Assembly (NCBI RefSeq): GCF_001424755.1
Contig: NZ_LMRF01000002.1
Coordinates: 75,556 to 139,555, forward strand
Length of the DNA: 64,000 nt
Source: Marmoricola sp. Leaf446
GTDB lineage: Bacteria > Actinomycetota > Actinomycetes > Propionibacteriales > Nocardioidaceae
Direction: 5' to 3'
Below the pieces are notes generated by a model. It searched no databases. It worked only from the letters and a program-made list of their open reading frames with translations, and was not told the DNA's origin. The translations under genes were made by a program, and so were the position numbers. Of this stretch, positions 1 through 64,000 are shown one piece after another. Position 1 is the stretch's first letter. The number at the start of each line of letters is the position of its first letter.

Positions 1-12
1 ATGGCGCGGCGC

Positions 13-70
13 TGATCACCCGGACGTCCGGGTAATCAGGCACTTGTCGGCTGTTGCAACAGCCGACAAG
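13..70. repeat. Composite palindromic repeat, family 1, copy 1
   Basis: Two adjacent dyads fill the start of the window. The first (13-38) is centred on CCCGGACGTCCGGG and pairs at 12 of 13 positions. The second (43-70) is a perfect 28-base palindrome made of CTTGTCGGCTGTTG and its complement. A related pair lies at 42045-42105 in the opposite orientation: both copies keep the CCCGGACGTCCGGG core and GCAACA near the centre of the other dyad, while the arms differ. Bases 71-226 hold nothing I can assign. A short open frame ending in TGA at 13-15 could be the tail of a gene lying upstream of the window. A role as bidirectional terminator or REP-like element is inference. Confidence 0.6.
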
Positions 71-226
71 CAGCCGAAAAGGACGTCGAGCAGCCCGAGA
101 TGTCCGGTTCCGTCGTACGCCGTGCCGCGCCCGTCGTCGACCGCGGGGTCAGCAGCGCCGTCGAGCCGCGCACACCACGCGAACAGTCGTGCACCGCAAT
201 CACCGGCTGGGGGGCACCCGCCTGCG

Positions 227-232
227 TATGGT
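227..232 (+). promoter_or_regulatory. Candidate -10 box for the betaine importer operon
   Basis: TATGGT fits the actinobacterial TANNNT -10 pattern and would start a transcript about 25 bases before the permease start at 263. An AGGGGG ribosome-binding site lies within that leader. No convincing -35 is visible. Confidence 0.35.
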
Positions 233-262
233 GTCCCCACCTATCGAGCCAGGGGGCCGTCC

Positions 263-922
263 GTGGAGAACATCACCAACTGGTTCACCTACGTCAACGA
301 CAACTTCGAGTACATCCTCGAGGAGACGATCAACCACGCGCGGATCGTGCTGATCGTGATCGCGCTGGCGACCGTCACCTCGGTGCTGCTGGGCGTGCTG
401 ATCCAGCGCCGCCCCGTCGCCCGGGCGGTCGTGCTGGCGCTGTCGGGGATCGTGCTGACGATCCCGTCGCTGGCGCTGTTCGCGCTGTTCATCCCGGTCG
501 TCGGCATCGGCAACCCCCCGGCGATGCTCGCGCTCTACCTCTACGCATTGATGCCGGTGCTGCGCAACACGGTCACGGGCCTGGACTCGGTCAGCCCCGC
601 GGTCGTGGAGTCGGCCAAGGGGATGGGCATGAGCAGCACCCAGCAGCTGCTGCGGGTGCGGCTCCCGCTCGCCTGGCCGGTCATCATGGCCGGCGTCCGG
701 ATCTCCAGCCTGATGACCGTGGGCATCGCGGCCATCGCCATCCTCGTCGGCGGCGACGGGCTCGGGAGCTACATCCAGGGCGGCCTGACCCGCTTCGGCC
801 TGCCCAACTCGGAGAACTCCGTGTGGGCCGGCGTCGTGTTCACCGTCCTGCTGGGCCTGGTGCTGGACATCGCGTTCGCGATCTTCCAGCGCTTCAGCAC
901 CCCGCGCGGGCTCCGCGCCTAG
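263..922 (+). CDS. Glycine betaine/choline-type ABC transporter permease (ProW/OpuCB family)
   Basis: Inner-membrane channel subunit of an osmoprotectant importer, 219 residues. It is a short permease with about five hydrophobic segments and the EAA-type coupling loop (VVESAKGMGMSSTQQLLRV, residues about 114-132) that docks on the ATPase. The PVLRNT stretch before it is typical of the OpuC/YehW group. I chose GTG 263 because AGGGGG lies seven bases upstream and because the longer frame back to 44 encodes low-complexity sequence crossing a palindromic repeat. It is followed after 61 bases by the ATPase gene, and a second permease and a binding lipoprotein complete the system. Betaine, proline betaine, choline or carnitine are all possible substrates. 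Confidence 0.88.
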   Translation: MENITNWFTYVNDNFEYILEETINHARIVLIVIALATVTSVLLGVLIQRRPVARAVVLALSGIVLTIPSLALFALFIPVVGIGNPPAMLALYLYALMPVLRNTVTGLDSVSPAVVESAKGMGMSSTQQLLRVRLPLAWPVIMAGVRISSLMTVGIAAIAILVGGDGLGSYIQGGLTRFGLPNSENSVWAGVVFTVLLGLVLDIAFAIFQRFSTPRGLRA

Positions 923-983
923 CCGCGCCCAGCCGCGCCCGACCGTCCCCGTCGCCCTGAGACGTCCTGAGAGAGGCAGCCAG

Positions 984-2168
984 ATGACCACCGAGCAGCA
1001 GAGCCCCGGCCAGCAGGCCCGCGAACCCAAGATCCGCCTCGACAAGGTGGGCAAGACCTACCCCGGCACCAAGGTCGCCGCCGTCGAGGAGCTGAGCCTG
1101 GACATCCACGAGGGCGAGATCCTGGTCCTGGTCGGCCCCTCGGGCTGCGGCAAGAGCACCACGCTGCGGCTGATCAACCGGATGATCGAGCCCAGCGGCG
1201 GGCGCATCCTGCTCGACGGCGAGGACGTCACCAAGGTCAACCCCGACAAGCTGCGCCGCCGGATCGGCTACGTCATCCAGCAGATCGGCCTGTTCCCGCA
1301 CCAGACCATCGCGCAGAACATCGAGACCGTCCCGCGGATGCTCGGCTGGGACAAGCAGAAGGCCAAGGCCCGCAGCGAGGAGCTGCTCGGCATGGTCGGG
1401 CTGGACCCCGAGCGCTACCGCGACAGCTACCCCAAGGCGCTCTCGGGTGGTCAGGCCCAGCGCGTGGGCGTGGCCCGGGCCCTGGGTGCCGACCCCGACA
1501 TCATGCTGATGGACGAGCCCTTCGGCGCCATCGACCCGATCACCCGCGAGCGGCTGCAGAACGAGTTCCTCCGCCTCCAGGGCGAGCTGCGCAAGACCAT
1601 CGTCTTCGTCACCCACGACATCGACGAGGCGATCAAGATGGGCGACAAGATCGCGATCCTCGGCGAGCGCAGCACGATCCGCCAGATCGACACCCCCGAG
1701 CGGATCCTGGCCTACCCGGTCGACGACTTCGTCGACGACTTCATCGGCACCGGGTCGACGATCAAGGGCCTCAACTTCCTCAAGGTCAGCTCGCTGGCCC
1801 TGACCGACTACCCCACCCTGGAGCCGGGCGGCACCGCCGAGGCCGGCCGCGCCGCGCTGCAGGACACCGGCCGCGAGTGGTTGGTCCAGCTCGACGAGAA
1901 CCGCACCCCCGTCCGCTGGATCCACGCCGACGGCCTCGACTCGGCCGACCACGAGCGCGGCGAGCCGGTCGGCGACCTGCTGCACTCCCAGGACACCTTG
2001 TTCCACGCCCTCGAGCTGATGGTGCAGAGCGCGTCCGGCGAGACCTGCGTCGTCGACGACGCGGGCGCCTTCGTCGGCGTGGTCCGGATGGCCGACCTCG
2101 CCAAGGCGATCCGCCGGGCGCAGTACGAGGCGCGGATGCACTACGAGCAGATGGAGCGTCAGTCGTGA
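984..2168 (+). CDS. Glycine betaine/choline-type ABC transporter ATP-binding protein (OpuCA/ProV family)
   Basis: Cytoplasmic ATPase, 394 residues, that powers osmolyte import through the two flanking permeases. Visible motifs are Walker A GPSGCGKST (about 51-59), signature LSGGQAQRV (about 153-161) and Walker B MLMDEPFG. The Q-loop region reads YVIQQIGLFPH, as is usual in OpuCA/ProV. After the nucleotide-binding domain come about 130 residues, of which the last 70 (GEPVGDLLHSQDTLFHALEL, then VVDDAGAFVGVV) resemble one CBS module. In OpuA/OpuC relatives, CBS modules sense ionic strength or c-di-AMP. ATG 984 is preceded by a GAGAGG ribosome-binding site. The stop codon overlaps the next start as GTGA. 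Confidence 0.92.
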   Translation: MTTEQQSPGQQAREPKIRLDKVGKTYPGTKVAAVEELSLDIHEGEILVLVGPSGCGKSTTLRLINRMIEPSGGRILLDGEDVTKVNPDKLRRRIGYVIQQIGLFPHQTIAQNIETVPRMLGWDKQKAKARSEELLGMVGLDPERYRDSYPKALSGGQAQRVGVARALGADPDIMLMDEPFGAIDPITRERLQNEFLRLQGELRKTIVFVTHDIDEAIKMGDKIAILGERSTIRQIDTPERILAYPVDDFVDDFIGTGSTIKGLNFLKVSSLALTDYPTLEPGGTAEAGRAALQDTGREWLVQLDENRTPVRWIHADGLDSADHERGEPVGDLLHSQDTLFHALELMVQSASGETCVVDDAGAFVGVVRMADLAKAIRRAQYEARMHYEQMERQS

Positions 2169-3013
2169 GCGACGCCGCCTACGGGCCGGCGATGAACCGG
2201 GTCGACACCCAGCCCGAGGCCGTCCCGGAGCCCGACGCGACGGCGACGTCCTCCGCACCCCCCGCGACGCGGCGGGCGCGGGCGATCAGGACGGCCGGCC
2301 TGTGGCTGGCGCCGGTGATGATCGGGTTGCTCGCGCTGCTGTTCTTCTTCTACTACCGCGGCCTGCAGGCCGACGGCAACAGCACCGTGATCTCGGCCCT
2401 GGACTGGGGCGACAAGCTGCTGCCGCAGACCATCCGGATCGTCTACATCGCCTTCTGGTCGACCGTCATCGTGATCCTGGTGGCGGTCCCGCTCGGCATC
2501 GTCCTGACCCGTCCCGCCGTACGCCGGATCAGCCCGTTCGTCCTCGCGGTGGCCAACTCCGGCCAGGCGCTGCCGGCGTACGGCCTGCTGGTGATCTTCC
2601 TCGGCATCATGGGCCAGGGCCGGTTCACCGTCATCGTGGCGCTCTCGCTCTACGCCCTGCTGCCGGTGCTGCGCAACACCATGGTCGGCCTCGACGGGGT
2701 CGACCGGTCGGTCATCGAGGCCGGGCGCGGCATGGGCATGACCAAGATGCAGGCGCTGACCCGCATCGAGCTGCCGCTGGCCGTGCCCATCGTGATCGCC
2801 GGGGTGCGCACCGCACTCACCCTCAACATCGGCATGGCCACGCTGGCGTTCCTCATCGGCGGCGGCGGGCTCGGCATCACCATCCAGACCGGCCTGAAGC
2901 TCAACCAGGACCCGATCCTGATCGTCGGCGCGTGGCTGGTCGCCCTCGTGGCCCTCAGCTTCGACTGGCTGGGTGCGGTGGCCGAGCGCGTGCTCAAGCC
3001 CCGCGGTCTCTGA
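2165..3013 (+). CDS. Glycine betaine/choline-type ABC transporter permease, second subunit
   Basis: Second membrane subunit of the importer, 282 residues. An N-terminal cytoplasmic tail rich in Pro, Ala and Thr (about 40 residues) leads into a first membrane helix (WLAPVMIGLLALLFFFYY). The permease core carries an EAA loop (VIEAGRGMGMTKMQALTRI) and the PVLRNT motif also seen in the first permease, so the channel is probably a heterodimer. GTG 2165 overlaps the ATPase stop codon, which implies translational coupling. An in-frame ATG at 2192 has a weaker ribosome-binding site and would shorten the tail by nine residues. Confidence 0.87.
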   Translation: MSDAAYGPAMNRVDTQPEAVPEPDATATSSAPPATRRARAIRTAGLWLAPVMIGLLALLFFFYYRGLQADGNSTVISALDWGDKLLPQTIRIVYIAFWSTVIVILVAVPLGIVLTRPAVRRISPFVLAVANSGQALPAYGLLVIFLGIMGQGRFTVIVALSLYALLPVLRNTMVGLDGVDRSVIEAGRGMGMTKMQALTRIELPLAVPIVIAGVRTALTLNIGMATLAFLIGGGGLGITIQTGLKLNQDPILIVGAWLVALVALSFDWLGAVAERVLKPRGL

Positions 3014-3090
3014 GCCCACGGCGCCACCGGACGGTTCCGGGCGCAACGGGGCAGACCCGGGCAGACCCGCGCGTGGACGAGACCAAATCG

Positions 3091-3227
3091 TTGCAACCGC
3101 GTGCGATTGCGCCCGGCGGAGGCGACCCTCCACCCCTACTGTGAGCACACCCACGGCACGGCGCCCCGCGTCGCTGCCCGTCGGTCCCGTTCGCGCGGGG
3201 CTCGCTCCGGTCGGTGGGTCCGACCGG
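3091..3227 (+). promoter_or_regulatory. Upstream region of the binding-protein gene: dyad, -10 candidate and hairpin
   Basis: The 248 bases between the second permease and the lipoprotein gene hold three signals. An imperfect dyad at 3093-3110 (GCAACCGCGTGCGATTGC, 14 of 18 positions symmetrical) resembles a LacI/TetR-type operator. A TANNNT box (TACTGT) is at 3137-3142. A perfect 8-base-pair hairpin, CCGGTCGG / CCGACCGG with loop TGGGT, is at 3207-3227. The binding protein probably has its own promoter so that it can be made in excess. I see no known riboswitch fold. Confidence 0.35.
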
Positions 3228-3261
3228 CAGGGGTCGTTGCTTCCTCACGAAGGGTGAACCG

Positions 3262-4200
3262 ATGCGCAACCACAAGAGACTGATAGCGGCGTCCCTCAGC
3301 GTCGCCGTCGCGGCGGCCCTGGCCGGCTGCGGCGGTGGCGGCAGCGGGGGCGGCGGCGGCAGCGCCCTCGACGGCGTCAAGCTGACCGTGGGCTCCAAGG
3401 ACTTCACCGAGAACATCCTGGTCGGCGAGATGTACGTCCAGGCGCTCCAGAACGAGGGCGCCGACGTGACCAGCCAGACCAACCTCGGCGGTACGTCGGT
3501 GGCGCGCGATGCGCTTCTCAACAAGGAGATCGACGTCTACCCGGAGTACACCGGCACCGGCTGGACCGTGCACCTCGGCAACGAGAACCCCAGCCAGGAC
3601 CCCGCCGAGCTGTTCAAGGTGACCTCCGAGCAGGACATCAAGGACAACAAGATCGCCTGGGTCGGCCAGTCGCCGTTCAACGACACCTACGGCTTCGCGG
3701 CCAACGGCGACCTCGCCAAGTCCGACGGTCCCTTCGACTTCGACTCGATGGCGGCCTACCTCAAGGAGAACCCTGACACCACGGTCTGCATGGAGACCGA
3801 GTTCCCCGACCGTCCCGACGGCCTCGTGCTGTTCGAGAAGGCCACCGGCTACAAGATCCCGCAGTCGCAGATCCAGATCCTCGACACCGGCCTGATCTAC
3901 ACCGAGACCAGCGACGGCAAGTGCGACTTCGGTGAGGTCTTCACCACCGACGGTCGCATCAAGGCCCTCAACCTCGAGCTCGTCGAGGACCCGGGCGTGA
4001 TGATCCTCTACAACTTGTCCTTCACCTGGCAGGACGCCGTCTACCAGGAGCACGCCGAGACCTACAAGAAGCTCGCGGACGAGATCTTCAAGGACCTCGA
4101 CGAGGAGAAGATGGCCGAGCTCAACGCCCTGGTCGACGTCGAGGGCCAGCCGGTCGAGCAGGTCGCCAAGAAGTACCTCGAGGACATCGGGCTGCTCTGA
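3262..4200 (+). CDS. Osmoprotectant (quaternary amine) ABC transporter substrate-binding lipoprotein
   Basis: Extracytoplasmic solute receptor, 312 residues, that hands a betaine- or choline-like compound to the importer. A lipoprotein signal peptide ends in LAGC (lipidated Cys about residue 23), followed by a flexible Gly/Ser linker (GGGGSGGGGGS). The mature domain opens with VGSKDFTENILVGEMY, the hallmark of the OpuAC/OsmF group, and contains DVYPEYTGTGW, the segment carrying aromatic ligand-cage residues in this family. ATG 3262 follows GAAGGGTG; the upstream in-frame start at 3214 would spoil the signal peptide. A strong terminator follows the stop codon. Confidence 0.92.
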   Translation: MRNHKRLIAASLSVAVAAALAGCGGGGSGGGGGSALDGVKLTVGSKDFTENILVGEMYVQALQNEGADVTSQTNLGGTSVARDALLNKEIDVYPEYTGTGWTVHLGNENPSQDPAELFKVTSEQDIKDNKIAWVGQSPFNDTYGFAANGDLAKSDGPFDFDSMAAYLKENPDTTVCMETEFPDRPDGLVLFEKATGYKIPQSQIQILDTGLIYTETSDGKCDFGEVFTTDGRIKALNLELVEDPGVMILYNLSFTWQDAVYQEHAETYKKLADEIFKDLDEEKMAELNALVDVEGQPVEQVAKKYLEDIGLL

Positions 4201-4227
4201 GCCTCCCCGTCCCACCGATCGACCCGT

Positions 4228-4261
4228 CCACAGCCCCGCGGCACCCGCCGCGGGGCTGTGG
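4228..4261 (+). terminator. Terminator of the osmoprotectant importer operon
   Basis: Perfect 15-base-pair stem, CCACAGCCCCGCGGC paired with its complement across the four-base loop ACCC, starting 27 bases after the lipoprotein stop codon. There is no T-run, as is common in high-GC actinobacteria. Confidence 0.75.
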
Positions 4262-4298
4262 TGCGTCCGGGCCTCGTCCGGGGCGACGTCCGGGGGAC

Positions 4299-4327
4299 CT
4301 GGACCGTGACAGCAGTTCTGTCATGAT
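4299..4327 (+). promoter_or_regulatory. Promoter and operator of the racemase gene, shared dyad copy 1
   Basis: A -35-like CTGGAC (4299-4304) and a -10-like CATGAT (4322-4327) are 17 bases apart. Between and overlapping them is the dyad TGACAGCAGTTCTGTCA (4307-4323), with arms TGACAG and CTGTCA around five bases. The same 17-mer with one change lies upstream of fadA at 8563-8579. The position suggests repression by a TetR- or GntR-type regulator answering to an acyl-CoA; that regulator is not identified in this window. Confidence 0.6.
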
Positions 4328-4334
4328 CACGGCC

Positions 4335-5489
4335 ATGACGTACGAGCTGGGTCGGGGCACGGGACCGCTGAGCGGGGTCAAGGTCGTCGAGATCGCCGGG
4401 ATCGGTCCCGGTCCGCACGCCTGCATGACCCTCGCCGACCTCGGTGCCGACGTGGTCCGCGTCGAGCGGCCCGGCGGGTCGATGCTGACCGGTGGGCCGA
4501 CCGACCTGCTCAACCGCGGCCGGCCCAGCGTCGCGCTCGACCTCAAGCACCCCGACGCCGCCGGGGTCGTCCTCGACCTGGTCGAGCACGCCGACGTGCT
4601 CGTCGAGGGGATGCGACCGGGCACCACCGAGCGGCTCGGCATCGGTCCCGAGCAGTGCCACGAGCGCAACCCCGCGCTGGTCTACGGCCGGATGACCGGC
4701 TGGGGCCAGACCGGGCCGCTGGCCGCCAGCGCCGGGCACGACCTCAACTACATCTCCATCACCGGGGCGCTGCACGGCATGGGCCAGGACCCCGCCCGGC
4801 CGCACTTCCCGAGCAACCTTGTCGGCGACTTCGGCGGCGGCTCGACCTACCTCGTCATCGGCGTCCTCGCCGCGCTGCTCGAGGCCCGCAGCAGCGGCCG
4901 CGGCCAGGTCGTCGACGCCGCGATCGTGGACGGCACCGCCCACGCCAACACGATGACCTCGGCCTTCCTCGCCGGGGGCTCGCTGCGCGAGGAGCGCGCC
5001 GCCAACCTGCTCGACGGGGGGATGCCCTTCTACGACCTCTACGAGACCTCCGACGGCCGCCACGTCTCGGTCGGGCCGCTCGAGCCGCAGTTCTACGACG
5101 AGCTGGTCCGGCTGCTGCCGCTGCCCGACGCGCCCGACCGCTACGACCTGGCCCGCTCCGGCGAGCTGCGCGAGCAGATCGCCGCCGCCTTCGCCACGCG
5201 CACCCTGGCCGAGTGGACCGAGGTCTTCGAGGGCACCGACGCCTGCGTGGCCCCCGTGGTGACGCTGAGCGAGGCCCGGACCCACCCCCACATGGCCGCG
5301 CGCGAGGTGTTCGTCGAGCACGAGGGCGTGGTGCAGCCCGCCCCAGCCCCCCGCTTCAGCCGTACGCCGAGCACGCTCAGCCTGCCGCCGGCCCCGAAGC
5401 CCGGCAACCTGACCCGGGAGGCGCTGGTCGCCTGGGGGGTGGCCGACGTCGACGGGCTGCTGGACCGGGGCGTCGTGGTCCAGTCGTGA
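4335..5489 (+). CDS. CaiB/BaiF CoA-transferase family protein, probable alpha-methylacyl-CoA racemase
   Basis: Class III CoA-transferase fold, 384 residues. In the racemase branch it interconverts (R)- and (S)-2-methylacyl-CoA so that branched fatty acids or sterol side chains can enter beta-oxidation. The landmarks of mycobacterial MCR/Amacr are present: GHDLNYISITGALHG (catalytic His), NLVGDFGGGSTYLV (catalytic Asp) and SVGPLEPQFY (Glu). The length fits the family (about 360-390). I chose ATG 4335 because the earlier ATG at 4323 lies inside the operator dyad and CATGAT sits seven bases before 4335, as in leaderless genes here. A CoA-transferase rather than racemase activity cannot be excluded. 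It shares its operator sequence with fadA-fadB. Confidence 0.85.
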   Translation: MTYELGRGTGPLSGVKVVEIAGIGPGPHACMTLADLGADVVRVERPGGSMLTGGPTDLLNRGRPSVALDLKHPDAAGVVLDLVEHADVLVEGMRPGTTERLGIGPEQCHERNPALVYGRMTGWGQTGPLAASAGHDLNYISITGALHGMGQDPARPHFPSNLVGDFGGGSTYLVIGVLAALLEARSSGRGQVVDAAIVDGTAHANTMTSAFLAGGSLREERAANLLDGGMPFYDLYETSDGRHVSVGPLEPQFYDELVRLLPLPDAPDRYDLARSGELREQIAAAFATRTLAEWTEVFEGTDACVAPVVTLSEARTHPHMAAREVFVEHEGVVQPAPAPRFSRTPSTLSLPPAPKPGNLTREALVAWGVADVDGLLDRGVVVQS

Positions 5490-5493
5490 CGTC

Positions 5494-6255
5494 GTGAGCT
5501 CCGCCCGCACGCACCTGGCCGCCGACTGCGCGGCCTGCGTGGGGCTGTGCTGCGTGGTGCCGGCGTTCTCCACCTCGAGCGAGTTCGCCATCGACAAGCC
5601 CGCCGGGACGCCCTGCCCCCACCTCGGCGACCACTTCGGCTGCACCGTCCACGACCGGCTCCCCGAGCTGGGGTTCCGCGGCTGCACGGTCTACGACTGC
5701 TTCGGCGCGGGCCAGCGGGTCGCCGCGTCGTACGCCGGACGCGACTGGCGCGACCCGGAGGTGCGGCCCGCGATGTTCGCCGACTTCGAGGTCGTCGAGC
5801 GGCTGCACGAGCTGCTCTGGTACCTCGCCGAGGCCGACGCCCGCTGCCCCGACGCCGCCCTGCGCGAGGAGGTGGCCGGGCTGCGCCAGCAGGTCGAGCG
5901 GGCCGCCGCGGCTCCCGGCGACGTGGCGGTGCTCCGGCTCCAGCTGCGCGCCGACCCGCTGCTGGGCGAGGTCAGCGCCGCGGTCCGCGGCACGGGCGGC
6001 GTCGACCTGCGCGGCCACGACCTGGCCGGGCGCGACCTGCGCGACGACGACCTGGTCGGGGCGACCCTGCGCGGTGCCGTGCTGCTCGGTGCCGACCTGC
6101 GCGGCCAGGACCTCACCGACGCCGACCTGCTGGGCGCCGACCTGCGGGGGGCCGACCTGCGGGGCGCCGACCTGGCCGGGTCGCTGTTCTGGACGCGGCT
6201 GCAGCTGCGGGCCGCGGTGACCGACGCCAGCACGGTGCTTCCGTCCGCTGGGTAG
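5494..6255 (+). CDS. Pentapeptide-repeat protein with N-terminal cysteine cluster
   Basis: Function unknown, 253 residues. The first 70 residues are rich in Cys (CAACVGLCC, then GTPCPHLGDHFGCTVHD, then GCTVYDCFG), a spacing that suggests a bound metal or Fe-S cluster, as in YkgJ-type CxxC proteins. The middle is charged and probably helical. From about residue 165 there are roughly ten pentapeptide repeats of A(D/N)LxG type (GADLRG, DADLLG, GADLRG), which fold as a right-handed beta-helix. There is no signal peptide or membrane helix. It starts four bases after the racemase stop codon and so is probably in that operon. Partner and substrate are not evident. Confidence 0.7.
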   Translation: MSSARTHLAADCAACVGLCCVVPAFSTSSEFAIDKPAGTPCPHLGDHFGCTVHDRLPELGFRGCTVYDCFGAGQRVAASYAGRDWRDPEVRPAMFADFEVVERLHELLWYLAEADARCPDAALREEVAGLRQQVERAAAAPGDVAVLRLQLRADPLLGEVSAAVRGTGGVDLRGHDLAGRDLRDDDLVGATLRGAVLLGADLRGQDLTDADLLGADLRGADLRGADLAGSLFWTRLQLRAAVTDASTVLPSAG

Positions 6256-6258
6256 CGT
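6253..6258 (+). promoter_or_regulatory. Leaderless -10 box of the SDR gene
   Basis: TAGCGT lies seven bases before ATG 6266, the pattern of leaderless promoters in this window. It supports 6266 over the upstream in-frame GTG at 6260. Confidence 0.5.
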
Positions 6259-6265
6259 CGTGGGC

Positions 6266-7030
6266 ATGGCTGACTCACTCGACGGAACAGTTGCCCTCGT
6301 CACCGGTGCCTCCAGCGGCATCGGTCACGCGACGGCCCGCTCGCTCGCCGCCCGCGGTGCGGCGGTCGCGCTCGTGGCGCGACGCACGGACCGGCTGGAG
6401 GAGCTCGCCGCGGCGATCACGGCCGACGGCGGCCGCGCGCTGACCGTCACCGCCGACGTGAGCGAGGCCGAGCAGGCCGTGGCCGCGGTGGTGCGCACGG
6501 TCGAGGCGCTCGGCCGGCTCGACACCGTGGTCAACAACGCCGGCGTGATGCTGCTGGGCCCGGTCGTCGACGCCCCCGTCGAGGAGTGGGACCGGATGGT
6601 CGACCTCAACGTCAAGGGCCTGCTCTACGTCGCCCACGCGGCGCTGCCGCACCTCCTCGAGGCGGCGCAGGACGGGCCGCGCCAGGTGGCCGACCTGGTC
6701 AACGTCTCCTCCGTCGCCGGCCGCGTGGCCCGCAACGGCAGCGGCGTCTACAACGCCACCAAGCACGCCGTCGGGGCGTTCAGCGAGTCGCTGCGGCAGG
6801 AGGTCACCCGCCGCCACGTGCGGGTCTCGCTGGTGGAGCCCGGCGCGGTCGCGACCGAGCTGGTCTCGCACAACCGCGACGAGGTGCAGGAGACCATCAA
6901 CCAGCGCTTCGCCGACATGGAGCGCCTGGAGTCCGAGGACATCGCCGAGGCGGTCGAGTTCATCGTCACCCGGCCGCGCCGGGTCGCGGTCAACGAGCTG
7001 CTGGTGCGGCCCACCGAGCAGGAGGGCTAG
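6266..7030 (+). CDS. SDR family NAD(P)-dependent oxidoreductase
   Basis: Classical short-chain dehydrogenase, 254 residues, Rossmann fold. The cofactor loop reads VTGASSGIGHATA. ARRTDR after strand 2, with basic residues, favours NADP(H). NNAGV, Ser in VNVSSVAG and YNATK (Tyr-x-x-x-Lys) complete the active site. The substrate cannot be read from sequence; the YdfG/clavulanate-dehydrogenase-like group acts on small hydroxy or keto compounds. Its stop codon shares the bases CTAG with the stop of the convergent serine hydrolase, so the two genes have no spacer. Confidence 0.85.
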   Translation: MADSLDGTVALVTGASSGIGHATARSLAARGAAVALVARRTDRLEELAAAITADGGRALTVTADVSEAEQAVAAVVRTVEALGRLDTVVNNAGVMLLGPVVDAPVEEWDRMVDLNVKGLLYVAHAALPHLLEAAQDGPRQVADLVNVSSVAGRVARNGSGVYNATKHAVGAFSESLRQEVTRRHVRVSLVEPGAVATELVSHNRDEVQETINQRFADMERLESEDIAEAVEFIVTRPRRVAVNELLVRPTEQEG

Positions 7031-8496
7031 CCGGCCGCCGGGCCCCGGTCGAGCGGCCCCCGCGCCGCGGAGTGCCACGGGTCGGGGCCGTTCAGCGGCA
7101 CCTCGCGCCACCGCAGCCGTGCCTCGGGCGAGCCGGCGGCGTCGGTGCGGACCTCCACGCCGAACCGGTGGGCGGTCTCGACCACGAGGACCTCGGCGAC
7201 GAACCGGTCGGCCTCGACCCAGCCGCCGCTCGCGGCGACCGGCAGCGACCAGCCGCCGCCCGCCTCGCGTCGCCAGGTCGACTCCGCCCAGCGGCCGTCG
7301 CCCAGCGCCACCTCGAAGGCCTCTTCGCCGCGGTGCAGCACCAGGCTGCTGCCGTCGGCCGCCACCTCCACCCGGTCGTACGCCGGGTCGAGGTCGGTCT
7401 CGCCGCCGGCGACGCGCGAGGCCGTGACCGACCCGGGCGCGGGGGCGGTCGCGGCGAGCGCCGGCACCCGGAGCCCGGCCAGCCGCTCGACCAGCGCCGC
7501 CTCGGCGGGCCCCACGTCGTCGGCCCGGCCGTCGAGCGCGGGCACCAGGTGGCCGCGGACCAGGTCGACCAGCAGCTGCATCTCGGTGGTCGCCGCGGTG
7601 GTCGCCACCACGAGGTCGTGCTCGGGCAGCACCACCATCAGCTGGCCGAAGGCGCCGTCGCCGCGGTAGCCGCCGCGCATCTGCCAGAACGAGAACCCGT
7701 AGCCCATCCGCCAGTCGGGGCCCGATCCCTCCTCGCGGTTGAGCGGCCCGGCGGCCCGGGTGGCCTCGGCCACCCAGTCCGGGTCGAGCAGCTGCTCGCC
7801 CTGCCAGCGGCCGCCGTCGAGGTGGAGCTGCCCGACCGCGGCGATCGCCTCGGTGACCAGGTGGGAGCCGCTGAAGCCGAGCTCGTGGCCCGCCGAGTCG
7901 CGGTGCCACGGCACCTCCTCGAGCAGGCCCAGCGGGCGCAGCAGGCGAGGCCGGAGCACGTCGAGGACGCCCTCGCCGGTCAGGTGCGCCACGATCCGCG
8001 ACAGCACGTAGGTCGCCACCTGGTTGTAGGCGAACGCCTCCCCGGGGGCGTGGTCGAGCCGGGTGGCGACGACGCGGTGGAGCCACTCGTCGGTCGGGGC
8101 GGTGCCGCCGCGCAGCCCCAGCGCCGGCCAGGCGTCGACGTCGTGCCCGACCGTCATCGACAGGCAGTGCCGCACCAGCACGGCCTCCCAGCCCGGTGCG
8201 GCGTGCGCGCGGACGTCGGTCGGCAGCAGGTCGAGCACCGGGTCGTCGAGGCGCAGGCGACCCTCCTGGACCAGGAGGCCGATCGCGGTGGCGGTCAGCG
8301 TCTTGGACAGCGAGTAGGCCAGGTGGGGCCGCGTCGCGGCGTACGGGCTCCACCAGCCCTCGGCGACGACGTGGCCGTGGCGCACCACGACGAGGCTGTG
8401 CAGGTCGATGCCGGCGCTCTGGACCGCGTCGAGCAGGCCGAGGACGCCGGCGGCGTCGACGCCCTGGGCGTGCGGGGCGCTGCGGGGGAGGCTCAT
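7027..8496 (-). CDS. Serine hydrolase of the beta-lactamase/class C family
   Basis: Penicillin-binding-protein-like hydrolase, 489 residues. The catalytic SxxK motif is in YSLSKTLTA (about residue 64) and the second motif appears as FAYNQVATYVLS (Tyr-x-Asn). A catalytic domain of about 340 residues is followed by a C-terminal beta-rich domain of about 140 residues, as in EstB-type esterases and some D-amino-peptidases. There is no signal peptide, so it is predicted cytoplasmic and more likely an esterase or amidase than an antibiotic-resistance enzyme. TACGGT on the minus strand seven bases upstream of ATG 8496 suggests a leaderless transcript. Longer in-frame starts back to 8670 would run through the fadA promoter region. 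Confidence 0.8.
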   Translation of the reverse strand: MSLPRSAPHAQGVDAAGVLGLLDAVQSAGIDLHSLVVVRHGHVVAEGWWSPYAATRPHLAYSLSKTLTATAIGLLVQEGRLRLDDPVLDLLPTDVRAHAAPGWEAVLVRHCLSMTVGHDVDAWPALGLRGGTAPTDEWLHRVVATRLDHAPGEAFAYNQVATYVLSRIVAHLTGEGVLDVLRPRLLRPLGLLEEVPWHRDSAGHELGFSGSHLVTEAIAAVGQLHLDGGRWQGEQLLDPDWVAEATRAAGPLNREEGSGPDWRMGYGFSFWQMRGGYRGDGAFGQLMVVLPEHDLVVATTAATTEMQLLVDLVRGHLVPALDGRADDVGPAEAALVERLAGLRVPALAATAPAPGSVTASRVAGGETDLDPAYDRVEVAADGSSLVLHRGEEAFEVALGDGRWAESTWRREAGGGWSLPVAASGGWVEADRFVAEVLVVETAHRFGVEVRTDAAGSPEARLRWREVPLNGPDPWHSAARGPLDRGPAAG

Positions 8497-8503
8497 GCGA
8501 GGG

Positions 8504-8509
8504 ACCGTA
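8504..8509 (-). promoter_or_regulatory. Leaderless -10 box of the serine hydrolase gene
   Basis: TACGGT, read on the minus strand, lies seven bases before ATG 8496. Confidence 0.4.
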
Positions 8510-8555
8510 CGCCGCAGCACCGCGCCTCGTGACCTGCCCCACACGCCGTCGTGCG

Positions 8556-8586
8556 TTGACGTTGACAGCAGTACTGTCACAATGAT
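8556..8586 (+). promoter_or_regulatory. Promoter and operator of fadA-fadB, shared dyad copy 2
   Basis: TTGACG (8556-8561) and AATGAT (8581-8586) form a -35/-10 pair with a 19-base spacer; a second -35-like TTGACA overlaps the operator at 8562. The dyad TGACAGCAGTACTGTCA (8563-8579) sits between them and matches the racemase operator at 4307-4323 in 16 of 17 bases. A bound regulator would block RNA polymerase. Confidence 0.62.
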
Positions 8587-8663
8587 CGTGACACCGACGA
8601 GCCCGGCTCCGCCGCGACGCCGTCGGCCGCCCGTCACGCACCGCTCGAGTAGTTGGGACTCCC

Positions 8664-9878
8664 ATGGCAACTGATGCGTTCGTCTACGACGCCGTCCGCA
8701 CCCCGCGAGGCAAGGGGAAGAAGAACGGCACCCTGCACGAGGTGAAGCCGGTCGACCTGGTGGTCGGCCTCCTCGAGGCGGTCCAGGAGCGCAACCCCTC
8801 CCTCGACGCGAACCGCGTGGACGACGTCGTGCTCGGCGTCGTCTCGCCGGTGGGAGACCAGGGCGGCGACATCGCGAAGACCGCGGCGCTGGCCGCCGGC
8901 CTGCCCGAGACCGTCGCGGGCGTGCAGCTCAACCGCTTCTGCGCCTCCGGTCTCGAGGCCGTCAACCAGGCCGCCTCCCGCGTCCGCGGCGGCTTCGAGG
9001 ACCTCATCCTCGCCGGCGGCGTGGAGTCGATGAGCCGGGTGCCGATGGGCAGCGACGGCGGCGCCTGGGCCATGGACCCCGCCACCGCGTTCGCCACCGA
9101 CTTCGTGCCGCAGGGCATCGGCGCCGACCTGATCGCGACCCTGGAGGGCTTCAGCCGCGCCGACGTCGACACCTTCGCGGTGGAGTCCAACGCCCGAGCC
9201 GCCAAGGCCTGGGCCGACGGGCGCTTCGCCCGCTCGGTGGTCCCGGTGCGCGACCGCAACGGCATGGTCGTGCTCGACCACGACGAGTTCATCAAGCCCG
9301 AGTCGACCGTCGAGGGCCTGGCCAAGCTGCGTCCCTCGTTCGCCGGCATCGGCGAGCAGGGCGGCTTCGACTCCGTGGCTCTGGAGAAGTACCACTGGGT
9401 CGAGCGCATCGACCACGTCCACCACGCCGGCAACTCCTCGGGCATCGTCGACGGTGCCGCGCTGGTGGCGATCGGCAACGAGCAGGTCGGCTCCGACCTC
9501 GGGCTGACCCCCCGCGCGCGCATCGTCTCGGCCGCCGTCTCCGGCGCCGACCCGACGATCATGCTCACCGGTCCCGCCCCCGCGAGCCGCAAGGCGCTGG
9601 CCAAGGCCGGTCTCAAGGTCGAGGACATCGACCTGTTCGAGATCAACGAGGCCTTCGCCGCGGTCGCGATGCGGTTCATGCGCGACATGGGCATCTCCGA
9701 GGAGGTCACCAACGTCAACGGCGGCTCGATCGCCATGGGCCACCCGCTGGGCGCCACCGGCGCGATGATCCTCGGCACCCTGATCGACGAGCTCGAGCGC
9801 CGCGACCTCAAGCGCGGCCTGGCCACGCTGTGCGTCGGTGGCGGCATGGGCATCGCCACCATCGTCGAGCTGGTCTGA
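8664..9878 (+). CDS. fadA: Acetyl-CoA C-acyltransferase (3-ketoacyl-CoA thiolase)
   Basis: Thiolytic step of beta-oxidation: 3-ketoacyl-CoA plus CoA gives acetyl-CoA and a shortened acyl-CoA. Protein of 404 residues. The acylated Cys is in [10 protein letters not shown] (about residue 93), the catalytic His in [10 protein letters not shown] (about 358) and the second Cys in CVGGGMG near the C-terminus; INEAF is also present. ATG 8664 lies about 78 bases after the predicted -10. The inverted pair AGTTG / CAACT (8651-8672) brackets the start codon and could fold over it. The fadB-like gene follows after 41 bases, giving a complete trifunctional-type enzyme pair. Confidence 0.93.
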
Positions 9879-9919
9879 GCCGTCGTACGCCGCCCCTCCC
9901 CTTCTCGAACAGGACCCCG

Positions 9920-12097
9920 ATGACTGACTCCGCAGTGAAGTACGACCGCGACGCCGACGGCGTCGTGACCCTCACCCTCGACGACCCGCAGTCGAGCGCC
10001 AACACGATGAACGAGCGCTACAAGAACGGCATGCACGCGGCGATCACACGGCTCGTGGCCGAGAAGGACGAGGTGCGCGGCGTCGTCGTGGCCTCGGCCA
10101 AGAAGACCTTCTTCGCCGGCGGCGACCTCAAGGGCATGGTGACCACCACCCGCGAGGACGCCGAGTCGGTGTTCCGCGAGGTCGAGCAGGTCAAGGCCGA
10201 CCTGCGTCGCCTGGAGACCCTCGGCAAGCCCGTCGTGGCCGCCATCAACGGGGCGGCGCTGGGCGGCGGCCTGGAGATCGCGCTGGCCTGCCACCACCGG
10301 GTCGCGGTCGACGGGCGCTACGAGATCGGCCTGCCCGAGGCGACCCTGGGCCTGCTGCCCGGTGGCGGCGGCGTCACCCGCACGGTGCGGATGTTCGGCA
10401 TCCAGACGGCGCTGATGGACGTCCTGCTCCAGGGTCCCCGGATGAAGCCGGCCAAGGCCAAGGACAAGGGCCTGGTCGACGAGCTGGTCGCGAGCCAGGA
10501 CGAGCTGCTCCCGGCCGCGCGCGCCTGGGTGCTCGCCCACGCCGACGACGAGACCCCCTCGGCCAACCCCTGGGACCGCGAGGGCTACAAGCTGCCCGGC
10601 GGCACGCCCAGCAACCCCAAGCTCGCGGCGTTCCTGCCCGCGTTCCCCGCGATGCTGCGCAAGCAGGTCAAGGGCGCCGACTACCCCGCGCAGCGCGCGA
10701 TCATGTCGGCGGCCATCGAGGGCGCCCAGGTCGACTTCGACACCGCCAGCCGGATCGAGTCGCGCTACCTGGCCGAGCTGATCACCGGGTCGAACAGCAA
10801 GAACATGATCCAGGCGTTCTTCTTCGACCTCTCCGCCATCAACGGCGGCTCGCTGCGCCCCGCCGGCGTGGAGAAGTTCACCGCCACCAAGGTCGGCGTG
10901 CTCGGCGCCGGGATGATGGGCGCCGGCATCGCCTACTCCTGCGCCCGCGCCGGCATGCAGGTCGTGCTCAAGGACGTCGCCCAGGAGTCGGCCGACCGCG
11001 GCAAGGCCTACAGCGAGAAGATCCTCGCCAAGGCCGTCGAGCGCGGCCAGCTCGACGAGGCCAAGAAGGCCGAGGTCCTCGACCGGATCACCGCGACCAC
11101 CGACCCGGCCGACTTCGCCGGCGTCGACCTCGTCATCGAGGCCGTCTTCGAGGACCCCGCCCTCAAGGCCCAGGTGTACGCCGAGATCCAGTCGGTCGTG
11201 AGCCCGGACGCGCTGCTGTGCTCCAACACCTCGACGCTGCCGATCACCGAGCTGGCCAAGGCCGTCGACCGGCCGGCCGACTTCGTGGGCCTGCACTTCT
11301 TCTCGCCCGTGGACAAGATGCCGCTCGTGGAGATCATCCGCGGCGAGCAGACCTCCGACGAGACCGTGGCCCGTGCGCTCGACGTCGTCCAGGCGATCAA
11401 GAAGACGCCGATCGTGGTCAACGACAGTCGCGGCTTCTACACCAGCCGCGTCATCGGCACGATGGTCAACGAGGGCCTGGCGATGCTGGGCGAGGGCGTC
11501 CACCCGACCTCGGTCGAGCGGGCCGCCACCCAGGCGGGCTACCCCGTCGGCACGCTGCAGCTCTCCGACGAGCTCAACATGGAGCTGATGGCCAAGATCG
11601 CCAAGGCCACCGCCGACGCCGAGGGCGAGTCCTACACCGCCCACCCGGCCTCCCACGTAGTGCAGACCATGATCGACGAGGGTCGCCCCGGTCGGCTGCG
11701 GGGCGCGGGCTTCTACGACTACGACGAGAGCGGTCGGCGCACTCACCTGTGGTCGGGCCTGAAGGACCTCTTCCCGCCCGCCGACGAGCCCGCCGACATC
11801 GACGACCTCAAGGACCGCTACCTGTTCATCGAGGCGCTCGAGACCGCGAAGTGCTTCGAGGAGGGCGTCATCTCCTCGGCCGCCGCGGCCAACATCGGCT
11901 CGATCATGGGCATCGGCTACCCGCCCCTGACCGGCGGCACCGTCCAGTTCATGCAGGGGTACGACGGCCCGACCGGCCACGGCCTCGCCGGCTTCGTCGA
12001 GCGCGCCGACCAGCTGACCAAGCTCTACGGCGACCGCTTCGCCCCCACCGACCGGCTGCGCGAGATGGCGGCGAAGGGGGAGACCTTCCCCGCCTGA
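9920..12097 (+). CDS. fadB: 3-hydroxyacyl-CoA dehydrogenase/enoyl-CoA hydratase fusion (beta-oxidation alpha subunit)
   Basis: Bifunctional enzyme, 725 residues, carrying out hydration of enoyl-CoA and NAD-dependent oxidation of 3-hydroxyacyl-CoA. An N-terminal crotonase domain (about 1-200) has the oxyanion segment [11 protein letters not shown] and the Glu-bearing [14 protein letters not shown]. The Rossmann domain starts near residue 325 with [12 protein letters not shown] and carries SNTSTLPIT and [15 protein letters not shown] with the catalytic His. A C-terminal 3HCDH domain follows. The length fits actinobacterial FadB. ATG 9920 is preceded by AGGA; the frame upstream to 9830 overlaps fadA and is not convincing. 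It lies with fadA under the shared operator. Confidence 0.93.
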
Positions 12098-12107
12098 CCC
12101 GCTCGTC

Positions 12108-12144
12108 CCACCGCCCCCGTCGCGCTCCTCGGCGGGGGCGGTGG
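12108..12144 (+). terminator. Terminator of fadA-fadB
   Basis: CCACCGCCCCCG pairs perfectly with CGGGGGCGGTGG (12 base pairs) across a 13-base loop, starting 11 bases after the fadB stop codon. Confidence 0.65.
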
Positions 12145-12275
12145 CGTTCGACGGGCGGCGGGCGGCGGGCGGAGGCGGCGTACGCCGATCTACGAGCCGC
12201 ACCCCCCGGCCCCGCCGCACCGATCCCCGCAAAACGGACACCTGGGCGGCGCTGCTCGGCGACCATGGTGGGGTG

Positions 12276-12980
12276 ATGAGTCCGAGGGTCGACGTGCGCG
12301 GGTTGTGGGTGCGCTTCGGCGAGGTCGACGCCGTGCAGGGGATCGACGTCGCCGCGCAGGCGGGGCGGGCGACGGCGCTGCTGGGTCGCAACGGCGCCGG
12401 GAAGTCGACCACGATGCGGGTGCTGGCCGGGGTGATCCCCCCGACCGCCGGGCACGTGCAGGTCGACGGCGTCGACGTCGCCGCCGACCCGATGACGGTG
12501 AAGCGGCTGACCGGCTACTGCCCCGACGTGGGCGGCCTGGTCCCGCGCGCCACCCCGTGGGAGCACCTGCAGCTCTCGGCGCGGCTGCGTCGCCTCGACG
12601 GCTGGGAGCCCCGCGCCCGTGACCTGCTCGAGCGCTTCGAGCTCGGCGACGTCGCCCACCGGGTGACCTCGGGCTTCAGCCACGGCATGAGCCGGCGGCT
12701 CTCGGTCGTCCTCGCGGCGTTCCACGAGCCGGGGGTGCTGCTGCTCGACGAGCCGTTCGACGGGGTCGACCCGCTCGGCGTCGAGGCCACGCTCGAGGTC
12801 GTCGCCGACGCCCGCGCCCGTGGCGCCGCGGTGCTGGTCAGCACCCACCTGCGCGAGCTGGCGATGCAGGCGTGCGACCAGGCGCTGGTGCTGCGCGGCG
12901 GTGCCCGCGTCGCCACGCTCGGCTCCGACGAGCTCGGTGGCGAACGTGGGGCGGAGACCTACCGCGCCCTGCTCGGATGA
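12276..12980 (+). CDS. ABC transporter ATP-binding protein (ABC-2 exporter type)
   Basis: ATPase of an exporter, 234 residues. Walker A is GRNGAGKST, the Q-loop region reads [15 protein letters not shown] and Walker B is [11 protein letters not shown]. The signature is divergent: [12 protein letters not shown] in place of LSGGQ, keeping only the Ser and one Gly. The switch His is in VSTHLREL. Such degenerate signatures occur in ABC-2 drug or polymer exporters. The adjacent membrane protein is the obvious partner. ATG 12276 is preceded by CATGGT at six bases and by GGTGGGG, so a leaderless or short-leader start is possible. Confidence 0.85.
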
Positions 12981-12994
12981 GGGGCCAGCCACCC

Positions 12995-13021
12995 ATGAGC
13001 ACCCCGACGAGCACCCCGTGA
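12995..13021 (+). CDS. Possible eight-codon leader ORF coupled to the exporter permease
   Basis: ATG at 12995 opens a frame encoding MSTPTSTP and ends in TGA at 13019-13021, which overlaps the GTG start of the permease as GTGA. AGGGG lies 11 bases before the ATG, whereas the permease GTG has almost no ribosome-binding site of its own. This looks like a way to bring ribosomes to the permease start by coupling. No homology argument is possible at this length. Confidence 0.3.
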   Translation: MSTPTSTP

Positions 13022-14544
13022 GCGGGTCCACCACCTGGCGCGAGCTGCGCGGTGCCCGCCACGACCTGCCTGCGCTGCTCGCCTTCCGACGCTCCGGCCT
13101 GACCCCGGCGGCACGACGCCGCGTACGCCTCGGCGCCGCTGCGGTCGCGGTCCTCACCGTGGTCGTCGCGCTCGTCCCGGCGTACGTCGGCGACCCGGCC
13201 GACGCCGGCAACGTGCTGGCCCTGCTGCCGGCCGCCGCCCTGGGGTTCGCCGTGGTGGCGATCGTCTCCGCGGTGGCCTCGGCCGGGGGCCGGGAGCTGG
13301 TGCCGCGCGACCAGGCCGTGGCCTACCCCGTCTCCAGCGCCGTCGACCACCTCGGGGCGCTGCTGATGGCGCCGCTCAACATCGCCTGGCTGCTCCAGGC
13401 GTGGCTGCTGCTCGGGTCGACCGCCTGGGCCCTGGGGCCGACGTCGTGGTGGGCCTACCAGCTGCCCGTGCTGCTGTGGGTGCTGGTCGCGACCGCGCTG
13501 GCGCAGGTGGTGGGCTGGTGCGTCGAGGGCGTGCGCCGCGGCCCCCGCGGCCCGCTCGTGTTCCGCCTCGGGGTCGGCGTGCTGGCGGTGGCCGGTGCGG
13601 CCGTCGTGCTGACCGGCAGCGTCACCGCCGCGCTGGACCGCTCGCCGACCCGGCTGCTGCTGGGCGGGGTGCTCGACGGGTCGGCCGGCCGCTGGTGGCC
13701 CTGGGCTGCCGTGGTCGGTGGGCTGGTCGTCGCCCTGGCGGGGCTCGTGGTCGTCGGAGCCTGGCCGGCCGGCTGGGCGCTGGCGCGGCCGATGCGCGAG
13801 GAGCTGCGCCTCGAGGGTGGTCGTCACCGGGCCCGTCGTACGTCCCGCACGGAGCTCGGCGCCCTGGTCCGGCTCGACCGCGCCTCGATCTGGCGGTCGG
13901 TGCCGTTGCGGCGGGGCACCCTCGTGCTCGCCGTGATGCCCGGGCTGGTGGCGCTGCTGGGAGGACTGGACTGGCGCACCCTGATGATCCTCCCGGGCCT
14001 CGTCGTCTCGGGCGGTGCGCTGCTGTTCGCGGTCAACGCCTGGTGCCTGGACGGTCGCGGCATGCTGTGGCGCGAGAACCTCCCCGTCGCCCCCAGCACC
14101 GCGCTGCTCGCCCGGTGCTGGGTGCTCGTCGAGCTGCTCCTCGGGGCCGCCTCGCTCACGCTGCTGCTCGGGGCGCTGCGCGCGGGCGTCCCGACCGCCG
14201 CCGAGCTGGCGGCCGTGGTGTCGCTGACGGCCGTGGTCACCCTCCAGGTCGTCGCGGGCGCGTCGCGGTGGAGCGTGCAGCGGCCGTACGCCGCGGACCT
14301 CCGCAGCGCCCGTGCCACCCCGGCGCCCCCGGTGGTGATGGTGGGCTACAGCGCCCGGCTGGCGCTGAGCACGACGGTGACCAGCCTGCTGTTCTCCACC
14401 CTGGCGCTCCTCGGCAACGTGGCCGCGGTGCTGCTCGTGGCCCTGCTGATGCTGCTGTGGTCGGGCTGGCGCCTGGAGCGGGTCGCCCAGCGGTGGGACG
14501 AACCCGTCACGCGGGCCCGGGTGGTGGTGACCGTCGCGGGCTGA
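13018..14544 (+). CDS. Large ABC-2-like membrane permease, putative exporter subunit
   Basis: Integral membrane protein, 508 residues, with about ten to twelve hydrophobic segments separated by short Arg-rich loops (for example the loop ending GGRHRARRTSRTELGALV around residue 280). I recognise no specific family; topology and position mark it as the membrane half of the ABC system whose ATPase ends 37 bases upstream. GTG 13018 is the most likely start, since upstream in-frame codons run back into the ATPase gene, but its ribosome-binding site is poor and it overlaps the stop of a tiny leader ORF. The substrate is unknown. Confidence 0.75.
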   Translation: MSGSTTWRELRGARHDLPALLAFRRSGLTPAARRRVRLGAAAVAVLTVVVALVPAYVGDPADAGNVLALLPAAALGFAVVAIVSAVASAGGRELVPRDQAVAYPVSSAVDHLGALLMAPLNIAWLLQAWLLLGSTAWALGPTSWWAYQLPVLLWVLVATALAQVVGWCVEGVRRGPRGPLVFRLGVGVLAVAGAAVVLTGSVTAALDRSPTRLLLGGVLDGSAGRWWPWAAVVGGLVVALAGLVVVGAWPAGWALARPMREELRLEGGRHRARRTSRTELGALVRLDRASIWRSVPLRRGTLVLAVMPGLVALLGGLDWRTLMILPGLVVSGGALLFAVNAWCLDGRGMLWRENLPVAPSTALLARCWVLVELLLGAASLTLLLGALRAGVPTAAELAAVVSLTAVVTLQVVAGASRWSVQRPYAADLRSARATPAPPVVMVGYSARLALSTTVTSLLFSTLALLGNVAAVLLVALLMLLWSGWRLERVAQRWDEPVTRARVVVTVAG

Positions 14545-14610
14545 GGCGTCCACGTCGCGGACGGCCTGGTGTGACGCCGCACGGGACGGGGTAGGACCTG
14601 TGGGCTAGAC

Positions 14611-14648
14611 CGCGAGTGGTCCCGCTGTGACGGGACCTGCCGCTCGCG
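14611..14648. terminator. Two-part stem-loop between the exporter and LPQTG genes
   Basis: GGTCCCG / CGGGACC (7 base pairs, loop CTGTGA) is nested inside CGCGAG / CTCGCG. It could end the exporter transcript or structure the leader of the LPQTG gene. There is no T-run, so the role is uncertain. Confidence 0.4.
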
Positions 14649-14691
14649 TGACACGATGCACCATCACGGACCACCGACGGGGGAACGCACG

Positions 14692-14970
14692 ATGAAGAAG
14701 CTGTTCGCAGGATCTGGTGTCGCGCTGGTCGCGGCCCTGGCCACCACCTGGGGCGCCGCCCCCGCGCAGGCCTACCCCAACGACACGCCGCCGAGCACCA
14801 CGACCCCCAGCAGCGCCACGCTGGGCTCGGGTGTGGCCGCCTCCGGCACCGGTTCCGGCGTGCTGCCGCAGACCGGTGGCCCCGACACGCTGCTGCTCGT
14901 CGGTGGCGTCGCGCTCGTCGCCGTCGGCGGTGCCGCCGTCGTGGGCGTGCGACGCCGCGCGAACGGCTGA
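14692..14970 (+). CDS. Small LPQTG cell-wall-anchored surface protein
   Basis: Protein of 92 residues with a Sec signal peptide (MKKLFAGSGVALVAALATTW, cleavage likely after APAQA), a Thr/Ser/Pro-rich linker of about 30 residues, the sortase motif LPQTG (about residue 59), a hydrophobic helix and a terminal RRRANG tail. It would be cut between Thr and Gly by a sortase and joined to peptidoglycan. The displayed part after processing is only about 30 residues, so it may be a wall-bound tag or spacer. ATG 14692 follows GACGGGGGA. No sortase gene is in this window. Confidence 0.72.
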   Translation: MKKLFAGSGVALVAALATTWGAAPAQAYPNDTPPSTTTPSSATLGSGVAASGTGSGVLPQTGGPDTLLLVGGVALVAVGGAAVVGVRRRANG

Positions 14971-15080
14971 ACCGCCCGCCGGCCGACGGCTCCGACCTCG
15001 GCGCCCGCCCGGACGCCCCCGCCGGTGAGCACGACCCCGGTGCCGGCCCCTGTGCGGTCAGACGCCGTCCGTGGGGCTGG

Positions 15081-16811
15081 GTGCTGCGCCTGGTCGCCCT
15101 CGTCCTGGTCGTGGCCGTCGCGGTGCTCGCCTACCAGGCCACCCGCACCGGCCTGGCCCTGCGACAGGCCGCGGTCGACGCCACCACCCTCCGCGCCGAG
15201 CTGGGGGAGCGCGACCTCGCCGCCGCCGAGCGCACCTCGAGGTCGCTCGCGGCCCGGGCCCACGTCGCCCGGAAGCACTCGGACGGGTTCCTGTGGGCCG
15301 CCGCCACCGCGTTGCCCGTCGTCGGGGACGACGCCGACGCCGTACGGCGGGTGGCCGCGGCCCTCGACGAGCTGAGTGCGCGAGCCCTGCCCGGCTCGCT
15401 GGACGCCGCCCGCGCGCTGCAGCGCGATCCGCTGCGAGGCGACGACGGGGCCTTCGACCTCGCCGCCCTGCGAGCCCTCCGGGCGCCGGTGACGCAGGTG
15501 AGCCGGTCCGTACGACGTGCCGACGCCCGTCTCGAGGACGTCGACGTCGCCGACCTGGCGGGCCCGATCCGCCCCCGGGTGGCCGAGGTCAAGGACCAGG
15601 TCGCACGGCTCGACACCGCGATGCTCGCCGCGGCGACCGCGACCGAGGTGCTCCCGGCGATGCTGGGCGGTGACGGCGAGCGGCGCTACCTGCTGGTGGT
15701 GCAGAACAACGCCGAGGTCCGGGGCACGGGTGGCCTGCCCGGCTCGGTCTCGGTGCTCCGGGTGCGCGACGGTCGGCTGACGCTCGGACGGCAGGGCTCG
15801 GCCGCCGACGCCGGGCCTCCGGGGAGCCCGCCGGCCGGGTCGCTGACGCCGGACGAGGGTCGCCTGTTCGGGCAGCAGATGGTCACGGACTTCCGCGACG
15901 CCAACACCACGCCCGACTTCCCGCGGGCGGCCTCCCTCATGGCCGAGATGGCCTCGCGGACGCTCGGCCCCCCGGTGGACGGCGTGGTCTCCCTCGACCC
16001 GGTCGTGCTGAGCGCGCTGCTCGAGGGCACCGGCCCGGTGCAGGCCCCGGGCGGACGGCTGGACGCCGACAACGTGGTCCGCAAGGTGCTGTTCGAGCCC
16101 TACCAGGAGCTGCCCCCGGAGGGTGGCGTCCAGGACGCCTACTTCGCCGCCACCAGCGCGGCCGTCTTCGACGCGCTGACCGGCGGCACGCTCGACGAGA
16201 GCACCGTGCTGGCGGGACTCGCCGCGGGGGCCCAGGACCGCCGGGTGCTGGTCTGGAGCAGGCGTCCGGCCGAGCAGGACCGGTTGCAGCGGGCGGGGCT
16301 GGCGGGCGCGGTGCCGCGCGACACCGGTGACCGACCCGCTGTCGGGTTCTACCTCAACAGCGGCACCCAGGCGAAGATCCAGTACTTCCTGCGCTACGGC
16401 GGCCGGGTCCGGTCGCTCGGGTGCACCGAGGACGGCCGGCAGGTGGTGCAGGCACGGTTCGCGATGCGGTCGGAGGTCCCCACCCCGGTCTCGCAGCTCG
16501 CCCCCTACGTCAGCGGCCTGGGCGACGAGGCCGAGCCCGGCGTCAACCTGGTCAACCTGGCGATGTACGCCCCGACGGGTGGCACCCTCACCGCGCTGCG
16601 CGTGGGCGGGGAGGCGGCGCAGGTGGCCACCGGCACCATCGACGACCGCGACGTGGCGGTGGTCCCGGTCGAGCTGGCCCCCGGCGAGCGGACCGAGGTG
16701 GTCGCCGACTTCACCACGCGTCGCGGGCAGGACGGCGACCCGGTGATGCAGTGGACCCCCGGGCTCGCCGCGGGCGCGACCCAGGCCGTGGCGACGAGTC
16801 GCTGCGGCTGA
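15081..16811 (+). CDS. DUF4012 domain-containing membrane-anchored protein
   Basis: Protein of 576 residues with one N-terminal membrane helix (LRLVALVLVVAVAVLAYQA) and a long extracytoplasmic part. The segment NNAEVRGTGGLPGSVSVL (about residue 210) and the later FEPYQELPPEGG are landmarks of DUF4012 proteins, which occur near exopolysaccharide and cell-surface loci in actinobacteria but have no established activity. Residues about 20-150 look helical and may form a coiled coil. GTG 15081 is the only plausible start after the last upstream stop; its ribosome-binding site is weak and no cytoplasmic tail precedes the helix, so the true start could differ. Confidence 0.78.
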   Translation: MLRLVALVLVVAVAVLAYQATRTGLALRQAAVDATTLRAELGERDLAAAERTSRSLAARAHVARKHSDGFLWAAATALPVVGDDADAVRRVAAALDELSARALPGSLDAARALQRDPLRGDDGAFDLAALRALRAPVTQVSRSVRRADARLEDVDVADLAGPIRPRVAEVKDQVARLDTAMLAAATATEVLPAMLGGDGERRYLLVVQNNAEVRGTGGLPGSVSVLRVRDGRLTLGRQGSAADAGPPGSPPAGSLTPDEGRLFGQQMVTDFRDANTTPDFPRAASLMAEMASRTLGPPVDGVVSLDPVVLSALLEGTGPVQAPGGRLDADNVVRKVLFEPYQELPPEGGVQDAYFAATSAAVFDALTGGTLDESTVLAGLAAGAQDRRVLVWSRRPAEQDRLQRAGLAGAVPRDTGDRPAVGFYLNSGTQAKIQYFLRYGGRVRSLGCTEDGRQVVQARFAMRSEVPTPVSQLAPYVSGLGDEAEPGVNLVNLAMYAPTGGTLTALRVGGEAAQVATGTIDDRDVAVVPVELAPGERTEVVADFTTRRGQDGDPVMQWTPGLAAGATQAVATSRCG

Positions 16812-16853
16812 GCACGGCCCCGCAGCCCCGGGTGTGACGTCCGTCGCCCTCTG

Positions 16854-16859
16854 TAGGGT
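16854..16859 (+). promoter_or_regulatory. Leaderless -10 box of the ACAD11-like operon
   Basis: TAGGGT lies exactly six bases before ATG 16866, so the transcript probably begins at the start codon. No Shine-Dalgarno sequence is present between them. Confidence 0.6.
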
Positions 16860-16865
16860 CGCGAC

Positions 16866-18134
16866 ATGGACTTCTCACCGTCGGACCGGGCCGCCGAGCT
16901 GACCGAGCGGGTGAGGGCCTTCGTCACCGATCGCATCGAGCCGGTCGCCGCGGCGTACCACCGCGAGGTGAGCCGGCAGGCCGACCCGGCGCGGTGGCAG
17001 GAGTCGCCGCTCCTCGACGAGCTGCGGGCCCAGGCCCGCGAGCAGGGCCTGTGGAACCTCTTCCTCCCGGCGGGGCACGGCGACGCGTGGGCGCAGGAGT
17101 ACGGCACGGCCGGCGGCCGTGGCCTGACCAACGCCGACTACGCCCCGCTGGCCGAGCAGATGGGCCGGGTCTCCCACCTCGCGCCCTACGTCTTCAACTG
17201 CCACGCGCCCGACACCGGCAACATGGAGGTGCTGCTGCGCTACGGCTCGCCGGAGCAGCAGGACCAGTGGCTGCGCCCGCTGCTCGACGGGCAGATCCGC
17301 TCCGGCTTCGCGATGACCGAGCCCGGGGTCGCCTCCTCCGACGCCACCAACATGGACGCCAGCGCGATCCTCGACGGCGACGAGGTCGTGGTGAGCGGCC
17401 GCAAGTGGTGGACCAGCGGCGTGGGCCACCCCGACTGCCGGGTGCTGGTCTTCATGGGCCGCTCGGTGCCCGAGGACGACACCGAGACCGACCGGCACCG
17501 CCGCCACACGATGGTGCTCGTGCCCCTCGACGCGCCCGGCGTGAAGGTCGAGCGGCTGCTGACCACGATGGGCGTCCAGGACGAGCCGGTGGGCCACGCC
17601 GAGGTCTCCTTCGACCAGGTCCGGGTGCCGCGCGAGAACGTCCTGCTCGGCGAGGGCCGCGCCTTCGAGATCGCCCAGGGCCGGCTCGGACCCGGCCGGG
17701 TGCACCACTGCATGCGGCTGATCGGGCAGGCCGAGGTCGCCCTCGACCTGGCCGTGCGCCGCGGGCTGGCCCGCCAGGCCTTCGGCAAGCGCATCATCGA
17801 CCTCGGCGGCAACCGCGAGCGGGTGGCCGAGGCCCGGATGGCGATCGACCAGGCCCGGCTGCTCGTGCAGCACGCCGCCTGGAAGCTCGACACCGCGGGC
17901 CCCGCGCACTCCCTCGGCGAGGTCAGCCAGATCAAGGTGGTCGTGCCGCGGATGGCGCAGGACGTCATCGACATGGCGATGCAGCTGCACGGCGGCGGCG
18001 GGCTCTCCGACGACGTCCCGCTCGCCGGCATGTGGACCACCGCCCGGGCGCTGCGCCTGGCCGACGGCCCCGACGAGGTCCACCGCGGCGTCGTCGCCCG
18101 GCTCGAGCTCGCCAAGCACCGGGACGCCCGATGA
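16866..18134 (+). CDS. Acyl-CoA dehydrogenase of the ACAD10/ACAD11 type
   Basis: FAD-dependent acyl-CoA dehydrogenase, 422 residues. An N-terminal helical domain is followed by the FAD segment GFAMTEPGVASSDATNMD and the substrate-side KWWTSGVGHP; the C-terminal part has QLHGGGGLSDD and LADGPDEVHRG. These last two and the domain lengths match the ACAD10/11 branch rather than medium-chain enzymes. In Pseudomonas the related LvaC works with the kinase LvaA to turn 4-hydroxyacyl-CoA into 3-hydroxyacyl-CoA through a 4-phospho intermediate. The APH-type kinase two genes downstream suggests the same chemistry; that is inference. The stop codon overlaps the next ATG. Confidence 0.88.
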   Translation: MDFSPSDRAAELTERVRAFVTDRIEPVAAAYHREVSRQADPARWQESPLLDELRAQAREQGLWNLFLPAGHGDAWAQEYGTAGGRGLTNADYAPLAEQMGRVSHLAPYVFNCHAPDTGNMEVLLRYGSPEQQDQWLRPLLDGQIRSGFAMTEPGVASSDATNMDASAILDGDEVVVSGRKWWTSGVGHPDCRVLVFMGRSVPEDDTETDRHRRHTMVLVPLDAPGVKVERLLTTMGVQDEPVGHAEVSFDQVRVPRENVLLGEGRAFEIAQGRLGPGRVHHCMRLIGQAEVALDLAVRRGLARQAFGKRIIDLGGNRERVAEARMAIDQARLLVQHAAWKLDTAGPAHSLGEVSQIKVVVPRMAQDVIDMAMQLHGGGGLSDDVPLAGMWTTARALRLADGPDEVHRGVVARLELAKHRDAR

Positions 18135-18916
18135 GCCGCGTCCTGGTCACCGGCGGGGCGGGCGGGCTCGGGGCCGCGCTGGCCGCGGCGTACCGCTCCC
18201 GGGGCGACGACGTCGTCGTGGCCGACGTGGCCGACGTGGCCGACGACCCCGGCACCGGACCGTTCCTGCACCTCGACGTCCGCTCCGACGACGACTGGGC
18301 CGCGGCCCGGGCGTGGGTCGAGCAGGAGTGGGGCGGCCTCGACGTGCTGGTCAACAACGCCGGCGTCGCCGGCGGCGGCCGGCTCGACGTGGCCACGCTC
18401 GAGGAGTGGCAGTGGATCACCGAGGTCAACCTCTTCGGCGCGGTCCGCGGCACCCGCACCTTCGTCCCGCTGCTCAAGCAGCAGGGGTCCGGCCTGATCG
18501 TCAACGTCGCCTCGCTCGCGGGGCTGGTGCACCCGGCCGGGATGGGCTCCTACAACGCCGTCAAGGCCGCGGTCGTGGCGCTGAGCGAGACCACCGGGCA
18601 CGAGCTCGCGGAGTTCGGGGTGCGGTGCGCGGTCGTGTGCCCGTCGTACTTCCGGACCGGGCTGGTGGCCAGCCTCCGCGGCGCCGACCAGCTGCTGGAG
18701 CCGCTGATGCGCAGGCTGGTCGACCACGCCCCGCTCGGGGCCGACGACATCGCCGCGGAGGTGCTCGCGGGCCTCGACCGTGGCGACGAGGTGATCCTGC
18801 CCGACCCGGCGGCGCGGGCAGCGTACGAGTTGAAGCAGACCGACCGGACGGCGTACGACGAGACCATGCGGCGGCAGGCCTCGCGCCTGCACGACATGGG
18901 ACGGGAGCAGGGATGA
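18131..18916 (+). CDS. SDR family oxidoreductase in the ACAD11-like operon
   Basis: Short-chain dehydrogenase, 261 residues. The cofactor loop is VTGGAGGLGAALA, strand 2 ends VVVADVADVADD (acidic, so NAD(H) is favoured), NNAGV is followed by Ser in VNVASLAG and YNAVK. The C-terminal part ends in an Arg-rich tail. It could oxidise or reduce a hydroxyacyl or ketoacyl intermediate handled by the neighbouring dehydrogenase and kinase. ATG 18131 overlaps the upstream stop codon (ATGA), and the next gene overlaps its own stop in the same way, so the three are translated as a unit. Confidence 0.85.
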   Translation: MSRVLVTGGAGGLGAALAAAYRSRGDDVVVADVADVADDPGTGPFLHLDVRSDDDWAAARAWVEQEWGGLDVLVNNAGVAGGGRLDVATLEEWQWITEVNLFGAVRGTRTFVPLLKQQGSGLIVNVASLAGLVHPAGMGSYNAVKAAVVALSETTGHELAEFGVRCAVVCPSYFRTGLVASLRGADQLLEPLMRRLVDHAPLGADDIAAEVLAGLDRGDEVILPDPAARAAYELKQTDRTAYDETMRRQASRLHDMGREQG

Positions 18917-19989
18917 GCGAGCAGGGGACCACGCTGGAGGGCGCCAGCCCGGTGCGCGAGGAGGACGCCTTCGACCTCGACGCCGTGCGCCGGTGGCTGG
19001 CCGAGCAGGGCACCGAGCTGGGCGAGGAGGTGGAGGTGCAGCAGTTCGGGGGCGGTGCCTCCAACCTGACCTACTCGCTGCGCGACGGACGCCACGACCT
19101 GATCCTGCGGCGGCCCCCGGCCGGCCAGAAGGCCAAGGGCGCCCACGACATGACCCGCGAGCACCGCGTCCAGGAGGGGCTGGCCGGCGTCTTCCCGCTG
19201 GTCCCGCGCATGATCGCGCTGTGCACCGACGAGTCGGTCATCGGCGCCGACTTCTACGTCATGGAGCGCGTCGACGGGGTGATCCCGCGGCGCGACTTCC
19301 CGCCCGGCCTGGATCTCGACGAGGCGCAGGTGCGGCAGCTGTGCACCAACGCGCTCGACGTGCTGGTCGAGCTGCACGCCGTCGACGTCGACCAGACGCC
19401 GCTGGCGGCGATGAACAAGGGCGACGGCTACGTCGAGCGCCAGGTCTCCGGCTGGTCCCGCCGCTTCCGCGACGCCCGCACCGAGGACGTGGGCGACTAC
19501 GAGGAGGTGATGGGCTGGCTGGAGGAGCACCGTCCCGCCGACGTGGGCCACTGCCTGATCCACAACGACTTCCGCTTCGACAACCTGGTGCTCGACCGCG
19601 ACGACCCGACCAAGGTCGTGGGCGTCCTCGACTGGGAGATGGCCACGGTCGGCGACCCGCTGATGGACCTCGGCGGCACGCTGGGCTACTGGGTGCAGGC
19701 CGACGACGACGACTTCTTCCTGCAGTTCCGCCGCCAGCCCACGACGGCGCCGGGGATGCTGACCCGCCAGGAGGTCGTCGACTACTACCTCGAGCGCACC
19801 GGCCGCACGGTCACCGCCGACGAGTGGCGCTTCTACGAGGTCTTCGGGCTGTTCCGGCTCGGTGTCATCGCCCAGCAGATCTACTACCGCTACTTCCACG
19901 GCCAGACCACCAACGAGGTGTACGCCGGCTTCGGTCCTGCGGCGCGCTACCTCGAGCAGCGCTGCCGCGCGATCATCGCGGCCGGCTGA
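18913..19989 (+). CDS. APH-family phosphotransferase, ACAD10/11 kinase-domain homologue
   Basis: Aminoglycoside-phosphotransferase fold, 358 residues, most like the kinase half of human ACAD10/ACAD11 and Pseudomonas LvaA. The ATP-site segment is QFGGGASNLTYSL with LILRRPP (Lys replaced by Arg at the usual position). The catalytic loop is LIHNDFRFDNLVL (Asp as base, Asn as metal ligand) and VLDWEMATVGDP supplies the DFG-like Asp. A drug-resistance role is unlikely. The family phosphorylates the 4-hydroxyl of hydroxyacyl-CoA. In animals this domain is fused to the dehydrogenase; here they are separate but co-transcribed. Confidence 0.85.
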   Translation: MSEQGTTLEGASPVREEDAFDLDAVRRWLAEQGTELGEEVEVQQFGGGASNLTYSLRDGRHDLILRRPPAGQKAKGAHDMTREHRVQEGLAGVFPLVPRMIALCTDESVIGADFYVMERVDGVIPRRDFPPGLDLDEAQVRQLCTNALDVLVELHAVDVDQTPLAAMNKGDGYVERQVSGWSRRFRDARTEDVGDYEEVMGWLEEHRPADVGHCLIHNDFRFDNLVLDRDDPTKVVGVLDWEMATVGDPLMDLGGTLGYWVQADDDDFFLQFRRQPTTAPGMLTRQEVVDYYLERTGRTVTADEWRFYEVFGLFRLGVIAQQIYYRYFHGQTTNEVYAGFGPAARYLEQRCRAIIAAG

Positions 19990-19991
19990 GC

Positions 19992-20684
19992 GTGGGCCAG
20001 CTGCTGCTCGTCCGGCACGGCCAGGCCTCCTGGGACGCCGACGACTACGACGTGCTGTCCCCGTCCGGCTGGGAGCAGGGACGGGTCCTGGGCCGTGCGC
20101 TGGCGTCCCGCGGCGTCGTGCCCGACCGGGTGGTGCGGGGCTCGATGCGTCGCCACCGTGAGACGACCGAGGCGGCGCTCGGCGAGCTCCCGGGTGCACC
20201 CTCGGCCGCCGACGTCGCCGTCGACCCCGCGTGGGACGAGTTCGACCACGTCGCGGTGCTCGAGGGCATGCCCCGGTCGGAGACGGGACCGCCGGCCGAG
20301 GCGCCCACCGACAAGCGCGGCTACCAGGCGCTGCTCGAGACGGCCCTGGAGTCGTGGATGCTCCCCGAGCACGCCGACCGCTACGCCGAGCCGTTCGCCG
20401 CGTTCACGTCGCGGGTCGACGACGCGCTGCGGCGTACGACCCAGGACGGCGCACCCGGCACCACGGCCGTCGTCACCTCGGGCGGCGCGATCGCCTGGGT
20501 GACCGCGAGCCTGCTCGCCGACGGCGACCCCGAGCTCGCGACCCGGCTGTGGCGCAAGCTCAACGTCGTCTGCGTCAACTCCGGCCTGACCCGCCTGGTG
20601 GTGGGCCGACGCGGCACGACGCTGGTCACCTTCAACGACCACGCCCACCTCGACGGGATGCCGGAGCTGACGACCTACCGCTGA
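19992..20684 (+). CDS. Histidine phosphatase family protein
   Basis: Phosphoglycerate-mutase-like fold, 230 residues. LLVRHGQAS carries the phosphorylated His near residue 9, and an Arg (RGSMRRHRETT) lies at the expected distance. The second catalytic His, normally in a (S/T)HGG motif, is replaced: the sequence reads VVTSGGAIAW. Some bacterial members have this Ser form, so activity may be altered rather than lost. GTG 19992 is two bases after the kinase stop codon, placing it last in the operon; it might hydrolyse a phospho-intermediate. It is followed by a large palindrome facing the MMPL gene. Confidence 0.8.
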   Translation: MGQLLLVRHGQASWDADDYDVLSPSGWEQGRVLGRALASRGVVPDRVVRGSMRRHRETTEAALGELPGAPSAADVAVDPAWDEFDHVAVLEGMPRSETGPPAEAPTDKRGYQALLETALESWMLPEHADRYAEPFAAFTSRVDDALRRTTQDGAPGTTAVVTSGGAIAWVTASLLADGDPELATRLWRKLNVVCVNSGLTRLVVGRRGTTLVTFNDHAHLDGMPELTTYR

Positions 20685-20765
20685 GCCGCACGCGTGGCAG
20701 GTGTGTTTGCTGGCGCCCACCGAACCTGCGGCGACGTGGCTTCGTAGCCGAGCCGCCTCCGACGG

Positions 20766-20803
20766 GCTCGGGAGAGGGTGGCAGGTGCCACGGTCTCCCG
20801 AGC
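20766..20803. terminator. Bidirectional terminator-like palindrome between convergent genes
   Basis: A 38-base nested palindrome: GCTCGGGAGA / TCTCCCGAGC (10 base pairs) encloses GTGGCA / TGCCAC, with GG at each junction and in the loop. It lies between the 3' ends of the phosphatase and MMPL genes. The decamer GTGGCAGGTG also occurs at about 20695, upstream of the palindrome. Confidence 0.55.
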
Positions 20804-20833
20804 GTGCCCGGAATTCGTCCCCGCCGAGCTCTC

Positions 20834-22918
20834 CTAGCTGCGCGACCCGCCCACGACGACGTCGTCGGCGCGCTCCCGCGCGTGGTCCGGGCCGACCTTC
20901 CGCGGCCACCAGAACCGGTCGCCCAGCAGCAGCGCGAGGGCCGGGACGAGCACGGTGCGGACCAGCAGGGTGTCGAGCAGCACGCCGATGCAGATGACCA
21001 CACCCAGCTGCGCGAGCACCACCAGCGGCAGCACGCCGAGCACCGCGAAGACCGCCGCCAGCAGCACGCCGGCGCTGGTGATGACGCCGCCGGTCGCGGC
21101 CAGCGCACGCAGCATCCCCTCCCGAGGGCCGTGCAGCCGAGCCTCCTCGCGGGTCCGGGTGACCAGGAAGATGTTGTAGTCGACGCCCAGCGCGACCAGG
21201 AACAAGAAGGCCAGCAGCGGCATCCCCTGGTCGATGCCGGAGAAGCCGAGCAGCCCGGAGAAGACCCACCAGCCGACGCCGAGCGCCGCGGCGTACGTCG
21301 CCAGGACGGTGAGCACGAGCAGCACCGGCGCTACCACCGCCCGCAGCAGGAGCAGCAGCGCCCCGAGCACGAGCAGCAGCACGAGCGGGAAGATCACCAG
21401 CCGGTCGCGGGCCGAGGCGTCGGCGAGGTCGACGGCCTCGGCGGTCGCACCGCCGACGTAGGTCGAGTCCACCCCGTCCAGCGCCGTGCGCATCCGCTCC
21501 ACCGTCGCCTCCGCGGCCTCGGAGTCGGGGGCATCGGCGAGCACCACGCTGAGCTCGGTCCAGCCGTCACCCTCCCCACCCGGGGTCACGGACTGCACGC
21601 CGTCGAGGCCGTCGAGGGCGGACCGGGCCGCCTCGGGGTCCTTCGTGACCACGGTCGCCGGGTCGGAGCTGCCGGCGGGGAAGGACTCGGCCAGCCGCTC
21701 GCCGGCCGAGATCGCCTCGGGCGTCTGCAGGAACTGCTCGGCCGTGGGCAGCCCGAGTCGGGCGACGCCCAGGCCGGAGGCGAGCAGGGCGAGAGCGACG
21801 ACGGTGCCCACGGCGAACAGGGCCGTACGCCGCGCCACCGCGTCGCCGACCCGGCGCCACAGCGAGTGGCCCTCGGCCAGCGAGGCGGTCCCGACGTGGG
21901 GCACCCGCGGCCAGAACACCCAGCGACCGCAGGCGACCAGCAGCCCGGGCAGGGCGCCGAGCACGAACAGGACGGCGACGACGATGCCGACCGCGCAGGC
22001 GATGCCGAGGCCGCGGGTGGTGGGGACCAGCGACAGCGCGAGGCAGAGCACGCCCACCACGACGGTGGTGGCGCTGGCGAAGACCGCCTCGGCCGTACGC
22101 CGCAGCGCCAGCCGCATCGCCTCGTAGCGGTCCTCGTGGGAGCGCAGCTCGTCTCGGTAGCGCGAGATCAGCAGCAGCGCGTAGTTGGTGCCGGCGCCGA
22201 AGACGAGCACCGAGAGGATGCCGGTGGTCGACTCGTCCCAGGGGACGACGAGCTCCTTGAGCGCCCGGGTCGCGAGCACCGCGGCGGTCTGGTCGGCGAT
22301 GCCGACGACGGCGAGGGGCACCAGCCACAGCACCGGGCTGCGGTAGGTGATGACGAGCAGGATCGCCACCACGCCGGCGGTGGTGGCGAGCAGCCGGACG
22401 TCGGCGCCGTCGAAGACGGCCGCGAGGTCGGCCTGGATGCCGGCCGGGCCGGTGACCTCGGCGGTGACGCCGTCGGGCACGGCCGCGTCGAGGGCGTCGC
22501 GCAGGTCGCCGACGGCCGCGGCGGTGCCGGTGGCGTCGTTCGCACGCACCGGCAGCACGCTGATCGCCGCGGTGCCGTCCTCCGCGGCCACCAGCGCCTG
22601 CGGTCCGTCCGGCACCTCGACCCGGTCGACGTTGAGCCCGGCCACGGCCTCGCGCAGCGCGCCGACCTGGGCGTCGTCGAGCTCGCCGTTGTCGTCGCGC
22701 GTGAACAGCGCGATCGCGGTCGAGCCGTCCTCCTGCGGCAGCGTGTCGCGCACCTGGGCGGCGCGGGTGCTGTCGGTGCCGGCGGGCAGGGCGTCGTCGA
22801 CCGCGCTGTCGCGGGTCGCCTGGCCGAGGCCGGCGATGGTGAGGACGCCGAGCACGAGCAGCAGCAGGCCGACGAGGAAGCTGGCGCGGTTCACGAGGAA
22901 CCGACGGAGGGTGGCCAC
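20834..22918 (-). CDS. MMPL family RND transporter
   Basis: Membrane exporter, 694 residues, of the mycobacterial MmpL/YdfJ class: twelve predicted helices in two halves, each half opening with one helix and a large extracytoplasmic loop. TM1 is ASFLVGLLLLVLGVLTIAG. The first loop holds DALPAGTDSTRAA, and the helix bundles contain GAGTNYALLLISRYRDEL and LGVDYNIFLVTRTREEA, the two Asp/Tyr-bearing stretches expected for proton coupling. Family members move lipids or drugs. GTG 22918 has AGGAGC seven bases upstream. It is transcribed away from the MarR gene, which is probably its repressor. Confidence 0.9.
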   Translation of the reverse strand: MATLRRFLVNRASFLVGLLLLVLGVLTIAGLGQATRDSAVDDALPAGTDSTRAAQVRDTLPQEDGSTAIALFTRDDNGELDDAQVGALREAVAGLNVDRVEVPDGPQALVAAEDGTAAISVLPVRANDATGTAAAVGDLRDALDAAVPDGVTAEVTGPAGIQADLAAVFDGADVRLLATTAGVVAILLVITYRSPVLWLVPLAVVGIADQTAAVLATRALKELVVPWDESTTGILSVLVFGAGTNYALLLISRYRDELRSHEDRYEAMRLALRRTAEAVFASATTVVVGVLCLALSLVPTTRGLGIACAVGIVVAVLFVLGALPGLLVACGRWVFWPRVPHVGTASLAEGHSLWRRVGDAVARRTALFAVGTVVALALLASGLGVARLGLPTAEQFLQTPEAISAGERLAESFPAGSSDPATVVTKDPEAARSALDGLDGVQSVTPGGEGDGWTELSVVLADAPDSEAAEATVERMRTALDGVDSTYVGGATAEAVDLADASARDRLVIFPLVLLLVLGALLLLLRAVVAPVLLVLTVLATYAAALGVGWWVFSGLLGFSGIDQGMPLLAFLFLVALGVDYNIFLVTRTREEARLHGPREGMLRALAATGGVITSAGVLLAAVFAVLGVLPLVVLAQLGVVICIGVLLDTLLVRTVLVPALALLLGDRFWWPRKVGPDHARERADDVVVGGSRS

Positions 22919-22940
22919 GGAGTAGGCTCCTGGTGTCTCG

Positions 22941-22956
22941 GTTGATGACTAACTAA
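22941..22956. promoter_or_regulatory. Candidate MarR operator in the divergent MMPL/marR gap
   Basis: The 38-base divergent gap contains an AT-rich stretch. GTTGATGACTAAC (22941-22953) is a partial dyad (GTT..TGA..AAC), and AGTGAGC repeats at 22956 and 22973. Assignment to the adjacent MarR protein rests on position. Confidence 0.35.
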
Positions 22957-23421
22957 GTGAGCAATCTAGTGAGCGAAGATAGCAGGTGGACGGACGCCTG
23001 GGAGCAGACCTCCTCGCTGCTGGCGCTGCGGGAGCTCACCCGGCTCGCAGAGCAGGTCGCCCCGGCGGTGGCCAACCGCGCCGGGCTGACCCACAACGAG
23101 CTGCGCACGCTCGAGCACCTCGTCGAGGGCCCGATGGGTCCCGGCGAGCTGAGCCGCGTCCTCGGCGTCAGCTCGGCCGCCTCGTCGGGCATCATCGACC
23201 GGCTCGAGGCCCGGGGGCACGCCAGGCGCGTCAGCCACGCCAGCGACGGCCGGCGTACGTCGGTGACGATCAGCGACTCCGGCCGCGCCGAGGTCGTGGG
23301 TCACCTGATGCCGATGTTCCGCGAGCTCGCCGAGCTCGACGCCGGCCTCACCGACGCCGAGCGCGAGGTGGTCACGCGCTACCTGCGCGGGGCGGCTCGG
23401 GCGATGCGGACGGTGACCTGA
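22957..23421 (+). CDS. MarR family transcriptional regulator
   Basis: Dimeric winged-helix repressor, 154 residues. The DNA-binding part includes LTHNELRTLEHLVEGPMGPG, then LSRVLGVSSAASSGIIDRL (recognition helix) and the wing RVSHASDGRRTSVTIS. Helices at both ends form the dimer interface. The gene is divergent from the MMPL transporter with 38 bases between start codons, the classic layout for a ligand-released efflux repressor. GTG 22957 is used; a second in-frame GTG lies four codons further. The stop codon is one base before a strong hairpin. Confidence 0.87.
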   Translation: MSNLVSEDSRWTDAWEQTSSLLALRELTRLAEQVAPAVANRAGLTHNELRTLEHLVEGPMGPGELSRVLGVSSAASSGIIDRLEARGHARRVSHASDGRRTSVTISDSGRAEVVGHLMPMFRELAELDAGLTDAEREVVTRYLRGAARAMRTVT

Positions 23422-23422
23422 G

Positions 23423-23500
23423 CGGGCAGTTTCACCGGTTAGCCGGTGAAACTGCCCGTCGGTGACCGGAATGTCGGGTCTCACGGGCAGTTTTGCCGGT
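23423..23500 (+). repeat. Palindromic repeat family 2, copy A (also marR terminator)
   Basis: A perfect 16-base-pair stem (CGGGCAGTTTCACCGG with its complement, loop TTAG, 23423-23458) is followed after 24 bases by a third, direct copy ACGGGCAGTTTT (23483 on). The same arrangement, inverted, lies at 57314-57385. The stem begins one base after the marR stop codon and so can serve as its terminator. Bases 23501-23681 show no gene or further clear structure. Confidence 0.65.
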
Positions 23501-23681
23501 CGAGCCGCCCGACTTGTCCGTACGCCGCCCGGCTGGCCGCCCACCCGCGCCCGGTGTCTCCCGGGGTGGACCGGGGTGGACCGGGTGGACCGGGGTGGAC
23601 CCGCCGCTGCCCGACCGATCGGCCACCCCCGCTGCGCGACCCGCGCCCGGACCGTAGGCGTCGCCCGGCAGGATGACCCGC

Positions 23682-24443
23682 ATGGCACCCCACCGACAGA
23701 CGATCCTCATCACCGGCGCGAGCAGCGGGCTCGGCGCCGAGATGGCCCGGCAGTTCGCCGCCCGGGGCCACGACCTGGCGCTGTGCGCGCGGCGCGCCGA
23801 GAAGCTCGACGCGCTGCGTGCCGAGATCGCCGCGTCCCACCCGGAGCGCCGCGTCGAGGTGCGGGCGCTCGACGTGACCGACGACGACCAGGTGTTCTCG
23901 GTGTTCCGGTCGTTCGCCGCCGACTTCGGCAGCATCGACCGGGTCGTGGTCAACGCGGGCCTGGGCAAGGGGGCGGCGCTGGGCACCGGCCGCTTCGACG
24001 CCAACCGGGAGACCGCGATGACCAACTTCGTCGCCGCGCTCGCGCAGTCCGAGGCGGCGATGGAGCTCTTCCGCGCGCAGGGCCGTGGTCACTTCGTCAT
24101 GGTGAGCTCGATGTCGGCGATGCGCGGGATGCCGAAGTCGATGACGACGTACGCCGCGACCAAGGCCGGTGCGGCGCACCTCGCCGAGGGGCTGCGCACC
24201 GAGCTCTACGGCACCGACATCAAGGTCAGCGTGATTTACCCGGGCTACATCTCCTCGGAGATGAACGACCAGGTCGACCCGAGCAAGGTGCGCGGGATGG
24301 TCTCCACCGAGGTGGGCGTGCGCGCGATGGTCGAGGCGATCGAGAAGGAGAAGGCCTCGGCGTGCGTGCCGCCGCTGCCCTGGGCGCCGATGAGCGTGGT
24401 GATGCGGCACGCGCCGCTGCCGGTGCTCAAGCGGCTGCTCTGA
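23682..24443 (+). CDS. SDR family oxidoreductase
   Basis: Short-chain dehydrogenase, 253 residues. LITGASSGLGAEMARQF binds cofactor, and LCARRAEKLDALR after strand 2 favours NADP(H). The usual NNAG appears as VNAGLGKG. Ser in VMVSSMSA and YAATK give the active site. It is of the YqjQ/DltE-like group that acts on ketone or acyl substrates; its own substrate is unknown. I chose ATG 23682 because AGGA lies eight bases upstream; ATG 23673 would add three residues. It converges with the PH-domain gene, leaving 12 bases between stop codons. Confidence 0.83.
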   Translation: MAPHRQTILITGASSGLGAEMARQFAARGHDLALCARRAEKLDALRAEIAASHPERRVEVRALDVTDDDQVFSVFRSFAADFGSIDRVVVNAGLGKGAALGTGRFDANRETAMTNFVAALAQSEAAMELFRAQGRGHFVMVSSMSAMRGMPKSMTTYAATKAGAAHLAEGLRTELYGTDIKVSVIYPGYISSEMNDQVDPSKVRGMVSTEVGVRAMVEAIEKEKASACVPPLPWAPMSVVMRHAPLPVLKRLL

Positions 24444-24455
24444 CCCGACGCGGCG

Positions 24456-25997
24456 TCAGGCCGCCAGGAACGGCGTGAGCAGGCCCGGGGTCGCCGCGTC
24501 CGCCAGCGCGACGGCGACGTCGACGGGCACGTCGAGCACCTCCAGCGACTGGCCGCCGGCGGCCGTGGTCGCCACCAGCGTGGCCAGCCCCGCACGGCGC
24601 TGGAACCAGGTCTGCTGGAGGTTCCAGCCGATGATCCCGGCGGTGTGCAGGGCGACGTGGCGCCCGCCGACGGTGCCCCAGCGCACCACGAGGTGGTCCT
24701 CGACCAGGGCGTGCCCGAGCCGCCGGTAGCGGTCGGCCCCGAGCGCGACCCCGAGCGGCAGCAGCACCACCGCGGCCGTCACCGCGGGCCACCACGGCAC
24801 CCGGTCGAGCACCGCGGCCACCACGAGCGCGACGACGGGTACGCCGGCGCCGACGACCGCGCGCAGCAGCCGCCGACGGCGGGCGGCCGGCCCGTGGGGG
24901 CGCAGGGGCGCCTCGAGGCCGCCGTGGCCCAGGACGCGGGCGGCGGTCGCGAGCGCGACCCCGCGCGGAGCGGCGGGGGCCACGGTCGCGGTGCCCCCGG
25001 AGAGCACCGACCCGCCAGCAAGGAGGGCCTCGGTGCCGGCGGCGCCGGTGAGCCGCAGCCCGATCGGCTCGGTCAGGCGGGCGCCGCGCACGCGCGCGAC
25101 CTCGACGCTGGTCTCCGAGGTGGTGGTCAGGCCGCGACGCACCTGCAGCGAGCGGCCCTGGCGGTCGCGCGTCAGCGTGAACCCCCAGTTGGTGACGAGG
25201 TAGCCCAGCACGCCCGAGACCGCGGTCAGCACGAGGAACACCAGGAGCCCGACCCCGACCAGGGGCAGCACGCGCACGTCGCCGAGCCGCTCGTCCAGAC
25301 CGAGGTCGCTGACCGGGTCGATCCCCACGGCGTCGATGCCCTGCGACCCCACGGCCAGCACCGCGCTGGCGATGACCGCGCCCGAGGCGGTCAGCGGCGC
25401 GAAGCGGGCCCAGCGCGGGTCGAACCGGAGCAGCACCTCGTCGGGCTCGGCGACCGGGGCCGGAGGCGGCACGGAGGTCGGGTCCGCGGGCGCGGCGGGG
25501 GCGTCCGGGACCGCCTCCGAGCGGTGGAGCAGCAGCGCGCGCAGCTCCCGCGCCTCCGAGGCGGCCAGTCCGTCGAGCGCGAAGCCGTCGTCGCCGGTCA
25601 CCGAGGCGCTGCCGGTGCTGATCCTGACCTGGGTGAGGCCGAGCAGCCGGTGGATCAGCGGCGCCGTCACCTCGACCGAGCGCACCCGGTCGAGCCGTGC
25701 GCTGAGCGTGGTGCGCTGCACCAGGCCGCGCCGCAGCTCCAGCTGGTCGGGGGTGATGCGGAACCGGGTGGAGAAGTACGTCGCGACGCCCAGCAGGACC
25801 GGGACGACCACGCCGGCGACCTGCCACCAGGTGCCCCGCGACCCGCCCACGACGACCAGGCCGACCAGCACCGGCAGGAACCGCAGCACCTGCTGCACCG
25901 GGTGCACCAGCAGCATCTTGGTGTCGAGGCGGCGCCAGGGCTGCTCGGGGACCGGGGTCGGGTTGGCGGCCGGAGCCGGCACCGGGGGCTCGGTCAC
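24456..25997 (-). CDS. Bacterial PH-domain (YdbT/DUF304-type) membrane protein, large subunit
   Basis: Membrane protein of 513 residues with repeated modules: a pair of hydrophobic helices followed by a beta-rich bacterial PH domain. Module 1 has FRITPDQLELRRGLVQRTTL and the conserved DRVRSVEV. A second module lies near 230-340 (GRSLQVRRGLTTTSETSVEV) and a third near 400-510 (YRRLGHALVEDHLVVRWGT, then HTAGIIGWNLQQTWFQRR). In Bacillus the YdbS/YdbT pair is linked to envelope-stress tolerance. GTG 25997 overlaps the stop codon of the small partner (GTGA). Confidence 0.78.
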   Translation of the reverse strand: MTEPPVPAPAANPTPVPEQPWRRLDTKMLLVHPVQQVLRFLPVLVGLVVVGGSRGTWWQVAGVVVPVLLGVATYFSTRFRITPDQLELRRGLVQRTTLSARLDRVRSVEVTAPLIHRLLGLTQVRISTGSASVTGDDGFALDGLAASEARELRALLLHRSEAVPDAPAAPADPTSVPPPAPVAEPDEVLLRFDPRWARFAPLTASGAVIASAVLAVGSQGIDAVGIDPVSDLGLDERLGDVRVLPLVGVGLLVFLVLTAVSGVLGYLVTNWGFTLTRDRQGRSLQVRRGLTTTSETSVEVARVRGARLTEPIGLRLTGAAGTEALLAGGSVLSGGTATVAPAAPRGVALATAARVLGHGGLEAPLRPHGPAARRRRLLRAVVGAGVPVVALVVAAVLDRVPWWPAVTAAVVLLPLGVALGADRYRRLGHALVEDHLVVRWGTVGGRHVALHTAGIIGWNLQQTWFQRRAGLATLVATTAAGGQSLEVLDVPVDVAVALADAATPGLLTPFLAA

Positions 25998-26557
25998 GTC
26001 GCGTCGCCCGCCTCGGCGGTGGTGCGCCGCGTCAGCTCGGCGACCAGCCGATCGGCGGTGGCCGACTCGATGCCCTCGATCTTGACCGGCCCGGCGGCCG
26101 AGGCGGTGGTGACGGTGACGGTGGCCAGGCCGAGGAGCCGGGCGAAGGCGCCCTGCTCGACGTCGACGGTCTGCACCTTGGCCATGGGGGCGATCCGGCG
26201 CTCCAGGGAGAGCCAGCCCGACTGGGTGTAGACGGCCGAGTCGGTGCTCTCCCAGCGGTGGACCCGGTAGCGCACGAGCGGCGAGACCACGACGCCGACG
26301 ACCGCGTTGACGGCCAGCAACGCCCAGACCCACCAGGCCAGGTCGAACCAGTCGAACCAGCGCACGACCAGCAGTCCCGCGAGCAGCAGCAGGTTGCCGG
26401 ACAACGAGCCCAGCGCCCACATCACGGGAGCGCGGGGGGACACCCGGTGGCGCGGAGGACGCAGCCGCTGGACGGGGGCGTCACCGGCCGCCGATCCGAT
26501 GCCCGTGGTGGCGTCCGGGGCGGCGAAGGGGTCCTCGGCAGGCTCCGTCGTGCTCAC
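25994..26557 (-). CDS. Bacterial PH-domain (YdbS-type) membrane protein, small subunit
   Basis: Protein of 187 residues: a Pro/Ala-rich cytoplasmic N-terminus of about 45 residues, two membrane helices (LGSLSGNLLLLAGLLVV and WWVWALLAVNAVVGVVV), then one PH-type beta domain (YTQSGWLSLERRIAPMAKVQ, TVDVEQGAFARLLGLATVTV). It is translationally coupled to the three-module partner downstream, matching the ydbS-ydbT arrangement. GTG 26557 is used; the sequence six bases upstream on the minus strand is CAGGCT, one change from the leaderless box. Confidence 0.78.
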   Translation of the reverse strand: MSTTEPAEDPFAAPDATTGIGSAAGDAPVQRLRPPRHRVSPRAPVMWALGSLSGNLLLLAGLLVVRWFDWFDLAWWVWALLAVNAVVGVVVSPLVRYRVHRWESTDSAVYTQSGWLSLERRIAPMAKVQTVDVEQGAFARLLGLATVTVTTASAAGPVKIEGIESATADRLVAELTRRTTAEAGDAT

Positions 26558-26604
26558 GTCACCAGCCTGTCAGACACGGCCGCGGCCCTGTCGGTGGCGA
26601 GGAC

Positions 26605-26610
26605 TAGGGT
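26605..26610 (+). promoter_or_regulatory. -10 box of the recCBD operon
   Basis: TAGGGT lies 57 bases before the recC GTG at 26668. No start codon follows at 6-7 bases, so this transcript has a leader of about 50 bases, unlike the leaderless genes nearby. Confidence 0.45.
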
Positions 26611-26667
26611 CGCCCCGTCCCGGTCTCCACCGGGGTCCAGACCCGTCCCCGACCCCCAGGTCCGCCC

Positions 26668-29600
26668 GTGCCCCTGCTCCTCCACCGCGCCCCGCGGGCC
26701 GACGCGCTCGCCGACGGCCTCGCGGCGCTGCTCGCCGAGCCGCCGGAGGACCCGTTCGCCCCGGAGCTGGTGATCGTCCCGGCGCGGGGCGTCGAGCGGT
26801 GGCTCAGCCAGCGGCTCTCCCACCGGGTCGGGGCCGCACCGGGGCGGGAGGACGGCCTGTGCGCCGGCGTCGAGCTGCGCTCGCCCGCGAGCCTGGTCGG
26901 CGAGGTGCTCGGCACCACCGAGGACGACCCGTGGTCGCCCGACGCGCTCGTCTGGCCGCTGCTCCAGGTCGTCGACGAGGCGGCGGGCGAGCCCTGGTGC
27001 CAGACGCTGAGCCTCCACCTCGGGCACGAGCACGAGGGCGAGGAGCGCGAGCTGCGTCGGGGCCGTCGCTACGCCACGGCGCGGCGGCTCGCGCGCCACC
27101 TCGCGGCGTACGCCGTGCAGCGCCCGTCGCTGCTCACCGACTGGGAGGCGGGCCGCGACACCGACGGCGCCGAGGGAGTGCTCGACCCCGACCTCACCTG
27201 GCAGCCCGAGCTGTGGCGGCGGCTGGTCGCCCGGGTGGGGGCGCCGTCGCCGGTGGTGCGGCACCGCGAGGTCTGCGACGCGCTGGGCTCGGGCGAGCTG
27301 GACCCCGACCTGCCGGCCCGGCTCTCGCTGTTCGGCCACACCCGGCTGCCGGTCACCGAGGTGCGGCTGCTCGCGGCGCTCGGCGAGCGCCGTGAGGTCC
27401 ACCTCTGGCTGCCGCACCCCTCCCCGGCGTCGTGGGCGGCCCTCACCGACCTCACCGGTTCGGTGGCCCGTGACGACGACCCCGCCCGGCGCCGGGTGCA
27501 CCACCCGCTGCTCGCCTCGCTCGGCCGGGACCTGCGCGAGCTGCAGCGCTCGCTGCAGGAGGTCGGCCCCCTCGACGTCACGTCAGCGACGGAGGACCCG
27601 GCGGGTCCGGGGGAGACGACGCTGCTCGGCTGGTTGCAGGCCGACCTCGCCGCCGACCGCTCCCCCGACGAGGCCGGGCTCGACCGGGTGCTGCGCGGGG
27701 ACGACCGCAGCGTCCAGGTCCACGCCTGCCACGGTCCGGCCCGCCAGGTCGAGGTGCTCCGTGAGGTGCTCCTCGGGCTGCTCGCCGACGACCCGACCCT
27801 GGAGCCGCGCGACGTCGTGGTGATGTGCCCCGACATCGAGGCCTACGCCCCGCTCGTCTCCGCCGCCTTCGGGATGGGGGAGATCGGCAGCCACCCCGGC
27901 CACCGGCTGCGCGTGCGGCTCGCCGACCGTTCGCTGACCCAGACCAACCCGCTGCTCGCCGTGGTGGAGCGCCTGCTCGACCTGGCCGGGGGCCGGGCCG
28001 AGGCCAGCGTGGTGCTCGACCTGCTGGCGACCGAGCCGGTGCGCCGTCGCTTCGGGCTCACCGAGAGCGACCTGGAGACCCTCACCGACTGGGTCGAGAA
28101 GGCCGGGGTGCGCTGGGCCTTCGACGGCGAGCACCGCCGTGACTTCGGCCTCGAGCGGTTCGTGCAGAACACCTGGCGATTCGGGATCGACCGGGTGCTG
28201 ACCGGGGTGGCGGTGAGCGACGACGCCGACCGCTACTTCGGCGCCACGCTGCCGCTCGACGACGTCGGCTCCACCAGCATCGACCTCGCCGGCCGGCTGG
28301 CCGAGGCCCTCGACCGGGTGCAGCGCCTGGCCGGGGCGCTCACCGGCAGCCACCCGGTCGACCACTGGCTGACCACGATCGGCCGTGCGGTCGAGGAGCT
28401 GACGCTCGTGCCCCGGGGCGAGGAGTGGCAGACCGCGCAGGTCCACCGCGAGCTTGCCCAGGTGCTCGACGCCAGCGCCCGCTCCTGGGCCGGCGACCTC
28501 GAGCTGCGGCTGCCCGACGTGCGCTCCCTGATGGCCGAGCGGCTGGCCGGGCGCCCCACCCGCGCCAACTTCCGCACCGGCACCCTCACCGTCGCCACGA
28601 TGGTGCCGATGCGCTCGGTGCCCCACCGGGTGGTGTGCCTGCTCGGGCTCGACGACGGCTCCTTCCCCCGCGTGGGGGCGGTGGACGGCGACGACGTGCT
28701 GGCCCGGCGCCCGCTCACGGGGGAGCGCGACGTCCGCAGCGAGGACCGCCAGCTGATGCTCGACGCCGTGGTCGCGGCCACCGAGCACCTCGTGGTGACC
28801 TACACCGGGGCCCACGAGACGACCGGCGCCCCGCGTCCTCCGGCCGTGCCGCTGGGCGAGCTGCTCGACGCCGTGGAGCTGACCGTCCCCGGCGGGCGCG
28901 ACCACGTGCTCCGCTCCCACCCGCTGCAGGCCTTCGACCAGGACAACCTGGTCCCGCCGCGCCCGTTCTCCTTCGACGGCGCCGCCCTCGCCGGGGCGCG
29001 CGCAGCGGCCCGGCCCCGGGAGGCGCCGCCCGCCCTGGCCGGGGCGGTGCTGCCGCGTCCGGGGGGCGACGTCGAGCTCGCCGAGCTGTCGGCCTTCCTG
29101 CGCCACCCGGTCCGTCACTTCCTGCGCCGGCGGCTCGAGGTGGCCCTGCCCGACGAGGGCGAGGAGGTCACCGACGGGCTGCCCGTCGACCTCGACGGAC
29201 TGCAGCAGTGGCAGGTGGGGGAGCGGCTGCTGGCCGACCTGCTGCTGGGCCGCACCCCGGGACAGGCGCGCGACCGCGAGTGGCGCCGGGGCGTGCTGCC
29301 GCCGGGCCGCCTCGGCTGGGACCTCGCCAAGCGACTGGCCGACCAGGCGCTGCCGGTCGCCGAGCTGGTCGACTCGGTGACGCAGGGCCAGCGCGCGACC
29401 GCGCGCGACGTCGACGTCGACCTCGGCGACGGCCGCCGGCTGCGCGGCACGGTGACCGGCATCCACGGCACCCGGGTGGTGCGCCACAGCTACTCCCGGC
29501 TCGGTCCGCGGCACTACCTCGACGCCTGGGTCCCGCTCCTCGCGCTGTGCGCCGACAGCCCCGGCCGCGGCTGGACCGCGGGCTCGGTGGGTCGGGGCCG

Positions 29601-29973
29601 CTTCCGCAGCCAGCCGACCGCCCGGGCCGCCTTCGCGCCCGTCGAGGAGGCCACCGTCCGGCTGCGCGAGCTGGTCGCGATCTACGACGCGGGCACCGCC
29701 GCGCCGCTGCCGCTGCCGCTCCGGACCGGCCACGCCTGGGCCGCCAACCCGCGCGCGGCGCGCCCCAAGGCCGAGGCCGAGTGGTCGCGGGCGCGGTTCG
29801 GCCCGGAGTGCGAGGACGAGGCCCACGTCCGGGTCTGGGGGGCCGACGCCCCGCTCGCGCGGCTGCTCGAGCAGCGTCCGCTGTCCGGCGAGGAGCGCGA
29901 GGGCCAGACCACGCGGCTCGGCGCGCTCGCCACCACGCTGTGGCGCCCCGTCCTGGATCGGGCGCGGTCGTGA
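26668..29973 (+). CDS. recC: Exodeoxyribonuclease V subunit gamma (RecC)
   Basis: Inactive-helicase and scaffold subunit of RecBCD, 1101 residues, which splits the DNA strands and scans for the recombination signal. Recognisable stretches are the opening PLLLHRAPRADALADGLA, VPARGVERWLSQRLSHRVG near residue 40, VHACHGPARQVEVLREVLL near 350, VVMCPDIEAYAPLV, and TVATMVPMRSVPHRVVCLLG followed by LDDGSFPR near 650. The C-terminal third carries the degenerate nuclease-like fold. The length matches actinobacterial RecC. The stop codon overlaps recB as GTGA. Confidence 0.93.
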   Translation: MPLLLHRAPRADALADGLAALLAEPPEDPFAPELVIVPARGVERWLSQRLSHRVGAAPGREDGLCAGVELRSPASLVGEVLGTTEDDPWSPDALVWPLLQVVDEAAGEPWCQTLSLHLGHEHEGEERELRRGRRYATARRLARHLAAYAVQRPSLLTDWEAGRDTDGAEGVLDPDLTWQPELWRRLVARVGAPSPVVRHREVCDALGSGELDPDLPARLSLFGHTRLPVTEVRLLAALGERREVHLWLPHPSPASWAALTDLTGSVARDDDPARRRVHHPLLASLGRDLRELQRSLQEVGPLDVTSATEDPAGPGETTLLGWLQADLAADRSPDEAGLDRVLRGDDRSVQVHACHGPARQVEVLREVLLGLLADDPTLEPRDVVVMCPDIEAYAPLVSAAFGMGEIGSHPGHRLRVRLADRSLTQTNPLLAVVERLLDLAGGRAEASVVLDLLATEPVRRRFGLTESDLETLTDWVEKAGVRWAFDGEHRRDFGLERFVQNTWRFGIDRVLTGVAVSDDADRYFGATLPLDDVGSTSIDLAGRLAEALDRVQRLAGALTGSHPVDHWLTTIGRAVEELTLVPRGEEWQTAQVHRELAQVLDASARSWAGDLELRLPDVRSLMAERLAGRPTRANFRTGTLTVATMVPMRSVPHRVVCLLGLDDGSFPRVGAVDGDDVLARRPLTGERDVRSEDRQLMLDAVVAATEHLVVTYTGAHETTGAPRPPAVPLGELLDAVELTVPGGRDHVLRSHPLQAFDQDNLVPPRPFSFDGAALAGARAAARPREAPPALAGAVLPRPGGDVELAELSAFLRHPVRHFLRRRLEVALPDEGEEVTDGLPVDLDGLQQWQVGERLLADLLLGRTPGQARDREWRRGVLPPGRLGWDLAKRLADQALPVAELVDSVTQGQRATARDVDVDLGDGRRLRGTVTGIHGTRVVRHSYSRLGPRHYLDAWVPLLALCADSPGRGWTAGSVGRGRFRSQPTARAAFAPVEEATVRLRELVAIYDAGTAAPLPLPLRTGHAWAANPRAARPKAEAEWSRARFGPECEDEAHVRVWGADAPLARLLEQRPLSGEEREGQTTRLGALATTLWRPVLDRARS

Positions 29974-32900
29974 GCGCCCCGACCGCCGGCACGCCGGTGC
30001 GCCCCGCGCCCACGCCCTTCGACCCGCTCGGCGAGCTGCCGACCGGCACCGCGCTGCTCGAGGCGAGCGCCGGGACCGGCAAGACCTGGGCCGTGGGGGC
30101 GCTGGTCACCCGCTACGTCGCCGAGGGTCGTGCCCGGCTCGACGAGCTCCTCGTCATCACCTTCGGCCGCGCCGCCAGCCAGGAGCTGCGCGAGCGCGTC
30201 CGCGAGCAGCTCGTGGCCGCGGAGCGGGCGCTCGCCGACCCGGTCGCGGCCCGGGCCGCCGGCGGCCTGACCGGCCTGCTCGCCGGTGCCGACGACGACG
30301 AGGTCGCCCAGCGGCGCGAGCGGCTGCGCCAGGCCCTGGCCGACTTCGACGGCGCCACCATCGCCACCACCCACCAGTTCTGCCAGCAGGTGCTGCGCTC
30401 GCTCGGCGTCGCCGGCGACACCGACACCGGCGCCGAGCTGGTCGAGCAGCTCGACGACCTCGTGGTCGAGGTGGTCGACGACCTCTTCCTGGCCCGCTAC
30501 GGCGACCTCGCCCGGCCCCCCTTCACCCGGGAGGTGGCGCTCGGTGTCGCCCGCGTCGCCACCGGCGACCCGCAGTCGCTGCTCGTCGCCGAGGGTGCCG
30601 AGGGCTCGCCGGCGGTGGAGCGCCGCGACTTCGGCGAGGCGGTCCGCGCGGAGCTGGAGCGCCGCAAGCGCCGCCGCGGCGTCCTGTCCTACGACGACCT
30701 CCTCTCCCGCCTCCGCGACGCGCTGCGCCATCCCGACTCCCCGGCCCGCGCGCGGATGCAGCACCGCTGGCACACCGTGCTGGTCGACGAGTTCCAGGAC
30801 ACCGACCCGGTGCAGTGGCAGGTGCTCGACCTCGCCTTCGGCGGCGCCGCCACGATGGTGCTCATCGGCGACCCCAAGCAGGCGATCTACGCCTTCCGGG
30901 GCGGCGACGTGGTGACCTACCTCGACGCCGCCGGCACCGCGGTCGAGCACCGCACGCTGGCCACCAACTGGCGCAGCGACGCCCCCCTGGTCGACGCGCT
31001 GCAGGCGCTGCTGGGCGGCGCCGAGCTCGGTGACCCGCGCATCACCGTGCACCCGGTGGCGGCCCACCACGCCACCTCGCGGCTCACCGGGGCCCCGCGC
31101 CCGGCGCCGCTGCGGCTCCGCGTGGTCGACGGCCCCTCCGGTGAGAGCGGCGGGGGCACGCTCTCGGTCGACGCCGCCCGGCGCCACGTCGCCACCGACC
31201 TGGCCGACGACGTCGCGGCCCTGCTCGGGTCCGGGGCACGTCACGACGGCGAGCCGCTGCAGCCCGAGCACCTCGCGGTGCTGGTCTACAGCCTGCGCCA
31301 CGTCGAGCTGTTCCAGCGGGCGCTGGCCGCCAAGGGCGTCGCCTCGGTCGTGCACGGGGGCAGCAGCGTGCTGCTGACCGAGGCCGGGCGGGAGTGGCTG
31401 ACCCTGCTCGAGGCGCTGGAGCAGCCCCACCGCGCCGCCCGGGTCCGGTCGGTCGCCCTCGGCCCGTTCGTCGGCCTGACGCCGACGGCGCTCGACGCCG
31501 GCGGGGAGGACGTCACCGACGAGGTCGGCGAGCGGGTGCGCCGCTGGCTCGACCTGGTGCGGGCGCGCGGCATCGCGGCGGTGCACGAGGCCGTGGTGGC
31601 CGACGGGCTCGCCGAGCGTGTCCTGGCCCGGCCCGACGGCGAGCGGCTGCTCACCGACCTGCACCACCTCGGGCAGGTGCTCCACGACGAGGCCCACCGC
31701 GAGGGCCTCGGCGTCACCGGCCTGCTGGAGTGGCTGCGCAGCGAGCGCCGGGCCGCGGTCGGCAGCAACGCCCGCACCCGTCGTCTCGACACCGACGCCC
31801 GGGCGGTGCAGCTGGTGACGATCCACGCCAGCAAGGGCCTGCAGTACCCCGTCGTCTACCTCCCCCTGGCCTTCAACAAGTGGGTGCCCGACGACGAGGT
31901 CCCGCTCTTCCACGACGCCGAGGGCCACCGCACCCGCGACGTCGGCGGCACCCGCGACGGCCGCTCGGTGCGGCGCCACCGCGAGGAGCAGGCCGGCGAG
32001 GAGCTGCGGCTGACCTATGTCGCGCTCACCCGCGCCCAGAGCCAGGTGGTGGCCTGGTGGGCGCCCACGCGCGACAGCGTCAACGCCGGCTGGTCGCGGC
32101 TGCTGCTCGGCCGCACGCCCGGCAGCCCGACCGTGGCGACCCGGCTCGACGCCGTCCCCGGTCCGCGCGAGGCACGCCAGGCCTTCGAGCGCTGGGAGCA
32201 GGCCGGTGCCCTGGTCGTCGAGGACTCCGTGCCGACCGGGGCGCCGGCGCTGCCGCCCGGCGAGGGCACCCCCCGTCTCGACGTACGGCGGTTCGACCGG
32301 ACCGTCGACACCGACTGGCGTCGCACCTCCTACTCCGGGCTGATCCGCGCCGAGGAGCAGGCCGCGACGCCGGGGACCGACGGTGCCACCACCGAGACCG
32401 AGCCCGAGCTCGCCGGCACCACCGACGAGCGCGACGGGGCCGAGGACGACCTGCCCGCCACCCCCGCCCCGGCCCGGGAGGACGCCGCCGACCTGCCCTC
32501 GCCGATGGACGGCCTGCCCGCCGGCGCGACGCTGGGCTCGCTGGTCCACGGCGTCCTCGAGCACGCCGACCCGGCCGCCCCCGACCTCCTCGCCGAGCTG
32601 GAGCTGCGGGTGGAGCAGGAACGCCGCTGGTGGGCGGTGGAGACGCCGACCCCCGAGCTGGCGCAGGCGCTGCTGCCGTCCCAGCACACGCCCCTCGGAC
32701 CCCTGGTCGGCGACCGCACCCTGGCCGACATCGGGCTGCGCGACCGGCTGCGCGAGCTCGACTTCGAGATCCCGCTCGCGGGCGGCGACCGCCCCGGGGC
32801 GCAGGTGCCGCTGGCGGCGATGGCCGACGTGCTGCGCCGCCACCTCCCCGCCGACGACCCGATGCGGCCCTACGCCGAGCGGCTGGAGGCACCCGGGCTC

Positions 32901-33347
32901 GGCGACCAGCTGCTGCGCGGCTACCTCAGCGGCTCGATCGACGTGGTGCTGCGGGTCGGCGAGGGGGCCGAGCAGCGCTTCGTGGTGGTCGACTACAAGA
33001 CCAACCGGCTGGGTGAGCCGGGTGCCCCGATCACCGCCCTCGACTACGCCCCGGCCGCGCTCGACGCCGCGATGCTGCACTCCCACTACCCGCTCCAGGC
33101 GCTGCTCTACTCCGTGGTGCTGCACCGCTACCTGCGCTGGCGGCTGCTCGGCTACGACCCGGAGGTCCACCTCGGCGGGGTGCTCTACCTCTACCTGCGC
33201 GGCCTCTGCGGACCGGAGACCCCGCGCGTCGACGGCGTGCCCTGCGGCGTCTTCAGCTGGCGGCCGCCGGCCGCGCTGGTCGTCGAGCTCTCCGAGCTGC
33301 TCGACGGCCGACCCGATCCGGTGCCGACCCCGGGAGGGGCGCGATGA
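29970..33347 (+). CDS. recB: Exodeoxyribonuclease V subunit beta (RecB helicase-nuclease)
   Basis: 3'-to-5' SF1 helicase and only nuclease of RecBCD, 1125 residues. Walker A is EASAGTGKTWAVG (about 30-42), motif II VLVDEFQDTDPVQW, motif III GDPKQAIYAFRGGD (about 300), motif V IHASKGLQYPVVYLP (about 618) and motif VI LTYVALTRAQSQV. The C-terminal nuclease keeps the metal-binding VVDYKTNRLG (about 1006), so cleavage should be intact. An acidic linker around residues 790-830 (DERDGAEDDLPATP) separates helicase from nuclease. GTG 29970 overlaps the recC stop codon; the longer upstream frame lies inside recC. Confidence 0.94.
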   Translation: MSAPTAGTPVRPAPTPFDPLGELPTGTALLEASAGTGKTWAVGALVTRYVAEGRARLDELLVITFGRAASQELRERVREQLVAAERALADPVAARAAGGLTGLLAGADDDEVAQRRERLRQALADFDGATIATTHQFCQQVLRSLGVAGDTDTGAELVEQLDDLVVEVVDDLFLARYGDLARPPFTREVALGVARVATGDPQSLLVAEGAEGSPAVERRDFGEAVRAELERRKRRRGVLSYDDLLSRLRDALRHPDSPARARMQHRWHTVLVDEFQDTDPVQWQVLDLAFGGAATMVLIGDPKQAIYAFRGGDVVTYLDAAGTAVEHRTLATNWRSDAPLVDALQALLGGAELGDPRITVHPVAAHHATSRLTGAPRPAPLRLRVVDGPSGESGGGTLSVDAARRHVATDLADDVAALLGSGARHDGEPLQPEHLAVLVYSLRHVELFQRALAAKGVASVVHGGSSVLLTEAGREWLTLLEALEQPHRAARVRSVALGPFVGLTPTALDAGGEDVTDEVGERVRRWLDLVRARGIAAVHEAVVADGLAERVLARPDGERLLTDLHHLGQVLHDEAHREGLGVTGLLEWLRSERRAAVGSNARTRRLDTDARAVQLVTIHASKGLQYPVVYLPLAFNKWVPDDEVPLFHDAEGHRTRDVGGTRDGRSVRRHREEQAGEELRLTYVALTRAQSQVVAWWAPTRDSVNAGWSRLLLGRTPGSPTVATRLDAVPGPREARQAFERWEQAGALVVEDSVPTGAPALPPGEGTPRLDVRRFDRTVDTDWRRTSYSGLIRAEEQAATPGTDGATTETEPELAGTTDERDGAEDDLPATPAPAREDAADLPSPMDGLPAGATLGSLVHGVLEHADPAAPDLLAELELRVEQERRWWAVETPTPELAQALLPSQHTPLGPLVGDRTLADIGLRDRLRELDFEIPLAGGDRPGAQVPLAAMADVLRRHLPADDPMRPYAERLEAPGLGDQLLRGYLSGSIDVVLRVGEGAEQRFVVVDYKTNRLGEPGAPITALDYAPAALDAAMLHSHYPLQALLYSVVLHRYLRWRLLGYDPEVHLGGVLYLYLRGLCGPETPRVDGVPCGVFSWRPPAALVVELSELLDGRPDPVPTPGGAR

Positions 33348-35161
33348 CCGCGACCACCACGAGCCCGTGGACCGACCCGGGCGACCGGCGCCGCGTGCTC
33401 GGCGCCACCGGGCTGCTGGCGACCTTCAACCACCCCGAGGTGCTGGCGGCCGCAGACGTCCACGTCGCCCAGCGGCTGGGGTCGCTGGCCGAGGAGACCG
33501 ACGACCAGGTGCTGCTCGCCGTCGCGCTCGCCGTGCGCGCGGTGCGCACCGGCTCGGTGTGCCTCGACCTCGCGACCATCGGGTCGCTGCCGCTCGAGGA
33601 CGACGTCGCGCTGCCCTGGCCCGAGCCGGCGGCCTGGACCGCGGCGGTGGCGGGCAGTGCGTTGGTCGCGCAGCAGCTGCTGCGCCTCGACGGCACCCGC
33701 CTCTACCTCGACCGCTACTGGCGCGAGGAGGGCCAGGTCTGCGACGACCTCGTCGCCCGGGTGCGCCGCGAGCCGCCCGAGGTCGACCTCGGGCTCCTCG
33801 AGGCCGGGCTGGAGCGGGTCTTCCCCGGCGAGGGGTACGCCGAGCAGCGCGACGCCGCCCGCGGGGCCGCCGTCCGCTGGACCACCGTGCTCACCGGCGG
33901 CCCCGGCACCGGCAAGACCACCACCGTGGCCGGCCTGCTCACCCTGGTCGCCGAGCAGCACGAGCTGCTGACCGGCCGGCCGCCCCGGATGGCGCTCAGC
34001 GCCCCGACCGGCAAGGCCGCTGCCCGGCTCCAGGAGGCCGTGCAGGAGGCGACCGAGCGGCTCGCCCCGGCCGACCAGGAGCGGCTCGGCGTGCTGCAGG
34101 CCTCCACCCTCCACCGGCTGCTCGGCTGGCGGCCCGACAGCCGGGTGCGGTTCCGTCACCACCGCGGCAACCGGCTGCCGCACGACGTCGTGGTCGTCGA
34201 CGAGACCTCGATGGTCTCGCTGACGATGATGGCCCGGCTGCTGGAGGCGATGCGGCCCGACGCCCGGCTCGTGCTCGTGGGCGACCCCGACCAGCTGGCC
34301 TCGGTGGAGGCCGGGGCGGTGCTGGCCGACCTGGTCGCGGGCCTCGAGGACAGCGCGGACTCCCCGGTGGCCGCGCTGCGCCGCACGCACCGCTTCGGCG
34401 CCCGCATCGGCGCCCTGGCCGACGCGCTGCGCACCGGCGACGCCGACGCCGCACTGGCCCAGCTGCGCGCCGGCGGCGGTGAGGTCGAGCTCGTCGACGC
34501 CGCCGACGAGGCCGCGATGACCCGGTTCCGCGACGAGGTGGCCGACGTCGCCGTCGAGCTGCGCCGCACGGGCGAGGCGGGCGACCGGACCGGCGCGCTC
34601 GCGGCGCTGGGCGGCCACCGGCTGCTGTGCGCCCACCGCGAGGGCCCCTACGGCGTCGGCGGCTGGAACCGCCTGGTCGAGCGGCTGGTCGCGGAGCGCA
34701 CCGGCGTCACCCACTACGACGAGTGGTACGCCGGCCGCCCGATCCTGGTGACCGCCAACGACTACGACCAGCTGCTCAACAACGGCGACATGGGGGCGAC
34801 CGTCCGCGACGAGGAGGGCCGGCTGCGCGTGGTGGTCCAGGTCGGTGGCGCCACCCGCGAGCTGGCCACCAGCCGGCTGGCGGGGGTGGAGACCGTGCAC
34901 GCGATGACGGTGCACAAGTCGCAGGGGTCCCAGGCGCGGGTGGTGAGCGTGGTGCTGCCCGACGAGCAGTCCCGCCTGCTCACCCGCGAGCTGTTCTACA
35001 CCGCCGTTACGCGGGCCCAGGAGCGGGTCCGCGTGGTCGGCACCGAGGCCGCGGTGCGGGCCGCGGTCTCGCGCGAGGTGCAGCGCGCGAGCGGCCTGCG
35101 CGAGCGGTTGCGTGGCGCGCTGGCGGAGACCCCCGGCAGGGGTGTCACACTCCAGGAGTGA
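33344..35161 (+). CDS. recD: Exodeoxyribonuclease V subunit alpha (RecD helicase)
   Basis: 5'-to-3' SF1B helicase of RecBCD, 605 residues. An N-terminal domain of about 170 residues that contacts RecC is followed by Walker A GGPGTGKTTTVAG (about 185), APTGKAAARLQEAV, VVVDETSMVSLTMMARLL, LVGDPDQLASVEAGAVL and the C-terminal VHKSQGSQARVV with ELFYTAVTRAQERV. ATG 33344 overlaps the recB stop codon, so recC, recB and recD form one coupled unit. The stop codon lies just before the choline-sulfatase start. Confidence 0.94.
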   Translation: MTATTTSPWTDPGDRRRVLGATGLLATFNHPEVLAAADVHVAQRLGSLAEETDDQVLLAVALAVRAVRTGSVCLDLATIGSLPLEDDVALPWPEPAAWTAAVAGSALVAQQLLRLDGTRLYLDRYWREEGQVCDDLVARVRREPPEVDLGLLEAGLERVFPGEGYAEQRDAARGAAVRWTTVLTGGPGTGKTTTVAGLLTLVAEQHELLTGRPPRMALSAPTGKAAARLQEAVQEATERLAPADQERLGVLQASTLHRLLGWRPDSRVRFRHHRGNRLPHDVVVVDETSMVSLTMMARLLEAMRPDARLVLVGDPDQLASVEAGAVLADLVAGLEDSADSPVAALRRTHRFGARIGALADALRTGDADAALAQLRAGGGEVELVDAADEAAMTRFRDEVADVAVELRRTGEAGDRTGALAALGGHRLLCAHREGPYGVGGWNRLVERLVAERTGVTHYDEWYAGRPILVTANDYDQLLNNGDMGATVRDEEGRLRVVVQVGGATRELATSRLAGVETVHAMTVHKSQGSQARVVSVVLPDEQSRLLTRELFYTAVTRAQERVRVVGTEAAVRAAVSREVQRASGLRERLRGALAETPGRGVTLQE

Positions 35162-35163
35162 CC

Positions 35164-36774
35164 GTGAAGCCTCCCGCGGAGCGACCCAACATCCTGGTCG
35201 TGATGTTCGACCAGGTCCCCCCCGACGCCCTCGGGTGCTACGGCAACGCGGCCGCGCGGACGCCCACCATCGACCGGCTCGCGCGCGAGGGCGTGGTCTT
35301 CGACGCGGCGTACTCCAACAGCCCGCTGTGCACCCCTGCGCGCTACTGCATGATGACCGGCCAGCTGCCCTCGGCGACCCGCGGCTACGACAACGCGGCC
35401 TACCTCGCGACCACCGTGCCGACCTTCGCCCACCTCGCCCGGTCGGCGGGCTACCGCACCGTGCTCGACGGCAAGATGCACTTCGTCGGCCCCGACCAGC
35501 TGCACGGGTTCGAGGAGCGGCGCACCACCGACATCTACCCCGCCGACTTCGGCTGGACCCCCGACTGGCTGCAGCCAGACGAGCGCGTCGACTGGTGGAT
35601 GCACAACATGGACGCCGTCACCCAGGCCGGCGTCGCCGAGGTCACCAACCAGCTGCTCTTCGACGACGAGGTCGGCCACCAGGGCGTGCGGGCGCTGCAG
35701 GAGCTGGCCCGCGACGACGACGAGCGGCCCTGGATGCTGGTCGTCTCCTTCACCCACCCCCACGACCCCTACGTCACCCGCTCGCAGTACTGGGACCGGT
35801 TCGAGGGCGTCGACATCCCGCTGCCCCGCATCCGCCAGGGCGAGGTGCCGCTCGACCCGCACACCGCGCGGCTGCGCCACGTGAGCGCGATGGACGAGGT
35901 CGAGATCACCGAGCGCGACGTACGCCGGGCCCGGCGGGCCTACTACGGCAACGTGTCCTACCTCGACGACTGGACCGCCCGGCTGCTCTCGACCATGAAG
36001 GGCCTCGGGGTCGACGACGACACCGTGGTGATGGTCGTGGCCGACCACGGCGACATGCTCGGCGAGCGCGGGCTCTGGTACAAGATGAACTTCTTCGAGG
36101 GCGCGGCCCGGATCCCCCTGGTGATCCACAGCCCCTCCCGGTTCGCGCCCAAGCGGGTGGCCGCGCCCGTCTCGCTCGTCGACGTGCTGCCCACGCTGAC
36201 CGAGCTGGTCGGCGAGGGCGTGCCGACGCTGGTCGACCCGATGCCCGGCCACTCGCTGCTCGGCCTGTGCCGCGACCCCGGCGCCCCGGACGAGCGGCCC
36301 GACGTCGAGCCGGTGCCACGCGAGGTGGTCGGCGAGTACATGGGCGAGGGCGCGATCGCGCCGATCGTGATGATCCGGCGCGGCACCTGGAAGTTCGTGC
36401 ACTCGCCGGTCGACCCCGACCAGCTCTACGACCTCGCCGACGACCCCGACGAGCGGGTCAACCTGGCCGAGGACCCGGCGTACGCCGCCCGCGTGCGCCA
36501 GCTGCGCACCGAGGTCGCGGCCCGCTGGGACCTCGACCGGCTCAACGCCGACGTGCTCGCCGACCAGGCCCGGCGACGGCTGATCTGGCACGCGCTGCGC
36601 CAGGGCACGGTGACGCCGTGGGAGTACGACCCGCCGTACGACGGCCGGCAGCTCTACATGCGCAACCACCTCGACCTCAACGAGGTGGAGCGCAGTGCGC
36701 GCTTCCCACGGCCGACCGAGGTGCCCGACCGGTTCCTCGACCCCGACGTCGTGGAGCCCCAGCGCCCGGCCTGA
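35164..36774 (+). CDS. betC: Choline-sulfatase (formylglycine-type sulfatase)
   Basis: Hydrolyses choline-O-sulfate to choline and sulfate, 536 residues. The sulfatase signature is SPLCTPARYCMMTGQLPS; its Cys (about residue 56) must be oxidised to formylglycine by a maturase not in this window. RPNILVVMFDQVPPDALG binds metal, GKMHFVGPDQLHGFEERRTT and IYPADFGWTPDW are typical of BetC, and VVADHGDMLGERGLWYK gives metal ligands. The C-terminal choline-sulfatase domain is clear: ADQARRRLIWHALRQGT and YMRNHLDLNEVERSARFP. I chose GTG 35164 because AGGAG lies six bases before it; GTG 35158 overlaps the recD stop codon. No betA/betB is nearby, but a betaine/choline-type importer is at 0.3-4.2 kb. Confidence 0.88.
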   Translation: MKPPAERPNILVVMFDQVPPDALGCYGNAAARTPTIDRLAREGVVFDAAYSNSPLCTPARYCMMTGQLPSATRGYDNAAYLATTVPTFAHLARSAGYRTVLDGKMHFVGPDQLHGFEERRTTDIYPADFGWTPDWLQPDERVDWWMHNMDAVTQAGVAEVTNQLLFDDEVGHQGVRALQELARDDDERPWMLVVSFTHPHDPYVTRSQYWDRFEGVDIPLPRIRQGEVPLDPHTARLRHVSAMDEVEITERDVRRARRAYYGNVSYLDDWTARLLSTMKGLGVDDDTVVMVVADHGDMLGERGLWYKMNFFEGAARIPLVIHSPSRFAPKRVAAPVSLVDVLPTLTELVGEGVPTLVDPMPGHSLLGLCRDPGAPDERPDVEPVPREVVGEYMGEGAIAPIVMIRRGTWKFVHSPVDPDQLYDLADDPDERVNLAEDPAYAARVRQLRTEVAARWDLDRLNADVLADQARRRLIWHALRQGTVTPWEYDPPYDGRQLYMRNHLDLNEVERSARFPRPTEVPDRFLDPDVVEPQRPA

Positions 36775-36787
36775 CGCGCGCGTGGAA

Positions 36788-36823
36788 TAGGGTGACGTGT
36801 CACGTAGTTGAGCCAGCAACTAC
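36788..36823 (+). promoter_or_regulatory. Promoter and two adjacent operators of the monooxygenase-reductase pair
   Basis: TAGGGT (36788-36793) is the -10 candidate. GTGACGTGTCAC (arms GTGAC/GTCAC, 36792-36803) is followed with no gap by GTAGTTG-AGCCAG-CAACTAC (36804-36823), a perfect 7-base dyad. Both lie at or just after the probable transcription start, where repressors usually bind; TetR and MarR families use such sites. AGG-rich CCGGAGG precedes ATG 36843. Confidence 0.55.
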
Positions 36824-36842
36824 CAGCGCACCGGAGGCACCC

Positions 36843-37904
36843 ATGGAGTTCGGCATCTTCACCGTCGGCGACGTCACCACCGACCCCACGACGGGCCGGA
36901 CCCCGACCGAGCACGAGCGGATCAAGGCCACCGTCGAGATCGCCCGCAAGGCCGAGGAGGTCGGGCTCGACGTCGTCGCGGTCGGCCAGCACCACAACCC
37001 GCCCTTCGTCGCGAGCTCGCCCACGACGACCATGGCCTACATCGGGGCGCAGACCGAGCGGATCAAGCTCTCGACCAGCACCACGCTTATCACCACCACC
37101 GACCCGGTGCGCATCGCCGAGGACTACGCCACGCTGCAGCACCTGCTCGACGGCCGGATGGACCTCATGCTCGGCCGCGGCAACACCGGCCCGGTCTACC
37201 CCTGGTTCGGCAAGGACATCCGCGAGGGCATCCCGCTGGCGATCGAGAACTACGCGCTGCTCCACCGCCTGTGGCGCGAGGAGAACGTCGACTGGCAGGG
37301 CAAGTTCCGCACGCCGCTGCAGGGCTTCACCGCGACGCCGCGGCCGCTCGACGGCGAGGCGCCGTTCGTCTGGCACGGCTCGATCCGCAGCCCCGAGATC
37401 GCCGAGCAGGCGGCCTACTACGGCGACGGGTTCTTCTCCAACCACATCTTCTGGCCCGCCTCGCACACCGCGCGGATGGTCGAGTTCTACCGCCAGCGCT
37501 TCGAGCACTACGGCCACGGCCGCGCCGAGGACGCCGTGGTCGGGCTCGGTGGCCAGGTCTACCTCGGCCGCACCCACGAGCAGGCCGTGAACGAGTTCCG
37601 GCCCTACTTCGACAACGCGCCCGTCTACGGCCACGGTCCCTCGCTCGAGGACTTCACCCGGCAGACCCCGCTGACCGTCGGCACCCCGGCCGAGGTCGTC
37701 GAGCGCACCCTGTCGTTCCGGGAGTACGCCGGCGACTACCAGCGCCAGCTCTTCCTGATCGACCACGCCGGGCTGCCGCTGAGCACGGTCCTGCACCAGC
37801 TCGACCTGCTCGGCGAGGTCGTGGCCTCGCTGCGCACCGAGCTCGGCCTGGCCGCCGTCCCGACGCAGACCCCGGCCGCCTCGGCCTCGGGGAGCGCGGC
37901 ATGA
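36843..37904 (+). CDS. LLM-class flavin-dependent oxidoreductase (CE1758 family)
   Basis: Luciferase-like monooxygenase, TIM-barrel fold, 353 residues. It opens with MEFGIFTVGDVTTDPTTGRT. GLDVVAVGQHHNPPFVASSP carries the conserved His pair, KLSTSTTLITTTDPVRIAED is the usual flavin-site stretch and DLMLGRGNTGPVYPWFG is the phosphate-binding region. The family oxidises small organic compounds with FMNH2 and O2; the substrate is unknown. The next gene is an FMN reductase overlapping the stop codon (ATGA), as in Corynebacterium CE1758-CE1759, so the reductase probably supplies FMNH2. Confidence 0.88.
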   Translation: MEFGIFTVGDVTTDPTTGRTPTEHERIKATVEIARKAEEVGLDVVAVGQHHNPPFVASSPTTTMAYIGAQTERIKLSTSTTLITTTDPVRIAEDYATLQHLLDGRMDLMLGRGNTGPVYPWFGKDIREGIPLAIENYALLHRLWREENVDWQGKFRTPLQGFTATPRPLDGEAPFVWHGSIRSPEIAEQAAYYGDGFFSNHIFWPASHTARMVEFYRQRFEHYGHGRAEDAVVGLGGQVYLGRTHEQAVNEFRPYFDNAPVYGHGPSLEDFTRQTPLTVGTPAEVVERTLSFREYAGDYQRQLFLIDHAGLPLSTVLHQLDLLGEVVASLRTELGLAAVPTQTPAASASGSAA

Positions 37905-38590
37905 GCGACCCGATCCCGTTCCGTCGGACCTCGCCGGGTGCGCCCGGCGGGGCCGGCCGGGCGGTCGACGTACGCCGGGTCGTGGTCGTCTCGGCCGGGC
38001 TGTCCGACCCCTCCTCGACCAAGCTGCTCGCCGACCTGCTCGCCGAGGCGACCACCCGGGTCGCGACCGAGCGGGGTGCCGTCGTCGAGGTCCAGCACGT
38101 CGAGCTGCGGGCCCTGGCCCACGGCCTCACCGACGCGCTGCTGACCGGCTTCGCCAGCGGCGAGGTCGCGACGGCGCAGGCCCAGGTCGCGGCGGCCGAC
38201 GCCGTCGTGGCGGTGACGCCGGTGTTCAGCGCGTCCTACAGCGGGCTGTTCAAGACCTTCTTCGACGTCCTGGAGCGGGGCACCCTGGACGGGGTGCCGG
38301 TCCTGGTCGCGGCCACGGCGGGCACCGCCCGCCACAGCCTCGTGCTCGACCACGCGCTGCGGCCGCTGTTCTCCTACCTGCACGCGGCGGTGCTCCCGAC
38401 CGGTGTCTTCGCCGCCAGCGAGGACTGGGCGCGCGGGGGCGCCGACAGCGCCCTGCGCACCCGGATCGACCGTGCGGCCGGCGAGCTCGTCGACCGGCTC
38501 GTCGGTCCCCGGGCCCAGGCCGAGCGGCTCGACCAGTTCGACCGCGACGTCGCCGCGATGGGGTCGTTCGAGGACCTGCTCGGCGGCTGA
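37901..38590 (+). CDS. NAD(P)H-dependent FMN reductase (CE1759 family)
   Basis: Flavodoxin-like reductase, 229 residues. VVVVSAGLSDPSSTKLLADL binds the FMN phosphate, TPVFSASYSGLFKTFFDVL is the signature of NADPH-dependent FMN reductases and ATAGTARHSLVLDHALRPLF follows. It is translationally coupled to the LLM oxygenase, so it most likely feeds reduced FMN to that enzyme. About 25 N-terminal residues before the first strand are disordered. It converges on the acyl-CoA ligase with three bases between stop codons. Confidence 0.88.
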   Translation: MSDPIPFRRTSPGAPGGAGRAVDVRRVVVVSAGLSDPSSTKLLADLLAEATTRVATERGAVVEVQHVELRALAHGLTDALLTGFASGEVATAQAQVAAADAVVAVTPVFSASYSGLFKTFFDVLERGTLDGVPVLVAATAGTARHSLVLDHALRPLFSYLHAAVLPTGVFAASEDWARGGADSALRTRIDRAAGELVDRLVGPRAQAERLDQFDRDVAAMGSFEDLLGG

Positions 38591-38593
38591 GCC

Positions 38594-40120
38594 TCAGAGG
38601 CCGGCCTTGACCTCGTTCTTGAGGACCTTGCCCACCTTGGAGCGCGGCAGGTCGGGCCAGACGTGGACCTGCTTGGGCGTCTTGACCGAGCCGATCCGCG
38701 CCTTGACGAAGGCCCGCACCTCGTCGGGGTCGACCTCGGCGCCGGGGTGCGGCTGCACCACCGCCTCCACCCGCTCGCCCCACTTCTCGTCGGGACGGCC
38801 GACCACGGCGCAGTCGAGGACGGCGGGGTGGGCGAGCAGCGCCTGCTCGACCTCGGTGGAGTACACGTTGAAGCCGCCGGTGATGATCATGTCCTTGGCC
38901 CGGTCGACGACGAACAGGTAGCCGTCCTCGTCGAGGTAGCCGATGTCGCCGGTGTGGTGCCACCCGTGGCGCGAGGCCTCCGCGGTGGCCTCGGGGTCGC
39001 GGTGGTAGCCCGCCATCACCAGCGACCCGCGCACCACGATCTCGCCACGCTCCCCGACGGGGAGCAACCCCCCGTCCTCGGCCATCACGCCCAGCTGCAC
39101 CAGCGGGGTCGGTCGACCGGCCGAGGCCAGCCGCTCGGTCGCGACCGAGCCGTCGGCGCGGTAGTGGTCGGCCGGGGCCATCGTCGAGATCATCATCGGC
39201 GCCTCGGTCTGCCCGAACAGCTGTCCCATCGGCCCGATCCGCCGCAGCGCCTCCTCCAGCCGGGTGGTCGACATCGGCGCGGCGCCGTACCAGAAGCACT
39301 GCAGCGCCGAGAGGTCCGTGGCGTCCAGCCGCGGGTGCCCGAGCACGAGGTAGACCAGCGTCGGCGGCAGGAAGGTGTGGGTCACCCGGTGCCGCTCCAG
39401 CAGGTCGAGGAAGCCCCCGACGTCGGGGCTGCGCATCACCACGACCTCGCCACCCAGGGCGAGCACCGGGAAGCAGAGCACGCCGGCGGCGTGGGTGAGG
39501 GGCGCGAGCGCGAGGTAGGTCGGCCGCCCCTCGAACGGGTAGCTCATCAGGGTCAGCGCCGTCATCGTCTCCAGGTTGCGCTGGGTCAGCATCACGCCCT
39601 TGGGTCGGCCGGTGGTGCCCCCGGTGCCGACGAGCATCGCCACGTCGTCGGCCCGCGCGGGCGGGGTGTCGATCGGCGCGTCGGCGCCCCTCGCGAGGAA
39701 CTCCTGCCACGACAGCGCGCCCCCGACCTCGCCGTCGAGGCACACCAGGTGGGCCAGCTGCGGCAGGTCGTCGCGGATAGCGGCCACCAGCGGGGCGAAC
39801 GCGACCTGGAAGACCAGCACCCGGCAGCCGTAGAGTTCGAGCAGCTCATGGTTCTCGGCCGCCTCGTTGCGGGGGTTGACCGGGCACCAGGTGGCCCCGG
39901 CCCGGCTGATGCCGAACACGGTGGTGAACGCGACGGGGTCGTTGGCCGAGAGGATCGCGACGCTCGCGCCGGGGGCGACGTCGAGGGCGACCAGGGACGC
40001 CGCGATCCGGTGCGAGAGCGCCTGCGTCTCGGCGTACGACGCGCTGGTGCCGTCGGTGGTCAGGCAGGGTGCGTCGGGCCCGAGCGAGGCGCCCTTGTCG
40101 AGGTAGTCGCACAGCCGCAC
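38594..40120 (-). CDS. Acyl-CoA synthetase (AMP-forming, FadD-like)
   Basis: Adenylate-forming enzyme, 508 residues, that activates a carboxylic acid with ATP and CoA. The P-loop is VGTGGTTGRPKGVML (about residue 165), where the usual TSGTTGxPKG begins with Gly-Thr-Gly. WYGAAPMS, GQTEAPMMIS, HTGDIGYLDEDGYLFVVDR (hinge) and the C-terminal Lys in RSKVGKVLKNEV are all present. The chain-length class cannot be fixed. GTG 40120 follows GGGGGCTGAC. It lies 38 bases downstream of an SDR gene on the same strand, suggesting a two-gene catabolic unit. Confidence 0.87.
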   Translation of the reverse strand: MRLCDYLDKGASLGPDAPCLTTDGTSASYAETQALSHRIAASLVALDVAPGASVAILSANDPVAFTTVFGISRAGATWCPVNPRNEAAENHELLELYGCRVLVFQVAFAPLVAAIRDDLPQLAHLVCLDGEVGGALSWQEFLARGADAPIDTPPARADDVAMLVGTGGTTGRPKGVMLTQRNLETMTALTLMSYPFEGRPTYLALAPLTHAAGVLCFPVLALGGEVVVMRSPDVGGFLDLLERHRVTHTFLPPTLVYLVLGHPRLDATDLSALQCFWYGAAPMSTTRLEEALRRIGPMGQLFGQTEAPMMISTMAPADHYRADGSVATERLASAGRPTPLVQLGVMAEDGGLLPVGERGEIVVRGSLVMAGYHRDPEATAEASRHGWHHTGDIGYLDEDGYLFVVDRAKDMIITGGFNVYSTEVEQALLAHPAVLDCAVVGRPDEKWGERVEAVVQPHPGAEVDPDEVRAFVKARIGSVKTPKQVHVWPDLPRSKVGKVLKNEVKAGL

Positions 40121-40158
40121 GGGTCAGCCCCCGGCGTACGCGGTCCGGGCCGGGGTCC

Positions 40159-40956
40159 TCACATGCCCATCCCGCCGTCGACGGGCAGCCCGGCGCCGGT
40201 GACGAAGCGCGCGGCGTCGGAGGCCAGGAACACGACCGCGTCGGCCATGTCCTCCACGGTGCCCAGGCGTCCGGCCGGGGTCAGCTCGACGACGGCGCCG
40301 ACCGCCTCCTCGGCGGAGGGGAACAGCCCGATCTCGGCCACGTCGTTGGCCAGGCCGGCGCCCATCGCGGTCGGCACCAGGCCGGGGTAGACGCAGTTGA
40401 CCCGGACGCCGTAGCCGAGCTTGCCGGCCTCCGTGGCGGCGACCCGGGTGAGCCGGTCGACGGCCGACTTGGTGGCGGAGTAGACCGAGATGCCCGGGAA
40501 GGCGATGGTCGCGGCCACCGAGGCGACGTTGACGATCGCGCCGCCCTGGCCGGCGACGCCACCCGGTCGCATCGCGCGCAGGCCGTGCTTGAGGCCGAGG
40601 GTCGTGCCGAGCACGTTGACCTCGAGCATGGTGCGGACGTCGGCCGCCTCGACCTCGGTGATCAGGCTGGTGATCTCCACACCCGCGTTGTTGACGAGCA
40701 CGTCGAGGCCCCCGAGCAGCCCGGCGGCCTCGGCCACCGCGCTCTCCCAGCCGGCGTCGTCGGTCACGTCGAGGCGCACGAAGCCGTGGCCCTCGCCCGG
40801 CAGCGCCTCGGCCACGGCCCGGCCCACGTCCTCCTGGAGGTCGGCCACGACGACGCGGGCGCCGGCGGCCGCCAGCGCCTTGGCCATACCCTCGCCGAGG
40901 CCCTGGGCGGCTCCGGTGACGAACGCCTTGCGGCCGGTCAGGTCGAACACGCTCAT
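40159..40956 (-). CDS. SDR family oxidoreductase
   Basis: Short-chain dehydrogenase, 265 residues. VTGAAQGLGEGMAKAL binds the cofactor and VVVADLQED with an acidic end to strand 2 indicates NAD(H). NNAGV, Ser in VNVASVAA, YSATKSAVDRL and the C-terminal GAGLPVDGGMGM are classical. This grouping resembles 3-alpha/20-beta-hydroxysteroid and other hydroxyacyl dehydrogenases. A GAGGAGAG ribosome-binding site precedes ATG 40956. The acyl-CoA ligase follows in the same direction. Confidence 0.86.
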   Translation of the reverse strand: MSVFDLTGRKAFVTGAAQGLGEGMAKALAAAGARVVVADLQEDVGRAVAEALPGEGHGFVRLDVTDDAGWESAVAEAAGLLGGLDVLVNNAGVEITSLITEVEAADVRTMLEVNVLGTTLGLKHGLRAMRPGGVAGQGGAIVNVASVAATIAFPGISVYSATKSAVDRLTRVAATEAGKLGYGVRVNCVYPGLVPTAMGAGLANDVAEIGLFPSAEEAVGAVVELTPAGRLGTVEDMADAVVFLASDAARFVTGAGLPVDGGMGM

Positions 40957-40984
40957 GACGCTCTCCTCGGGGTCGGTGTGACGT

Positions 40985-41003
40985 GCACCACCCTCGGTGG
41001 TGC
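40985..41003 (-). terminator. Hairpin downstream of the M15 peptidase gene
   Basis: GCACCACC and GGTGGTGC pair perfectly (8 base pairs) across the loop CTC, 45 bases after the peptidase stop codon on the minus strand and 28 bases before the SDR start. Confidence 0.5.
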
Positions 41004-41047
41004 CCCCGTGGGCGTCAAGGACCGGCCGGCGGCGGCCCGGCAGAGGT

Positions 41048-41959
41048 CTAGCGACCGTTCTCGCTGAAGTGCTGGTAGTCCTCCAAGGTGCGCCAGTCGC
41101 CGCCCCACTCCCACCCGATCGCGGCGAACGCCGCCACGACCGGCCCGTCGGGCGTGATCACGCCGGGTCGCACCCGGTCGCGGTCGAGGTACGCCGAGGC
41201 GAGCTCCGGCAGCACGTCGTCGCCGCGCCGGTAGGGGTTCTGGAACGGGTTGACGTCGACGGCCAGGCCCAGGGCGTGCTGGCTGGTGACGCTCGACCCG
41301 CGCACCGGGCGGCAGGCGAGCGCGCCCGTGGTGTTGCCGTCGCCGGTCGGCGGGGCGTCCAGCTCGTCGCGCCGGGTGATCCGCAGCTCCTCCATCGGGA
41401 AGCGTGCCTCCCACAGCCGGCGGAAGACGCCGACCAGGTCCTCGGCCACCCGGGCGGCGACCAACAGCTCGCCCGTGTGCCGCTCGCCGTCGAACCCGCG
41501 GAAGGTCAGTCGCACCCAGGCCAGGTCGGCCGGCCCGACGGGGCAGCCGGGCCGCCAGGTCGAGCGCCTCACGACTCGCTGCGGCGTCGGGCTGACCACC
41601 CGGGAGGCGAACCCCCGGCCGGGCAGGGGGCCCAGGGTGTCCGGCAGCGTGAAGCGTCGTACGCGCAGCTCGGGCGGGGTCGGGCGCACCACCCCGAATC
41701 CGTTCTCCTGCAGCGGCAGCACCCGGGTGCCGAGCCAGGCGGGCGGGACGGTGCCGGGCGCCGGGTCGGGGGCGGGCGTCCGGGTCGGGGTGTCCGTCGG
41801 GCTGGTCGACGGGGCTGGGCTGGTCGGGGCCGGGCTGCTCGGGCTCGTGGTCGGGCTGGGCGTCGGCGTCGCCTCCGGAGGGTCGGTGCCGCCGCACGCG
41901 GCCAGCATCGCCAGGGCGGCCGCGACGAGGGCGGCGGCAGCGCGGCGTACGACGATCAC
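41048..41959 (-). CDS. Putative lipoprotein with M15-type D-alanyl-D-alanine carboxypeptidase domain
   Basis: Protein of 303 residues. The signal peptide is Arg-rich at the start (VIVVRRAAAALVAAALAML) and ends in the lipobox LAAC. A Thr/Ser/Pro linker of about 50 residues follows. The C-terminal domain of about 150 residues has SVTSQHALGLAVDVNPFQNP (the His and Asp zinc ligands of the M15/VanY HxxxxxxxD pattern) and GWEWGGDWRTLEDYQHFS (the Glu-region and last His). It would trim peptidoglycan stem peptides outside the membrane. GTG 41959 gives the signal peptide directly; the longer frame reaching 42142 crosses the repeat element. Confidence 0.82.
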   Translation of the reverse strand: MIVVRRAAAALVAAALAMLAACGGTDPPEATPTPSPTTSPSSPAPTSPAPSTSPTDTPTRTPAPDPAPGTVPPAWLGTRVLPLQENGFGVVRPTPPELRVRRFTLPDTLGPLPGRGFASRVVSPTPQRVVRRSTWRPGCPVGPADLAWVRLTFRGFDGERHTGELLVAARVAEDLVGVFRRLWEARFPMEELRITRRDELDAPPTGDGNTTGALACRPVRGSSVTSQHALGLAVDVNPFQNPYRRGDDVLPELASAYLDRDRVRPGVITPDGPVVAAFAAIGWEWGGDWRTLEDYQHFSENGR

Positions 41960-42044
41960 GGGACGAGTCTCGCCGACCGCGGGGGTGGTCGGTCCGGTGC
42001 GCGACGGGCCGTCCGCCCCCCGGCGTACGACTCGGCAGCCTTTG

Positions 42045-42105
42045 CTGGTGCTTGGCGGGCATCGCAACACCTGCCGAGCACCAGATTCCCCGGACGTCCG
42101 GGGAA
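42045..42105. repeat. Composite palindromic repeat, family 1, copy 2
   Basis: A long stem (CTGGTGCTTGGCGGGC against ACCTGCCGAGCACCAG, three non-Watson-Crick positions, loop ATCGCAAC, 42045-42084) is followed by the perfect 20-base palindrome TTCCCCGGACGTCCGGGGAA (42086-42105). It is the inverted relative of the element at 13-70. It lies 12 bases past the treZ stop codon and probably ends the glgX-treY-treZ transcript. Confidence 0.6.
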
Positions 42106-42116
42106 CCAGCAGCCGC

Positions 42117-43874
42117 TCACCCGACCCGCAGCAGCACCCCACCGTGAGCAGGTACGTCTACCCGGTCGGTCTGCAGCGTGACGCCGGACGGGGTGGCGAA
42201 GAGCTGCTCGGCGGGACCGGAGAGCGGCACCGAGGCCGGGGAGGAGCCGAAGTTGACCACCATCAGCGTCGCGCCGCGGCGCAGCGTGAAGACCCGCGAC
42301 TCCTCGTCGGCGGTGCAGGAGACCGCGCCGAAGGACGGGTCGGTCAGGTCGGGCACGACGCGCCGCAGCCGGCCGAGCTCGCGGTAGGCCGCCAGCACGA
42401 CCGCGTGACGACCCGAGGTGAGCTCCGACCAGTCGAGCTCGGACCGGTCGTAGGTCGCCGGGTCCTGCGGGTCGGGCACCTCCTGCTCGCCCCAGCCGTG
42501 GCTCGCGAACTCCGACCGGCGCCCGGTGCGGACCGCCTCGGCGAGCTCGGGCTCGGGGTGGGAGGTGAAGAACTGGAACGGCGTCGAGGCCGCCCACTCC
42601 TCGCCCTGGAACAGCATCGGCGTGAACGGGCCGGCCAGCGTCAGCAGCGCCGCGCAGACCAGCTGGTCGTCGTCGAGGGTGGCGGCGAGCCGGTCGCCGA
42701 CGGCGCGGTTGCCGATCTGGTCGTGGTTCTGGTTGGCGACCACGAGCCGCCAGGTGGGCATCGCGGCGGTGTCGACGGGGCGGCCGTGGCGGGCGCCGCG
42801 GAAGCTCGACCAGGTGCCGTCGTGCAGGAAGCCCCGCTCGCACACCTTGGCCAGCGCCGACAGCGGCGCGAAGTCGCCGTAGTAGCCGCTCGTCTCCCCG
42901 GTCAGCGCCACGTGCACGGCGTGGTGGAAGTCGTCGCTCCACTGCGCGTGGATGCCGCGTCCGCCGGCCTCGCGCGGGGTGACCATCCGGGTGTCGTTGA
43001 GGTCGCTCTCGGCGATCAGCGTCAGCGGGCGTCGCAGGTGGGCCGACAGCGCGTCGACCTCGGTCGCGAGCTCCTCGAGCAGGTGGGTGATCGAGGTGTC
43101 GGCCAGCGCGTGGACGGCGTCGAGGCGCAGGGCGTCGACGTGGAAGTCGCGCAGCCACATCGCCGCGTTGTCGAGCACGTAGCGGCGCACCTCCGCCGAC
43201 CCCTCACCGTCGAGGTTGAGCGAGGAGCCCCAGCTGTTCTGGCCGGTGGCGTGCAGGTAGGGCCCGAAGACCGGGAGGTAGTTCCCGGACGGCCCGAGGT
43301 GGTTGTAGACGACGTCCTGCACGACGCCGAGGCCGTGGGCGTGGCAGGCGTCGACGAACCGCTGGTACGCCGCGGGCCCGCCGTAGGGCTCGTGGACGGC
43401 GTACCAGAGCACGCCGTCGTAGCCCCAGTTGTGGGTGCCGTTGACCGCGTTGACGGGCAGCAGCTCGACCAGGTCGACGCCGAGGTCGACGAGGTGCGGG
43501 AGCCGCTCGATCGCGGAGTCGAGGGTGCCCTCGGGCGTGAAGGTGCCGAGGTGGAGCTCGTAGACGACCGAACCGGCGAGCTGGCGGCCGGTCCACCCCT
43601 GGTCGGTCCACGCGAAGTCGCCGGCGTCGAAGGTGCGCGAGCGGGCGTGCACGCCCTCGGGCTGCCAGCGCGAGCGCGGGTCGGGCTTGGGGGTCTCGTC
43701 GTCGTCGACGAGGTAGCCGTAGTCGACGACCGCCGCGGTCGGCGCGTCCTCGGCCGTCCACCAGCCGTCCTCGCCCTGCCGCATCGACAGCACCTGCTCG
43801 GCCCCGTCGACCACGACGGACAGCCGCACCCGGTCGGCGTCGGGCGCCCAGACGTCGAAGCGGTCACGCACCAT
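42117..43874 (-). CDS. treZ: Malto-oligosyltrehalose trehalohydrolase
   Basis: Releases free trehalose from maltooligosyl-trehalose, 585 residues, GH13 family. An N-terminal beta-sandwich ([19 protein letters not shown]) precedes the barrel with [20 protein letters not shown], the nucleophile region [15 protein letters not shown], the acid/base in LIAESDLND and the TreZ-specific [33 protein letters not shown] holds the transition-state Asp. ATG 43874 overlaps treY by 11 bases. Together with treY and glgX it converts glycogen-type glucan to trehalose, a compatible solute. Confidence 0.94.
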
Positions 43875-46211
43875 CTCGGTCCTCCCTCACCAGCAGCGCG
43901 ACCGGGAGCCCGGTCAGCAGCGTGCCGACCGGCACCGACCCGCTCAGGCCGGTGGCCGTGCCCAGCACGTCGCGCCAGTGTCCCCCGGGCAGCTCGACGA
44001 CGGTCTCGCCCCAGCCGGTCTCGGCCAGGCCGAGCGGGAGCCGCGTGGCGAGGGTGACGGCGCCGCCGCGGTCGAAGGCGAGCACGTGGTCGGCGGCGGG
44101 CCCGGTCGCGGTGAGCGGGGCGTAGTCCCCGAACAGCTCGGACCGGTCGCGGCGCAGCCGCAGCGCGGTCGCGGTGACCCAGAGCTTGGCCAGCCCCTCG
44201 TCGTCGGGGCCCGACGGCGCGGCGGGGACGGCGGCAGCGGCGTCGAGGCCGGCCAGCAGCTCGGCGCGGCGGTCGAGGTCGACCGGGCGCCGGTTGTCGG
44301 GGTCGACCAGGCTCTGCTCCCACAGCTCGCTGCCCTGGTAGACGTCGCACACGCCCGGCGCGGTGATCGCGACCAGCTTGGCGCTCAGCGCGTTGCTCCA
44401 GCCGGCGTCGGCGAGCCGGGCCACCAGGTCGGTGACCAGCCCGGCCACGGCCGGGTCGTCGAAGGCCGCGTCGACGGCGGCGTGCACGGCCGCCTCGAAC
44501 TCCTCGTCGGGGTCGGTCCAGGTGGTGCGGTCGCCGGCCTCGCGCATCGCCTTCTCGGCGTACGCCGACAGGCGCGCGCGCAGGTCGGAGGGCGGGGCGC
44601 CGTCCACGCGGGCCGGCCAGGCGCCGACCACGGCCTGCCAGAGCAGGTTGGCGAACCCCTCGTCGGGCACGGGCGCCAGCTCGAGCAGCCGGCCCAGTGC
44701 CTCCTCCCACACCTGGGGGACCTCGGCCAGGGCCAGGACCCGGGCGCGGACGTCCTCGCCGCGCTTGGTGTCGTGGGTGCTCAGCGTGGTCATCGCGGTC
44801 GGCCACGTGGCCTGGCGCTCGACCATCGCAGCGTGGAAGTCCGACGGCGTCACCACGAAGGTGCCCGGGTCGCCGCCCACCTCGTCGTGCGCGGTCAGCC
44901 GCGACCAGCGGTAGAACGAGCTGTCCTCGACTCCCTTGGCCATCACCATGCCGCTGGTCTGCTGGAAGCGTCGCGCGGCCGGGGCCTCGGGGTCGGCCAG
45001 CACGGGCGCCAGCAGGTCGAGCACGTCGGCCAGGTCGGGCCGGTGCCGCCGGGCCAGGGCGAGCGCCTCGTCGAGGTGCTCGCGCCCGAGCGGCAGGTAG
45101 GAGCGGTAGACCGGGAAGCAGGTCAGCGCCTCGGCCACGGCGTCCTCGGCGACGACGGGCGTCAGCCGGGTCCGGAGCGGCTCGGGGAGCTCGCGGACGA
45201 TCCGGCGGGTCTCGGCCAGCAGGCCACCCGTCGCGACGGCGCGCTTGCTGTCGTGGACGAGCTCGTCCCAGTCCTCGTCGGTGCCGGGCAGGCCGCGCAG
45301 CCGGGCGTCGAGCGCGGTCAGCGGGGCCTCGCCGGCCGGGTCGGTCAGCACCCGGTCGAGCAGCGCCAGCACGTCGTACCCCGTGGTGCCGGCGGTGGCC
45401 CACGAGGTGGGCAGCTCCTCGCCGGGCTCGAGGATCTTCTCGACGAGCACGTAGGAGCCGCCGGTGAGGCGGGCCAGGTCGTCGAGGTAGGCGCCGGGGT
45501 CGCGCAGGCCGTCGGGGTGGTCGACCCGGAGCCCGTCGACCAGCCCCTCGTCGAACCAGCGGGCGACCTCGACGTGCGCGGCGTCGAAGACGTCGGCGTC
45601 CTCGACGCGGACGCCGGCGAGCGTGGTGACGGTGAAGAACCGGCGGTAGTTGAGCTCGGCGTCGCCGCGGCGCCAGTGCACGAGGCGGTAGTGCTGCTCC
45701 TCGAGCGTCGTCGTCCCGGGCGCCATCGGGAAGCGGTGGTCGTGGTAGCGGACCTCGCCCTGCGCCACCTGGACGGCGTCCTCGTCGTCGTCGCCGACCA
45801 CGGGCACGAGCAGGCGGCCGTCGCCGGCCTCCCAGTCGACGTCGAAGTACGACGCGTACGCCGAGTCCCGGCCGTGCTGCAGCAGGTCCCACCACCACGG
45901 GTTCGCCGACGCGGTGGCGACGCCGACGTGGTTGGGCACCACGTCGACGAGCACGCCCATGCCGAGCCGGTGGGCCTCCGCCGCCACCGCGGCCAGCCCC
46001 TCGGGGCCGCCGCGCGACGCGTCGACCCGGGTGGGGTCGACGACGTCGTAGCCGTGGTCGCTGCCGGGCTCGGCCTGGAGCAGCGGGGAGAGGTAGACCC
46101 AGTCGATGCCGAGGTCGTGCAGGTAGGGCAGCCGGCGGGCGACCTCGGCGAGGTCGAGGTTGGCGGTGACCTGGAACCGGTAGGTGCTCGCCGGCACGCT
46201 TGCAGGGGGTG

Positions 46212-46215
<4 letters not shown>
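43864..46215 (-). CDS. treY: Malto-oligosyltrehalose synthase
   Basis: Rearranges the reducing-end alpha-1,4 bond of a maltodextrin to the alpha,alpha-1,1 bond of trehalose; 783 residues, GH13. Near the N-terminus are [17 protein letters not shown], then [34 protein letters not shown] and later [19 protein letters not shown] (nucleophile Asp) with [13 protein letters not shown] (acid/base Glu). The C-terminal part has [20 protein letters not shown], characteristic of TreY. GTG 46215 overlaps the glgX stop codon as GTGA; the far longer frame upstream is a shadow of glgX. Confidence 0.94.
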
Positions 46216-48443
<2,228 letters not shown>

Positions 48444-48465
48444 GTGTGCTCCTCGGTGTTGCGGA

Positions 48466-48485
48466 TTTGGAACGATCAAACCAAA
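48466..48485. promoter_or_regulatory. Candidate operator upstream of glgX
   Basis: TTTGG-AACGATCAAA-CCAAA is a dyad with 5-base arms in an unusually AT-rich island about 23 bases before the glgX start codon, in the gap shared with the RNA ligase gene. LacI-family sugar repressors are plausible binders; none is encoded nearby. Confidence 0.4.
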
Positions 48486-48574
48486 GGTCGACCGGTCTCG
48501 TCGTACCCGCCCCACGCCGGAGTTCACGGCGGTATGGCCCGCGTCACCTCCCCACCCGGTGCCACACTCGCGCC

Positions 48575-49174
48575 GTGACCCGGATGTTCGTCGCCGTGCT
48601 GCCGCCGCCCGCGGTGCTGGAGCACCTCGAGGAGTTCCTGGCCCCGCGCCAGGAGGCCCGGGTCGAGGGGCGGCCGCTGCGCTGGACCCCGGTGGCGCAG
48701 TGGCACGTCACCCTGGCGTTCATGGAGCACGTGCCCGACCGGGCGTACGACGCCCTGGTCGACCGGCTCGCCGCCGCGGCCTCGCGCCGTCGGCCGGTGG
48801 AGGCCCGGCTCGCCGGGGGCGGGGCGTTCCCGAACCCCGCGCGGGCCCGGCTGCTCTTCGCGGGTGTCGAGACCGACCCGGTCGAGCTGGAGCGGACGGC
48901 CGTCGGTGCCCGCCACGCGGCGAGCGGGGCGGGCGTCGAGGTCGACGGCCAGCGGTTCCGGCCCCACCTCACCGTCGCGCGCGTCGCCCGGCCGGTGGAG
49001 GCCACCCGGTGGCTGCGGGTGCTGGACACCTACGCCGGGCCGACGTGGACCGTCGAGGAGGTGGCGCTGGTCGCCTCCCACCTCGGGGAGGGACCCGGGG
49101 GCAAGGCCCGCCACGAGGTGGTGGACGCCTTCGCGCTCGGTGCGCCGGAGGGTCAGTCGCGCCCACGGCCGTAG
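48575..49174 (+). CDS. thpR: RNA 2',3'-cyclic phosphodiesterase / 2'-5' RNA ligase family protein
   Basis: Two-histidine phosphoesterase, 199 residues. The HxTx motifs are HVTLAF (about residue 48) and HLTVAR (about 130), the catalytic pair that opens 2',3'-cyclic phosphates or joins tRNA halves with a 2'-5' bond in ThpR/LigT. MFVAVLPPPAVLEHLEEFL is the usual opening. GTG 48575 has CACACT six bases upstream, close to the leaderless pattern; longer frames lack support. The last 22 bases overlap the 3' end of the convergent photolyase gene. Confidence 0.85.
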   Translation: MTRMFVAVLPPPAVLEHLEEFLAPRQEARVEGRPLRWTPVAQWHVTLAFMEHVPDRAYDALVDRLAAAASRRRPVEARLAGGGAFPNPARARLLFAGVETDPVELERTAVGARHAASGAGVEVDGQRFRPHLTVARVARPVEATRWLRVLDTYAGPTWTVEEVALVASHLGEGPGGKARHEVVDAFALGAPEGQSRPRP

Positions 49175-50502
49175 CGGTCCAGCGCCTCCTGGCGCTCCTC
49201 GGCGTGGTCGACGATGCGCCTGGGGTAGTCGTGGGCGTAGCCGTCCTCGGCGTCCCAGGGCTGGTGCGCCTGCTTGCCCTCGAGGTGGCGCAGCTCGGGG
49301 ACCCAGCGGCGGACGTAGTCGCCGGACGCGTCGAACTTCAGCCCCTGCGTGACCGGGTTGAAGACCCGGAAGTAGGGCGAGGCGTCGGTGCCGGTGCCGG
49401 CCACCCACTGCCAGCCGTGGTTGTTGGACGCGATGTCGCCGTCGATCAGGTGGTCCAGGAAGTGTCGGGCCCCGACCGGCCACCACACGTGGAGGTCCTT
49501 GGTCAGGAAGCTGGCGGTGATCATCCGCACCCGGTTGTGCATCCAGCCCTCGTGGAGCAGCTGTCGCATCCCCGCGTCGACGATCGGGAAGCCGGTGCGG
49601 CCCTGCTTCCAGGCCTCCACGTCCTCGCCCGGGTCGTCGTAGGTCAGCGCGTTGACCGGGTTGAGGTCGTGCCAGGACGAGCGTGGGTTGTGGTGCAGCA
49701 CGTCGGCGTAGAAGTCGCGCCAGCACAGCTCGGTGTCGAAGGTCCGCGCCCCGGAGCCGCCCCGACCCTGGGTCTCGGCGAGCAGCTGGCGGGGGTGCAG
49801 GACGCCGTACTTGAGGTAGGCCGAGAGCCGCGAGGTGCGGTCGGCGCCCGGGTCGTCGCGCGCGTCGTCGTAGTCGGCGACGTCGTGCTCGAGGAAGGAC
49901 CGCGCCCGGCGCCAGGCGGCGTCCTCGCCGGCGGTCGGCATCGTCTCGGGCGCCTCCTCGAGGGCCTTGTCGAAGCGGGCGGCGACGCGCTTGTCGTCGT
50001 CGTGGTCGACCCAGTCCACGCCGCGGGGCGCCTGGACGGGGTCGTCCCACCCGACGTCGCGCCAGGCCCGGCTGAAGGGGGTGAAGACCTTGTAGGGGTT
50101 GCCCGAGCCGTTCTTCACGGTGCCGGGAGCCACGGCGTACGGCGTGCCGGTGGCGACGCCCTCGACGCCCTGGGGCAGCGCGTCGACCACGGCCCGGTCG
50201 CGGCGCAGGGCGTAGGGGGTGGAGTCGTTGGTGACGTGGACCCGCTCGGCCCCGACGTCCTCGGCCAGGGACGGCACCAGCGAGGCCGGGTCACCGATGC
50301 GGACGCACAGCCGACCCCCCATGGAGTCGTCGAGGGAGCGCAGGTTGGCAGCGAGCCACGCCCGGCGGGAGTGGCCGGCGGTGCGCCACAGCACGGGGTC
50401 GAGGACGAACAGACCCAGGACCGGGCCGTCGGACGCGGCGGCCCGCAGCGCCGGGTTGTCCCGCAGCCGGAGGTCGCGGCGGAACCACATGATCGAGGTC
50501 AT
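49153..50502 (-). CDS. phr: Deoxyribodipyrimidine photolyase
   Basis: Light-driven repair of cyclobutane pyrimidine dimers, 449 residues. The N-terminal antenna domain opens MWFRRDLRLRDNPALRAA. The FAD domain has RTSRLSAYLKYGVLHPRQL, ELCWRDFYADVLHHNPR, TGFPIVDAGMRQLLHEGWMH, NRVRMITASFLTKDLHVWW and NNHGWQWVAGTGTDASPYFR, which are class I photolyase landmarks including the tryptophans used for electron transfer. Repair rather than cryptochrome function is most likely. TAGGGT is six bases before ATG 50502 on the minus strand. Confidence 0.93.
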   Translation of the reverse strand: MTSIMWFRRDLRLRDNPALRAAASDGPVLGLFVLDPVLWRTAGHSRRAWLAANLRSLDDSMGGRLCVRIGDPASLVPSLAEDVGAERVHVTNDSTPYALRRDRAVVDALPQGVEGVATGTPYAVAPGTVKNGSGNPYKVFTPFSRAWRDVGWDDPVQAPRGVDWVDHDDDKRVAARFDKALEEAPETMPTAGEDAAWRRARSFLEHDVADYDDARDDPGADRTSRLSAYLKYGVLHPRQLLAETQGRGGSGARTFDTELCWRDFYADVLHHNPRSSWHDLNPVNALTYDDPGEDVEAWKQGRTGFPIVDAGMRQLLHEGWMHNRVRMITASFLTKDLHVWWPVGARHFLDHLIDGDIASNNHGWQWVAGTGTDASPYFRVFNPVTQGLKFDASGDYVRRWVPELRHLEGKQAHQPWDAEDGYAHDYPRRIVDHAEERQEALDRYGRGRD

Positions 50503-50508
50503 GCGCCG

Positions 50509-50514
50509 ACCCTA
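50509..50514 (-). promoter_or_regulatory. Leaderless -10 box of the photolyase gene
   Basis: TAGGGT, read on the minus strand, lies exactly six bases before ATG 50502. It stands back to back with the box of the CPBP gene at 50562. Confidence 0.6.
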
Positions 50515-50561
50515 CGAGGGACCACCGACCGGCCCCGGGGGTCACGTGCCCGGGGCCCGGT

Positions 50562-50567
50562 TAGGGT
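50562..50567 (+). promoter_or_regulatory. Leaderless -10 box of the CPBP protease gene
   Basis: TAGGGT lies exactly six bases before ATG 50574. Confidence 0.6.
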
Positions 50568-50573
50568 CGCTGC

Positions 50574-51320
50574 ATGCGGACAGTCCGGGGCCTGCGCACC
50601 ACGCTGCGCTCGAGCCTCTGGGACATGACCCCGCGCGACCACCGCCAGTCCGACCGGGAGTTCCGCCGCCGCCAGGTCGTGAGCGTGGTCGTGGTGCTGG
50701 TCGGCGCGGTCGTGCTCGGCTACACCCTCGGCTTCATCGAGCCGACCGACAGCAACCGCTTCTACGCCGCCACCGCGATCCTCGCGGGCGTCTGGACCGT
50801 GGGCGCGTTCACCTCGGGCCCGCTCCACCTCGGCCGGATCGGCGTCCCAACCCAGCCCGACACCCGTGCCCCGCGCCCCGTCGTGCAGCCGTTCCTGCTG
50901 GGGGCCGCGCTGGTGCTCGTCTTCGTGGCCGGGTCGTTCCTGATCCGGGCGGTGCCGTTCCTCGACGACAACCTGACGCCGTTCATCCAGACCGTCCTGG
51001 AGTACGCCCGCGAGGGCAACGCCTGGGTCCTGCTGGTCGTGACCGTGCTCAACGGCATCGCCGAGGAGCTGTTCTTCCGCGGGGCGATGTACGCCGCGAT
51101 CCGCAAGCACCAGGTCGCGATCACGACCGTGGCCTACACCGTCGCGACCCTGGCCACCGGCAACGTGATGCTCGGCTTCGCCGCCATCGTGCTGGGCGTG
51201 ATCGTCGGGCTGCAGCGCCGGGCCACCGGCGGCATCCTGGCGCCGATCATCACCCACCTGACCTGGTCGGTCTCGATGCTCTACCTGCTGCCGCTGATCT
51301 TCCTCGGCACGGCGACCTGA
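50574..51320 (+). CDS. CPBP family intramembrane glutamic endopeptidase (CAAX protease-like)
   Basis: Membrane protein of 248 residues with about six or seven helices. After a basic N-terminal region of about 35 residues comes the CPBP domain: motif 1 is GIAEELFFRGAMYAAIR (Glu-Glu-x-x-x-Arg). Motif 2, usually FxxxH, is not seen where expected (the stretch reads ATGNVMLGFAAIVLG). Motif 3 is PIITHLTWS with one His. The missing His makes proteolysis uncertain. Bacterial members process or protect against small peptides, or act as scaffolds. It converges with the NAD-binding protein gene, four bases between stop codons. Confidence 0.78.
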   Translation: MRTVRGLRTTLRSSLWDMTPRDHRQSDREFRRRQVVSVVVVLVGAVVLGYTLGFIEPTDSNRFYAATAILAGVWTVGAFTSGPLHLGRIGVPTQPDTRAPRPVVQPFLLGAALVLVFVAGSFLIRAVPFLDDNLTPFIQTVLEYAREGNAWVLLVVTVLNGIAEELFFRGAMYAAIRKHQVAITTVAYTVATLATGNVMLGFAAIVLGVIVGLQRRATGGILAPIITHLTWSVSMLYLLPLIFLGTAT

Positions 51321-51324
51321 GCGC

Positions 51325-52224
51325 TCAGGCGCCCTTCTCGGCGGCGGCGCGGTCGCTGACGGCGCGTCGCACGGCCTCCTCGTAGCCCAGCGGCTCGCCG
51401 GGCACGACCTCGCGGATCGACTGCTCGCGGACCACGACCTCGATGCCCATCGAGTCGATCAGGTTGCGTCCGGTGGTGACGTCGACGTCGGTGACCAGCG
51501 CCAGCCAGCGCGAGGACAACCCGGGGCTGAGCACCGGCACCTTCACGATCGGGACCCGGCGACCGGTCTCGATCTCGGCGGCCACCCGCAGCATGTCGAT
51601 GTAGGTCAGCTGGTCGGGGCCGCCGACCTCGAAGGTGCGGCCCATCGCGAGGTCCTGGTCGGCGACGCCGGCGAGGTAGCGGACGACGTCGTCGAGCGCG
51701 ATCGGCTGCGTCTTGGTCGCCGCCCACTTGGGCACCACCATCGCGGGCAGGTTCTTGACCAGCTGGCGCGTGATCTCCCAGGAGATGCCGCCGTGGCCGA
51801 CCACGATCGCCGCGCGCAGCACCGTGACGGGGACCCCGGTCTCACCGAGCAGGGTCTCGACCTCGCGGCGCGAGCGGAGGTGGGCCGAGAGGTCGCCGTC
51901 GTCGCCGAGGCCGCCCATGTAGACGATCTGGCGGACCCCGGCCGCGGCGGCCGCGGCGGCGAAGTTGCGCGCAGCCTGGGCGTCCTTGCGCTCGAAGTCG
52001 GCGTCGTCGAGGGAGTGGACGAGGTAGTAGGCGACCTCCACCCCCGCGAGCGGCTCGTCCAGCGAGTCGCGCTCGTCGGTGTTGCCCCCGACGGGCGTGC
52101 CCGGGCCGTCGTACTGCTCGGGGCGGCGGGTCATGGCACGGACCTCGTGGCCCTGCTCGATCAGGGCCGGCACCAACCGCCTGCCGATGAAGCCGGTCGC
52201 GCCGGTCACGAGGACGATGCTCAT
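51325..52224 (-). CDS. NAD(P)H-binding atypical SDR (NmrA/complex I assembly-like)
   Basis: Protein of 299 residues with the Rossmann signature VTGATGFIGRRLVPAL (GxxGxxG). YYLVHSLDDADFERKDAQAA and QIVYMGGLGDDGDLSAHLRS are typical of the atypical SDR group related to NDUFA9. VGHGGISWEITRQLVKNLPA follows; the classical Tyr-x-x-x-Lys pair is absent, so it may sense or bind a nucleotide rather than catalyse. The C-terminal part (SRWLALVTDVDVTTGRNLID) also fits. TAGGCT is six bases before ATG 52224 on the minus strand. Confidence 0.8.
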   Translation of the reverse strand: MSIVLVTGATGFIGRRLVPALIEQGHEVRAMTRRPEQYDGPGTPVGGNTDERDSLDEPLAGVEVAYYLVHSLDDADFERKDAQAARNFAAAAAAAGVRQIVYMGGLGDDGDLSAHLRSRREVETLLGETGVPVTVLRAAIVVGHGGISWEITRQLVKNLPAMVVPKWAATKTQPIALDDVVRYLAGVADQDLAMGRTFEVGGPDQLTYIDMLRVAAEIETGRRVPIVKVPVLSPGLSSRWLALVTDVDVTTGRNLIDSMGIEVVVREQSIREVVPGEPLGYEEAVRRAVSDRAAAEKGA

Positions 52225-52230
52225 GGGTGC

Positions 52231-52236
52231 AGCCTA
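52231..52236 (-). promoter_or_regulatory. Leaderless -10 box of the NAD-binding protein gene
   Basis: TAGGCT, read on the minus strand, lies six bases before ATG 52224. Confidence 0.5.
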
Positions 52237-52295
52237 GGGAAGGGGTCCCCGCCGGGCCCGCCGGGCGGCGACATCTGGGCGACACGCGAGCGCAG

Positions 52296-52301
52296 TAGGG
52301 T
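52296..52301 (+). promoter_or_regulatory. Leaderless -10 box of the ACT-domain gene
   Basis: TAGGGT lies seven bases before ATG 52309, with no ribosome-binding site between. Confidence 0.6.
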
Positions 52302-52308
52302 CGCCCTC

Positions 52309-52941
52309 ATGTCGTACCTGCTGCGGGTGGCGCTGCCGGACGTGCCCGGGTCGCTGGGACGCCTGGCGTCCGCGATCGGTACGGCGGGGGGCAACATCGA
52401 CGCCATCGAGATCGTCGAGCGCACCGCCGACGGTCGGGCCGTCGACGACGTCTTCCTCGCCGCCGACCACGGCGTGATGCCCGACAGCATCATCTCGGCC
52501 TGCACGGCGCTCGAGGGGGTGGACGTGCTCTGGATCTCCCACTACGGCGCCGGCTCCAACCTCACCCGCGACCTCGAGGTGGTCGAGGCGATGACCTCGG
52601 AGCCCGCGCGGGCACCCGACACCCTGGTCGACCTGCTGCCCGCGACCTTCGTGGTCGACTGGGCCGCGCGGGTGCGGCGCAAGGGCGACGGGGGCGAGCT
52701 GGTCCACGGCTCCTCGGCGGCGCCGTCGACGATCCCGCCTGACATCCGCTGGCCCGCCGACCTCGAGCGCGGCGCGCTGATCGAGGTGCCCGAGGAGCTG
52801 GGCGAGATGCTGGTGGCCGGCTGCGCGCTGGGCCGCACCGAGATGATCGTCATGGTGCGGCGCGGCGGCCCGGAAATCCTGCCCTCGGAGATCGCCCGGC
52901 TCAGCCACCTCGCGGCGCTGGCGCAGTCGATCTCGCGCTAG
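52309..52941 (+). CDS. ACT-domain amino-acid-binding protein
   Basis: Protein of 210 residues. The first 75 residues form an ACT fold (LLRVALPDVPGSLGRLASAI, then GGNIDAIEIVE, the ligand-facing loop), as in regulatory domains of amino-acid enzymes. The second half (VVDWAARVRRKGDGGELVHG, then RWPADLERGALIEVPEELGE, MIVMVRRGGPEILPSE) is not a domain I can name; it may be a GAF-like or effector module. There is no DNA-binding motif or catalytic motif in view. Its stop codon shares CTAG with the convergent SnoaL-like gene. Confidence 0.72.
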   Translation: MSYLLRVALPDVPGSLGRLASAIGTAGGNIDAIEIVERTADGRAVDDVFLAADHGVMPDSIISACTALEGVDVLWISHYGAGSNLTRDLEVVEAMTSEPARAPDTLVDLLPATFVVDWAARVRRKGDGGELVHGSSAAPSTIPPDIRWPADLERGALIEVPEELGEMLVAGCALGRTEMIVMVRRGGPEILPSEIARLSHLAALAQSISR

Positions 52942-53333
52942 TCGAGCGTGCCGCCGCCTCCGGTGCGCGGGAGGAAGCCCGAGCACATCAGGTGCAGGGC
53001 GTGGATCCGGCCGGCCTCGACGTCGAAGAAGGTGTGCTGCTCGCACACCAGGTCGACGCCGTCCTTGCGCATCTCGAGCTGGTAGCTCGCGCTGTTGACG
53101 TCCTCGACGGCGCCGGTGCGCGACCACCGGCAGCCGGTGATCTCCGTCTGGGGGCCGAAGAAGTCACCGAGCAGCACGTCGTCGACGAGGGTGGTGGCGT
53201 CGTCGGAGTCCCAGGTGCGTCCCGGGGCCATGCCGCGCATCCGGACCCGCGGGGCCATCAGCTCCAGCAGCGCGTCGCGGTCCTTGGCCACGATGGCTTC
53301 GACGAAGCGTTGTGCGACGGGGGGCGCCGTCAT
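52938..53333 (-). CDS. SnoaL/NTF2-like protein
   Basis: Small cone-shaped alpha+beta barrel of 131 residues, as in SnoaL and nuclear transport factor 2. RFVEAIVAKDRDALLELMAP is the N-terminal helix pair, followed by VRMRGMAPGRTWDS, and the C-terminal strands hold CEQHTFFDVEAGRIHALHL. The fold hosts isomerases, hydratases and ligand-binding proteins; the pocket residues are not diagnostic. ATG 53333 is preceded by GAGGAGG ten bases upstream. The deazaflavin-type oxidoreductase gene lies 13 bases upstream on the same strand. Confidence 0.78.
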   Translation of the reverse strand: MTAPPVAQRFVEAIVAKDRDALLELMAPRVRMRGMAPGRTWDSDDATTLVDDVLLGDFFGPQTEITGCRWSRTGAVEDVNSASYQLEMRKDGVDLVCEQHTFFDVEAGRIHALHLMCSGFLPRTGGGGTLD

Positions 53334-53346
53334 GCAGCAGACCTCC

Positions 53347-53790
53347 TCAGTCGACGGGCGTGAGCTTGAAGACCGGGATCTGGCGGTCGGTCTTCTCCTG
53401 GTACGACGCGTACGTCGACCACGTGTCGACCGAGAGCCTCCAGAGGTCCTCGCGCTCCTCGCCCTCGACCAGCTCGGCGCGGTAGGTCTTCTTCTCCGAG
53501 CCGTCCTGCAGCTCGACCTCGGGGTGGGCCAGGAAGTTGAAGTACCACTCGGGGTGCTCCGGGGCGCCGCCCTTGGAGGCGATCGCGACGTAGACGCCGT
53601 CGCGCTCGACCCGCATCAGCGGCGTCTTGCGCACGTAGCCGGACTTCGCGCCGACGTTGGTGATGACCACGATCGGGTAGTCGGTGCCGGGCAGCGTGTT
53701 GGCCTCCTGGCCGTTGCTCGCCTCGAACTGCTCGACCTGCTCGCGGACCCACTGGGCCTTGCTGGGGACGTACTCACCGGTGATCGCCAT
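53347..53790 (-). CDS. Nitroreductase/deazaflavin-dependent oxidoreductase family protein (DUF385, Ddn-like)
   Basis: Split beta-barrel flavin- or F420-binding protein, 147 residues. NTLPGTDYPIVVITNVGAKS is typical of the family: the GAKSG..RKTPLMRV segment binds the cofactor phosphate, and GVYVAIASKGGAPEHPEWYF (Gly-Gly then Pro-x-W-Y) is the signature of the Ddn group. Mycobacterial relatives reduce menaquinone or nitro-compounds with F420H2; the menB gene stands divergently next door. I chose ATG 53790; an in-frame GTG at 53802 would add four residues. Confidence 0.83.
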   Translation of the reverse strand: MAITGEYVPSKAQWVREQVEQFEASNGQEANTLPGTDYPIVVITNVGAKSGYVRKTPLMRVERDGVYVAIASKGGAPEHPEWYFNFLAHPEVELQDGSEKKTYRAELVEGEEREDLWRLSVDTWSTYASYQEKTDRQIPVFKLTPVD

Positions 53791-53839
53791 GCGGTCCAGC
53801 ACAGCAGACCTGGCAGGTCCGCGCCAGCACCACCCGCTC

Positions 53840-53845
53840 TAGGGT
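53840..53845 (+). promoter_or_regulatory. Leaderless -10 box of menB
   Basis: TAGGGT lies exactly six bases before ATG 53852. Confidence 0.6.
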
Positions 53846-53851
53846 CGCCCC

Positions 53852-54787
53852 ATGAGTGCGATCGAGGGCGTCAGCGAGATCTTCGACCCGGCGGCCTGGG
53901 ACGAGGTGCCCGGCTTCGAGGACCTGGCCGACCTGACCTACCACCGGGCCCGCGCCCACGGCACCGTCCGGGTCGCCTTCGACCGGCCCGACGTGCTCAA
54001 CGCCTTCCGGCCGCACACCGTGGACGAGCTGCTGCGCGTGCTCGAGCACGCGCGCACCACCGCCGACGTCGGGTGCGTGCTGCTGACCGGCAACGGGCCC
54101 GGCGAGCGCCACGGCAAGTGGGCCTTCTGCACCGGCGGCGACCAGCGGATCCGCGGGCGGGCGGGCTACCAGTACGAGGACGGCACCGCCGGCGCCACCA
54201 GCGACGCCCGCACGCCGGCCGACCAGGCCCGGCTCGGGCGGCTGCACATCCTGGAGGTGCAGCGGCTGATCCGGTTCATGCCCAAGGTCGTCATCTGCGT
54301 CGTCCCCGGCTGGACGGCGGGAGGTGGCCACTCGCTGCACGTGGTCTGCGACCTGACCCTGGCCAGCGCCGAGGAGGCACGCTTCAAGCAGACCGACGCC
54401 GACGTCGGGTCCTTCGACGGCGGCTTCGGGTCGGCGTACCTCGCGCGGCAGGTGGGCCAGAAGGTCGCCCGCGAGATCTTCTTCCTCGGCCAGGAGTACT
54501 CCGCCGAGGACGGGGTGCGGATGGGCACGGTCAACCGGGCCGTCCCGCACGCCGAGCTCGAGCAGGTCGCGCTGGAGTGGGGCCGGCTGGTCAACGGCAA
54601 GAGCCCGACGGCGCAGCGGATGCTCAAGTACGCCTTCAACGCGATCGACGACGGCCTGGTCGGTCAGCAGCTCTTCGCCGGCGAGACCACGCGGCTGGCG
54701 TACATGACCGACGAGGCCCAGGAGGGCCGTGACCAGTTCCTGGAGAAGCGCGACCCCGACTGGACGCCCTTCCCCTGGTACTACTGA
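53852..54787 (+). CDS. menB: 1,4-dihydroxy-2-naphthoyl-CoA synthase
   Basis: Crotonase-fold enzyme of menaquinone synthesis that closes the second ring of o-succinylbenzoyl-CoA; 311 residues. AFDRPDVLNAFRPHTVDEL opens the fold. KWAFCTGGDQRIRGRAGYQY is the MenB-specific oxyanion and substrate segment, followed by VVPGWTAGGGHSLHVVCDLT and DADVGSFDGGFGSAYLARQV (catalytic Asp and Ser). NGKSPTAQRMLKYAFNAIDD and the C-terminal FPWYY complete it. The rest of the men pathway is not in this window. Leaderless TAGGGT promoter. Confidence 0.92.
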   Translation: MSAIEGVSEIFDPAAWDEVPGFEDLADLTYHRARAHGTVRVAFDRPDVLNAFRPHTVDELLRVLEHARTTADVGCVLLTGNGPGERHGKWAFCTGGDQRIRGRAGYQYEDGTAGATSDARTPADQARLGRLHILEVQRLIRFMPKVVICVVPGWTAGGGHSLHVVCDLTLASAEEARFKQTDADVGSFDGGFGSAYLARQVGQKVAREIFFLGQEYSAEDGVRMGTVNRAVPHAELEQVALEWGRLVNGKSPTAQRMLKYAFNAIDDGLVGQQLFAGETTRLAYMTDEAQEGRDQFLEKRDPDWTPFPWYY

Positions 54788-54819
54788 GTCCCCGTCCCCG
54801 ACCCGCTGGGAGCCCCGTC

Positions 54820-55359
54820 GTGGCCGTCGCCCGCCGCCGTCCGCCGTACGCCGGGACCGCGCTGTGCCTGGTCACGGCGCTCGCGCTCGCCGGGTGCGGC
54901 GGCGACGGGACCACGCCGGAGCTCGGCGCCACCCGGGAGACCCCTCCGGGCGGGACCGCGGTCGCGGACCTCGAGGCCACCTCGGACGCCCTCGTGGAGG
55001 CCGTCCGCTCCTTCGCCGAGGACCAGGACGGCCTGCCCCGCACCGTGCGGCTGCGGACGCTGTCCGACGGTGAGGGCCGGTTCGCGCTCGAGGCGAGGCT
55101 GCGCAGCGACGCGGGCGTCGCGACGGTCGACGACGACCGGTTGCGGCCGGGGGTGGAGCTCGGGTGGTACGTCCCGTTCGTGCCGCCGGACTTCGCCGGG
55201 GTCCAAGCCCCGGGGACGGCTGGGTTCGGCTTCTGCCTGGTGAACCGGAGCGGCCGCCGGGTCACCGCCGGCGGGACCGCTCCGGACTCCTCGACCGCGA
55301 CGGTGGACCCCGGCGGTGCGGGGGACTGCGGCGAGCCGCCGACGGACCCGGCGGGCTGA
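54820..55359 (+). CDS. Hypothetical lipoprotein
   Basis: Protein of 179 residues with an Arg-rich start (VAVARRRPPYAG), a hydrophobic stretch and the lipobox LAGC (Cys about residue 27). The mature part holds ATSDALVEAVRSFAEDQDGL and RFALEARLRSDAGVAT, then ELGWYVPFVPPDFAGVQAPG and FGFCLVNRSGRRVTAG. The early ends of such proteins resemble type II pseudopilin C-terminal regions seen in some actinobacterial lipoproteins, but I recognise no family. GTG 54820 follows GGGAG eight bases upstream. It lies between menB and the sigma gene with no clear operon link. Confidence 0.6.
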   Translation: MAVARRRPPYAGTALCLVTALALAGCGGDGTTPELGATRETPPGGTAVADLEATSDALVEAVRSFAEDQDGLPRTVRLRTLSDGEGRFALEARLRSDAGVATVDDDRLRPGVELGWYVPFVPPDFAGVQAPGTAGFGFCLVNRSGRRVTAGGTAPDSSTATVDPGGAGDCGEPPTDPAG

Positions 55360-55377
55360 GGGCCGCGCGCGCGGGCC

Positions 55378-55404
55378 GGTCACACCGTCCGCCTCCGACG
55401 CGTC
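55378..55404 (+). promoter_or_regulatory. ECF sigma promoter upstream of its own gene (copy 1)
   Basis: GGTCACA (55378-55384), exactly 16 bases, then CGTC (55401-55404), 25 bases before the sigma start codon. This matches the TGTCACA-N16-CGTC promoter reported for ECF41 sigma factors in six of seven -35 bases and all -10 bases. An identical layout recurs at 56257-56283. Confidence 0.68.
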
Positions 55405-55429
55405 GGAGGGGTGGGAGCGAGGAGACGCG

Positions 55430-56341
55430 ATGGATGTGACGACGCAGTTCGAGGGCGAGCGGCCACGCCTGGTGGCGCTGGCGACCCGGGTGCTGGGCGA
55501 CCGGGACGAGGCCGAGGACGTGGTGCAGCAGGCGTGGCTGCGGCTCGACCGGACCGACCGGGCCGGCACCGGGATCGACAACCTCGCCGCCTGGCTGACC
55601 ACGGTCACGACCCGGCTGTGCCTGGACCGGCTGCGGGCGCGGGTGCCGGTGCCCGAGGAGGAGCTCGAGCCGGGGGAGACCGCCCCCGACCCGGCCGAGG
55701 AGGTGGCACTCGCCGAGACGGTCGGGGTCGCGCTGCAGGTCGTGCTCGACCGGCTGAGCCCGCGGGAGCGGGTCGCGTTCGTGCTGCACGACAGCTTCGG
55801 CTTCGAGTTCGGCGTGGTCGCGTCGGTCCTCGCGACCAGCGAGACCGCCGCCCGCAAGCTCGCCTCGCGGGCCCGGGCCAAGGTCGCGCAGCCCGCGGCC
55901 GAGGACCCGCTGGCCGACTGGGAGGTCGTCGACGCCTTCATGGCCGCCGCGCGCGGCGGCGACCTCGCCCGGCTGCTCACGCTGCTGGCCCCCGGGGCGG
56001 GGGTCACGGCCGACGACGCGGCCGTGCTGGCGGGCACGCCGTCGCGCATCGACGGACGCGAGGCGGTCGCCGCGTTCTTCGACGGGAGCGCCCACGCCGC
56101 GTTGGCGGTCCACGTCGACGGCCGACCCGGCTACGCGTGGTTCCACCGGGGCGAGGCCCGGGTCGTGTTCGACTTCGACGTGGCCGACGGCCGGGTGCGG
56201 GGGATCGTGTTCCGGGCCGAGCCCGGGTTGCTGGGCCGGGTGGCGCGGCGTACGACGGTCACACCTGCGGCGTCCCACGCGTCGGAGGAGCAGGAGCCCG
56301 GGCCGACCGGTCCGGGCCGCGACGGAGAGGACCCACGATGA
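55430..56341 (+). CDS. ECF sigma factor with C-terminal SnoaL-like domain (SigJ/ECF41-like)
   Basis: RNA polymerase sigma factor, 303 residues. Region 2 has LVALATRVLGDRDEAEDVVQ, QAWLRL and WLTTVTTRLCLDRLRAR; region 4 has VVLDRLSPRERVAFVLHDSF with ATSETAARKLASRARAK as recognition helix. A linker leads to a SnoaL-type domain from about residue 165 (VVDAFMAAARGGDLARLLTL, then GREAVAAFFDGSAH, then VDGRPGYAWFHRGEARVVF). In ECF41/ECF56-like factors this domain replaces an anti-sigma factor. The WLPEP and NPDKL motifs of classical ECF41 are not obvious, so it is a relative. ATG 55430 follows GGAG. The last 20 codons contain a second copy of its promoter. Confidence 0.88.
   Translation: MDVTTQFEGERPRLVALATRVLGDRDEAEDVVQQAWLRLDRTDRAGTGIDNLAAWLTTVTTRLCLDRLRARVPVPEEELEPGETAPDPAEEVALAETVGVALQVVLDRLSPRERVAFVLHDSFGFEFGVVASVLATSETAARKLASRARAKVAQPAAEDPLADWEVVDAFMAAARGGDLARLLTLLAPGAGVTADDAAVLAGTPSRIDGREAVAAFFDGSAHAALAVHVDGRPGYAWFHRGEARVVFDFDVADGRVRGIVFRAEPGLLGRVARRTTVTPAASHASEEQEPGPTGPGRDGEDPR
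56257..56283 (+). promoter_or_regulatory. ECF sigma promoter inside the end of the sigma gene (copy 2)
   Basis: GGTCACA (56257-56263), 16 bases, CGTC (56280-56283), followed by GGAGG exactly as in copy 1. It drives toward the DUF1059-like gene 54 bases downstream. The element lies wholly within the sigma coding sequence. Confidence 0.66.
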
Positions 56342-56574
56342 GGACCATGACCTGCCGCCAGCTGGGCGGCCCCTGCGACCTCGGGCACACCGGCGAGACC
56401 GCCGACGACGTCATCAACGCCCAGGACCGGCACCTCAAGGAGGCCGAGAAGGCGGGTGATGCGACGCACCAGGAGGCCCGCGACGCGATGAAGGCGCGGT
56501 GGCGGCACCCGAAGCGCTCGATGGACTGGTACCGCGGCGCCAAGCAGGCCTTCGCGGAGCTGCCGGAGGACTGA
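56338..56574 (+). CDS. DUF1059-like small protein, probable target of the ECF sigma factor
   Basis: Small protein of 78 residues. It opens MRTMTCRQLGGPCDLGHTGE, with two Cys spaced as in DUF1059 proteins (CRQLGGACD), which are thought to bind metal. DDVINAQDRHLKEAEKAGDA and HQEARDAMKARWRHPKRSMD follow as helices, and the end is WYRGAKQAFAELPED. It overlaps the sigma stop codon as ATGA and also has its own sigma-type promoter at 56257, so it can be made either by read-through or directly. The role is unknown; ECF41-group targets are usually single adjacent genes. Confidence 0.7.
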   Translation: MRTMTCRQLGGPCDLGHTGETADDVINAQDRHLKEAEKAGDATHQEARDAMKARWRHPKRSMDWYRGAKQAFAELPED

Positions 56575-56602
56575 GCGGCGCGGCGTACGGCACCATGGGC
56601 CG

Positions 56603-57286
56603 GTGCGCGTCGTGGTGCTGACCGGGGCCGGGATCTCCGCTGAGAGCGGGCTCCCGACCTTCCGCGACGCCGACGGCCTGTGGGAGGGCCACGACCCGAT
56701 GACGGTCGCGACCCCGGAGGCGTACGACGCGGACCCCGACCTGGTGCAGCGCTTCTACGACGAGCGCCGCGCCGCCCTGGCCCGCGTCGAGCCCAACGCC
56801 GCCCACCGGGCGCTGGCGCGGCTCGAGGAGCACCTCGGCGACGACCTCCACCTCGTCACCCAGAACGTCGACGACCTCCACGAGCGCGGCGGCTCCCGGC
56901 GGGTCCACCACCTGCACGGACGGCTGCGCGCGGCGTGGTGCACCGCGTGCGACGCCCGCCACGAGTGGACGACCACCCTCGCCGACCGCCCGCCCTGCCC
57001 GGCGTGCGGCTCCCGCGGGCTCCGGCCCGACGTGGTGTGGTTCGGCGAGGTCCCCCACGACACGCACCTGGTCGAGCAGGCCCTCCTCGACTGCGACCTG
57101 TTCGTCGCCATCGGCACCTCCGGGCTGGTCTACCCGGCCGCGGCCTTCGTCCACTACGCGCTCGGCTGCGGGGCCGACACCCTCGAGCTCAACCTGGAGG
57201 TCCCCCGGGTCAGCGACTTCGCCGCCTCCCATCGCGGCCCGGCCACCCGGACCGTGCCCGCGTGGGTCGAGGAGCTGGTCGGCTGA
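56603..57286 (+). CDS. NAD-dependent protein deacylase (sirtuin, CobB-like)
   Basis: Removes acetyl or succinyl groups from protein lysines using NAD, 227 residues. VVLTGAGISAESGLPTFRDA binds NAD, VTQNVDDLHERGGSRRVHHL HG holds the catalytic His, and the zinc site is CTACDARHEW followed by CPACGSRGLRPDVV. WFGEVP, AIGTSGLVYPAA and LELNLE complete the sirtuin fold. The Tyr/Arg desuccinylase pair of class III appears near EAYDADPDLVQRFYDERRAA, so desuccinylation is possible. GTG 56603 is the first codon before the Rossmann strand; CACCAT sits six bases upstream. Confidence 0.9.
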   Translation: MRVVVLTGAGISAESGLPTFRDADGLWEGHDPMTVATPEAYDADPDLVQRFYDERRAALARVEPNAAHRALARLEEHLGDDLHLVTQNVDDLHERGGSRRVHHLHGRLRAAWCTACDARHEWTTTLADRPPCPACGSRGLRPDVVWFGEVPHDTHLVEQALLDCDLFVAIGTSGLVYPAAAFVHYALGCGADTLELNLEVPRVSDFAASHRGPATRTVPAWVEELVG

Positions 57287-57313
57287 GGGGACGAAACGGG
57301 CGGGCGATGACCC

Positions 57314-57385
57314 AAAACTGCCCGTTCGTGCCCGGGATGCGGCTTTCCGGGGGCAGTTTCACCGGTTGGCCGGGGAAACTGCCCC
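57314..57385 (-). repeat. Palindromic repeat family 2, copy B
   Basis: Inverted relative of the element at 23423-23500. AAAACTGCCCGTT (57314-57326) stands 23 bases before a 16-base-pair stem with one mismatch: GGGGCAGTTTCACCGG, loop TTGG, CCGGGGAAACTGCCCC (57350-57385). Read on the minus strand the order is hairpin, spacer, direct copy, exactly as in copy A. It lies 27 bases after the sirtuin stop codon. Confidence 0.65.
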
Positions 57386-57455
57386 GAACCCTGCCCCGCC
57401 CCAGGCCAGCCTCACCTTCGTTGTACGCCGCAACGGTGACCGTCACCATGGAGCG

Positions 57456-58205
57456 GTGACCACCTCGTCCGCACCCCGCACCGACGGCACCCCCGAGCCC
57501 GGGCAGCACGACCACGAGCCCCACGACGACTCCATCAGCGGACGCCTCAACGCGCTGCGAGCCGCGGTGCTCGGCGCCAACGACGGCATCGTCAGCGTCG
57601 CCGGCCTGGTCATGGGCGTGGCGGGCGCGACCACCGACCGCAACACGATCTTCGTCGCCGGCATCGCCGGGCTCGTGGCGGGCGCGCTGAGCATGGCGGT
57701 GGGGGAGTACGTCTCGGTCAGCACCCAGCGCGACACCGAGAAGGCGCTCGTCGCCAAGGAGACCCGCGAGCTGCGCGAGGAGCCCGAGGAGGAGCTGGCC
57801 GAGCTGATCGACCTCTACCGCCAGAAGGGCCTCGACGACGAGCTCGCGCGGGAGGTGGCTTTGCAGCTGACCGAGAAGGACGCCCTGCGCGCCCACCTCG
57901 ACGTCGAGCTCGGCATCGACCCCGACGACCTGACCAGCCCGTGGCAGGCGGCCCTGGCCTCGATGGTGTCGTTCACGGCCGGCGCGCTGCTGCCGCTGCT
58001 CACGATCCTGCTCTTCGGCCCGGGCCTGCGCGCGGTGGTCACGGTCGTCGCGGTGACGCTGGCGCTGGGCCTCACCGGACTCCTCTCCGCCCGGGCGGGC
58101 GACGCGCCGGTGCGACCCGCGGTGACGCGGGTGGTGGTCGGCGGACTGCTGGCCATGGCGGTGACCTACGCCATCGGCAGCCTGATCGGCACCGGCACCG
58201 CCTGA
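57456..58205 (+). CDS. VIT1/CCC1 family transporter
   Basis: Membrane protein of 249 residues with five predicted helices, of the family that moves Fe2+ or Mn2+. A His/Asp-rich N-terminus (HDHEPHDDS) precedes LRAAVLGANDGIVSVAGLVM, the family landmark with the Asp that contacts metal. GLVAGALSMAVGEYVSVSTQ (Met/Glu pair) follows. The cytoplasmic domain (about 85-155, rich in Glu: EEPEEELAELIDLYRQKGLD) is the metal-binding helical insert. Two more helices and a third pair close it. GTG 57456 is used; CACCAT lies six bases upstream. Iron efflux or storage is likely. Confidence 0.87.
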   Translation: MTTSSAPRTDGTPEPGQHDHEPHDDSISGRLNALRAAVLGANDGIVSVAGLVMGVAGATTDRNTIFVAGIAGLVAGALSMAVGEYVSVSTQRDTEKALVAKETRELREEPEEELAELIDLYRQKGLDDELAREVALQLTEKDALRAHLDVELGIDPDDLTSPWQAALASMVSFTAGALLPLLTILLFGPGLRAVVTVVAVTLALGLTGLLSARAGDAPVRPAVTRVVVGGLLAMAVTYAIGSLIGTGTA

Positions 58206-58263
58206 GACGCGACCGGGGCGACAGCCCGGGAGGAGAGCCCGGGAGAACCGCCTGAGACAGGCG
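58197..58263 (+). repeat. Short direct repeats at the 3' end of the VIT1 gene
   Basis: ACCGCCTGAGAC occurs at 58197-58208, across the VIT1 stop codon, and again at 58247-58258, exactly 50 bases later. Between them AGCCCGGGAG is repeated at 58223 and 58236. The second ACCGCCTGAGAC continues into AGGCG, giving a 5-base-pair hairpin (CGCCT/AGGCG, 58249-58263). This looks like a local duplication, perhaps replication slippage. Confidence 0.45.
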
Positions 58264-58295
58264 TCACAATCCCCGATCCTGTCGGTGTTCTCCTC

Positions 58296-58301
58296 TAGGT
58301 T
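58296..58301 (+). promoter_or_regulatory. -10 box of the transhydrogenase operon
   Basis: TAGGTT predicts a transcript start near 58308, 14 bases before the chosen pntA start at 58322. That short leader contains the ribosome-binding site GAGG. Confidence 0.5.
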
Positions 58302-58321
58302 CGGCCCGTGAGGTGGCCATC

Positions 58322-59536
58322 GTGAGGATCGCAGTCGTCCGAGAGACCCGGCCCGGGGAGACCCGCGTCGCGCTGGTCCCCGACCTGGTCCCCAAGCTGA
58401 CCGCCCTGGGCCACGAGGTCGGCGTCGAGCCGGGCGCCGGCGAGCCGGCCGGCTTCGCCGACGAGCTGTACGCCGAGGCGGGGGCCGGCCTCGTCGACCA
58501 GCCGCTCCCCGGCGCCGACGTCGTCGTCAGCGTCAACCCCCTCGACCGCGACCGGCTGCGCCAGCTGCGCGAGGGCACGATCACCGTCTCCTTCCTCCCG
58601 GTCTCGACCTCGCTCGACCTCGTCGCCGACCTGCGCGACCTGCGGGTGACCGCGCTGGCCATGGAGCTCGTTCCCCGCATCTCCCGCGCCCAGTCGATGG
58701 ACGCGCTGTCCTCCCAGGCGCTGGTCTCCGGCTACCGCTGCGCCATCGTGGCCGCGGGGCTGCTGCGCCGCTTCTTCCCCCTCAACATGACCGCCGCCGG
58801 CACCGTCCAGCCCGCCCAGGTGGTCGTCCTCGGCGCCGGGGTCGCGGGGCTCCAGGCGATCGCGACCTCCAAGCGCCTGGGCGCCGTGGTCCAGGCCTAC
58901 GACGTCCGGGCCGCAGCCGCCGAGGAGATCCGCTCGGTCGGCGCCAAGGCCATCGACCTCCGGCTCGAGACCCTCGAGGGCACCGGCGGCTACGCCCGCG
59001 AGATGGACGAGGACCGTGCCGCCCGGCAGAAGGACGCGCTGGCCCCCTACATCGCCGGCGCCGACGCGCTCATCACCACCGCGGCCGTGCCCGGTCGCCG
59101 GGCGCCGCTGCTGGTGACCGCGGCGATGGTCGAGGCGATGCGCCCCGGCTCGGTGGTGGTCGACCTGGCCTCCGAGACCGGCGGCAACGTGGAGGGCTCG
59201 GTCCCCGGCAAGGTGGTCCGCATCGGCCACGCCCAGGTCTGGGGTGGGGACAACGTGCCCGCCCAGATGCCCGGTCCCGCGTCGAGCCTCTACGCCCAGA
59301 ACGTCGTCAACCTGCTCGCGCTGATGACCCACGAGGGCGAGGTCGTGCCCGACCTCGACGACGAGGTCGTCGCCGGAGCGTGCGTCACCCACGCCGGCGA
59401 GATCCGCCACGCCCCGTCCCGCGAGGCGATCGAGGGCCCGGCACCCGCGCCCGTGGTCACCCCGGGCGCGCCGTCGGAGGCGCTGCCGCCCGAGGGCCAG
59501 CTCGACCCCACCGACCCGTCTGAGGAGCACCCGTGA
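58322..59536 (+). CDS. pntAA: NAD(P) transhydrogenase subunit alpha, part 1 (NAD-binding)
   Basis: Soluble NAD(H)-binding domain I of proton-translocating transhydrogenase, 404 residues. It opens MRIAVVRETRPGETRVALVP and contains YRCAIVAAGLLRRFFP, VLGAGVAGLQAIATSKRLGA (Rossmann loop), YDVRAAAAEEIRSVGAKAID, then VVDLASETGGNVEGSVPG. The E. coli alpha subunit is fused to membrane helices; here, as in Rhodospirillum and mycobacteria, these are a separate gene. I chose GTG 58322, with GAGG upstream; GTG 58313 would add VAI. The stop codon overlaps pntAB as GTGA. Confidence 0.92.
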   Translation: MRIAVVRETRPGETRVALVPDLVPKLTALGHEVGVEPGAGEPAGFADELYAEAGAGLVDQPLPGADVVVSVNPLDRDRLRQLREGTITVSFLPVSTSLDLVADLRDLRVTALAMELVPRISRAQSMDALSSQALVSGYRCAIVAAGLLRRFFPLNMTAAGTVQPAQVVVLGAGVAGLQAIATSKRLGAVVQAYDVRAAAAEEIRSVGAKAIDLRLETLEGTGGYAREMDEDRAARQKDALAPYIAGADALITTAAVPGRRAPLLVTAAMVEAMRPGSVVVDLASETGGNVEGSVPGKVVRIGHAQVWGGDNVPAQMPGPASSLYAQNVVNLLALMTHEGEVVPDLDDEVVAGACVTHAGEIRHAPSREAIEGPAPAPVVTPGAPSEALPPEGQLDPTDPSEEHP

Positions 59537-59859
59537 ACGACGCCGTCGTCTGGCTGACCATCTTCGTGCTCAGCGTGTTCGTGGGCATCGAGGTCATCGC
59601 CAAGGTCTCCTCGACCCTCCACACCCCGCTGATGTCGGGCGCCAACGCGATCCACGGCATCATCCTGCTCGGCGCGATCCTGGTCACCGGCACCACCGAG
59701 AACACCCTGGCGCTGGTCGTCGGGCTCGTGGCGATCGTGCTCGCGGCGGTCAACATGGTCGGCGGCTTCGTGGTCACCGACCGCATGCTCCAGATGTTCG
59801 TACGCCGCAAGCGACCCGCCAAGGTCGAACCCGGCGCCACCGAGGGGGGCGTGCGATGA
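59533..59859 (+). CDS. pntAB: NAD(P) transhydrogenase subunit alpha, part 2 (membrane)
   Basis: Membrane domain II part, 108 residues with three or four helices. VWLTIFVLSVFVGIEVIAKV, then the conserved HTPLMSGANAIHGIILLGAI, where the His and Asn line the proton path. GLVAIVLAAVNMVGGFVVTD and RMLQMFVRRKRPAKVEPG close the protein. It overlaps both neighbours by four bases, so the three subunits are made together. Confidence 0.93.
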   Translation: MNDAVVWLTIFVLSVFVGIEVIAKVSSTLHTPLMSGANAIHGIILLGAILVTGTTENTLALVVGLVAIVLAAVNMVGGFVVTDRMLQMFVRRKRPAKVEPGATEGGVR

Positions 59860-61253
59860 CCGCCGTCCCCGTTTGGGCCCAGCTCGTCTACCTCGCCTGC
59901 GCCGTCGGCTTCATCCTGGCCCTCAAGGGTCTGTCGGGCCCCCGCACCGCCCGCACCGGCAACCTCGTCGGGGCCGCGGCCGCGGTGATCGCCTGCGTCG
60001 TCCCGTTCTTCTACGTCGACCTCGACCACGTGGTGCTGATCCTGGTCGCGATCGCGGTCGGCACCGTCGGCGGCGTGGTCGGCGCCCGCCGCGTGCAGAT
60101 GACCCAGATGCCCCAGATGGTGGCGCTCTTCAACGGCGTCGGCGGTGGCGCCGCGGCGCTGGTCGCCCTGCTCGAGCTCCACGAGATCCTGGAGCAGCCC
60201 GGCGGCGTGGACGTCGTCGGCTGGTTCGTCCTGGTGGCCACGGCCTTCACGATCTTCGTCGGCTCGGTCTCCTTCGCCGGCTCGGTGATCACCTTCGCCA
60301 AGCTCCAGGAGCTGATGAGCTCCGCGCCCCTGGTCTTCCCCGGTCTCGCGATCGTCTTCGGCGCCTCGCTCGTCGCCGGGGTCGGCCTCGCCACCCAGCT
60401 GGCGCTCTCGCCGGCGATGTGGGTCGGCATCGTGCTGGCGCTGGTCGGCCTGCTCTTCGGCGCGCTGCTGGTGCTGCCGGTGGGCGGGGCCGACGTGCCG
60501 ATCGTGATCTCGCTGCTCAACGCCTTCACCGGGCTCACGGTGGCCGCGGGCGGCTACGTCCTCGACAACGTCGTGCTGCTCGTCGCGGGCACCCTGGTCG
60601 GCGCCTCCGGCACCTTCCTCACCCTGCTCATGGCCCGGGCCATGGGGCGCTCGGTGTCCAACATCCTCTTCGGCGCGCTCAAGGGCGGCTCGACGCTCGG
60701 CGCCGGCGTCGCCTCGGACCGTCCGGTGCGCTCGGCCGGGCCCGAGGACGTCGCGATCATGCTGGCCTACGCCGACCGCGTCATCATCGTGCCGGGCTAC
60801 GGCCTGGCCGTGGCCCAGGCGCAGCACACCCTGCGCGAGCTCGTCGACGTGCTCGGTGAGCGCGGTGCCCAGGTCGACTACGCCATCCACCCGGTCGCGG
60901 GCCGGATGCCCGGCCACATGAACGTCCTGCTGGCCGAGGCCCAGGTGCCCTACGAGCAGCTCAAGGAGATGGACGACATCAACGGCGACTTCAAGGACGC
61001 CGACGTCGTCCTGGTCGTGGGCGCCAACGACGTCGTCAACCCGGCGGCCAAGACGACGCCGGGCGCGCCGATCTACGGCATGCCGATCCTCAACGCCGAC
61101 GAGGCCAAGCAGGTGGTGTTCATGAAGCGCTCGATGCGACCGGGCTTCGCCGGCATCGAGAACGAGCTGCTCTTCGAGGACAACACCACGCTGCTCTTCG
61201 GCGACGCGAAGGACTCGATGGGCAAGCTGCTCAACGCCGTCAAGGCCCTCTGA
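59856..61253 (+). CDS. pntB: NAD(P) transhydrogenase subunit beta
   Basis: Membrane domain II plus NADP(H)-binding domain III, 465 residues. About eight helices precede the soluble domain. Landmarks are QMPQMVALFNGVGGGAAALV, VSFAGSVITFAKLQELMSS, GGADVPIVISLLNAFTGL and, in domain III, VIIVPGYGLAVAQAQHTL (NADP loop), YAIHPVAGRMPGHMNVLLAE, VVLVVGANDVVNPAAKT, IYGMPILNADEAKQVVFMKR and GFAGIENELL. With PntAA and PntAB it couples hydride transfer from NADH to NADP with proton entry, supplying NADPH. ATG 59856 overlaps the pntAB stop codon. Confidence 0.95.
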   Translation: MTAVPVWAQLVYLACAVGFILALKGLSGPRTARTGNLVGAAAAVIACVVPFFYVDLDHVVLILVAIAVGTVGGVVGARRVQMTQMPQMVALFNGVGGGAAALVALLELHEILEQPGGVDVVGWFVLVATAFTIFVGSVSFAGSVITFAKLQELMSSAPLVFPGLAIVFGASLVAGVGLATQLALSPAMWVGIVLALVGLLFGALLVLPVGGADVPIVISLLNAFTGLTVAAGGYVLDNVVLLVAGTLVGASGTFLTLLMARAMGRSVSNILFGALKGGSTLGAGVASDRPVRSAGPEDVAIMLAYADRVIIVPGYGLAVAQAQHTLRELVDVLGERGAQVDYAIHPVAGRMPGHMNVLLAEAQVPYEQLKEMDDINGDFKDADVVLVVGANDVVNPAAKTTPGAPIYGMPILNADEAKQVVFMKRSMRPGFAGIENELLFEDNTTLLFGDAKDSMGKLLNAVKAL

Positions 61254-61265
61254 GTCCAGCCCCCT

Positions 61266-61279
61266 CACCCCTGCGGGTG
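61266..61279 (+). terminator. Weak hairpin after pntB
   Basis: CACCC and GGGTG pair around the loop CTGC, 13 bases after the pntB stop codon. The stem is only five base pairs. The rest of the gap to 61383 holds no other clear signal. Confidence 0.3.
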
Positions 61280-61383
61280 GGCGTGACCGACCGATCGCAC
61301 GGTTTTGTGCCGAATCGCCACACAACGGGCGCTCGGCTCCACATACTGGTCGGCGTCCCGTCCGTCCGAGCAGGTGAGGGTGC

Positions 61384-63561
61384 ATGCAGCAGGGCCAGTC
61401 GTCCGACGACCCCGTCGTGCTGCGCGCCCACCGGCGTACGCCGACCCCACCCGCTCCGGTGCGGGTGACGCTGCTGCTCCTCGCCGTCGTCGTCGCCGCG
61501 TGGCTGGGATCGCTCTCGATCGCCCCCGACGGGCTGGTCCCCGCGGTGTGGCCCGCCGGTGGTCTGGCCGCCGGCATGCTGCTGGTCTCCCCGCGCCGGT
61601 GGCGGCTGCCACTGGTCGGCGTGGTCGGCGTGGTCGGGGTGCTGGCCCACGTCGGCGTCGGGCTCCCGCTGCCGGCCGCGGCGGGTGCGGGCGCGGCGTA
61701 CGCCCTGGCCTCGTGGACCACCCGCTGCCTGCTGGTGCGGGGCCACACCGGCCGCGTGGCGCTGCTCGAGCCGGGCGACGTGTCGCGAATGATCGGCGCG
61801 GTCGCTGGCGGCAGCCTGGTCGCGGGCGGCGGTCTGGCGCTCACGGCGGTGCTCACCGGCCACGGGCGACCCTGGCTGACGCTGCTCTCGGGCTTCGGCT
61901 CCACCGCCGCGGCCACGCTGGTGCTGCTGCCGCTGTTCCTCCGGACGCTGCCGTACGCCGCCCTCAGCGGCACCCGCGAGCGGCTCGCGCAGGCCGTGAT
62001 CACCGTGGGCACGACGTCGGCGGTCTTCCTGGCCACCGACGTCCCGCCGGTGGTGTTCGTGGTGATGCCGATGTTCGCCTGGCACGCCTACCGCGGCTCG
62101 CTGCGCGGCGCGACGGTGCTGCTCACGGTGGTGGCCGCGATCGGCACCGCCGTCACCGAGCTGGGGCACGGCCCGATCTGGTCGCTGGGCCCGCGCTACG
62201 ACCTCGCACCCGAGCTGGTCGACGGGGTGCTGCAGCTGTTCGTCATCGACTGCGCGCTGATCCTCCTCCCGCTGTCCGCGATGGTCACCCAGCAGCGCGC
62301 CGCGGCCGCCCGGGCGCGCGCGGAGCGGCAGACCCTCGAGCGGGTCGTCTACTCCGCGGCCGGCACCGCTATCGTGGCGACCGACCGCGCCGGGCTGATC
62401 ACGGTGTTCAACCCGCAGGCCGAGGAGGTCTTCGGCCGCCCCGGCGCCGAGGCCATCGGCCGACCCGCCGACCTGCTGTGGTCCACGACCGAGCTGCGCC
62501 AGCAGGCCCGGGACCTCGGCACCGACGCCGACGTCCCGAGCCTGTGCCGCGCCGCGGTCGCCTCGGGGGAGCTCGACCGGCTCTGGCACCTCGGGGCCGG
62601 CGAGGAGGCCCGGGTGCTGCGGATGATCGTCTCCCCGCTGCCAGACGCCGACGGCGCCGAGACGGGCTACCTGATGACCGCCGAGGACGTCACCGAGCGC
62701 GAGGCGGCGCAGCGGGTGCTGGTGCAGACCCTGGAGCACCAGCGCGTGGCCGTCGCCCGGCTGCAGGAGCTGGAGCGGGTCAAGGGCGACTTCGTATCCA
62801 CCGTCAGCCACGAGCTGCGGACGCCGATCACCAGCATCATCGGCTACACCGAGGTCCTCGAGGACGGCATGGTCGGTGAGCTGAGCGAGGCCCAGCTCGA
62901 CATCGTCGACCGGGTCGACCGCAACGGCCGGCGGCTGCTGCTGCTGGTCGAGGACCTGCTGACGCTCTCCCAGATCGAGACCTCGCGGCTGGAGATCCAG
63001 CCCGAGCCGATCGACCTGCGCGAGGTGCTGCGCGGTGCCCACGACGCGATCTCGGCCACCGTCGGGCAGCGGCTGCTCGACGTCACCCTCACGCTGCCGG
63101 CGGCGCCCGCGCGCCACGACGGCGACCCGCGCCAGCTCGAGCGGATGGTCACCAACCTGCTCACCAACGCGGTCAAGTTCACCCCCGACGGCGGGGAGGT
63201 CCGGATCGGGCTGCGCGCCGAGGGGGGCCAGAGCGTCATCACCGTGGCCGACACCGGCATCGGCATCCCCGAGGCCGAGCAGGAGCAGCTGTTCACCCGG
63301 TTCTTCCGGTCCAGCACCGCCACCGAGCAGGCCATCCCCGGCACCGGCCTGGGGCTCACCATCGCCCGTGCGATCGTCGCGCTGCACGGCGGGACGGTCA
63401 GCATCGCCTCCCGCGACGGGCACGGCACGACGGTGCGGGTGCAGCTGCCGCCCGGCGTGCCGACGGTGGTCGCGGAGCGCGCGCCCGACGTGGCCGCGGG
63501 CGACGTGCCGACCCTCGTCGTGGCACCCGAGCCCGGCGGCGTCGGGACCAGCGTCGCCTGA
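61384..63561 (+). CDS. MASE1-PAS sensor histidine kinase
   Basis: Membrane sensor of 725 residues. About eight helices form a MASE1-type input domain (residues about 20-300; WLGSLSIAPDGLVPAVWPAG, then GGLAAGMLLVSPRRWRLP). A PAS domain follows (about 318-430; VYSAAGTAIVATDRAGLITV, then PQAEEVFGR). HisKA carries the phosphorylated His in FVSTVSHELRTPITSIIGYT (about residue 475). The ATPase domain has NLLTNAVKFTPDGGEV, VADTGIGIPEAEQEQLF and GTGLGLTIARAIVALHGG. No response regulator gene is adjacent, so this is an orphan kinase in this window. ATG 61384 follows GGTGAGGG. The signal is unknown. Confidence 0.9.
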   Translation: MQQGQSSDDPVVLRAHRRTPTPPAPVRVTLLLLAVVVAAWLGSLSIAPDGLVPAVWPAGGLAAGMLLVSPRRWRLPLVGVVGVVGVLAHVGVGLPLPAAAGAGAAYALASWTTRCLLVRGHTGRVALLEPGDVSRMIGAVAGGSLVAGGGLALTAVLTGHGRPWLTLLSGFGSTAAATLVLLPLFLRTLPYAALSGTRERLAQAVITVGTTSAVFLATDVPPVVFVVMPMFAWHAYRGSLRGATVLLTVVAAIGTAVTELGHGPIWSLGPRYDLAPELVDGVLQLFVIDCALILLPLSAMVTQQRAAAARARAERQTLERVVYSAAGTAIVATDRAGLITVFNPQAEEVFGRPGAEAIGRPADLLWSTTELRQQARDLGTDADVPSLCRAAVASGELDRLWHLGAGEEARVLRMIVSPLPDADGAETGYLMTAEDVTEREAAQRVLVQTLEHQRVAVARLQELERVKGDFVSTVSHELRTPITSIIGYTEVLEDGMVGELSEAQLDIVDRVDRNGRRLLLLVEDLLTLSQIETSRLEIQPEPIDLREVLRGAHDAISATVGQRLLDVTLTLPAAPARHDGDPRQLERMVTNLLTNAVKFTPDGGEVRIGLRAEGGQSVITVADTGIGIPEAEQEQLFTRFFRSSTATEQAIPGTGLGLTIARAIVALHGGTVSIASRDGHGTTVRVQLPPGVPTVVAERAPDVAAGDVPTLVVAPEPGGVGTSVA

Positions 63562-63570
63562 GGCCGGCGG

Positions 63571-64000
63571 CTACTGCGCCAGGCCGTAGAGCCGGTCGCC
63601 GGCATCTCCCAGGCCCGGCACGATGTAGCCGCGCTCGTCCAGCTTCTCGTCCTGCGCGGCGGTCACCACGGTGACCGGCACGTCGACGCCCGCGAGACCG
63701 CGCTCGAGGTTGGCCACGCCCTCGGGGGCGACCAGCAGGCAGATGCAGGTGATGTGGTCCGCGCCGCGGTCGGTGAGGAAGCGGATCGCGGCGGCGAGGG
63801 TGCCGCCGGTGGCCAGCATCGGGTCGAGCACGTAGCACTGGCGGCCGCTCAGGTCGACGGGCAGCCGTTCGGCGTACGTCGAGGCCTCGAGCGTCTCCTC
63901 GTTGCGCACCATGCCCAGGAACCCGACCTCGGCCGTGGGCACCAGCCGCATCATGCCCTCGAGCATGCCGAGGCCGGCGCGCAGGATCGGCACCACCAGC
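63571..64000 (-). CDS. upp: Uracil phosphoribosyltransferase (3' part; continues past the window)
   Basis: Salvage enzyme that joins uracil to PRPP to make UMP. Only about 143 C-terminal residues are inside the window; the frame runs off the right edge. [20 protein letters not shown], the PRPP loop [20 protein letters not shown] and the uracil-binding C-terminus [18 protein letters not shown] are all typical. The GTG at 63994-63996 is an internal Val (VPILRAG), not a start. It converges with the histidine kinase gene, nine bases between stop codons. Confidence 0.92.

Follow-up and report, generated by a model that had tools for sequence, protein, structure and literature searches.

Does the compact group of four genes at 16866-20684 of the window, a 64,000-nucleotide stretch of DNA from Marmoricola sp. 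Leaf446, encode a pathway for 4-hydroxy acids, and what part could its histidine phosphatase play there? The breakdown of 4-hydroxy acids by ACAD10 and ACAD11 was explained only in 2024-2025. We give a probability of roughly 0.58 to the reading that the genes specify a split ACAD10/11-type route with the histidine phosphatase (HP) as a dedicated partner, likely still an enzyme that clears phospho-acyl dead ends.

Operon structure

The four genes are tightly coupled on the plus strand in the order ACAD-SDR-APH-HP. They encode an ACAD11/LvaC-type acyl-CoA dehydrogenase (ACAD; 16866-18134, 422 aa, ATG start), a classical SDR (18131-18916, 261 aa), an APH-fold kinase of ACAD11 type (APH; 18913-19989, 358 aa) and a branch 1 histidine phosphatase of an atypical subfamily (19992-20684, 230 aa, GTG start). 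ATGA overlaps connect ACAD with SDR and SDR with APH, and 2 nt separate the APH stop from the HP start. The preliminary description, made from the letters alone, had the overlaps and the two-base gap right but listed APH before the SDR; its four gene assignments agree with Pfam (Acyl-CoA_dh domains, adh_short, APH and His_Phos_1, respectively). Since the identical four-gene order recurs in distant bacteria, at loci of other genomes, the grouping goes beyond chance. The nearest neighbors of the operon are DUF4012, MMPL and MarR genes.

The dehydrogenase and the kinase

Both of the central enzymes were classified by Pfam, by scores against PDB chains and by diagnostic residues. ACAD reached 548 bits with 4hr3 and 380 bits with ACAD11 (2wbi), as compared to 126.5 bits with the best ordinary ACAD. 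Its residues 272-284 form the motif GRLGPGRVHHCMR, and the catalytic Asp400 lies within LADGPDEVH, so that it carries both the Arg...HCMR motif and a catalytic Asp instead of Glu. In the alignment, GRLGPGR[VI]HHCMR and ADGPDEVH supply the equivalents of ACAD11 R626, R631, H634, R637 and D753, residues that the accessible part of PMC12440821 ties to 4-phosphoacyl-CoA binding and catalysis. Across 46 aligned ACADs (45 loci at >=38% identity and the window copy), R273 and D400 were found in 46/46 and R278, H281 and R284 in 45/46. A second ACAD of the ACAD11 type, with HVMR replacing HCMR, occurs elsewhere in the same genome (G000 C6:409667-410845); no match to the window APH was found within the 12 kb read around it.

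The kinase, with an APH Pfam match of 174.5 bits, scored 256 bits with 9o56, 176 with 3dxp and 158 with ACAD11, while the next APH-fold chain gave 41 bits (E-values of 3e-45 for the ACAD11 domain and 1e-9 for that next chain). It is far closer to the ACAD11 kinase domain than to other APH-fold structures, has the catalytic Asp and Asn and the CoA-binding Arg, and is encoded together with ACAD in the operon. Its features include an HNDxxxDN catalytic loop, DWE, R82-E83 and R176; D219, N224, R82, E83 and R176 were unchanged in all 48 aligned kinases. By our own count along the alignment, D219, N224 and R176 correspond to ACAD11 D220, N225 and R176. The Arg preceding the alpha-C Glu is likewise retained, the R86 numbering of the ACAD11 paper not matching our count. 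Scores and diagnostic residues alike place ACAD and APH in the ACAD10/11 type, which makes a 4-hydroxyacyl-CoA route the likeliest interpretation; as a prediction from sequence, a split ACAD10/11 (LvaA/LvaC-like) route is well supported.

The SDR and the substrate

The SDR was assigned by Pfam (adh_short, 145 bits) and compared with NCBIfam, where its score against PRK05650 (262 bits) fell below the cut-off of 297 and none of the 25 families among the matches listed had its cut-off reached. Its YxxxK motif we take to lie at SYNAVKAA. We infer for it the role of an LvaD-like 4-oxo/4-hydroxyacyl-CoA oxidoreductase, and the natural substrate is likewise assigned by inference. That the SDR stays below all of these cut-offs and that the neighbors scanned include no transporter, ligase or regulator of levulinate type would also suit phosphorylation and elimination of the same kind on another acyl-CoA, e.g. 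a longer, branched, terpenoid or lactone-derived one or one with the hydroxyl elsewhere. We regard this as unlikely, as the window ACAD matches ACAD11 at every residue tied to the 4-phospho group; it would be compatible with either role of HP.

An altered phosphatase pocket

HP matched PF00300 (His_Phos_1) with 61.2 bits (cut-off 21.7). Its structure model (pLDDT 94.7) had PGAM5 (3o0t, E=6.2e-11) as the top Foldseek match, and GpgP was the best match by sequence profile (E=1.1e-7). Both the RHG motif and the branch 1 histidine phosphatase fold are present. A full branch 1 pocket consists of two Arg and two His. The second His, already noticed as changed in the preliminary description, is Ser163 in HP, VVTSGG being aligned with VAHGG of GpgP, and the pocket is incomplete to that extent. 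The same Ser was found in all of 81 aligned HPs and in all 26 complete copies of another set, and Arg8, His9, Arg54 and Glu83 were invariant in both; RHGQAS and Asn215 were almost constant. HP thus belongs, on its sequence, to a distinct subfamily marked by the His-to-Ser change, with the other pocket residues kept. As Ser occurs in every complete copy examined, the idea of recent decay in this genome was rejected. A universal replacement of the lost His by a C-terminal one is not supported either, as residue 217 is His in 65/81 and residue 219 in 79/81, and both are more variable in the second set. The genome has 11 His_Phos_1 and 9 APH matches; five other HPs were recovered from it (seven loci tried, two not recovered), all with the second His.

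By its fold and three other pocket residues HP is a divergent histidine phosphatase, and with the second His lost its phosphatase function is not assured. The invariant R8, H9, R54 and E83 point to retained catalysis, as invariant catalytic residues are unusual for a pseudoenzyme. Yet two roles compete closely, that of an active phosphatase acting on phospho-acyl-CoA that has stalled and that of a regulator, the latter being nearly as likely. In the regulatory version, which is possible, HP would be non-catalytic, would sense or bind phospho-acyl-CoA and would restrain or activate the kinase (or the dehydrogenase), like the HAD domain of ACAD10 or as a replacement of LvaB. The constant Ser (81/81; 26/26) and the close coupling of HP to the kinase where the two are linked (30/45 overlapping) speak for it. 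So do, in the portions of the papers available, an ACAD10 HAD domain that lacks one Asp of DxD and restrains the kinase, its phosphatase activity being negligible (data not shown there) (PMC11342911), and both the binding of LvaA by P. putida LvaB in a pulldown and a P. citronellolis lva region that has a histidine phosphatase gene in the absence of lvaB (PMC6692424). The invariant residues mentioned above weigh against it, as do HP genes beside a dehydrogenase with no kinase seen nearby. A more specific form, somewhat unlikely, has HP as sensor and brake on phospho-acyl-CoA in the place of LvaB, with an evolutionary origin independent of the incomplete HAD domain of animal ACAD10, a damaged phosphatase fold then having been recruited twice to keep one metabolite kinase in check.

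Linkage and distribution of HP

A kinase and/or an ACAD11-type dehydrogenase was found within ~6 kb of HP at 55 of 80 loci in named genomes, spanning four phyla (kinase at 47/80, ACAD11-type gene at 44/80, both at 36/80). In 44 of 45 measured loci the HP start lies <=60 nt from the kinase stop, and in 30 the genes overlap. At seven loci of the order hp-ac and one of the order ac-hp, and likewise at L236 and L249, HP adjoins the dehydrogenase and no kinase was seen in the vicinity. From the kinase side, 16 of the top 30 kinase loci, the window counted, have HP in their flanks of 1.5 kb. The negative counts were as follows: no kinase, SDR or ACAD near six other HP loci of one search set (0/6), no kinase at 12 of 20 loci for which wider flanks were read, and no window-type kinase (E<=1e-50) in 11 of 33 genomes whose HP has no nearby kinase.

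HP and this type of ACAD also occur together at the genome level, in counts that, like those of linkage, ignore the relatedness of genomes. In one class, an ACAD11-type ACAD was present in 23/27 HP genomes as compared to 16/342 others, and in Actinomycetota in 7/7 as compared to 114/289. All 25 genomes with an unlinked HP (25/80 loci) have an ACAD11-type dehydrogenase elsewhere, a figure that is weak alone, as this ACAD type is present in 121/296 Actinomycetota and the best match is 49-54% identical in 21/25. HP is not obligatory, since many ACAD11-type genomes lack it (16/39 in one class set). The loss of one usual pocket residue would suit a non-catalytic partner too.

A chance phosphatase neighbor was judged unlikely from the high linkage and co-occurrence, uncorrected for relatedness. 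The broader version of this explanation, in which the acyl-CoA dehydrogenase set would be an ordinary one, the APH protein unrelated and HP there by chance, is very improbable: the APH, SDR and HP folds are common, as the matches in this genome illustrate, and HP often stands alone (25/80), but the ACAD11-type motif and scores, the linkage and co-occurrence of the HP subfamily and the second His kept by the five other recovered HPs all oppose it.

The full set was also found in Pseudomonadota and Myxococcota; an Acidobacteriota bin has rearranged versions of it, and Deinococcus has APH-HP and an ACAD of unchecked type. A strictly actinobacterial system was therefore rejected; the 4-hydroxyacyl-CoA route that the preliminary description had predicted for actinobacteria is favored by scores and residues, while its confinement to that group is not. 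Neither was the phosphatase the unexpected extra member it was taken for, being a frequent partner (55/80 loci) with a subfamily-wide His-to-Ser change. Its conservation in the operon, proposed there as a check, proved frequent (47/80 HP loci with a linked kinase) but not constant, given the unlinked loci and the genomes without HP.

Proposed pathway

In the preferred reading, with an active HP and with the kinase and dehydrogenase chemistry borrowed from papers on relatives, the SDR would reduce 4-oxoacyl-CoA, or interconvert two 4-hydroxy isomers via the ketone. The APH-type kinase would use ATP to phosphorylate the 4-hydroxyl of 4-hydroxyacyl-CoA, and ACAD would then eliminate this phosphate by redox-neutral FAD chemistry, giving 2-enoyl-CoA for beta-oxidation. 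HP, as a dedicated partner likely active with its altered pocket, would hydrolyze phospho-acyl-CoA or the free phospho-acid, i.e. species left by the dehydrogenase (wrong isomer or chain, or lost CoA), so that no dead ends would build up. HP may thus regulate the phosphorylated intermediate of an ACAD10/11-type pathway or dispose of it, and its operon would offer a simple system for the regulation or repair that handles phosphorylated acyl-CoA upon stalled elimination. Sharper annotation is also suggested for genes labelled histidine phosphatase, phosphotransferase family protein or acyl-CoA dehydrogenase.

Comparison with known systems

Like LvaA/B/C/D of P. putida, the window operon encodes a kinase, an ACAD-family enzyme and an SDR as separate proteins, the likeness of its kinase and ACAD to LvaA and LvaC being predicted from their matches to ACAD11. 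The Lva pathway, as given in the accessible parts of PMC6692424 and PMC11342911, runs from 4-oxo- via 4-hydroxyacyl-CoA and 4-phosphoacyl-CoA to enoyl-CoA, the same as proposed here. In contrast to P. putida, HP is present and the overlapping or 2-nt-spaced genes leave no room for lvaB, and the neighbors scanned, the nearest being the DUF4012, MMPL and MarR genes named above, include no CoA ligase, transporter or regulator of the lvaE/F/G/R kind; identity as an lva (levulinate) operon was rejected on these grounds. Some of the ACAD loci were inspected visually for an LvaB-containing operon as a comparison, and none was recognized there.

A close parallel is the lva-type cluster of P. citronellolis LA18T (Habe 2019, PMC6692424), which, in the part of that paper available, combines homologs of LvaA and LvaC with a histidine phosphatase and an SDR, has no lvaB, and contains the two most levulinate-upregulated genes of the strain. 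Its phosphatase was suggested there to take the phosphate off 4-phosphovaleryl-CoA. Unlike in the window, it lies by ORF number between kinase and dehydrogenase, and a transporter, a ligase and a regulator are adjacent. Among the matches listed from the open-access literature, only this paper linked "histidine phosphatase" to the pathway.

Animal ACAD10 and ACAD11 share with the window the two activities (predicted in the latter), the ACAD motif and the kinase catalytic residues. There, however, kinase and dehydrogenase are fused, while in the window they are separate and an SDR is added; the accessory phosphatase fold is an incomplete HAD in ACAD10 and a histidine phosphatase here. With the branch 1 phosphatases PGAM5, PhoE, GpgP and CobC, HP shares the fold and the RHG motif, differing in the Ser for the second His and in an identity of only ~15-21% (Foldseek rows). 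Split kinase/ACAD pairs were known before in bacteria, orthologs of both carrying out the reaction on 4-hydroxyhexanoyl-CoA according to the available part of PMC11342911. The newer part is HP, whose company with the ACAD11-type dehydrogenase in several phyla suggests that the bacterial pathway has a component so far overlooked.

Operon organization

The unit lies on the plus strand of the window and consists, in this order, of an ACAD11/LvaC-type dehydrogenase (ACAD, 16866-18134), a classical SDR (18131-18916), an ACAD11-type kinase (APH, 18913-19989) and a branch 1 histidine phosphatase with a GTG start (HP, 19992-20684). ATGA overlaps are found at the ACAD/SDR and SDR/APH junctions, and two bases separate the APH stop from the HP start. 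Together they fill exactly the interval given in the preliminary description (16866-20684), whose family assignments were each confirmed by Pfam. Among the NCBIfam models listed (for the SDR, 25 of 209), all scored below their cut-offs with each of the four proteins.

A DUF4012 gene (15081-16811), also plus-strand, stops 54 nt short of ACAD, and it is possible that it is co-transcribed with the operon. On the other side, the minus strand carries a gene for an MMPL-family transporter that is convergent with the operon; a plus-strand MarR regulator gene comes next, both within 20834-23421. Further away, a RecC-like gene (26668-29973) and a RecD-like gene (33344-35161) are found in the region 26668-35161. 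Approximately 4.8 kb upstream of the operon is a thiolase gene (8664-9878), with a FadB-like enoyl-CoA hydratase/3-hydroxyacyl-CoA dehydrogenase ORF downstream of it on the same strand (9830-12097, Pfam domains on 9920-12094). These two enzymes could be candidates to accept the 2-enoyl-CoA product expected if APH phosphorylates 4-hydroxyacyl-CoA and ACAD eliminates the phosphate.

Dehydrogenase and kinase

The window ACAD aligned best with PDB 4hr3 (548 bits), followed by ACAD11 (2wbi, 380 bits), with only 126.5 bits for the best ordinary ACAD. The 4-phosphoacyl-CoA site of ACAD11 is described as including R626, R631, H634, R637 and D753 (PMC12440821); the window ACAD carries the same string, GRLGPGRVHHCMR, as well as the Asp that corresponds to D753, within LADGPDEVH. 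R273 and D400 are invariant in the ACADs of the window and 45 other loci, and R278, H281 and R284 each differ in one sequence of this set. A second ACAD of this type in the same genome (locus L195 5626-6912, C6:409667-410845; 47% identical) has HVMR in place of HCMR together with FDGPDEVH, and no match to the window APH was found within the 12 kb read around it.

For the kinase, the best match was 9o56 (256 bits), then 3dxp (176 bits) and the kinase domain of ACAD11 (158 bits); no other APH-fold chain exceeded 41 bits. By position count along the alignment, its catalytic Asp and Asn and R176 correspond to D220, N225 and R176 of ACAD11, and D219, N224, R82, E83 and R176 are retained in all 48 kinases. 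Since both scores and residues are of the ACAD11 kind, an unrelated APH identity, which the preliminary description had named as the case against a 4-hydroxyacyl-CoA route, is not borne out.

Linkage of the phosphatase

HP was matched in 162 of 197 genomes of the window's family (E ≤ 1e-15), and 24 of the 29 best HP loci in that family, window excluded, had a kinase within the 1.5 kb flank. For the named genomes, the best 80 of 582 HP loci were taken and searched with profiles for the kinase, dehydrogenase and SDR up to about 6 kb away, some loci being cut by contig ends. Among these 80, the kinase was present in 47, the ACAD11-type dehydrogenase in 44, both in 36, and both with a window-like SDR in 26. 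The HP profile envelope starts at most 60 nt from the kinase stop in 44 of the 45 cases measured among these 80, and HP overlaps the kinase in 30 of the 45. The linked loci belong to Actinomycetota, alpha-, beta- and gammaproteobacteria, one myxobacterium and one Acidobacteriota bin, the phylum names being in part presumed. Plasmids also carry the genes (public annotation; kinase and HP by tblastn, ACAD by annotation only): ACAD-SDR-APH-HP in Ideonella dechloratans and Pseudoalteromonas, ACAD-APH-HP-SDR-SDR in Azospirillum, and, in Deinococcus radiodurans, an ACAD with APH-HP after it.

Reading of wider flanks at 20 HP loci gave a kinase in eight and none in 12, and none of the six other HP loci of a 296-genome Actinomycetota set had a kinase, SDR or ACAD nearby. 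HP is a frequent but not strict neighbor of the kinase and dehydrogenase: its conservation in the operon, a check suggested by the preliminary description, holds as a common association (at least one of the two at 55 of the best 80 of 582 loci) but not as a strict link (HP within 1.5 kb at 16 of the 30 best kinase loci, window counted). At four loci (L072, L107, L139, L146) HP adjoins an SDR that shares 43-51% identity with that of the window, with no kinase or ACAD found nearby. A different kinase-dehydrogenase arrangement, without HP, occurs on a Cupriavidus oxalaticus plasmid (locus L156 5989-11937), where kinase (39% identical), acyl-CoA dehydrogenase, SDR-like, CoA-transferase and AMP-binding genes are consecutive.

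Co-occurrence across genomes

In 369 genomes of the class of the Marinobacter locus L145, ACAD (E ≤ 1e-90) was found in 39, HP (profile E ≤ 1e-10) in 27 and both in 23 (odds ratio 117, Fisher p=2.6e-22, relatedness ignored). Sixteen ACAD genomes of this set had no HP match at E ≤ 1e-10; in one of the four HP genomes below the ACAD threshold, G862 (locus L265), a lower-scoring ACAD match adjoins HP. Among the 296 Actinomycetota, ACAD occurred in 121 (E ≤ 1e-60) and HP in seven (E ≤ 1e-20), all seven within the 121 (relatedness ignored).

All 25 genomes with HP away from both kinase and ACAD (from the best 80 of 582 loci) had an ACAD of this type elsewhere, a result weak by itself because 21 of the best matches are 49-54% identical and the type is common in Actinomycetota. 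In 15 of the 25 it lies beside a kinase; 14 of these pairs belong to a second clade (33-39% identical), and that of genome G1113 to the window's clade (60%). Adjacent second-clade pairs with HP elsewhere occur in G1114, G1115, G1117, G1118, G1121, G1123, G1125, G1128, G1131, G1132 and G1135, with kinases 36-39% identical to the window's, and in G1133 the ACAD and adjacent kinase are on opposite strands. No kinase was matched at E ≤ 1e-50 in eight of the 25, or in 11 of the 33 genomes searched that have HP without a nearby kinase.

Altered pocket of the phosphatase

R8, H9, R54 and E83 are identical, and Ser replaces the second His, in all 81 HPs compared (best 80 of 582 loci plus the window). 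The Ser recurs in 36 of 36 rows of another HP alignment, window copy included, and with the other four pocket residues in all 26 complete copies of the 369-genome set (that of L282 being incomplete), three sets that may overlap in genomes. Other HPs of the window's own genome retain His in five of five recovered (seven loci tried). An AlphaFold2 model of HP (pLDDT 94.7) matched PGAM5 best, at about 21% identity. Given the uniform Ser, the kept residues and this confident PGAM5-like model, HP is a distinct subfamily, and the alternative of a decaying gene was rejected.

The retained residues include what we take to be the nucleophile and the acid, which argues for an active enzyme, putatively a phosphatase of stalled phospho-acyl-CoA. 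A non-catalytic regulatory partner, with which the missing fourth pocket residue would agree, is a close alternative.

Comparison with known systems

Two published cases bear on these readings. A Pseudomonas citronellolis region with the two most levulinate-upregulated genes is reported to be without lvaB and to have a histidine phosphatase gene adjoining the lvaA homologue; Habe et al. 2019 (PMC6692424) proposed that this phosphatase may dephosphorylate 4-phosphovaleryl-CoA and called for functional analysis. In ACAD10, an incomplete HAD domain is described as restraining the kinase, with negligible phosphatase activity (PMC11342911). Listings of the open-access literature gave no paper that treats the association of HP with this pathway as a general one. 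The 4-hydroxyacyl-CoA route is of a known kind, and its bacterial split form, with separate kinase and ACAD proteins performing the ACAD10/11 reaction, is already published (PMC11342911); what is new, and in its breadth not found described in the open-access literature, is the combination of the four genes, including a frequent HP whose pocket is altered.
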